A stretch of DNA of 28,043 nucleotides, from the IMG/VR virus record IMGVR_UViG_3300030102_000198, positions 1 through 28,043 of that record. One strand, written 5' to 3'. Origin of the DNA: a virus. Under the pieces are notes generated by a model. That model saw only the letters and a program-made list of their open reading frames with translations, did not search any database and had not been told where the DNA came from. This document shows positions 1 to 28,043 of this stretch, piece after piece; position 1 is the stretch's first letter; every line of letters starts with the position of its first letter. A program made the translations under genes and the position numbers.

Positions 1-191
1 AATCTGGCAAACCATCTACCCAAGGACCAAAAGCTACAGGTGAAAGATATCTACCTGCAAAAGCTATTAAAGCAATGTCATCTTCTCAATATGCCGCCTC
101 TTCTGCTAAGAAAAGAAAAGATAAAGCGGCTGGCAAACAGTTTTCTAAACAACCTAAGTCTGCCGCACGTATTGCTAAGAGGTTCAGATGA
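1..191 (+). CDS. C-terminal part of a small basic phage protein (start outside window)
   Basis: The frame is open from base 3 and ends with TGA at 189-191; about 62 codons are visible and the start lies upstream of the window. The visible part is very rich in Lys, Arg, Ser and Ala, with a fully basic C-terminus (QPKSAARIAKRFR), so it probably binds nucleic acid or is disordered. Its stop overlaps the next start as ATGA, which indicates a shared transcript with translational coupling. It sits directly in front of the packaging genes. I do not recognise the family; a small packaging or head accessory role is only suggested by position. Confidence 0.6.
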   Translation, partial: SGKPSTQGPKATGERYLPAKAIKAMSSSQYAASSAKKRKDKAAGKQFSKQPKSAARIAKRFR

Positions 192-385
192 GTGCGTTTT
201 TACATATGCTTAAACCAGAAGAGCGTGATATTTTAAGAACCGTTGTCAAAAAGGTTCACTTCAAGCATTACCCTACAGAGTTTTGTACAGACTATGAGGC
301 TGATAAGCTCATAGCTTCTATTGGCCCTGAAGTAGTTGAAACGATGATTAAGATCGGCAAGGACTACAAGGTAAATGAAATTTAA
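188..385 (+). CDS. Small conserved-looking phage protein upstream of terminase
   Basis: This 65-residue protein starts at an ATG in an ATGA overlap with the upstream gene, with AGAGG about 6 nt before it. It is mixed-charge and predicted mostly helical (MLKPEERDILRTVVKKVHF at the N-terminus), with no membrane segment or catalytic motif. Its end overlaps the terminase start by 11 nt. The slot directly before the large terminase is where small terminase subunits often lie, but 65 residues is short for a TerS and I see no helix-turn-helix, so the TerS idea is only a possibility. Function unknown; it is real by spacing and coding quality. Confidence 0.65.
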   Translation: MSAFLHMLKPEERDILRTVVKKVHFKHYPTEFCTDYEADKLIASIGPEVVETMIKIGKDYKVNEI

Positions 386-1889
386 GTACAAACCAGATGG
401 TGAAGTCCTTAAATCTTTTATGAAGGATGACACTTTTTTTCGTGGTATTCGTGGTCCTGTTGGTTCTGGCAAATCAGTTGGTTGTTGCGTTGAAGTCTTT
501 AGACGAGCTTTAATGCAAAAGAAAAATGAACAGGGCATACGCAAAAGCCGTTGGGCAATCATAAGAAATACCAATCCTCAGTTACGCACAACAACAATAA
601 AGACTTGGTTAGACTGGTTTCCAGAAAATGAATGGGGCAAGTTTAGCTGGTCGGTTCCATATACACACAATATAAAACAAGGTGATTTGGAACTTGAAGT
701 AATCTTCCTAGCTCTCGACCGTCCAGAAGATGTCAAAAAATTACTCTCCCTAGAGCTAACTGGTATCTGGATCAACGAGGCTAGGGAGATACCTAAGTCA
801 ATCATTGATGCATGTACGATGCGCGTTGGTCGTTATCCATCTATGCGTGATGGTGGCCCTAGCTGGAGTGGGGTGATTGCAGATACCAACGCTCCAGAAG
901 AAGATCACTGGTGGCCTATAATGTCTGGTGAGGTTCCTATACCAGATCATATAAGTCGTGAAGAAGCTAAGATGATGGTGCTTCCCGATAACTGGAAGTT
1001 TTATACACAGCCATCTGGGATGCTTGAAGAGCGTGACGAAGAAGGTAATGTCATTAAATATAAAGCGAACAAGGAAGCTGAAAACCAAAAACATATGATG
1101 AACAGCTATTATCCAAACTTAATACAGGGTAAAGGCAAAAGCTGGATTGATGTATATGTAATGAATCGGCTTGGCTCAATACAGGATGGCAAGCCTGTTT
1201 ACAATATGTTTGCTTATGATCAACACGTAGCTGATGAAGAAATACCAGTAGCAGATGGCTTGCCTGTTTATGTGGGCTTGGACTTTGGTTTGACGCCAGC
1301 CGCTGTGTTTGGGCAAAAGGTTAGAGGTCGCTGGCTTATACTACAAGAAATTGTAGCTTTTGATATGGGCATTGTTCGTTTTGCAGAACTGTTGCGACAA
1401 GAGATTGCTGTAAAATATGGTAACTGCGAAATAAATATATTCGGTGATCCATCTGGCGATTTCCGTGCGCAAACAGATGAATCAACTCCATTTCAAGTAT
1501 TGCGTGGTGCTGGACTCAAAGCTAGGCCAGCCCCAAGTAATGATGTTGCACTAAGGCTTGAATCTGTAAGCGCTAGTCTAAATAGAATGGTTGATGGTCT
1601 GTCGGGTTTTTTAATTGACCCGAGATGTAAAGAAATTATCAAAGGGTTTGAAGGTGGCTATCAGTATCGCCGCATCCAAGTATCTGGTGAGCGATATGAT
1701 GATAGACCAGAAAAGAATCGTTTCTCTCATATTCATGATGCCTTGCAGTATTTGATGTTAGGTGCTGGTGAGGGTAGAGGTGTGCTTGGCGCTCAAGGTC
1801 ATCAACAGGTAATACAAGCTCGTAGAGACTTTGATGTGTTTACACGTCAGCCAAAGCAACGTAGGAAAGGTCTATGGGCGCGTATGTAA
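375..1889 (+). CDS. terL: Phage terminase large subunit (packaging ATPase/nuclease)
   Basis: This 504-residue motor protein drives DNA into the procapsid and cuts concatemers. The N-terminal ATPase has a Walker A motif GPVGSGKS (residues 27-34, Lys33) and a Walker B-like strand GIWINEA with catalytic Glu135; Asn replaces the usual Asp just before it. The C-terminal RNase H-like nuclease begins with YVGLDFGLTP (Asp303), followed by NIFGDPSGD and then HIHDALQYLML near residue 460, matching the three acidic positions of terminase nucleases. Length is normal for the family. The start ATG is preceded by AAGGTAA and lies 11 nt inside the upstream gene. After the stop come 61 nt without a gene before the next small protein. 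The type (headful or T7-like) cannot be decided here. Confidence 0.95.
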   Translation: MKFKYKPDGEVLKSFMKDDTFFRGIRGPVGSGKSVGCCVEVFRRALMQKKNEQGIRKSRWAIIRNTNPQLRTTTIKTWLDWFPENEWGKFSWSVPYTHNIKQGDLELEVIFLALDRPEDVKKLLSLELTGIWINEAREIPKSIIDACTMRVGRYPSMRDGGPSWSGVIADTNAPEEDHWWPIMSGEVPIPDHISREEAKMMVLPDNWKFYTQPSGMLEERDEEGNVIKYKANKEAENQKHMMNSYYPNLIQGKGKSWIDVYVMNRLGSIQDGKPVYNMFAYDQHVADEEIPVADGLPVYVGLDFGLTPAAVFGQKVRGRWLILQEIVAFDMGIVRFAELLRQEIAVKYGNCEINIFGDPSGDFRAQTDESTPFQVLRGAGLKARPAPSNDVALRLESVSASLNRMVDGLSGFLIDPRCKEIIKGFEGGYQYRRIQVSGERYDDRPEKNRFSHIHDALQYLMLGAGEGRGVLGAQGHQQVIQARRDFDVFTRQPKQRRKGLWARM

Positions 1890-1950
1890 TTTGTGCGTTG
1901 TATTGCAAAAACTCTGAGTTTAGATGTAAGCTATAGTTACTGAGGTTATT

Positions 1951-2166
1951 ATGTGCATTTTTAACAGACCATCGACACCTGCTCCAGATCCATCAGTTGA
2001 AGCTGAACGCAAAGAACGTATGGAAAAAGAGTTAGCTGAAACAAAGCAGATGAAGTCGCAAAACTTGCAAAAGGCTGTTAAGGCAAAGAAGAAAGGTGGC
2101 AGTGCTACTCATTCTTTACTTTCCAGTAAGGGCGGCGGCATTGGCTTTTACAACGAGTATTTGTAA
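1951..2166 (+). CDS. Small charged protein between terminase and portal
   Basis: This 71-residue protein has a Pro-rich N-terminus (MCIFNRPSTPAPDPSVEAER), a highly charged helical middle (Lys/Glu/Arg, likely coiled coil) and a Gly-rich end (SSKGGGIGFYNEYL). The start ATG has GAGGT five bases upstream. The stop overlaps the portal start as TAATG, so the two are probably coupled. Small proteins with a Ser-Leu-Leu plus Gly-rich tail are, as I recall, common at this position in marine podoviruses, without a known role. The N-terminal Cys2 is not preceded by a lipoprotein signal peptide, so I do not call it a lipoprotein. Probably a head or connector accessory, by position only. Confidence 0.7.
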   Translation: MCIFNRPSTPAPDPSVEAERKERMEKELAETKQMKSQNLQKAVKAKKKGGSATHSLLSSKGGGIGFYNEYL

Positions 2167-3698
2167 TGCATGATAAAGTTGCGGCGACGTATCTTAAACG
2201 GTATGAAAAAGCTCGTTCACATCGTTTACTCTTTGAATCATTGTTTGATGAATGCTATGAGTACGCTCTCCCACAACGCGAAGGGTTTACTAAACTTGCG
2301 GCAGGTCAAAGACGTGATGACAGAATATTTGATGAAACTGCTGTTGTTGGTGTGCAAGAGTTTGCATCACGTTTACAATCTGGTCTTGTCCCAAATTTTG
2401 CGCGTTGGGCAGATCTTGTCTCTGGTAGTGAAGTTCCAAAAGATCAAACTGAAGCTATTGATAATCAGTTGGAAGAGGTTACTGAATACGTCTTTCAGAT
2501 TATGCAGAACAGCAATTTTGGACAGGAAGCCCACGAAGCATTCCTTGATCTGGCTGTGGGAACAGGCTGTCTCCTTGTTGAAGAAGGTGACGCGTTAAAT
2601 CCAATACGCTTTAATGCTATACCACTACCACAGTTAGTTCTTGAAAATGGCGCTGATGATCGCATTGATCATGTATATAGAGAACGCAAGATACGACATA
2701 GCGATATACTTGTTGCATATCCTGATGCCATTGTATCTCCAATGCTTATGGATAAAATCTTACAAGAGCCTGATACTAAAGCTAACTTCTTAGAAGTTGT
2801 TTGCCGTATCTACGACAAGCCAAATGAAGAACACAACGCATACTTTGTTATATGCAAAGACACAAAAGAGCTTATTCATCAGGATACATTCAAAGGCGCT
2901 GGATCGAATCCGTTTATTTGTTTCCGCTGGTCTAAAGCGGCTGGTGAAGTTTATGGGCGTGGTCCTTTGGTCAACAGCCTTAGTGCAATCAAAACTACGA
3001 ACCTGACCATTGAACTCGTTCTTGAAAATGCGCAAATGGCTATATCTGGCATATATCAGATGGATGATGATGGTGTGATTAACACTGATTCAATCAACCT
3101 AGTCCCTGGAACTATAATTCCAAAAGCTCCAAACAGCCAAGGCTTGCAACCGATTAGAGCCGCTGGATCTTTTGATGTTGCAAATCTTATCCTTGGTGAC
3201 ATGCGTAATAACATCAAGCGTGCGCTTTATAATGATATGCTAGGCGATCCAAATCGCACACCTGCAACTGCTACCGAAGTTGCGGAACGTATGGCTGATC
3301 TATCTCGCCGCATTGGTTCTGCCTTTGGAAGATTGCAAGCTGAGTTTGTTCAGCCTGTTTTGCAACGAGTAGTTTATATTCTCAAAAAGCAGGGGCGCAT
3401 TGATGTCCCTACACTAAATGGGCGTGATGTTAAAATACGCTCTGTATCTCCGCTTGCTCAAGCTCAAGCCAATCAAGATATTGCATCTGTTGATAGGTTC
3501 CTTGAGATGGTAGGTGGACGCTTTGGCCCACAGATGGTAAACCTTTTAGTGTCATCTGAAGAGGCTTCTGCATTTTTAGCCAAGAAGTTTGGTGTGCCAG
3601 ATAATTTGATTCGTGATTCTCATGAACGTGCGGCACTTGCTCAAGCCATGCAACAGATGGCACAACAGCAATCAGGCATGGCTCCAACACAGGAATAA
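2166..3698 (+). CDS. Portal (head-to-tail connector) protein, T7 gp8-like
   Basis: This 510-residue protein is close in length to T7 gp8 (536) and resembles the bacteriophage head-to-tail connecting family: an N-terminal helical region with FDECYEYALPQREGF, FDETAVVGVQEFASRLQSGL and RWADL, a central beta-rich wing region, and a C-terminal helical crown ending in Gln/Met-rich sequence (AMQQMAQQQSGMAP). It forms the dodecameric ring at one head vertex through which DNA enters and leaves, and binds the terminase. It follows terL and the 71-aa gene and precedes the Bbp19-like and scaffold genes, the usual head order. The TAATG start junction and the AGGAATAATCATG junction to the next gene show tight operon packing. 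Confidence 0.92.
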   Translation: MHDKVAATYLKRYEKARSHRLLFESLFDECYEYALPQREGFTKLAAGQRRDDRIFDETAVVGVQEFASRLQSGLVPNFARWADLVSGSEVPKDQTEAIDNQLEEVTEYVFQIMQNSNFGQEAHEAFLDLAVGTGCLLVEEGDALNPIRFNAIPLPQLVLENGADDRIDHVYRERKIRHSDILVAYPDAIVSPMLMDKILQEPDTKANFLEVVCRIYDKPNEEHNAYFVICKDTKELIHQDTFKGAGSNPFICFRWSKAAGEVYGRGPLVNSLSAIKTTNLTIELVLENAQMAISGIYQMDDDGVINTDSINLVPGTIIPKAPNSQGLQPIRAAGSFDVANLILGDMRNNIKRALYNDMLGDPNRTPATATEVAERMADLSRRIGSAFGRLQAEFVQPVLQRVVYILKKQGRIDVPTLNGRDVKIRSVSPLAQAQANQDIASVDRFLEMVGGRFGPQMVNLLVSSEEASAFLAKKFGVPDNLIRDSHERAALAQAMQQMAQQQSGMAPTQE

Positions 3699-3700
3699 TC

Positions 3701-3961
3701 ATGACAAAGCCCAATATTGGTTTGGATGGCTTTGCCAGACGTTCTGAAGATGATGAACGCATATCACTAGATATTGCGGCATTATTTTCAAAACCCTCTG
3801 GCAAATCTGTTCTAAAGTATTTACGTTCTATAACTATCGAAGCTGTCAATGGCCCAGCTGTAAGTGATGCTGAACTCCGTCATATGGAGGGGCAAAGGTA
3901 TTTAGTTGGATTAATTGAACGGCGTATCAATCACGGTAACAAGGTAAAGAGCAATGAATGA
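3701..3961 (+). CDS. Bbp19-like small phage protein
   Basis: An 86-residue protein with a C-terminal segment typical, as far as I can recognise, of the Bbp19 group of small proteins found between portal and scaffold genes in BPP-1-like and related podoviruses: LFSKPSGKSVLKYLRSIT followed by DAELRHMEGQRYLVGLIERR. These are short helical proteins of unknown function. The start ATG has AGGAATAATC just upstream, overlapping the portal stop, and its own end overlaps the scaffold start by 8 nt. No catalytic motif or membrane segment. The family call comes from memory of the pattern and would need a profile search; the gene itself is certain by spacing and coding signal. Confidence 0.75.
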   Translation: MTKPNIGLDGFARRSEDDERISLDIAALFSKPSGKSVLKYLRSITIEAVNGPAVSDAELRHMEGQRYLVGLIERRINHGNKVKSNE

Positions 3962-4682
3962 AGTTACAGATAATGTAGAAACAGAAACCTCTATGATTTC
4001 TGCGGAAGCACCTGTGGTGGATGAAAGACCAGAGTGGCTCCCTGAAAAATTTAAGTCACCTGAAGATCTTGTATCATCTTACTCAGCTTTAGAAACAAAG
4101 CTTGGTAAGGGGCAAGAAGAGATTCGGCAAAGCGTCAAAGATGAAATGCTTGCTGAAACATTTAAGGATAGGCCAGAGACAGCTGGTGATTATGTTTTGC
4201 CAGAAATTATTGATGAATCACAAGCTGTTGATAACGAGCTTCTTAACTGGTGGTCTGAGTTTTGCTTTGAGCATGGGTATGGGCAAGATAAATTTGCTGA
4301 TGGTATTGCTAAATATGCAACTGCAATTCAAGAAGCAATCCCAGATATTGAACAAGAACGTGAAAAGCTTGGCGAAAATGCTGATGCGCGTATCGAAGCT
4401 GTGCAACTATGGGCAAATAAGTTTTTTGATGAATCACATATGGGCGCTTTAGAACGGCTTGGCCAAACATCCGAAGGGATTGAAGTCTTGGAAAAAGTTA
4501 TGGAAGCTATGAAAGGCTCAAGTCTTAATGGCACTTCTGAAACACAATCAGGAATTACAGAAGAGGATTTGAAATCTATGATGAATGATCCTCGCTACTG
4601 GAAACAGGGCGCACGTGATTCTGGTTTTGTTCAGCAGGTGAATGATGGATTTGCTAAACTTTACAGGCAAGGGTCTGTATGA
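3954..4682 (+). CDS. Capsid assembly scaffolding protein
   Basis: This 242-residue acidic, mostly helical protein directs coat-protein assembly inside the procapsid and then leaves. The hallmark is the N-terminal RPEWLPEKFKSPEDLVSSYS followed by LETKLGK, common to T7 gp9-type and other podoviral scaffolds, with an extended acidic N-terminus before it. The middle is helical with many Glu/Gln, and the C-terminal part (MMNDPRYWKQGARD, then FVQQVNDGFAKLY) looks like the coat-binding helix-turn-helix. The start overlaps the previous gene by 8 nt. The last 41 nt overlap the following gp13-like gene in another frame. The major capsid gene follows after that one inserted gene. Confidence 0.88.
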   Translation: MNEVTDNVETETSMISAEAPVVDERPEWLPEKFKSPEDLVSSYSALETKLGKGQEEIRQSVKDEMLAETFKDRPETAGDYVLPEIIDESQAVDNELLNWWSEFCFEHGYGQDKFADGIAKYATAIQEAIPDIEQEREKLGENADARIEAVQLWANKFFDESHMGALERLGQTSEGIEVLEKVMEAMKGSSLNGTSETQSGITEEDLKSMMNDPRYWKQGARDSGFVQQVNDGFAKLYRQGSV

Positions 4683-5193
4683 CGATCTAGCGATTATACC
4701 AGCTAATGAATATCATGCTGGTGTATTGCAACATAATTTACGCTCTACTGATTTAAGAGAGTGTATGATTGGTGGGTCAACGCCTTGGAGGGCGTTGCAC
4801 CTACCTCTTTCTATTCCAAAAGCAGAAACATTTACAACCTTATCCCCAGATGACAAGCCTATCTGTATGTTTGGGACTGTACCGCTTTCAATATCAGATG
4901 GGATATCTAGTGCATCTATATGGTTGTTGGGCAGTTATGACCTTGATAAATATGGTCGGACATGGTTGCGGCTAACACATTCTGTGTTTGATTACTTTTT
5001 AGAACGATATGATGTTGTCGAAAATATTGTTCCTATTGACCATAAAAAAACAATACGTTGGTTACAGTTTGCTAAATGTATGTTTGCCCAACAGGAAACT
5101 CTTATAAATGGATTTCCCTGTGTAAGATTTGTGCGTTGCGCTCCTCATATAATAGTGTCATTCCAGAATGATGAATGGCCTATTTCTAACTGA
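4642..5193 (+). CDS. T7 gp13-like acetyltransferase-fold protein (DUF2833 type)
   Basis: A 183-residue protein resembling T7 gp13 and related DUF2833 proteins, which have a GNAT-like fold. The C-terminal half carries the characteristic run: IWLLGSYDLDKYGRTWLRLT, then VFDYFLERYDVVENIV, then TIRWLQFAKCMF, where the helix after an Arg-Trp-Leu is typical. I cannot see a convincing complete acetyl-CoA loop, so enzymatic activity is uncertain. The start is ambiguous: two consecutive ATGs (4642, 4645) with AGGTG immediately upstream lie inside the scaffold gene; no other in-frame ATG occurs until the middle of the domain. In T7 the counterpart lies between the nozzle and gp14 genes and helps virion morphogenesis; here it lies between scaffold and coat. 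Relocation is the odd feature. Confidence 0.72.
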   Translation: MMDLLNFTGKGLYDDLAIIPANEYHAGVLQHNLRSTDLRECMIGGSTPWRALHLPLSIPKAETFTTLSPDDKPICMFGTVPLSISDGISSASIWLLGSYDLDKYGRTWLRLTHSVFDYFLERYDVVENIVPIDHKKTIRWLQFAKCMFAQQETLINGFPCVRFVRCAPHIIVSFQNDEWPISN

Positions 5194-5275
5194 CAGCCCC
5201 TCTGGGATAACTGGATGACGAGCGAAATGGACAACCACACTTGTAGTAACTTAACTTTGAAAAAGGACTGATATT

Positions 5276-6088
5276 ATGGCGAGTACAATAGATGTCGCAT
5301 TTATCAAGCAGTTCGAAACCGAAGTTCACATGGCGTATCAGCGTATGGGTTCTAAGCTAAAGAACACTGTTCGCAATAACAATGTGAGCGCGAGTGTTGC
5401 TCGTTTCCAAAAAATCGGTGCTGGCACTGCTTCAACTAAATCACGCAACGGCAATGTGACTCCTATGGAACTGGAACACACCACTGTTGAAGTGACAATG
5501 ACTGATCATTATGCCGCTGAGTATATTGATAAGTTGGATGAACTGAAGATCAATATTGATGAGCGTCAAGCTGTTGCCACATCTGCGGCGGCGGCTTTGG
5601 GTCGTAAGACTGACGAGCTTATCTATACAGCTATGGATGCAGGTGCTAACGGTACACAGATTCATGACACTGGTTCCGCTTTAGCTAAAGCAGACTTGCT
5701 GACTTTGTTTGAAACATTTGGTACAGCCAATGTTCCTGAAGATGGTCAGCGTTACTTAGCTATGCATCCAAAGGGTTTTGCTGATCTATTCTTGATTGAT
5801 GAGTTTGCCTCATCAGATTATGTTGGCGAACAGAACCTGCCATTTGCTGGCGGCATGACCATGAAGCAATTCCTTGGTTTCCAGATCTTCTCAACATCAG
5901 CTGTCACAGCTGGTAAAAACATGGCGTATCACAACATGGCTGTTGGCCTTGGTGTGAACTCTGATGTTTCTACTGAAGTGAACTATGTGCCTGAGAAGGT
6001 ATCTCACTTAACTGTTTCTTCGATGTCCATGGGTGCTGTTGTGATTGACGCAAACGGTGTCTATGAAGTCTTAGACAATAACACATAA
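5276..6088 (+). CDS. Major capsid protein
   Basis: This 270-residue coat protein follows the scaffold gene. It begins MASTIDVAFIKQFETEVH, with an N-terminal arm and KNTVR, then a middle acidic-helix segment (YAAEYIDKLDELKINIDERQ) and a DELIYTAMDAGANG segment, ending in a beta-rich C-terminus. It resembles the phage capsid family seen in many alphaproteobacterial phages with an HK97-like fold; the fold is inferred, not visible. The ribosome site AAAAAGGA lies about 8 nt before the ATG. An 82-nt gap upstream holds no gene and may contain a weak promoter (TGGACA, 17 nt, TTAACT at about 5229-5257), too poor to call. Its codons favour frequent synonyms, as expected for an abundant protein. Confidence 0.88.
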   Translation: MASTIDVAFIKQFETEVHMAYQRMGSKLKNTVRNNNVSASVARFQKIGAGTASTKSRNGNVTPMELEHTTVEVTMTDHYAAEYIDKLDELKINIDERQAVATSAAAALGRKTDELIYTAMDAGANGTQIHDTGSALAKADLLTLFETFGTANVPEDGQRYLAMHPKGFADLFLIDEFASSDYVGEQNLPFAGGMTMKQFLGFQIFSTSAVTAGKNMAYHNMAVGLGVNSDVSTEVNYVPEKVSHLTVSSMSMGAVVIDANGVYEVLDNNT

Positions 6089-6099
6089 GGAGTTAGATC

Positions 6100-6363
6100 A
6101 TGGCATATTCTTCCGCAGGTCTTACTCGTATGGCAGGTGGTGGCGGTCATAGCCTTTGGTTCTATGATTCAACTGACGCTCTTACCGCTGTTCGTGTATC
6201 TGGATACTTTAATGACGCGGCTGGCATGTTAAATGTTGGCGATGTTATTTTTGTTTACGATAGTGATGCGCCAACAATGGGTATCTCTGTTGTATTATCT
6301 AACACAGGTTCTGTTGTTGACATTGCTGATGGTACAGCATTGACAATGACTGACACTGACTAA
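6100..6363 (+). CDS. Small capsid-associated protein downstream of coat gene
   Basis: This 87-residue beta-rich protein starts 11 nt after the coat stop behind an AAGGAG ribosome site. The sequence pattern SSAGLTRMAGGGGHSLWFYD, then ALTAVRVSGYFNDAAGMLNV, GDVIFVYDSD and a closing SVVDIADG resembles small proteins that follow the coat gene in many marine podoviruses. A decoration or head-fibre-anchoring role is inferred from position, size and probable high expression; nothing catalytic is visible. A strong hairpin with a GTAA loop follows within 10 nt of the stop, separating it from the gatekeeper gene. Confidence 0.7.
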   Translation: MAYSSAGLTRMAGGGGHSLWFYDSTDALTAVRVSGYFNDAAGMLNVGDVIFVYDSDAPTMGISVVLSNTGSVVDIADGTALTMTDTD

Positions 6364-6371
6364 AGGATGTG

Positions 6372-6393
6372 GGGAGGGGCGTAAGCCTCTCCC
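6372..6393 (+). terminator. Hairpin between capsid and tail genes (processing site or weak terminator)
   Basis: GGGAGGGGC, loop GTAA, then GCCTCTCCC form a 9-bp stem with one G-U pair and a GNRA-type tetraloop. It starts 8 nt after the stop of the small capsid protein and is followed by TCTACCTGC rather than a U-run, then the ATG of the gatekeeper gene at 6405. It could be a weak terminator, an RNase III or end-protection site keeping capsid mRNA stable, or a brake on gatekeeper translation, whose start lacks a good ribosome site. Confidence 0.6.
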
Positions 6394-6404
6394 TCTACCT
6401 GCTA

Positions 6405-6989
6405 ATGAGTACAGCGGCTAATTCATCCATCGATATTTCGGCACGTGCTTTAACTCTCATTGGCGCGGACCCTATATCTTCTTTTACTGACAATACAACT
6501 GAAGCAACGATTGCAAACAATATGTATGAAGATGTCGCTCGCGCATCTTTGTGTCAAACTCGTTGGAGGTTTGCAACAAATCAAGCTGTGTTGAATCAGC
6601 TTACCAGTGTGCCTACTGGCAGATTTGATGTGGCTCACCAGCTACCATCTGATTATCTTTTAGTTCATGCTGTTACTGTAAATGATTTATTGATTCAATA
6701 TTCTATATACGGTGACAAAGTTTATTCTGATTCTGCAACTAGCGATCAGTTAGTTGTTGATTATACCTTTAGAGCAAACGAAGAAACTTGGCCTTCATAT
6801 TTTACTTTAGCTGTGCAGTATCAGCTTGCGGCAATGTTTGCTACCTCAATAGCTAGAGACGATGGACTTGCAAATGCTATGGAGCAAAAAGCAGATAGGC
6901 TTATGGCTAAAGCTCGTAATCTTGATAGCCAGCAACAAACAACACGCAAGCTAGTTACGAATAGGTTTAAAAATGAAAGGTTAAGTTAA
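6405..6989 (+). CDS. Tail tubular protein A-like gatekeeper (T7 gp11-like)
   Basis: This protein (194 residues from ATG 6405) is a short-tail adaptor that sits below the portal and holds the DNA in. The N-terminus is typical: DISARALTLIGADPISSF, then NNMYEDVARASLCQTRWRFA, followed by LPSDYLLVHAVTV and a C-terminal pair of helices with YFTLAVQYQLAAMFATSIA and MAKARNLDSQQQ. T7 gp11 is 196 residues. A GTG at 6369 in the same frame would add 12 residues but would run through the hairpin, so I choose ATG 6405; no clear Shine-Dalgarno is visible for it, only pyrimidine-rich sequence. The end overlaps the nozzle gene by one nucleotide (TAATG). Confidence 0.88.
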   Translation: MSTAANSSIDISARALTLIGADPISSFTDNTTEATIANNMYEDVARASLCQTRWRFATNQAVLNQLTSVPTGRFDVAHQLPSDYLLVHAVTVNDLLIQYSIYGDKVYSDSATSDQLVVDYTFRANEETWPSYFTLAVQYQLAAMFATSIARDDGLANAMEQKADRLMAKARNLDSQQQTTRKLVTNRFKNERLS

Positions 6990-9766
6990 TGGCAAGGCTA
7001 AGAGTTCCTTTGTCTAGCTTTGAGTTTGGCGAAGTTAGCCCATCATTAACAAGCCGTACTGATGTATCTGTTTATAATGCATCAGCCGCACGGATTCGTA
7101 ATTTCTTTATCAAGTCAGAAGGTGGTGTCGAAAAACGTAGTGGCACACAAAACTGGTATGAGTTTTCGCAAACATATACCAAACCTACCTGCACTATCAC
7201 TGTAACTGACTATGCTAATATTGCTGTTGGCACAGTTATTTCTTTGAAGCTCAACGATGGAACAATACACACTCTAGAGTTTGAGGAACAAACATTTGAT
7301 ATAAGTATTGCTAGCGTTGTTGGAACCTATACTGTAGGTGAAACAATAACAGGTGGCACATCAAATGCGACTGCTGTTTTTGTTTCAAATACCACAACTA
7401 AAATGATTGTAAAAACAATCACAGGCACATTCCAAAGTGGTGAAACATTAACAGGCGGCACATCATCTGCAACATCAACATCATCAAGTGTTGCTTCAGT
7501 ATCAGCCGCTAGTTCATCTGTTGGAAACAAGCATTTCGTAAGGATAAATACATCTAACGATAATACCGCAGATAGTATACAAGCATCCCTCAATGCTATT
7601 ACAGGTTTTACTGTTGCAAACCCATCTGCAAATATTGTTACCGTTACACGTGATAATGCAGGTTCAATGAACCTTGAAGTTGCATCAACAGATTTAACTC
7701 GCTTAGCTGTAACAAATTTTTCTTCTAATCCTCTGCAACTTAGGATTGAACCTTTTATATTTAGCGATGATGAACGATATGTTGTTGCGTTTAGCGCAGG
7801 ACAAATTGATGTGTTCTTGCTTGACCCAACTGACAATTTTAAACCAAAAAAGGTTTCAACCATTACAGCTGATTCTGATGGAACCACTTTGCCATTTACA
7901 GAGGCAAAAGTAGCTGAGTTACAGTTTGCTCAACAAGCAGATGTTATGTTCATAACCCATCAGCTGTATCCAATAATGAAGCTTGTTCGTACAGGTCTTG
8001 AAACATTTGTTGTGAATCCATTTGAGTTTGAAACATCAACAGATAGCAATTCTATTTTACAGCCATATTTTAGCTTCCAAGGAACTGGAGTCACATTAAC
8101 AGCTGGTGCAACAAGCGGTAACGGAGTTTCATTAACAACAAGCTCTAGTTATTTTGTTTCAGATCATGTTGGCACAAGACTGCGTATGCATGGCACTGAA
8201 ATAGAAATTAAAACAGTTACCAATGGCACAACTGCAACAGGTGATATAAGTGGCACTATAAGAGAACAATTAAATATTGATGCTATTGAAACTATTTCAG
8301 GATCTAACAAGATACTAATTACTCATGCGTTGCATGGTCTTGCACCCAGTGCAACCATTACTATTGATAGAGCATCAGGTGTTGGCGGTTTAACAGCCGC
8401 TAATATAAATGGCTCACGAACAATATCTGCTGTTATAAATGAAAATGTATATGAAGTTACTGCTGGTGCTAGTGCAACCACTAGTACTGTTGGTGGAGGA
8501 TCTCCAAGAATTGCATCAGGTGCGGCTACCGTGCAATGGGAAGAACAATCATATTCATCATTACGTGGGTATCCAAGCTGTGTAACTTTTCATGAAGGTC
8601 GTTTATGGTTTGCTGGTTCATTAGCACAACCATCTAATATATGGGCATCTCATAGCAATTCATATTTTGATTTCAGCCTTGGTGATGGTGAAGATGATCA
8701 AGGAATAGATATATCTGCAAATGTTGGTTCGTTCGATCAGATTCGTCATATGGTTTCAAATCGTGATTTGCAGGTGTTTACATCTGACTCAGAGTTTTTT
8801 GTGCCATCGTTTTCTAATGCTCCAGTTACACCAACTACTGCACAGGTAAAACGACAAACACCATTCGGTTCATCATTTGTGAGGCCAGTGCCGTTTGATG
8901 GCGCGACATTGTTTGTGCAAAAAACTGAAAGTGCTGTAAGAGAGTATATTTTTTCAGATACTGAAGGTGCTTATGTTGCTACTAATATATCTACACTTTC
9001 ACCGCATCTTATTAGGAACCCTTTGCAACAAGCATTGATTAAGGGAGCGTTAAACAAACCTGAAAGCTATGCATTTTATGTGAATAAAGATGGCACTATT
9101 GCTGTTTTTTATTCACTACGTGCTGACAAAAAAGCTGGTTGGTCTTTGTGGGATACACAGGGTTTGTTTGAAAGCATTTGTTCAGTTGGCGAAAGACTGT
9201 TCACAGTTGTTATTAGAGATAATGGGGCTGGTGTCGAAAAGTTTTACTTAGAAGAATTTAATAGCAATATGCCCATGGATCATTGCAATGTTTATACTGG
9301 AACTGCTGGTATATTAACTGGTTTGAATTCTGATTTTGCAAATGGCGCTGTTGTTAAAGCTGTTAATGGTACTGATTACTTAGGGACATATACTGTTGGG
9401 TCTGGTCAATTGGATGTATCTGCGGTTGATGATACTGTTACATCTTCATTTGTAGGCTATTCATTTACTCCCACATTAAAGACAATGCCTATTGATGGCA
9501 GGTTAGCAAGCGGTCCTCTAACTGGCAAACAACGCCGCATTACATCTGTTATCTTAGATTTATTTAGCACCTTGTCCGTTTCTGTTGATGGCAGAGATAT
9601 GATAATAAGAAATGTAAATGATGACTTTGCATTAGGCAGAAATGCTTTTACAGGTAAAAAAGAATTTTTTGTAGTCGGGTATAGTAGAGATCCACAGGTT
9701 ACAATATCTCAATCTGTTCCTTTGGATCTTCAATTAAACGGCATGGTTCTGGAGGTCGCTTACTAA
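6989..9766 (+). CDS. Tail nozzle / tail tubular protein B-like (T7 gp12-like)
   Basis: This 925-residue protein should form the tail nozzle below the gatekeeper. Its N-terminus (LRVPLSSFEFGEVSPSLTSR, then a segment with GGVEKRSGTQNWYEF) is the typical opening of podoviral gp12-type proteins, and the middle contains PYFSFQGTGVTLT, SSLRGYPSCVTFHEGRLWFA and SNIWASHSNSYFDFSLGDGE, also family hallmarks. It is longer than T7 gp12 (794); part of the extra length is a Ser/Thr-rich insertion at residues about 110-178 with two copies of a 34-residue beta repeat containing GETITGGTS / GETLTGGTS. Start and stop junctions are TAATG overlaps with the neighbours, preceded by AGG (6977) and GGAGG (9751). Confidence 0.88.
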   Translation: MARLRVPLSSFEFGEVSPSLTSRTDVSVYNASAARIRNFFIKSEGGVEKRSGTQNWYEFSQTYTKPTCTITVTDYANIAVGTVISLKLNDGTIHTLEFEEQTFDISIASVVGTYTVGETITGGTSNATAVFVSNTTTKMIVKTITGTFQSGETLTGGTSSATSTSSSVASVSAASSSVGNKHFVRINTSNDNTADSIQASLNAITGFTVANPSANIVTVTRDNAGSMNLEVASTDLTRLAVTNFSSNPLQLRIEPFIFSDDERYVVAFSAGQIDVFLLDPTDNFKPKKVSTITADSDGTTLPFTEAKVAELQFAQQADVMFITHQLYPIMKLVRTGLETFVVNPFEFETSTDSNSILQPYFSFQGTGVTLTAGATSGNGVSLTTSSSYFVSDHVGTRLRMHGTEIEIKTVTNGTTATGDISGTIREQLNIDAIETISGSNKILITHALHGLAPSATITIDRASGVGGLTAANINGSRTISAVINENVYEVTAGASATTSTVGGGSPRIASGAATVQWEEQSYSSLRGYPSCVTFHEGRLWFAGSLAQPSNIWASHSNSYFDFSLGDGEDDQGIDISANVGSFDQIRHMVSNRDLQVFTSDSEFFVPSFSNAPVTPTTAQVKRQTPFGSSFVRPVPFDGATLFVQKTESAVREYIFSDTEGAYVATNISTLSPHLIRNPLQQALIKGALNKPESYAFYVNKDGTIAVFYSLRADKKAGWSLWDTQGLFESICSVGERLFTVVIRDNGAGVEKFYLEEFNSNMPMDHCNVYTGTAGILTGLNSDFANGAVVKAVNGTDYLGTYTVGSGQLDVSAVDDTVTSSFVGYSFTPTLKTMPIDGRLASGPLTGKQRRITSVILDLFSTLSVSVDGRDMIIRNVNDDFALGRNAFTGKKEFFVVGYSRDPQVTISQSVPLDLQLNGMVLEVAY
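7316..7522 (+). repeat. Two-copy 34-residue GET-repeat inside nozzle protein
   Basis: At the protein level GTYTVGETITGGTSNAT and GTFQSGETLTGGTSSAT are 34 residues (102 nt) apart, starting near residues 112 and 146. The DNA of the cores is also similar (GGTGAAACAATAACAGGTGG and GGTGAAACATTAACAGGCGG). The repeat is followed by a Ser-rich stretch. This looks like a small tandem beta-hairpin insertion in the outer part of the nozzle. Confidence 0.65.
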
Positions 9767-10182
9767 TGGCAGATCCATTTACTATTGGCCTTATGGCTTT
9801 TTCAACACTGTATTCTATGCAGGCCGCAAGCAGTCAAGCGTCTATGCAACAGCAACAATACGAGCAAGCTCGTAAAGATGCTATCTTGCAGGGCAAGGAG
9901 CGTCACAATCAAGCTATATCAAACATGTCTGCTCACCTTGCAACAAACAATGCTTTGGCTGGATTTATGCAAGGGGATAACAGGAGCCTAAAACGTGTTG
10001 CTGATAAAATAAGGAAAGATGCATCTACCGATGCTGGCAGAATAAATATGAGCATGTTGTCTGCGGCATCACAAAATAGATTAGCAGGTAGGATAGCTGT
10101 TATGCAGGGACGTAATAGAGCTACTGCTAGCCTGATAGATGGTGTGTCATCTGCATATACTCATGCGGCATTGTACAAATAG
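9766..10182 (+). CDS. Internal virion protein, T7 gp14-like
   Basis: A 138-residue protein with a hydrophobic N-terminal helix (FTIGLMAFSTLYSMQAA) followed by a Gln-rich, Ala-rich amphipathic coiled region (QASMQQQQYEQARKDAI) and a long helical tail with ASQNRLAGRIAVMQGRNRAT. This is the pattern of gp14-type ejection proteins, which are stored in the head and form the outer-membrane channel after adsorption. It lies exactly in the gp14 slot between nozzle and the large ejection proteins. Family identity rests on position and general character, since gp14-type sequences are poorly conserved. TAATG start junction with GGAGG upstream; the stop is followed after 7 nt by the next gene with AGGTGAC. 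Confidence 0.75.
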   Translation: MADPFTIGLMAFSTLYSMQAASSQASMQQQQYEQARKDAILQGKERHNQAISNMSAHLATNNALAGFMQGDNRSLKRVADKIRKDASTDAGRINMSMLSAASQNRLAGRIAVMQGRNRATASLIDGVSSAYTHAALYK

Positions 10183-10189
10183 GTGACAA

Positions 10190-12346
10190 ATGGTTGGTGT
10201 TATAAAATCAAAAGGCCCACAAACACAGACTAAAGCCGCAGGTGTTTTGAATATTAACACTGGTGCTGATCAGGTCGCTTCTGCTCTTGGTCGTGCGGCT
10301 GATAGAGTTGGTCAAGTTGCCTATCAAAAGTTTGAGGACGAGCAAACTGAGCTTGGTAAAAAACAAGCCAGAGGCATGAAGATGCGTGATGAAAAAGGTA
10401 ATATTATTTACCAAGACATCACATCAGACATGACGCGTGTTGCCCGTAATGCGGCTCAACCAATTATACAAGAGCGTTACGGTAGACAGCTTGGCCTTGA
10501 TATGGACAGGGCGCTTATTGACTTAAGGGCAGATGTCAATGCCCACCAAAATGATCCAGAAAAATTTAGAGAGCTAGCTGGTTTAAGGCTTGAGGGTATG
10601 ATCTCTAATGTGCCTCAAGACTTTGCTGATGTTGGGCAAATGGCATTGGATAGTGTTGGCGCTGAACGCACTATGGATCACTACAATCAGCTTACTCGTG
10701 CAAAGATAAAAGAAGAAGAAGCTGTTGCAATAAGCAACATGCTTGTTGAAGTGAGTGATGATGTTAAAACAATCCAAGCATTAATTGCTAATGGCGATGT
10801 AGACACAGCTTTAGATTTAGCTGATAGCTCTCGCAAGAAAGCTGGCTTGCTCATTGGTATGGGTGGTAATTTAAGTCAACAAAATGCGGCTATTAAAGCA
10901 ATCGATACTGTTGTTTATGGCGAGCAAGCAAACCTTATTGCAAATGAGCTGATTGCAGAGGGTTCATATGATTTGCTCGATGCTATGGCAGAGTCTTTTG
11001 AAGGTAATGCTATTGTTGATCCAGATCGTCAAGTTGTTATAGCGGAAGATAACAAACAGATTACTATGTCATTGCGAGAAGCTTTGGCGAGAAAAGGTAT
11101 TACTGATGAATACCTTAGAAACATTGATGATGTAGAAGTGCGTGGGGCTGTAGCGGCGGCAATAAGAACACGCGCTAATCAATACTCTAGTAGGCAAAGA
11201 GATCTTGTAAAACTTGCAAATATGCAACAGCTTGTTCAGGACCAGATGAATGGATCTGGGTTTGCAGAAACAGGATCAAAGGCTGAAGATGCTGTTGAAA
11301 GTGTCCTGACGCAAACAATGACTAGAGAGCAAATGGTTAGCGCTGAAGGTGCGGCAATGGCGCAAGATCCAAATTCTACGTTTGGAAAGATATTGCGTAA
11401 CGGCGCTGTATTTCCAACGTCTGTTAAAAAACAATTAATCAATGCCGCACAAGCTGGCGCTAATCCAAAGACTGCTTCTGAGTTACGTAATCTACTTACC
11501 ATATGGGCTACTGGTTCAATGGGGATTACAAAGAATGGCCCAGTTGTTCGTAGTAAACTATCAAATGAAGTCAATGCGTTTTGGAAAAACGTAAATAACT
11601 ATGCAATGTCGTTTGGTATGGAAGCGGCAACAGAATATGCAACTGCTTTGACTAGTGGTTCTACCACTAAACAAGATTTAGAAAATCAAGCACGTATTAA
11701 TTTAGGTAATACAAATAAAGATGCTTATGCTCAAATTACTCAACGATGGTCTGATGAAGGTTGGATTGAGGATAAAAATCCAAGGGCAATTTCTAGACTA
11801 AAAACTATTGCTATACGAGCATACGCTTCATTGCCTATAGAAGAGGCTGATGATTATATTGATACAGCTTATGAAACTTTGTTTGCCCCAACAGATTATA
11901 TAAGAACTCCTGCAATTATGGGTGCGGCAAAACAAGATCGTAGCGAGTTTGCTCCAGAACGATTTTATGGTGACGAGCTAATGCCATCGTTCTTAGATCA
12001 TGTAAATAAAAAGCTAAAAGGTGCATCAGGTAGTTTTGTTTTAGGGGACAATGCATTTTTGTATCCATCACCTGACAGCACAAACTCTTCAGTTACATGG
12101 CAAGTCATTGATAAACAAGGTAAGCCAATATTAAATTCTAATGGACAGATTTTAATAAGGTCTCAAGCCCTTAACAAAGACAGCACAATGGCTAACAAAT
12201 TTGCTCAAGGCGTTAATAATAAAATTGAAGAAGCTAGAGCTTTAAGAGACAAGGCAATGTCTGGACCACAAACAGGCATCGAAGCAAAAGCTGAGGGATT
12301 AAATATTGGTGCTGGGTTAATTGATTCATTGTTAGGTAGACAATAG
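10190..12346 (+). CDS. Internal virion (ejection) protein, T7 gp15-like
   Basis: This 718-residue protein is almost entirely helical, with many Ala, Gln, Lys and Asp residues and no membrane segment. The N-terminal region (VASALGRAADRVGQVAYQKF) resembles the start of gp15-type ejection proteins, and the length is close to T7 gp15 (747). Such proteins form the periplasmic tube of the ejectosome. Several GxDxAL-type helical hairpins (NGDVDTALDLADSSRKKAGL) hint at solenoid packing. It is followed after one base by the gp16-like gene; AGGTAG upstream of 12348 lies within its own last codons, suggesting coupling. Function is inferred from order and helical character, not from a catalytic motif. 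Confidence 0.82.
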   Translation: MVGVIKSKGPQTQTKAAGVLNINTGADQVASALGRAADRVGQVAYQKFEDEQTELGKKQARGMKMRDEKGNIIYQDITSDMTRVARNAAQPIIQERYGRQLGLDMDRALIDLRADVNAHQNDPEKFRELAGLRLEGMISNVPQDFADVGQMALDSVGAERTMDHYNQLTRAKIKEEEAVAISNMLVEVSDDVKTIQALIANGDVDTALDLADSSRKKAGLLIGMGGNLSQQNAAIKAIDTVVYGEQANLIANELIAEGSYDLLDAMAESFEGNAIVDPDRQVVIAEDNKQITMSLREALARKGITDEYLRNIDDVEVRGAVAAAIRTRANQYSSRQRDLVKLANMQQLVQDQMNGSGFAETGSKAEDAVESVLTQTMTREQMVSAEGAAMAQDPNSTFGKILRNGAVFPTSVKKQLINAAQAGANPKTASELRNLLTIWATGSMGITKNGPVVRSKLSNEVNAFWKNVNNYAMSFGMEAATEYATALTSGSTTKQDLENQARINLGNTNKDAYAQITQRWSDEGWIEDKNPRAISRLKTIAIRAYASLPIEEADDYIDTAYETLFAPTDYIRTPAIMGAAKQDRSEFAPERFYGDELMPSFLDHVNKKLKGASGSFVLGDNAFLYPSPDSTNSSVTWQVIDKQGKPILNSNGQILIRSQALNKDSTMANKFAQGVNNKIEEARALRDKAMSGPQTGIEAKAEGLNIGAGLIDSLLGRQ

Positions 12347-12347
12347 A

Positions 12348-15300
12348 ATGCCAGTTAAATTAGAGAATAACTATACTCCACCGATAGATCGTGGCCCTCT
12401 TTCTGCTCCGCTATCAACTCCTACTTTTGGTGAAGCATTCCGTGCTACTTTTGATTATCAATACGCTCCATTGCTTGATAGGATTGAAGAGCTTGGCAGG
12501 TTTTCTACACGCGAGTTTGATCAATCACTTGATCCTTTTGCTCAATCGGCTGGCTATGAAGAGTATCTAAATGAGCTTGCTGTTGCTAGAGATCAAGAAC
12601 ATTTAGATTTTATAAAACAAAATATTGATGAACGTCTTTATGAAAAAGATGTTCTTACACGCGCTGGTATAACAAGTGGTGGTGTTCTTGTTGCTAGCTT
12701 GTTAGACCCATTAAATATTGCTTTTGCATTACCTATTTTTGGTCAACTTGGTTTGCTAGCCAAAGGTGGCATGGCCGTGCGTGAAGCTTTCAAAGCTAGT
12801 GCTAGAGGTGGTTTCGTTACTGGTGTAGCTTCGGAAGGTATCCGTGCGCCATTTGATAAAACAGTTACGGATGAAGAAGTTGCGTCAAATATATTAGCCA
12901 CAACATTATTTGGTGGTGTTATTGGATCTATTCCAGCTGTTGCACGTGCTGGATATAATTATACACGTAAAACACAAGCCGCACGTAATGCAGAGTTCCA
13001 AGGTCGTGGTTCTTTAAAGCGTGATATTGATGGGTTTAAAATAGAACGCGGAGATAACAATAGTCGTTTACCTGTTTCATCTAAAATAAAAATACAAGAA
13101 GGTAATACAGGTAAAACAGTAAATGGCAGATATGTTCCAGCGTTTTATAATTCTAAAACACAGACTGTCAAAATTGATTCTGAGTACATAAAATCAACAT
13201 TTGACAAAGCACCGTGGACTAAACCAAAGGTTAAGGGCGTTAAGCCACTTGCAAAAGATGCATTTAAAACTCCAGACGAATGGGTAAATTTTGTTCGAAA
13301 TCACGAAATTGCGCATACAATGGTTCGCCCTTCGGATCTTGGGATCGACAAAAAATCACCTACAGCTGTTGCTGATTATGAAAATGCTATCAATGAAATT
13401 GCGTTAAAAGGAAACCCCCAACAACCAATAACAATTAAAAACAAAACTATTACAATAGATGACACCCAATTATCTATTGAATTTAATCAACGACCTTGGG
13501 TTCGACCAGAAGTCAAAGGAGCAACTCCATTAAAAGAAACTGACTTTCTCACTCCTGATGAATGGGGGGAGTTTCAGGTTTTACGATCTATTGTTAGGTC
13601 ACAAAATAAACGTGCTAAAGGCGAATCAGAAGTTTCATATGTAGATCGTACTAATAAAATAGCATTAGATCGTTCTAGAAGTGGACTTGAATTAGAAGAA
13701 ACTCCACTTACTAGATCATTAGCATGGAAAATGCTTACAACTCCTAGTAAACGCATTCTTGAAAACGGCACAAATTCAATGAAAGTTTTTGTGCATCGCA
13801 TGGTTGGCGTTGAGCATATCTCAACAAAGAATGTTTCGAATGGTCAAGCAACAACACAGTCTGTTCATCAACAGGCAGAAACTCATATTGGAACATACGT
13901 TACTCATGTAAACGTAATGCGTGATTTATGGGCAAAGGATCAGCTTAATCGATCTAAAGGAGCCGCTACACGTGTGCTAGGCTATAATACAGATAATATT
14001 GTTGCTAAGTGGAGAAACGCAAAATCATTTGAAGATTGGTATGCCGCTGTCAATGAGGCTCGTTTGCTTAAACAAGCTGGTCAAGGATTTAAAAAACATG
14101 ACGGCACATTTTCAGCAGACTTCAGACAAGCAATGGTTGAAGTAGATACGTTTTTCGAAAAATTTAGAGATGAGCTAGAGGCTCTCAACCTTATAACTAG
14201 CGTCCAACCTATTAAAGATAGAAATGCTCGTATTCGATTAGACATTGAATATATGGAACGTATGCAATCAGAGCGTGGGCTTACAGCTGGTCAAGTGAAA
14301 CGCCTTGAGTCTATGAAAAAACAAGTTGAGTTTAATGAGGGCCTTATTGAGAACTCAATAACAGATAATTATACGTTGCCTATTTATTATGATAAGGCCG
14401 CAATTGCGGCTGATGATAACATGCGCAAACGTCTCGTAGATATTTTTGAAGAACATATTAAAAACAATCCTGTCGTTAGCTTTTGGGATGATAAAGCGCA
14501 AAAATTTATAGAGGTTGACCCAGCAACAAGAGCAGAGCCAAGAAAGATTGCTGAAGATGCTGTTGCATCTATAATGGAAGAAGGCGATCAAATGCTTGTC
14601 ACTGAAATGAGTGGAATCCCTAAAGGCAAACATTTGCGTCATAGGCAAATTGCTATTCCAGAATTTAAAATAAAAGATTTTATAATTAAAGATATGCGTG
14701 TTGCTAGATCTTATGCGGCTAGGGTTGGTAAACGCATTGAATTTGCAAGAAAGTATGGCAATCAAAGCATTGATGATATTCTTGATGACGCTGAATTTGA
14801 AATGCGTGAAAAGGGATTCTCTGAAAAGAAGATAGTGTCGCTCCGTGCTGATATGGCATTTGAGTATGAGCGCGTTATGGGGGAACATATAAAAGACCCT
14901 TCACGATGGGACAATCAAACTGCTAGATTATTAAAAGAAACAGCAGGAATCTCTTATCTTGATGCCGCCGCTTTAGCTTCTGTTACTGATGCTGGCATGT
15001 TAATTATGGAACGCGGCCCTATGAACATGTTTATGGGAGCGCGTACAGAGCTTGATAGAAGCTTGCTTGGTAAAAATAGGAAGCTTATACCTGCTACAGG
15101 AGAGGCAACTGAGCTTGCGTTAGGCGGTGTACAGCAACGTATAATTGCTGACAATATTGATGGCATTGAGCCTACTGCTGTAGAGCGTGTTTTAAATCCA
15201 ATAACGAGAGCTTATTATAACATACCAATTCTTGGTAATGGTCTTGGCACACTTACTTACATATTTAAGCAGGTTGATGGGTCGTTTCGTGCTAGTGATT

Positions 15301-16187
15301 TAATGGATAAGATTGTTAGGATGGCTAACAATACCATTGATGAAGCTGATGCGCGGTACTTATTGAGATATGGCATATCAGAACGTGATGCAAAAATTAT
15401 GGCGCAACTGCCTTACGAAAAAGGCGATCATATATTGCACCCTAATATTGATAAATGGCCTAACAAAACTCAGGCAGACCGTGAATTAATACGGAAATGG
15501 AACACTGCCATGAATGCTGGCATTGGCAATACTATTCTTCATGCAACAGCTTTTGATAAACCTCGCATAATGGATGGTACAATTTATGTTAGATACAGAC
15601 CGTGGATGAAAAAGATTGGTTTTGGTGAGTCTGATATTGATCAACGCGCATCATCAAAAACAATTCCATTAGTACGTCTTGAGTCTGGTTTGATGACATT
15701 TCCGTTCCAGTTTTATAATTTTATGCTTGGGGCTACAGCGCGTGTTACTGGTGGGCTGGCAGATCCAATGCGTAGACATCGCGTTACTGGTGCCATTGCA
15801 TTACTTGGTTTAGGCTATTTAGCTCTTAACTTAAAGAAAGACAAATGGTGGTTTGATGCACGTTCTGATTCAGAAGTTTTTCAACGTACAGTAGATCAGT
15901 CTGGTATTTTTGGTGTATATGGCGATATAGCTTATACCGCTACACATGTTGCTATCGGCACAGGCTTGCTTGATGAACGTGATTCAATATTAAAGCCTAA
16001 ATATAACCCTTCTTTCTTTGATGCTATTTCTGAACCAGCTGGCGCGGCCCCTGGAATGGTTGCGTCTTGGATCAAAGGCGCTACTCATTACATGAACGGT
16101 GAAGATACAGAGGCGGCAAGAGAATTTAAATACAACTCTCCAATATTACCTATTTTCGCGTTGGCTACTGATTTTTATGATGATTAA
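12348..16187 (+). CDS. Large internal virion (ejection) protein, T7 gp16-like, with zincin-like repeat domains
   Basis: This 1279-residue protein is close in length to T7 gp16 (1318) and ends the gp14-gp15-gp16 order. Its N-terminus (TFGEAFRATFDYQYAPLLDR) fits this group, followed by hydrophobic helices at residues about 108-140 and 182-198. T7 gp16 starts with a lytic transglycosylase domain; I see none here. Instead residues about 262-445 hold two related segments, period 94. Copy 1 has HEIAH (His319, Glu320, His323) and DYENAINEIAL (Glu350), a gluzincin-like arrangement; in copy 2 these positions are Arg, Ser, Arg and Lys. The remainder is helical, with a hydrophobic stretch near the end (AIALLGLGYLALNL). 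Metallopeptidase activity is inference. A possible role is local peptidoglycan or envelope-protein opening during ejection, or self-processing. Confidence 0.85.
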   Translation: MPVKLENNYTPPIDRGPLSAPLSTPTFGEAFRATFDYQYAPLLDRIEELGRFSTREFDQSLDPFAQSAGYEEYLNELAVARDQEHLDFIKQNIDERLYEKDVLTRAGITSGGVLVASLLDPLNIAFALPIFGQLGLLAKGGMAVREAFKASARGGFVTGVASEGIRAPFDKTVTDEEVASNILATTLFGGVIGSIPAVARAGYNYTRKTQAARNAEFQGRGSLKRDIDGFKIERGDNNSRLPVSSKIKIQEGNTGKTVNGRYVPAFYNSKTQTVKIDSEYIKSTFDKAPWTKPKVKGVKPLAKDAFKTPDEWVNFVRNHEIAHTMVRPSDLGIDKKSPTAVADYENAINEIALKGNPQQPITIKNKTITIDDTQLSIEFNQRPWVRPEVKGATPLKETDFLTPDEWGEFQVLRSIVRSQNKRAKGESEVSYVDRTNKIALDRSRSGLELEETPLTRSLAWKMLTTPSKRILENGTNSMKVFVHRMVGVEHISTKNVSNGQATTQSVHQQAETHIGTYVTHVNVMRDLWAKDQLNRSKGAATRVLGYNTDNIVAKWRNAKSFEDWYAAVNEARLLKQAGQGFKKHDGTFSADFRQAMVEVDTFFEKFRDELEALNLITSVQPIKDRNARIRLDIEYMERMQSERGLTAGQVKRLESMKKQVEFNEGLIENSITDNYTLPIYYDKAAIAADDNMRKRLVDIFEEHIKNNPVVSFWDDKAQKFIEVDPATRAEPRKIAEDAVASIMEEGDQMLVTEMSGIPKGKHLRHRQIAIPEFKIKDFIIKDMRVARSYAARVGKRIEFARKYGNQSIDDILDDAEFEMREKGFSEKKIVSLRADMAFEYERVMGEHIKDPSRWDNQTARLLKETAGISYLDAAALASVTDAGMLIMERGPMNMFMGARTELDRSLLGKNRKLIPATGEATELALGGVQQRIIADNIDGIEPTAVERVLNPITRAYYNIPILGNGLGTLTYIFKQVDGSFRASDLMDKIVRMANNTIDEADARYLLRYGISERDAKIMAQLPYEKGDHILHPNIDKWPNKTQADRELIRKWNTAMNAGIGNTILHATAFDKPRIMDGTIYVRYRPWMKKIGFGESDIDQRASSKTIPLVRLESGLMTFPFQFYNFMLGATARVTGGLADPMRRHRVTGAIALLGLGYLALNLKKDKWWFDARSDSEVFQRTVDQSGIFGVYGDIAYTATHVAIGTGLLDERDSILKPKYNPSFFDAISEPAGAAPGMVASWIKGATHYMNGEDTEAAREFKYNSPILPIFALATDFYDD
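13131..13682 (+). repeat. Tandem zincin-like domain duplication inside ejection protein
   Basis: Copy 1 covers residues about 262-355 and copy 2 about 356-445. Matched landmarks: PWTKPKVKGVKPL (Trp290) with PWVRPEVKGATPL (Trp384); TPDEWVNF (Glu311) with TPDEWGEF (Glu405), both 94 residues apart; and YENAINEIAL (from Tyr344) with YVDRTNKIAL (from Tyr431), 87 apart, implying about 7 residues lost in copy 2. Copy 1 keeps HExxH and the downstream Glu; copy 2 keeps the scaffold residues only. Confidence 0.75.
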
Positions 16188-16228
16188 TGTGCGTGGTGTT
16201 AATAAATCTAAAGTGATATGAGGCTAAT

Positions 16229-17515
16229 ATGACAATTAATTTGGCAGATAATAATCCAAGAGTCTCTTACACGGTTAATAGCGGTGTAACACAGACTAGT
16301 TTTGTAGTACCATTTGAGTTCTTCGTATTAGGAGACTTGAATGTTTACGTTGATGACGTTCAAAAGACTCAAACTACGGATTACACACTTGCATCAGGTG
16401 GTGATGGTGCCACTGGTACAATCAATCTTTCTGTTACTGGGGCTTCAGGTAACAGTACTGTTGTTATTACACGCGATATCGATATTGAACGCACCACTGA
16501 TTTCCAAACATCAGGCCCATTTGCTATCGGTTCTCTTAATACAGAACTAGATAAAATTATTGCCATGCTTGCTGACATCGATGATGCGGCACAAAGAGCA
16601 TTGATACTTCCAGATTCTGATCCAACAGCTTCTATTACTCTTCCAGCAATAGCTACAAGAAAAAATAAAATTTTATCTTTTGATTCAACTGGCGCTCTTA
16701 CAGTTTCTCAAACAATAGGCACATCAAAAGGGACTGACGCTACTGTCACTACAGCCGATTATTTGAAACATGATATTATTAAATCTACAACAACAGCACA
16801 GCTCAATAATGTTTATATTGCTATTGTTGACACTTCAACTGGCGACTCACTAACAGATACAACGAAGTTTTTACTTCTTGTGGATGCTGTATCTGCCGCA
16901 ACATCAGCCACCAATGCGGCGGCATCAGAAACAGCGGCTGGGAATAGCGAAACAGCGGCTGGTAATAGCGAAACAGCCGCCGCAACATCAGCTACAAAAG
17001 CGCAAAATTACGCTGTGAAAGTTGATGGTGCTGTTCCTTCAACATCTGATTACTCAGCAAAAGCATGGGCAGTTGGTGGCACTGGTATAACTGATGCATC
17101 TGGCGCTGGGCCTGCAAAAGATTGGGCCATTGAAACAACTGGTCAAGTTGATGGCACAGAGTATTCAGCTAAAGAATACGCTGTTGGCACACAAACCAGA
17201 GGCACTACAGGCTCAGCAAAAGACTGGGCGACATACACTGCTGGTACTGTAGATGGATCTGGTTACTCAGCTAAATATTGGGCAGAACAAGCGGCGGCTA
17301 GTGCAGATAATTTCGATGACACATATTTAGGGCCAAAGTCAGCGGATCCTACAGTAGATAATGACGGTGATGCCTTAAACGCTGGTGATTTGTATTTTAA
17401 CACAAGCAGTAATGTGTTGCGTGTTTATGACGGTGCGGCTTGGGGTGATGCGGCTGTATCAACAACTGGTTTTGCTACCAACGGCTTCTCAATAGCCATG
17501 AGTATTGCGTTATAA
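16229..17515 (+). CDS. Tail fibre with T7-type N-terminal attachment domain
   Basis: This 428-residue protein has an N-terminal domain of about 150 residues matching the phage T7 tail fibre type that binds the tail: YTVNSGVTQTSFVVPFEFF, LNVYVDD, TDYTLASGGDGATGTI, VITRDIDIERTTDFQTSG and LNTELDKIIAMLADIDD. The shaft follows: Ala/Ser/Thr repeats (two exact ETAAGNS heptads), then repeats of the form VDGxxYSAKxWA that continue the fibre. The C-terminal part has DGDALNAGDLYFNTSSN and LRVYDGAAW, a common fibre ending module, but no large receptor-binding head, so it may act as an adaptor for the separately encoded fibres downstream. Ribosome site GAGG lies 8 nt before the ATG. Confidence 0.9.
   Translation: MTINLADNNPRVSYTVNSGVTQTSFVVPFEFFVLGDLNVYVDDVQKTQTTDYTLASGGDGATGTINLSVTGASGNSTVVITRDIDIERTTDFQTSGPFAIGSLNTELDKIIAMLADIDDAAQRALILPDSDPTASITLPAIATRKNKILSFDSTGALTVSQTIGTSKGTDATVTTADYLKHDIIKSTTTAQLNNVYIAIVDTSTGDSLTDTTKFLLLVDAVSAATSATNAAASETAAGNSETAAGNSETAAATSATKAQNYAVKVDGAVPSTSDYSAKAWAVGGTGITDASGAGPAKDWAIETTGQVDGTEYSAKEYAVGTQTRGTTGSAKDWATYTAGTVDGSGYSAKYWAEQAAASADNFDDTYLGPKSADPTVDNDGDALNAGDLYFNTSSNVLRVYDGAAWGDAAVSTTGFATNGFSIAMSIAL
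16928..16969 (+). repeat. 21-bp tandem repeat in fibre shaft
   Basis: Two adjacent 21-bp units, GAAACAGCGGCTGGNAATAGC, differ at one position (G or T) and encode ETAAGNS twice; a third partial unit, GAAACAGCCGCC, follows. Such in-frame repeats can vary the fibre shaft length by slippage. Confidence 0.85.
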
Positions 17516-17526
17516 AGGAGTAGATC

Positions 17527-17862
17527 ATGGCGCAGAATTTTAGAAGATACACATTAAATGCAGTAGGCACTGTAGCCGCTGACATACCAGATGGCAGTAA
17601 CTTTGACAGTTACGATACTATAGTTGGCATTCACATAGCCAATGTTACAGCTAATGCTATTACTGTTGAGTGCTACATCAACGATGGCACTAACGATATT
17701 CATTTGGTGAAAGATGCACCCATCGCAGCTGGCGGCGCGTTACAGGTTTTGGATGGCGGTGCTAAGATCGTAGTTCAATCTGGCGACAGGCTTTATGTTA
17801 AATCAAACACAGCAAGCAGTGCCGATGTTTGGGTATCTGCGGTCGATGCAATTAGTACATAG
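17527..17862 (+). CDS. Small beta-rich tail fibre-associated protein
   Basis: This 111-residue protein has a regular beta-sandwich pattern: FRRYTLNAVGTVAADIPDG, then TIVGIHIANVTANAITVECY, HLVKDAPIAAGGALQVLDGG and KIVVQSGDRLYVKSN, ending in VWVSAVDAI. Proteins of this pattern commonly sit beside tail fibres in marine podoviruses and cyanophages; they look like single-domain virion proteins. The ribosome site AGGAG lies 6 nt before the ATG, 12 nt after the fibre stop. Cofactors and catalysis are not indicated. A fibre-tip, collar or decoration role is inferred from gene order. Confidence 0.72.
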   Translation: MAQNFRRYTLNAVGTVAADIPDGSNFDSYDTIVGIHIANVTANAITVECYINDGTNDIHLVKDAPIAAGGALQVLDGGAKIVVQSGDRLYVKSNTASSADVWVSAVDAIST

Positions 17863-17869
17863 GTGACAC

Positions 17870-18691
17870 ATGCCTTACATTGGTAATCAAGGATCTATAG
17901 CTGGCTTTGTAAATCAGCCAAGCAAACAGGATCTCACAGGCGCTACTGGCGGCACACTGACGCTTACACATGCTGTTAGTGGGCCAGAGGACATATCTCT
18001 GTTTATCAATAATGTTAGGCAAGAGCCTACAGAAAGCTACACAGTTACAAATACTACAGTCACTTTACAAGGCTACACTGTTGCCGCTACTGATGACATC
18101 TATGTTCTTTATAATGGGCTGACACAGCTTAGTTCTGTACCTGCCGATGGCTCTGTATCTATGGCAAAGCTTGCTTCAACAGGAACACTTCCAGCATTAG
18201 ATGGTTCTGCATTAACTAATTTAAACACATTCTCACCTTCATATGCCTTACTTGAAGATAGAAAGGCATCAAACAGTCAAGGTGGTACGACTGTAAATCC
18301 AAGCGCATTTGCTCACAGAACATTGAACACAGAGGTGTCAGACCCTGATAATATCGTTTCTTTGTCTGGCAATGCTTTTACACTTGGTTCTGGCACATAC
18401 AGAATTGATTGGGGGTGTCCTGCATATAACTGCGGCGCTAACAAATCTCGTTTGTATGATACAACCAACACAACTTATTACGATGGCGAAAGTACATTCG
18501 CAAATAACTCTGGAAATGGTGGGTCAAGCTGGTCAAGGGGTTCTGCAATTATAGTTCTTACAGCCAATGCAACATTTAGAATTGAACATAGATGCAACGA
18601 TGCAGGTATTGGAAGTGGTTATGGCAGAGCAACAAACTTTGGTCAGCATGAAATTTATACCAGAGTTCAAATTGTAAAGATTGCTGATTAG
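17870..18691 (+). CDS. Fibre protein A1 with MPYIG N-terminus and C1q-like head
   Basis: This 273-residue protein begins MPYIGNQGSIAGF and has an N-terminal beta domain of about 90 residues (SLFINNVRQEPTESYTVTN, then DDIYVLYNG), a linker of the type used in fibre joints (GTLPALDGSALTNLN), and a C-terminal domain of about 150 residues with YALLEDRKAS, RTLNTEVSDPDNIVSLSGN and RIDWGCPAY. That C-terminal pattern resembles compact C1q/TNF-like beta heads found on phage receptor-binding fibres. It is paralogous to the protein at 19589-20515 in the N-terminal half but has an unrelated head. AGGTGAC lies immediately before the ATG. Likely a short fibre contacting the host surface; receptor unknown. 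Confidence 0.75.
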   Translation: MPYIGNQGSIAGFVNQPSKQDLTGATGGTLTLTHAVSGPEDISLFINNVRQEPTESYTVTNTTVTLQGYTVAATDDIYVLYNGLTQLSSVPADGSVSMAKLASTGTLPALDGSALTNLNTFSPSYALLEDRKASNSQGGTTVNPSAFAHRTLNTEVSDPDNIVSLSGNAFTLGSGTYRIDWGCPAYNCGANKSRLYDTTNTTYYDGESTFANNSGNGGSSWSRGSAIIVLTANATFRIEHRCNDAGIGSGYGRATNFGQHEIYTRVQIVKIAD

Positions 18692-18700
18692 GAGTGAAAG

Positions 18701-19258
18701 ATGGCACTTTCTAAAATACAATCCGAAAGCATAAACCTTTCTGATACCTTTGCGTTTACTGGTACGGTAAGTGGTGCTGGCGGTGGTAAAGTTTTACAGT
18801 TTAGGCAGTATGAATCTAATACGGCACTGAGAACAACCAATACTATTCCTCTTGATAATACAGTGCCAACAGCCACTGAGGGCGGTCAGGTAATGACTGC
18901 CGCTTTTACGCCGACTAGCGCAACTAGCGATGTGTTTATTTTAGTTCATGTCTTTGGCAATGAGCATACAAATATTGCAAGTACAATTTGTGTGCCTTTA
19001 TTTGCTGGAACTACACATTTGCAAACAGGTTATATGTCAATTAGATCAAGCGGTGGATCAGATGGTCACAGTTGGAACCAATGCTCATTCATGACTAAGC
19101 ATACGCCTGCAAGCACAAATGCAATTACATATCAAGTCAGAATGGGGTGTGAACAAAGTGGTAGTCCTATTGAAAGCCTAGATGTCGCAACAAGCATACA
19201 AGGCTCAAGATATGGTCAAACAATCAAGAACACTATGACAATATGGGAGGTTGAGTAA
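18701..19258 (+). CDS. Fibre-tip type protein B1
   Basis: This 185-residue protein begins MALSKIQSESINLSDTFAFT, continues with GGGKVLQFRQYESNTALRTT, and has a beta-rich body with SDVFILVHVFGNEHT and a closing NTMTIWEVE strand. The N-terminus and the GGGKVLQ block are shared with B2 at 20525-21022, so the two are paralogs. The general form (short N-terminal coil, KVLQ strand, jelly-roll-like body, acidic last strand) is common in small distal fibre proteins of marine phages. It starts behind AGGAG and its stop overlaps the next gene as TAATG. Receptor binding is inferred from position and paralogy. Confidence 0.7.
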   Translation: MALSKIQSESINLSDTFAFTGTVSGAGGGKVLQFRQYESNTALRTTNTIPLDNTVPTATEGGQVMTAAFTPTSATSDVFILVHVFGNEHTNIASTICVPLFAGTTHLQTGYMSIRSSGGSDGHSWNQCSFMTKHTPASTNAITYQVRMGCEQSGSPIESLDVATSIQGSRYGQTIKNTMTIWEVE

Positions 19259-19578
19259 TGTCTTTTACTGAAGCAATGATTGCTCTTGCCCCTAATGCTG
19301 TTTGGACAGCGCACGATGATGCTATCACTGAGTGGCATTCACCTGATATTAAACAGCCAACGGCTAAAGCTATTGCGGCTAAGAGAGCTGAGATTGAGGC
19401 GCAACGCCCATTGAAATTATTGCGTATTGAAAGAGATAGGCTTTTAGCAGAAACCGATTGGTGGGCTAATTCTGATTTGACTATGACAGATGCACAGACA
19501 ACCTACCGTCAGGCTTTGCGTGACATTACCAAAACCTATAGCAACCTAGACGATGTAGTCTGGCCGACAAAACCATAA
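19258..19578 (+). CDS. Tail assembly chaperone-like protein
   Basis: This 106-residue protein has a C-terminal half with RIERDRLLAETDWWANSD, then LTMTDAQTTYRQALRDITK and VVWPTKP, the conserved pattern of phage tail assembly chaperone proteins that accompany tail fibre genes. In such families the conserved segment helps fold or trimerise fibres, or is a fibre-linked tail; the mechanism is not clear from sequence. It overlaps B1 by one nucleotide (TAATG) and lies between the two fibre pairs, so it could serve both. The N-terminal half (ALAPNAVWTAHDDAITEWHS) is shorter and less typical. Confidence 0.82.
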   Translation: MSFTEAMIALAPNAVWTAHDDAITEWHSPDIKQPTAKAIAAKRAEIEAQRPLKLLRIERDRLLAETDWWANSDLTMTDAQTTYRQALRDITKTYSNLDDVVWPTKP

Positions 19579-19588
19579 GGAGAACCAT

Positions 19589-20515
19589 ATGCCCTATATT
19601 GGCAAAGCCCCAGTCAGCGGCGGTTTTCACAAGCTGGACAACTTGACAGCATCAGCTACAGCCACCTACGCATTGACGCTAGGTGGCGCGTCATACTTTC
19701 CAGAGACAGCTAATCAGTTGTTAGTATCTCTTAATGGCGTTATTCAAGCACCGCAAGACAGCTTCACAGTCAGCGGCAGTAACCTAATATTTGACAGCGC
19801 ACTGTTAGCTTCAGATAGCATCGACTTTGTTGTTGCTTTGGGTGATGTGTTGGGTGTTGGTACGCCAACTGATGGTACGATTACCACGGCTAAGATTGGT
19901 AACGGTGCTGTCACAGACGCTAAGATCGATACAATGGCGGCATCCAAATTAACAGGCGCATTGCCAGCTATTGATGGGTCTAATCTTACTGGACTTAGTG
20001 GGAGCAACATTAAAGAAAAGCTAGTGATGCTCTGTGATGGTAATAACTACACCGTTGGAAGCGGAACATACACATCAACAAATGTGACTGCCGCAATGGT
20101 TTTGACCACTACAAGCACAGATATAACAGGGTCATCTATATCTTACACGCCGCCAACAGGCACAACTATGGTTATATACGAGTTTGTATACTCTCACAAT
20201 TTTCAAGATACAGATACCATAACTCATATTAGATCATTCATAGATAGCAATGAGGTGACAAGCCAACGGCAATCTATCCAGACTTATGGTGCTTTGAATA
20301 CAGAATATCATCATACTTTTTTAATACCAATCGGTGGTAGCGCAAATACAGCCACTGGCAGACAAGCAAGTTGGACAAGTGCTAAGACACTTAAAATACA
20401 AGGCAGGTGCTACAACAACAATTACCAAGCTCGTATTCACGATTTAAGAAATTGGGATGGTTCACCTTCAACTTTAATTAGAAAACCTCAATTGATAATT
20501 ACGGCGTTGGGATAG
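19589..20515 (+). CDS. Fibre protein A2, paralog of A1 with a different head
   Basis: This 308-residue protein begins MPYIGKAPVSGGFHKLDNL and has the same N-terminal fibre-joint architecture as A1: a beta domain (LLVSLNGVIQAPQDSFTVSG, then DSIDFVVALG), then GTITTAKIGNGAVTDAKI and GALPAIDGSNLTGLSG. The C-terminal domain is unrelated to A1: KLVMLCDGNNYTVGSGTYT, SISYTPPTGTTMVIYEFVYS, LIPIGGSANTATGRQASWT and a final LIITALG, a beta-rich head widely found in marine phage fibres. AAGGAG lies 6 nt before the ATG. Likely a receptor-binding fibre with a specificity distinct from A1. Confidence 0.78.
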   Translation: MPYIGKAPVSGGFHKLDNLTASATATYALTLGGASYFPETANQLLVSLNGVIQAPQDSFTVSGSNLIFDSALLASDSIDFVVALGDVLGVGTPTDGTITTAKIGNGAVTDAKIDTMAASKLTGALPAIDGSNLTGLSGSNIKEKLVMLCDGNNYTVGSGTYTSTNVTAAMVLTTTSTDITGSSISYTPPTGTTMVIYEFVYSHNFQDTDTITHIRSFIDSNEVTSQRQSIQTYGALNTEYHHTFLIPIGGSANTATGRQASWTSAKTLKIQGRCYNNNYQARIHDLRNWDGSPSTLIRKPQLIITALG

Positions 20516-20524
20516 GAGACTGAT

Positions 20525-21022
20525 ATGGCACTAATACGATTAAATTCCAGATCAGCCCCAGCCGATACTTTTGGTGGTGGCAAGGTTTTGCAAGTTATTA
20601 ATCAAAAAATAGATACGAGCGCATCATTCAGTATATCTGCTAATGTTTATCAAGACACAGCACTTACTTTGAACATTACCCCATCAGCATCAGACAGTAA
20701 AATATTAGTCATGGGCAACTTTTTAGGTTCAAATAGTGGTGGCAACTATCCTATGTATTTTAGGATTGTGAGGGTATTAGGTGGCACAACTACTGCTATT
20801 ACTCAAAGATTAGGTCATCTTGGTTATGTTGCTAACTTAGAAAACTTTATCCCATCATCTAATGCTACAGTTTTAGATGATCCTCAGACAACCTCACAAC
20901 TTACATATAAATGTCAGATTAGTTGTGTCTTTAATCGCACTGTCTATTTTAATACTAACTACCAGTCTGGCAATAATAACACGCAAAGCAGTTTTTTAAC
21001 TGCAATAGAGATTGCTGGCTAA
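20525..21022 (+). CDS. Fibre-tip type protein B2, paralog of B1
   Basis: This 165-residue protein begins MALIRLNSRSAPADTFGGGK, followed by a VLQVINQ strand, NITPSASDSKILVMGNFLGS, and a final strand FLTAIEIAG. The ALxxLxS start and GGGKVLQ block align with B1, and both follow an MPYIG protein, so A-B has been duplicated as a unit or acquired twice. The body differs from B1. AGGAGAC precedes the ATG by a few bases. The following gene starts 4 nt after its stop. A distal fibre or receptor-binding role is inferred. Confidence 0.7.
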   Translation: MALIRLNSRSAPADTFGGGKVLQVINQKIDTSASFSISANVYQDTALTLNITPSASDSKILVMGNFLGSNSGGNYPMYFRIVRVLGGTTTAITQRLGHLGYVANLENFIPSSNATVLDDPQTTSQLTYKCQISCVFNRTVYFNTNYQSGNNNTQSSFLTAIEIAG

Positions 21023-21026
21023 TGTT

Positions 21027-21518
21027 ATGGAACCTATTACTACAGCGGTAGCCGCTGTTACTGCCGCAAGTAATGCCATAGCATTTATCAAAGCAAGGAT
21101 TAACGATGTTCAATCTGTTGCTGATATTTCATCACAAGTCAGTACGCTCTTTGACTGCCAAAAGAAACTTAATGACGAGCGTAACAAACAAGCTAGTGTT
21201 GGTGACATTACCTTTAAAAGCAGTATTGATGCGGTTCTTGAGTCTAAAAAACTTCAAGAAGAAATGAACACGATTAGAACTCTAATTAATATGCGTTTTG
21301 GCCCAGATACATGGCAAGAGATCGTTGACCTACATAATAAGAAACTCAGGGAGCAAAAAGAGGCGCAAGCGAAAGCGAGACGTGAAGCGATTCGTAAGGC
21401 TAAAGAGTTTGAAGAAACGCTTAAAACGGTACTCATCATCACTGGTGTCATCGGAGTAGCTGTTGCGTTGCTTGTGTTTCTAATGGTTTCTGTAGCTAGA
21501 GCAATGGGGGTAGCATGA
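21027..21518 (+). CDS. Coiled-coil protein with C-terminal membrane segment
   Basis: This 163-residue protein (from ATG 21027; an in-frame TTG at 21012 overlaps the preceding gene) has an Ala-rich N-terminus (MEPITTAVAAVTAASNAIAF), a long charged helical middle ending in KLREQKEAQAKARREAIRKA, and a single strong membrane segment at about residues 139-159 (VLIITGVIGVAVALLVFLMV). It opens the lysis cluster and overlaps the following gene as ATGA. Tail-anchored coiled-coil proteins at this place are common in marine phages; a spanin-like, structural or lysis-control role is possible, but nothing diagnostic is present. Confidence 0.7.
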   Translation: MEPITTAVAAVTAASNAIAFIKARINDVQSVADISSQVSTLFDCQKKLNDERNKQASVGDITFKSSIDAVLESKKLQEEMNTIRTLINMRFGPDTWQEIVDLHNKKLREQKEAQAKARREAIRKAKEFEETLKTVLIITGVIGVAVALLVFLMVSVARAMGVA

Positions 21519-21730
21519 CTGACTGGTGGAAACGATACATACAGTTTAACCTTACAGCTAAGATTACAATGATTGCATCTGTAGCTATGTCATGGCGTTG
21601 TGCTGAATGGTTTATGAATCTTGAAGAGCCAACAACACAACAATCTGCGTTTGTATCTGTAATTATGGGTGTGATGACAGGCGTATATGGAATCTATCTT
21701 GGTAAAGAAGCTAGGACTCCAAAAGAATGA
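21515..21730 (+). CDS. Small membrane protein of lysis cluster
   Basis: This 71-residue protein has two hydrophobic segments, TAKITMIASVAMSWRCAEWF (about residues 14-33) and AFVSVIMGVMTGVYGIYLG (about 45-63), with a charged tail (KEARTPKE). Both ends overlap neighbours by 4 nt (ATGA type). Two-helix proteins of this size next to a holin can be a second holin, an antiholin or a pinholin partner; sequence alone cannot tell. No signal-anchor-release features are evident. Confidence 0.68.
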   Translation: MTDWWKRYIQFNLTAKITMIASVAMSWRCAEWFMNLEEPTTQQSAFVSVIMGVMTGVYGIYLGKEARTPKE

Positions 21731-21945
21731 TGTATCAGGCTGTAGTCATTGCTTGTTTGATCGGCACATCAGCTGTACAGCGTGAGCAATGTACGTTTCT
21801 TGAGGCACAGAAGTGGCAGGATAATGAACGTGCATGCAAACAATATGCTTTAGTTTTGGCTGAACGTGTTCATAAACATATGCCAATGCATAAACCTGTA
21901 GGCTGGAGTTGCAAGCCGCTACCAAAGGGAGTGTTGTCGAGATGA
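21727..21945 (+). CDS. Small exported Cys-containing protein next to holin
   Basis: This 72-residue protein has a hydrophobic N-terminus (MMYQAVVIACLIGTSAVQRE) that looks like a short signal peptide with possible cleavage after TSA. The predicted mature part holds three cysteines (Cys22, Cys37, Cys62), suggesting periplasmic disulfides. There is no clear lipobox, so an Rz1-type spanin is not supported directly, though small secreted partners are expected in this position. Overlaps are 4 nt on both sides (ATGATG upstream, ATGA downstream). Function unknown. Confidence 0.62.
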   Translation: MMYQAVVIACLIGTSAVQREQCTFLEAQKWQDNERACKQYALVLAERVHKHMPMHKPVGWSCKPLPKGVLSR

Positions 21946-22307
21946 TTCAAGCGTTAATCGGCCCTATAGCGTCACTGGCAGGGTCTTGGATGGAGTCGAA
22001 GGTAGAAGCTACCAAGGCTAAAGGTAAGGTGGCTCAAGCAAAGGCTGAGGCTGAAGCTGAGTTGTTGAAGCATGAGGCTGGCTGGGAAAAGGTCATGGCT
22101 CAAGCTAGTGACAATAGCTGGAAAGACGAAGCGTGGACCATTTTGTTTATAATTATAATTGGTATGTGCTTTGTGCCGCCGCTTCAGCCATTTGTTAAGG
22201 ATGGCTTTGCGGCTCTTGAAACTACGCCAGAGTGGTTTCAGTATGCCGTTTATGCCAGCATAGCGGCAAGCTTTGGTTTAAGATCGTTGAAGGGTATTAA
22301 AAAATAA
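21942..22307 (+). CDS. Holin, gene-transfer-agent 3-TM type
   Basis: This 121-residue protein resembles the GTA-type holin family common in alphaproteobacterial phages: an N-terminal amphipathic or hydrophobic segment (LIGPIASLAGSWMESKVEAT), a charged Ala/Lys/Glu helix, SWKDEAWTILFIIIIGMCF with a first clear membrane segment at residues 64-84, then ETTPEWFQYAVYASIAASFG with a second at about 97-115. I choose ATG 21942 because it sits in an ATGA overlap with AAAGGGAG 9-11 nt upstream and gives the family-typical start; a TTG at 21909 would add an implausible leader. It would permeabilise the inner membrane to release or activate the endolysin. A terminator-like hairpin begins 3 nt after its stop. 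Confidence 0.85.
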   Translation: MIQALIGPIASLAGSWMESKVEATKAKGKVAQAKAEAEAELLKHEAGWEKVMAQASDNSWKDEAWTILFIIIIGMCFVPPLQPFVKDGFAALETTPEWFQYAVYASIAASFGLRSLKGIKK

Positions 22308-22309
22308 AC

Positions 22310-22358
22310 AAGGGGCAGAGTGAAAACCAAACTGTAAGGTCTTACTTCTGCCCCTTTT
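22310..22358 (+). terminator. Terminator-like hairpin between holin and endolysin
   Basis: AAGGGGCAGA (22310-22319) pairs with TCTGCCCCTT (22347-22356), followed by TT. The loop contains a second small hairpin, GTAAG GT CTTAC (22334-22345). On the other strand the same stem is followed by a T-rich stretch (GTTTATTTTTT), so it may work in both directions. It lies directly after the holin stop, so endolysin expression would need read-through or its own promoter. Confidence 0.68.
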
Positions 22359-22457
22359 AGGAAGCGGTTGCTAGTCCTTCTTTTATTCAAAGCGGTGTCT
22401 AGCTTCGATTTGCCCAGTAGGACAATCGCCGTGACATGTTTAATATAGGTGCGCATT

Positions 22458-22907
22458 ATGAAACTGTCAAAGAACTTTTCATTAACTGAGATGCAAAAGA
22501 GCCAGACTGCTGAACGCAGAGGCATCCCAAATGTTGCCAACGATTTGCAGATAGAGTCTATGGTTTTGTTAGCTGAAAATATTTTACAACCAATAAGGGA
22601 CGAGTTTGGTCCATTCATGGTGTCGAGTGGATTCAGGTGTCCCGAACTCTGCATTGCCGTGGGTTCAAACATCCATAGTCAACATGCAAAAGGTGAAGCG
22701 GCTGACTTTGAAGTACCTAACATCGACAATCTAGAGTTGGCACATTGGATTCGTGACAATCTAGATTTCGATCAACTTATTTTAGAATGTTATACTGGTG
22801 GTAACAGCGGATGGATTCATTGTAGTTACAAACCAGAAGGTAATCGTAAGCAGATGCTCACGTATGACAGGGTCAACGGTTATAGAGATGGCCTCTTATC
22901 CGAATGA
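22458..22907 (+). CDS. Endolysin, peptidase M15-type (L-Ala-D-Glu or D-Ala peptidase)
   Basis: This 149-residue zinc peptidase cuts peptidoglycan stem peptides. The M15 fold motifs are visible: VSSGFRCPELC (Arg60), SQHAKGEAADFEV giving zinc ligands His76 and Asp83, Glu110 in QLILE, and WIHCSY with third ligand His121. There is no signal peptide or cell-wall-binding domain, so it depends on the holin. The start ATG 22458 has AGGTG 6 nt upstream; an upstream in-frame GTG at 22449 overlaps that site and is less likely. About 100 nt separate it from the terminator hairpin; no convincing promoter is visible there. Its last 35 nt overlap, tail to tail, a minus-strand gene. Confidence 0.92.
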   Translation: MKLSKNFSLTEMQKSQTAERRGIPNVANDLQIESMVLLAENILQPIRDEFGPFMVSSGFRCPELCIAVGSNIHSQHAKGEAADFEVPNIDNLELAHWIRDNLDFDQLILECYTGGNSGWIHCSYKPEGNRKQMLTYDRVNGYRDGLLSE

Positions 22908-23073
22908 CTTCTGATGTTGGAACCATCTTATAAATTACTTTAGATGCTTTTGATGGCTTTGAGCTTGTGTTGTAGTTTTTCTTTCTAACTACGCGCCCAA
23001 GTGAATCAAACTTCGTTTCTACTACTGGTATTCTTAGAGCCTGTATTAGCTCTTCTCGTGTCGGAACTGACAT
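22873..23073 (-). CDS. Small protein at the end of the early region
   Basis: This 66-residue basic protein begins MSVPTREELIQALRIPVVET, then KFDSLGRVVRKKNYN, a Ser/Lys linker, and ends VIRIRGHLYNR. The ATG at 23073 has a very good ribosome site (AAAGGAG, 5 nt spacing), which decides against an upstream in-frame ATG at 23106. It converges with the endolysin gene, overlapping 35 nt. It is the last gene of the minus-strand early region, separated from the SSB-like gene by 276 nt that contain two hairpins. The family is not recognised; the basic character would suit nucleic-acid binding. Confidence 0.62.
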   Translation of the reverse strand: MSVPTREELIQALRIPVVETKFDSLGRVVRKKNYNTSSKPSKASKVIYKMVPTSEVIRIRGHLYNR

Positions 23074-23182
23074 GACTTTCTCCTTTGTTAAACATGGATG
23101 ACACAATTACTTCGCACATCAAAGATGTTGTATTAGTAGGCAGAGAGCTTAACGCACTAACAGGTATGCGCATTGTGTCTTT

Positions 23183-23220
23183 GTAGGCGACCCCATGCGA
23201 CCGCACAAAGGAGCGCCTAC
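23183..23220 (-). other. Structured intergenic hairpin
   Basis: GTAGGCG (23183-23189) and CGCCTAC (23214-23220) form a 7-bp stem around a 24-nt loop that itself holds a small palindrome, TGCGACCGCA. No U-run follows on either strand, so it is not a standard terminator. It lies in the 276-nt gap between 23073 and 23350; the adjoining 23100-23179 also has an inverted repeat (GACACAAT / ATTGTGTC). Possibly a structured RNA or regulatory leader; no further role can be read. Confidence 0.4.
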
Positions 23221-23304
23221 TAAATTAGAATTAATAACAGAATTAATGTGAGCATAGCAAAGACTATATACTTTGTTTTATGTTTTGGTTTGCATTCGGT
23301 GAGG

Positions 23305-23335
23305 ATAAAAGAAGCGGCAACTAATCTGCCGCTTC
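23305..23335 (-). terminator. Intrinsic terminator after the SSB-like gene
   Basis: GAAGCGGCA (23311-23319), loop ACTAATC, TGCCGCTTC (23327-23335) make a perfect 9-bp stem. Read on the minus strand it is followed by TTTTATCC and lies 15 nt past the stop of the SSB-like gene. On the plus strand CTTTCTTT follows, so it may also stop late transcription arriving from the other side. Confidence 0.8.
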
Positions 23336-23349
23336 CTTTCTTTACAAGT

Positions 23350-23739
23350 TTAGAAGGGGATGTCGTCATCCAAATCATCCTTAATGTTGTTGTCTTGCTT
23401 GGGTGGCTCCTCTTTCTTTGGAGCATCACGTGGCGGCTCTACAACACCAGATAAGAAACTACCGTATCTTTCATTCTTTTTCAGCCAAAATGCTAAACGT
23501 AAATGTTTGAATGGCCCAGAGAATAATGGGTTGTTGTTACCATTGTCTTGATTCTCAAACAATGAGCCATCTTTGGAATATACATCACGTATAACTTTAC
23601 CGTCTGGCAATGTGGTTTTGAGAATAAGAATACGTGTTTCCTCGCCATCAATGTTTACTTTGCCAGTTGAAAGCAGTTGTTCGTTTTCACGTGGTTTGTA
23701 AACTACAGCAGTGTTGGTATCGTCATATACTTTATCCAT
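23350..23739 (-). CDS. SSB-like single-stranded DNA-binding protein with DDDIPF tail
   Basis: This 129-residue protein has a predicted OB-like beta core (LLSTGKVNIDGEETRILILK, RDVYSKDGSLFEN, then RLAFWLKKNERYGSFLSGVV), a Pro/Glu/Lys linker (PPRDAPKKEEPPKQDNN), and the acidic C-terminal tip DDLDDDIPF. The DDDIPF end is the classic bacterial SSB tip that recruits replication and repair proteins, so an SSB role is well supported although the core is not the canonical bacterial SSB sequence. Start ATG 23739 follows AAGGAG by 10 nt; an upstream in-frame start would run far into the preceding gene. It overlaps that gene by 8 nt. Its partners here are the ERF annealase and the YqaJ exonuclease. A terminator follows. 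Confidence 0.78.
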   Translation of the reverse strand: MDKVYDDTNTAVVYKPRENEQLLSTGKVNIDGEETRILILKTTLPDGKVIRDVYSKDGSLFENQDNGNNNPLFSGPFKHLRLAFWLKKNERYGSFLSGVVEPPRDAPKKEEPPKQDNNIKDDLDDDIPF

Positions 23740-24001
23740 TAGTACGCTTCTCCTTGTTTCTGTGGCATACCCATAGCCCAAACTTGCCATCGTCTAGTTG
23801 TCTACGCGCAAACACAAAGTCTGTGTGTTTGCGTATAGCATTGGTAAGGCAATCAACCGTTTGCTTATCTTCGACAACAATAGAGTCTCCAAGCTCAAGG
23901 TCTTTCATCCAGCTATATTTAGTTTGTCCTTTTGTGCTACCTACATGAGATAGGTCAGGCATTGGGACATCTTTACGAATTACAAAAGGTTTGCTCGACA
24001 T
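23732..24001 (-). CDS. Small early-region protein between ERF and SSB-like genes
   Basis: This 89-residue soluble protein has segments DVPMPDLSHVG, KYSWMKDLELGDSIVVED, TNAIRKHTDFVFARRQLDDG and KFGLWVCHRN. The middle block, a short Trp segment followed by LELGDS and later a basic helix and an FxxRR strand, resembles small phage and plasmid proteins of unknown function that often accompany recombination genes. Start ATG 24001 lies in a TGATG overlap with the ERF stop and follows AGGAG by 7 nt. Its end overlaps the SSB-like start by 8 nt. The tight coupling on both sides suggests a role with ERF and SSB, but the mechanism is unknown. Confidence 0.68.
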   Translation of the reverse strand: MSSKPFVIRKDVPMPDLSHVGSTKGQTKYSWMKDLELGDSIVVEDKQTVDCLTNAIRKHTDFVFARRQLDDGKFGLWVCHRNKEKRTNG

Positions 24002-24465
24002 CAAAAATCTCCTGTGTCGTTAGTGCGAGTGAGTCTCTTTTTTGCAGTATTGTTTGCAGACGCAGACCCAGTAGCGTCATTACCATCATCATCAGAGGCT
24101 AGGCCAAACATAGCTTGCAAACCGTAACGCTTTGCATATGTGATGCCACTGCCCATGGCTTGTGGATTGGTAATGTCTTTCACCTTGACGAGGGTGCGGC
24201 TGGTGCGCTCCTTGCCTGATGGCTCGTGAATCATGTGAGTGACGATGAACTCAACAATGAGTCCATCGTGAACCTCAAAATTATTTTCTTGGTAGTAGAC
24301 GATTCCGAACTTTTCTGCGGTGTCGCAGACCAGCATGACATCTTCTAGCTTTGAGTACTTGCCGTACTGCGCTTTGCCTTTCTTTGGCACGGTTGGCTTG
24401 GTGCGTTGCCATGCCAGCAAAGCGGCTTCCATTGTTTGTGGGATTGTGTTAGATTTCGTTGTCAT
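24001..24465 (-). CDS. erf: ERF-family single-strand annealing recombinase (short form)
   Basis: This 154-residue protein has the ERF signature: AQYGKYSKLEDVM near residue 32, IVEFIVTHMIHEPSGKERTS, then PQAMGSGITYAKRYGLQAMF at about 101-120, followed by GLASDDDGNDA. ERF proteins anneal complementary strands during phage recombination and genome circularisation. The usual length is near 200 residues; here the C-terminal part after the Asp cluster is short (Ala/Thr-rich, ending RTNDTGDF). Start ATG 24465 follows AGAAGGAG by 7 nt; a TTG one codon earlier is less likely. The hairpin at 24499-24532 separates it from the 87-aa gene upstream. With YqaJ and the SSB-like protein it forms a complete Red-like system. 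Confidence 0.92.
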   Translation of the reverse strand: MTTKSNTIPQTMEAALLAWQRTKPTVPKKGKAQYGKYSKLEDVMLVCDTAEKFGIVYYQENNFEVHDGLIVEFIVTHMIHEPSGKERTSRTLVKVKDITNPQAMGSGITYAKRYGLQAMFGLASDDDGNDATGSASANNTAKKRLTRTNDTGDF

Positions 24466-24498
24466 CAACTGACTCCTTCTTTGATGATAGTGCGATAT

Positions 24499-24532
24499 AA
24501 CAGGACGGCTTATGGGGACAGGCCGTCCTGTT
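24499..24532 (-). terminator. Hairpin upstream of ERF gene
   Basis: AACAGGACGGC (24499-24509) pairs over 11 bp with GCCGTCCTGTT (24522-24532). It starts at the stop codon of the 87-aa gene and lies about 34 nt upstream of the ERF start on the minus strand. The stem is followed on that strand by ATATCGC rather than a long U-run, so termination would be partial. It may set the ratio of exonuclease to annealase mRNA. Confidence 0.6.
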
Positions 24533-24795
24533 TATAATTGTAAAGAACCTTGGCGTGGATCTGTAGTAGCTGGCTCCCAAGGTATATCGACAAGCTGGTA
24601 GCTACCTTTAAACTTAGATTGAAACACTTTACTGTTTGGCTTCAGCTGTGACAGCTGATCAACAGACAGTGACATAAACTTGCCATCATGTGATATATGC
24701 ATACCACCTTTTGATATGGCTTCTTTGATTTCATAATCTTTGACAGATACATATCTGCCCTGCCAAAGCTTTTTTACTTTTACTTTCTTAGCCAT
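24532..24795 (-). CDS. Small basic early protein downstream of exonuclease
   Basis: This 87-residue protein has a basic start (MAKKVKVKKLWQGRYVSVKD) and a beta-rich middle (GGMHISHDGKFMSLSVDQLS, FKGSYQLVDIPWEP). It overlaps the exonuclease by 8 nt and has AGGAGG about 6 nt before the ATG. The stop sits at the base of a strong hairpin. I do not recognise the family. Its place directly after a YqaJ exonuclease and before ERF suggests an accessory to recombination or an inhibitor of host nucleases, but this is speculation. Confidence 0.65.
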   Translation of the reverse strand: MAKKVKVKKLWQGRYVSVKDYEIKEAISKGGMHISHDGKFMSLSVDQLSQLKPNSKVFQSKFKGSYQLVDIPWEPATTDPRQGSLQL

Positions 24796-25582
24796 TGCTT
24801 GCCTCCTTTGTGGTCATGCGAATAGACCCATTGGACGCACGGCGCATTGTAAAGTCATCGCAATACATCTCACGACAGTTGGCTGGCATGATTTCTTTAA
24901 GGCGCTTCTTGGCATTTTCATGTGCTGTGTGTTTTTCTTTGGTCACAGCAAAGATCTCAGCATCAGCCATAAACTGATTGTTCTGAGATCCATCAATAGC
25001 AATCATGCTGTTGATAGGGACTGCATCAATCTTTGGCAAGATTGGATTTAGCTCACCTCTGTCAGGCTCAAGGTCATCTTTGACATATGACCAGAAGTCG
25101 ATGATCTGCATGAGCATCTCATGCTGATACATCTTGTCAGCTTGTACTGTCACATGCTCTCGGCGAGAGTTTCCAAATATGCAAGAAAATACAAGGCGTT
25201 TAAACTCAGAAACCATTAGATAAAATTGTATCTGTGGCATGTAACGCTGTAATTGTTTATCCATTGTTGTGCGTTCATTGGTATGCTTGCACTCGTAACC
25301 AATACCGCCATTAGCGCCATCAAGTGTGGCACGACATGGAACATACTCTATATCACGCTTGCGCTTGACTTGGCGTTCAATAGATACACCAAGCTCACGC
25401 TCAAGCTCTTGGATATGGAACTCTTCTGTGTACGTACCAAGCCGCACAGCAAAGATGTCTGATAGATCATCGGGATCTTGGCGCCCAGTTTTGACAAGCC
25501 ACAAGTCATGCCAGTTACCTGCCATGATATCGTAGCAGTCACTGCCACCAATAAATCCCATACGGTGATTTGTAGATTTCAT
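24788..25582 (-). CDS. YqaJ-type (lambda Exo-like) recombination exonuclease
   Basis: This 264-residue alkaline exonuclease has the conserved blocks in order: GFIGGSDCYDIMAGNW (residues 9-24), LWLVKTGRQDPDD, VRLGTYTEEF (Glu53 area), RATLDGA (Asp88), and GYECKHTN with the catalytic ExK as Glu97 and Lys99. It would resect double-stranded ends to give the single strands used by ERF. The C-terminal half is helical with KMYQHEMLMQIIDFW, matching the family. Length is normal. Start ATG 25582 has AAGGAG 6 nt upstream. It is followed by the 87-aa gene and then ERF, the usual early-phage arrangement. Confidence 0.92.
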   Translation of the reverse strand: MKSTNHRMGFIGGSDCYDIMAGNWHDLWLVKTGRQDPDDLSDIFAVRLGTYTEEFHIQELERELGVSIERQVKRKRDIEYVPCRATLDGANGGIGYECKHTNERTTMDKQLQRYMPQIQFYLMVSEFKRLVFSCIFGNSRREHVTVQADKMYQHEMLMQIIDFWSYVKDDLEPDRGELNPILPKIDAVPINSMIAIDGSQNNQFMADAEIFAVTKEKHTAHENAKKRLKEIMPANCREMYCDDFTMRRASNGSIRMTTKEASNG

Positions 25583-25623
25583 GATGTACTCCTTCTCTCA
25601 AGTTTGTTGTAGACTATTTCGTC

Positions 25624-26238
25624 TCAAGAATCAACCTGTTTTATGCGGTTGAATATTGTTTTTACCATTTCATTTCGCTTTTTTGCGCGTTGCTCGTAGT
25701 GTTTATTAAACTCAGAAAACGCGGGCCAGAATGTACAAGACACTTTGATAGTGTTTAGTACACTGCAAAATATATCAGCGGGCCAGTCACGCATCTCATT
25801 TGCATAGAGCTTGCATCGCATACCTGCATCTTTGGGTGACTCATTAGATGGCTTGACCATTAGCATCATTGTCGTGAGCAAAGACTTTTCCATAGCTTCA
25901 ACGGGCATCGGCTGAATAGCCATGATCAATGCACGGACAGCTTCATCAATGTTGTGATCATCAGCTAGTGCAATGCTATAACCACGGAACACTTCATAGC
26001 TGTCACCATCTGTAGGGAATCGTGACTCACTACGTTCAGTCAAGAATACTCCGTGCCGCATCATCGAAGAAAGAATTGACCTGTCTATTTCTGCTGGTCT
26101 TGACAGACGCAGACGATCTACTGCTTTGTTTTGCTCCAAAACTGTTAGAACACCAGACGGTATACTTGGCATCCCAGTTTGCTTGTGGTCTGCCATCGGC
26201 TTGGTAGTAATTTCTAAATTTAGTTTGCTCAACGTCAT
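25624..26238 (-). CDS. Replication-module protein, possible helicase loader
   Basis: This 204-residue protein sits in the position of a lambda P-like gene, directly after the O-like gene. The N-terminal 60 residues are polar; the middle has RALIMAIQPMPVEAMEKSLL and a C-terminal helical block with RCKLYANEMRDWPADIFCSV and FWPAFSEFNKHYEQRAKKR. The Y-x6-WPAD block followed by a WPAFSEF-type segment recurs in alphaproteobacterial prophage replication regions, as far as I recall. There is no Walker motif, so it is not a DnaC-type ATPase. Start ATG 26238 has an excellent AGGAGG 6 nt upstream, but this makes the first 68 codons overlap the O-like gene by 203 nt in another frame. A later start (26064) would shorten the overlap but has no better site. 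Confidence 0.68.
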   Translation of the reverse strand: MTLSKLNLEITTKPMADHKQTGMPSIPSGVLTVLEQNKAVDRLRLSRPAEIDRSILSSMMRHGVFLTERSESRFPTDGDSYEVFRGYSIALADDHNIDEAVRALIMAIQPMPVEAMEKSLLTTMMLMVKPSNESPKDAGMRCKLYANEMRDWPADIFCSVLNTIKVSCTFWPAFSEFNKHYEQRAKKRNEMVKTIFNRIKQVDS

Positions 26239-26623
26239 GGTCTACCTCCTGTTTGATTGACGCACGTAACTCTTCACTAGCTACCCAGTCAGGAGGTATT
26301 GGATATCTTTTTGTTCTAGTGTTAGTTACAGGTTCGTGTCTACCTGATAGACTAGATTGGTCTAGCTCGTTGACTAGTATGGTATACGTAGTAGACCGCC
26401 GCTTAGTTCTATCTCTATGGATAAAACCATTGCGTTCTAGATAGTCTAGCTTGTTGACTACTGTTTGTCGTGATAGATGCGTAACCTTTTGTATTCTAGT
26501 TATTGAAGGCCAACATTCTCCTGACTCCGTGTTTGCATGCTCAGCGATAACAAGCAATACAAACTTGGCTAGCGCATCACCGATGTCGGTTTGATACACA
26601 CAGCCCATTAGTGCGAATGACAT
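26036..26623 (-). CDS. Winged-helix replication initiator (lambda O-like)
   Basis: This 195-residue protein has an N-terminal winged helix-turn-helix at residues about 15-80 (FVLLVIAEHANTESGECWPS, ITRIQKVTHLSRQTVVNKLD, YLERNGFIHRDRTKRRSTTY), as in O-like phage replication proteins and HTH_36-type domains, and a C-terminal block FRNYYQADGRPQANWDAKYT then VWCSNS (residues 136-160), typical of initiators that bind a helicase loader. The start ATG overlaps the resolvase stop as TAATG, with GGAG 7 nt upstream. The gene body carries repeated TAGTCAAC-AGCTAGAC sequence, a possible origin. Its last 203 nt overlap the next gene in another frame; the conserved C-terminal block falls partly inside that overlap, so both frames look real. 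Confidence 0.78.
   Translation of the reverse strand: MSFALMGCVYQTDIGDALAKFVLLVIAEHANTESGECWPSITRIQKVTHLSRQTVVNKLDYLERNGFIHRDRTKRRSTTYTILVNELDQSSLSGRHEPVTNTRTKRYPIPPDWVASEELRASIKQEVDHDVEQTKFRNYYQADGRPQANWDAKYTVWCSNSFGAKQSSRSSASVKTSRNRQVNSFFDDAARSILD
26337..26460 (-). repeat. Repeats within O-like gene, candidate replication origin iterons
   Basis: On the minus strand TAGTCAACRAGCTAGAC occurs twice, at 26444-26460 and 26360-26376, exactly 84 bp apart, each followed within a few bases by TCTAG. Around them are inverted pairs GTCTA-TAGAC (26338-26350 region) and CTAGA-TTGG-TCTAG (26352-26365), and unusually many CTAG tetramers. In lambda the origin iterons lie inside gene O, so this cluster is a candidate origin; both copies also encode similar residues (VVNKLD and LVNELD). 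Confidence 0.45.
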
Positions 26624-26940
26624 TACTTACTCCATATTTGCTCCACAATATGATCGGGTATGATCATCACCCATTTGGGGTTGCTTCCTGTGCCACGCTT
26701 GTACAACGCAACATCACGATTTTCTAAAACAGTAAATGGTGATGGGAAGCTGGATGACTTTCTGTATTTTACTTCTGCCACCAAGCGGTGTCCATTGATT
26801 TCGATGATGATGTCTCCAGAATACTCTCCTCCCAGTGATCCACTAAGCGGTTGCTTCTTGACACTCCATCCCCACTCTTTGAAGAGCTTGACGAAATAGT
26901 TTTCGTGGTAGTTTCCTTTTGAGCGAGCTTTGCTTGCCAT
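26623..26940 (-). CDS. Hjc-like PD-(D/E)xK Holliday junction resolvase
   Basis: This 105-residue nuclease has the catalytic layout of small resolvases: Glu13 in GNYHENYF, a Gly/Ser loop, Asp43 in EYSGDIIIEING, and Glu56-Val-Lys58 in HRLVAEVKYRKS. Archaeal Hjc is 120-140 residues with the same spacing, and many marine phages carry such a resolvase with their replication genes. It would resolve branched DNA during replication or before packaging. A VRR-Nuc-type or other PD-(D/E)xK nuclease is an alternative. The ATG at 26940 has only a weak GAGAAAGA upstream and may depend on translation of the overlapping upstream frame. Its stop overlaps the O-like start by one nucleotide. Confidence 0.8.
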   Translation of the reverse strand: MASKARSKGNYHENYFVKLFKEWGWSVKKQPLSGSLGGEYSGDIIIEINGHRLVAEVKYRKSSSFPSPFTVLENRDVALYKRGTGSNPKWVMIIPDHIVEQIWSK

Positions 26941-27083
26941 GATTCTTTCTCGTAACAGTTAAGACACACAACATAATGGTCTGGTGGATCACAAGATTTC
27001 ACAGGGCATACGAAATATTGTGAACGTACTTCACAAATATCACACTTTGCAGAGTGACCACGGTTAATCTTTTTTGATTTCAA
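26769..27083 (-). CDS. Cys-rich zinc-finger-like small protein overlapping resolvase
   Basis: A 104-residue frame whose first 50 residues hold six cysteines and a histidine in zinc-finger spacing: AKCDICEVRSQYFVCPVKSC then DHYVVCLNCYEKESW, with CxxC, Cx4C and CxxC pairs. This density is very unlikely by chance, and bases 26941-27063 have no other gene. The start is uncertain: only a TTG at 27083, within the end of the regulator gene, gives the whole frame; there is no ATG before the cysteines. The C-terminal 57 residues are Ser/Lys-rich and overlap the resolvase in another frame for 172 nt, so they may be non-functional. Alternatively the zinc finger is made as part of the resolvase by frameshifting, or the true product ends early by sequence error. 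Confidence 0.5.
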   Translation of the reverse strand: MKSKKINRGHSAKCDICEVRSQYFVCPVKSCDPPDHYVVCLNCYEKESWQAKLAQKETTTKTISSSSSKSGDGVSRSNRLVDHWEESILETSSSKSMDTAWWQK

Positions 27084-27339
27084 CTTTACAATCCAATGCT
27101 TGCAACCAGCATAGGAATAGGAACCCAGATGGCAACCGTTTATATTGTTCCCATTTGTGTATTAGACTTGAAGCGCAACCAATCTTATGGGCTAAGGCTT
27201 CTTGGGACAGTTCACATTTGTGTCGTTCTTCGACCAAACGATCTACAATTACAATCCAGTTTTTATCGACAGTTACTGGTGCTTTCAAATGAGTAAATGT
27301 TTTCAATAGTTTATCCACATACTGAAAATAGTTACTCAT
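27064..27339 (-). CDS. XRE/Cro-like helix-turn-helix regulator
   Basis: This 91-residue protein begins MSNYFQYVDKLLKTFTHLKA and carries a Cro/CI-type helix-turn-helix at about residues 33-75: RLVEERHKCELSQEALAHKI then GCASSLIHKWEQYKRLPSGF. The C-terminus (ALDCKVEIKKD) is short, so it has no oligomerisation or cleavage domain and is more like Cro than CI. I choose ATG 27339; the 35 extra residues of a longer frame include a hydrophobic run encoded by the leader hairpin and are unlikely. No strong ribosome site is visible. It lies about 150 nt downstream of a predicted extended -10 promoter covered by a repeat array, its likely operator. It is probably the early-gene switch. Confidence 0.75.
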   Translation of the reverse strand: MSNYFQYVDKLLKTFTHLKAPVTVDKNWIVIVDRLVEERHKCELSQEALAHKIGCASSLIHKWEQYKRLPSGFLFLCWLQALDCKVEIKKD

Positions 27340-27373
27340 AATTACTACATAAAACATATACATAAAGCAAGAT

Positions 27374-27415
27374 AGGGCTGGCATTGCTTGCAGAGCATGT
27401 GGTATAGCCAGCCCT
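27374..27415 (-). promoter_or_regulatory. Nested hairpin in leader of regulator gene
   Basis: AGGGCTGGC (27374-27382) pairs perfectly with GCCAGCCCT (27407-27415); the 24-nt loop contains a smaller stem TGCT/AGCA. On the minus strand it is followed by ATCTTGCTTTATG, not a clean U-run. It lies in the leader between the predicted start of transcription (about 27491) and the ATG at 27339. It could be an attenuator, an antitermination element or a translational brake. Confidence 0.6.
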
Positions 27416-27497
27416 GTACTCCAAATCTTACACAAGAAAGCCACCTAATATGGGGCTGTCTGAAATGTCCTTTCTTTGCTAGTTGAACTTACGGTTT

Positions 27498-27506
27498 ATT
27501 ATATCA
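27498..27506 (-). promoter_or_regulatory. Extended -10 promoter for the early operon
   Basis: On the minus strand TGATATAAT is a perfect extended -10 element (TATAAT at 27503-27498, TG at 27506-27505). No good TTGACA lies 16-18 nt upstream, which fits an extended -10 or an activated promoter. Expected start of transcription is near 27491, reading toward the regulator and replication genes. The nearest TTCACAGA box occupies the -20 to -35 region, so a bound protein would block or activate it. Confidence 0.55.
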
Positions 27507-27512
27507 CAACAC

Positions 27513-27582
27513 TTCACAGAGTTGATGTGTTGGGACACAATTCTTCACAGATTATTAATTTTCACGTTTACTAATTCACAGA
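27513..27582 (-). promoter_or_regulatory. Three TTCACAGA boxes at 31-bp spacing (operator or iteron array)
   Basis: TTCACAGA occurs at 27513-27520, 27544-27551 and 27575-27582, each start exactly 31 bp from the next, about three helical turns, so all boxes face the same side of the DNA. A weaker TTCACG lies at 27561. The first box is flanked by an inverted CAACAC/GTGTTG pair (27507-27512, 27527-27532). The position directly upstream of and overlapping the promoter suggests operators for the HTH regulator. Confidence 0.6.
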
Positions 27583-27691
27583 GTAGCCATGGCTTCTGCT
27601 TCATACCAACCTTACGTGTCTATATCCATGGCTTTGCAAGCGATGCGAGCGCCATCCATGCCTCAACGTAAAAATTGTTCCGCATATTATT

Positions 27692-27979
27692 TTAAGCAAT
27701 ATCCCTGAGAAACTCTTGCTCCATCTCATATTCCTCAACGTCAGTCATTTGAGGAATGAAGATGGGCTTGCGAATGCGATCAAAGTTACGTGCCGTATCC
27801 TGTAGATCAGGGTCAACAGTAGCAGGTAACTCACGAATGATCGGGTCATCATGTTCAAAATGAATCATGAATGTTTGTTTTGTACCGCATGACTCCACTT
27901 CAATTTCTAGTGCGGTCATGTCTTTGCCAATGATGCGTCTGATAGTTACATCTTTGCCTGTTAATGTAGATACTCTCAT
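27692..27979 (-). CDS. Unknown early protein upstream of control region
   Basis: This 95-residue protein has a beta-rich N-terminal half (VSTLTGKDVTIRRIIGKDMT, LEIEVESCGTKQTFMIHFEH) and an acidic helical C-terminus (DVEEYEMEQEFLRDIA). The ATG follows an excellent AAAGGAG by 6 nt, and only 21 nt separate it from the U-run of a strong terminator, so it must be transcribed by read-through or from a promoter inside the terminator region. I do not recognise the family. The acidic tail and early position would suit an inhibitor or host take-over protein, but this is a guess. Confidence 0.68.
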   Translation of the reverse strand: MRVSTLTGKDVTIRRIIGKDMTALEIEVESCGTKQTFMIHFEHDDPIIRELPATVDPDLQDTARNFDRIRKPIFIPQMTDVEEYEMEQEFLRDIA

Positions 27980-28000
27980 GATTGACTCCTTTGGTTACAC

Positions 28001-28035
28001 AAAAAAAGGGCAGGTAATCGGCTGACTACCTGCCC
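28001..28035 (-). terminator. Strong intrinsic terminator at right edge
   Basis: On the minus strand GGGCAGGTA (28035-28027), a 10-nt loop and TACCTGCCC (28016-28008) form a perfect 9-bp stem followed by seven T residues (28007-28001). This is a textbook terminator for minus-strand transcription entering from outside the window, placed only 21 nt before the next start codon. Confidence 0.88.
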
Positions 28036-28043
28036 AGTGGGAG

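Follow-up and report, generated by a model that had tools for sequence, protein, structure and literature searches.

What does a zincin-like HExxH segment do inside a large protein of a phage ejection apparatus, and why is it followed by a homologous segment that lacks the motif? The question is posed by the IMG/VR virus record IMGVR_UViG_3300030102_000198. The window referred to below is the whole analysed stretch of 28,043 bases. It has a podovirus gene order of the T7 type, running from terminase through portal, capsid, tail tubular, gp14-like, gp15-position and gp16-like genes to the tail fibres. Its source is a marine short-tailed phage. The capsid protein shares 53% identity with its counterpart in Pelagibacter phage Hodr; the capsid proteins of HTVC034P and of Vibrio podophages are more distant relatives. 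Two tail-fibre ORFs (17870-18691 and 19589-20515) match PHROG 18673, and the ORFs after them (18701-19258 and 20525-21022) match PHROG 29834. Because this ORF pair occurs twice, the region suggests a two-gene unit in duplicate. A recombination and replication block occupies 24001-27444 on the minus strand and encodes an Erf-like annealing protein, a RecE-like exonuclease, an O-like replication initiator, a RusA-like resolvase and a regulator.

The gp14-like ejection protein (9766..10182, plus strand) is a weak assignment from position and a match to phrog_418, internal virion protein (E 0.006). The next ejection protein (10190..12346, plus strand) is placed by position alone, between the gp14-like and gp16-like genes, and showed no convincing family match. 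The gp16-like ejection (internal virion) protein has 1279 amino acids (12348..16187, plus strand). It contains the PHROG 342 core and lies in the ejection operon before the tail fibres. The profile phrog_342, 'internal virion protein with endolysin domain', matches it with E 2.4e-34, residues 56-1075 corresponding to profile positions 261-1050. This core is homologous to that of T7 gp16, and the gene order is the expected one. Unlike T7 gp16, the window protein begins only at position 261 of the profile, and no N-terminal transglycosylase is detectable in the encoded part of what is a contig fragment; instead, it carries a zincin cassette and a pseudo-zincin. SLT, phage-lysozyme and M15_4 domains were likewise not found in the window record, again a fragment. 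Two hydrophobic segments lie upstream of the cassette, at residues 108-132 (12669..12743, plus strand; Kyte-Doolittle maximum 1.9) and 178-200 (12879..12947, plus strand; maximum 1.5).

An earlier note on this DNA had read two segments of this ORF as in-frame homologues with a period of 94 residues, and their homology is now firmly established. Copy 1, the active-type cassette, spans residues 257-354 (13116..13409, plus strand; cassette HMM E 9.3e-34). Copy 2 spans residues 364-442 (13437..13673, plus strand), with a shorter N side, and is detected at E 5.8e-18 by an HMM built exclusively from copy-1-type domains. The local alignment of the two scores 122, compared with at most 48 in 1000 shuffles. 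The spacing of 94 residues, from P289-W290 to P383-W384, is kept as far as the active-site helix and no further. Beyond it, Y344 and Y431 are 87 residues apart, because copy 2 is 7 residues shorter past the motif. The family signature precedes the active-site helix and reads W290-T-K-P-K-V-K-G-V-K-P-L in copy 1 (13215..13250, plus strand) and W-V-R-P-E-V-K-G-A-T-P-L in copy 2. As the note had it, copy 1 carries H319, E320 and H323, within H319-E320-I-A-H323 (13302..13316, plus strand), and copy 2 aligns R413, S414 and R417 with them, within R413-S414-I-V-R417 (13584..13598, plus strand). Val432 aligns with Glu345 of copy 1.

Predicted metal site and fold of copy 1

The DNA pattern first searched for, W-T-x-P-x-V-x-G and then HExxH, matched 107 viral stretches, with a spacing of 102 bases in nearly all of them. 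Since this pattern itself demands HExxH, a second scan was run without that requirement, using W-T-x-P-x-V-x-G-V-x-P and a Phe. It gave 82 matches, many of them mutually related. Two were cut by contig ends, and 79 of the 80 informative members have HExxH; the remaining one has HEAEN. The two middle residues of the motif vary freely. The conservation of WTxPxVxG in both scans is by construction, because the signature served as the search pattern. At 60% identity, the domains with HExxH group into 46 clusters.

The two His residues are the predicted zinc ligands and E320 the predicted general base. The earlier note placed the third ligand at Glu350. This assignment is most likely wrong, as its column is variable, with Q, E, K, D and other residues, and Glu is found there in 12 of 62 aligned diverse members. 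Glu345 of the YENxxN motif and Asn349 are each present in all 62. Given this invariance, Glu345 is most likely the third ligand. It lies in the segment E345-N-A-I-N349 (13380..13394, plus strand). The ExxxN pair formed by E345 and N349 resembles the ExxxD of thermolysin. The five positions H319, E320, H323, E345 and N349 are thus near-invariant. Between the window and L001, copy 1 differs by 35 synonymous and 3 nonsynonymous codon changes, and the changes in codons 319 and 320 are synonymous. Copy 1 is under purifying selection.

Neither of the two profile libraries searched recognises this family. In Pfam and PHROGs, no peptidase profile matches copy 1, and the cassette is modelled in neither. 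The sole Pfam match up to E 10 is Jak1_Phl, and phmmer against the PDB gave no relevant match. AlphaFold2 with 62 sequences predicts a zincin core for copy 1 at a pLDDT of about 87-98. In model numbering, strands occupy 21-24, 38-41 and 46-49; the helix bearing HExxH spans 82-98 and the one bearing Glu345 spans 113-127. VIA-align against the PDB ranked zincins first, with middling Z values of up to 6.8, and nearly all rows on the copy 1 range were HExxH metalloproteins. PprI (Z 6.8, rmsd 2.8, 85 aligned), IrrE (Z 6.7, rmsd 2.7, 88 aligned), a mycobacterial regulator (Z 6.2) and abylysin (Z 5.0, rmsd 2.9, 73 aligned) were among them, together with YbeY, anthrax lethal factor, selecase, ArdC and BepA. 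The solved folds closest to copy 1 are therefore IrrE/PprI, ImmA-type peptidases and the minigluzincins abylysin and selecase (Z 6.8 to 4.6). The likeness is by fold only, as none of the IrrE/ImmA and minigluzincin Pfam profiles matches copy 1. Foldseek alone returned no PDB match with E < 1 for copy 1. In BFVD, four long phage proteins match the model with E < 0.001. The model thus combines a helical HExxH, Glu345 on a second helix and a predicted zincin fold. Independent conservation and the predicted fold together argue for the note's reading of copy 1 as a zincin-type metal site of the HExxH plus Glu kind.

Carriers and relatives of the cassette

The cassette recurs in dozens of uncultured aquatic phages and in almost no isolated ones. 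A tblastn search of 50,697 phage records with the window copy and four representatives as queries yielded one confident relative, a decayed one in Pelagibacter phage EXVC031P Hodr (OQ414635). JNU_P2 and KPP21 matched weakly (E 0.1 to 0.6) and were set aside. No cassette was found in plasmids by sequence search. A collection of 84,980 species genomes contained one real member (L153); the other three of the four pattern matches are attributed to chance, with family HMM scores below 7 bits. Sequence searches have a limited reach, and divergent members could escape these counts.

Carriers were surveyed in 46 cluster representatives. Both the N and C cores of a gp16-like protein are present in 13 of them. 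The cassette lies between the two cores, as in the window, in nine of the 13 and inside the C core in the other four. In three carriers only the C core was detected, with the cassette likewise inside it, and one has the N core alone. The same test found no gp16 core in 29 of the 46. In the alignment of L055 and the window protein there is a break at residue 1040/1042, the place of the cassette. In L026 (687) and L033 (339), too, it is the gp16 C core that contains the cassette. Among the other carriers are proteins with matches to tape-measure-like, DprA-like or endolysin families. The cassette therefore occupies two different slots of gp16-like proteins as well as unrelated large phage proteins. 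A 3334-aa phage protein (L104, 3357-13358) combines the cassette with a DprA-like domain (PHROG 768, E 7.3e-14). An ejection protein (L113, 8225-12487) has a lysozyme-like N-terminus (E 1.4e-4) and a zincin cassette.

Relatives found through the gp16 core show presence/absence turnover. L123-L127, L129 and L135 have a copy-2-type segment only. L003/L127 is 84% identical to the window protein in the best segment and has no copy 1; at the place of the window's copy 1, L003 (5001-7715) has about 150 K/A-rich residues, probably a coiled coil. The Hodr group has a single copy at the same position of its gp16-like protein, with K-E-x-x-R where the window's copy 1 has HExxH. L145 has only an active copy in its sequenced part, and L128 and L130-L134 have no cassette. 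L031 and L071 have an inactive copy downstream of an active one, and the L069 group has an active and a partial copy.

Zincin-like peptidases in delivered phage proteins are already known as a kind. They were predicted in 2017, and the literature searched, with the available text of that paper, names no substrate (PMC5512222). Iyer et al. described zincin-like metallopeptidases, in 12 clades, in the polyvalent proteins of phages and plasmids (PMC5512222), and Pfam holds them as PF18818 (MPTase-PolyVal). According to the available text (PMC5512222), they resemble the cassette in the HExxH helix, the Glu on a second, C-terminal helix and the three-strand sheet. They too reside inside large delivered proteins, some of which contain several copies. 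The available text makes no mention of the WTxPxVxGV signature or of YENxxN. PF18818 does not match the window record. It gives no match to the cassette in 12 records, in two of which it matches separate ORFs. These are proteins of 291-294 aa in Hodr (L148, 1075-1959) and in the L092 phage (L149, 1075-1950). When the cassette was compared with these two ORFs by hhalign, the HE..H motifs aligned, at a probability of 0.8% and E 0.069. The C1 domain of the coliphage N4 virion RNA polymerase is also HExxH zincin-like and is located in a podophage's largest ejection protein (PMC12633501). Its carrier, unlike that of the cassette, is an RNA polymerase of Schitoviridae; the comparison is by description (PMC12633501). 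The openly licensed literature that was searched yielded no cassette family that has its own signature, resides in T7-type ejection proteins and is recurrently partnered by a pseudo-zincin.

Function of the cassette

The reading that we favour, with a probability of about 0.6, is that copy 1 is a working accessory zincin-type metallopeptidase that is ejected and cuts an envelope or host protein, and that copy 2 is an old structural or binding pseudo-zincin. A cassette with HExxH and Glu345, inserted just after the N-terminal core of the gp16-like protein, would be packed in the virion and would exit with the ejectosome. Copy 1 would then act on a protein, located at the envelope or inside the host, and cut it as infection starts. 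The activity would be accessory, being added, moved, lost or inactivated in related phages. Copy 2 would have kept its helical core, lost its metal site and come to play a structural or binding role in the ejection protein. Zinc binding and proteolysis by copy 1 are predicted from the site and the fold. Delivery into the host envelope or cytoplasm is probable, because the carrier is homologous to the ejected gp16 (PMC8954989, PMC12633501). An accessory activity fits best because the catalytic site, including the general base, is invariant, and the domain, which can be lost, shifts from slot to slot and from carrier to carrier.

Another possible reading, and a less probable one, is that the cassette cuts its own or neighbouring ejection proteins at packaging or after ejection, releasing or disassembling parts of the ejectosome. 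The cassette is embedded in long multidomain proteins, and the available text of Iyer et al. proposes self-processing for the zincin-like peptidases of polyvalent proteins, with the processing of P1 DdrB as a precedent (PMC5512222). According to the same text, however, the N4 virion RNA polymerase contains a domain of this kind and yet is packaged without processing (PMC5512222). Moreover, two gp16-like slots and carriers of unrelated kinds harbour the cassette, and the gp16 core persists in relatives that lack it. There is therefore no general need of processing. No common cleavage-site motif was noticed, in an inspection short of a systematic search. Action in trans on a host protein is weakly favoured over self-processing, and processing in cis is nearly as plausible as cleavage of a host protein.

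It is improbable that the cassette breaches the cell wall as a peptidoglycan endopeptidase, substituting for the transglycosylase of T7 gp16. Ejectosomes do require a wall hydrolase under some conditions (PMC8954989). The match of the window protein to the gp16-like profile begins only at position 261, so that the N-terminal part is missing, and no SLT, phage-lysozyme or M15_4 domain accompanies it in the record; the window being a fragment, a missing glycan-cutting domain carries limited weight. However, a single protein of L113 has both a lysozyme-like N-terminus and the cassette, so the two enzymes are not alternatives in general. The earlier note had allowed for both arrangements, a peptidase instead of a glycan-cutting enzyme or besides one. 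Some relatives have no active cassette, and the folds that come closest belong to proteases and to DNA-damage or repressor peptidases, not to wall hydrolases. We give as little credence to a metal-binding, non-catalytic module in which zinc would stabilise a protein-protein contact of the ejectosome. The pseudo-zincin copies do indicate that a metal site is not required for the fold to be useful, but E320, the general base, is as invariant as the His residues, and a structural site needs no base.

The second copy and the history of the pair

AlphaFold2 predicts a hairpin and helices for copy 2, with a pLDDT of 73-92 across model residues 1-80, and zincins are absent among the PDB matches listed for this model. 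Where copy 2 has R413-S414-I-V-R417, relatives have K-E-x-x-K, R-E-x-x-R, K-E-x-x-R or Q-A-x-x-R. Both His positions of inactive copies are usually Lys or Arg, and the first is Gln in L031 and L071. These Lys and Arg residues might replace the charge of the metal. Several relatives keep the copy-2 type alone. This supports the earlier proposal that copy 2 is a non-catalytic relative, retained for another role.

A single clade (UFBoot 98; 96 when the ligand columns are omitted) unites the copy-2 segments of seven ORFs, L031 and L071 among them, and stands apart from the copy 1s of the same ORFs. A wider group of all decayed copies, seen in an earlier tree, fell to a UFBoot support of 46/40 once the copy 2 segments of L031 and L071 were added. 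The claim is therefore restricted to the copy-2 clade. Because this clade spans phages and the tandem recurs elsewhere, the pair of active and inactive copies probably predates the window lineage. Relative to copy 2, the active copy is probably the one that was gained and lost. The history suggested in the earlier note, a recent local duplication followed by the decay of one copy, accords with the tandem arrangement and clear homology of the copies and is nevertheless very unlikely, given a copy-2 clade (98/96) away from the copy 1s of its own ORFs and the persistence of copy 2 in relatives without copy 1.

A broader picture, which we offer tentatively and hold at somewhat less than even odds, is that of a zinc-peptidase cassette that is mobile and nearly restricted to uncultured aquatic phages, and that would be swapped at defined slots of ejection proteins as an injected early effector. 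It would have been retired repeatedly into an Arg/Lys-substituted pseudo-zincin kept as a part of the ejectosome.

With the likely third ligand corrected to Glu345, the cassette forms an HMM-ready family that is missing from Pfam and PHROGs. Homologous ejection proteins supply natural pairs with and without it, as well as natural inactive versions. The family links a zincin-like domain to the T7-type ejectosomes of aquatic phages.
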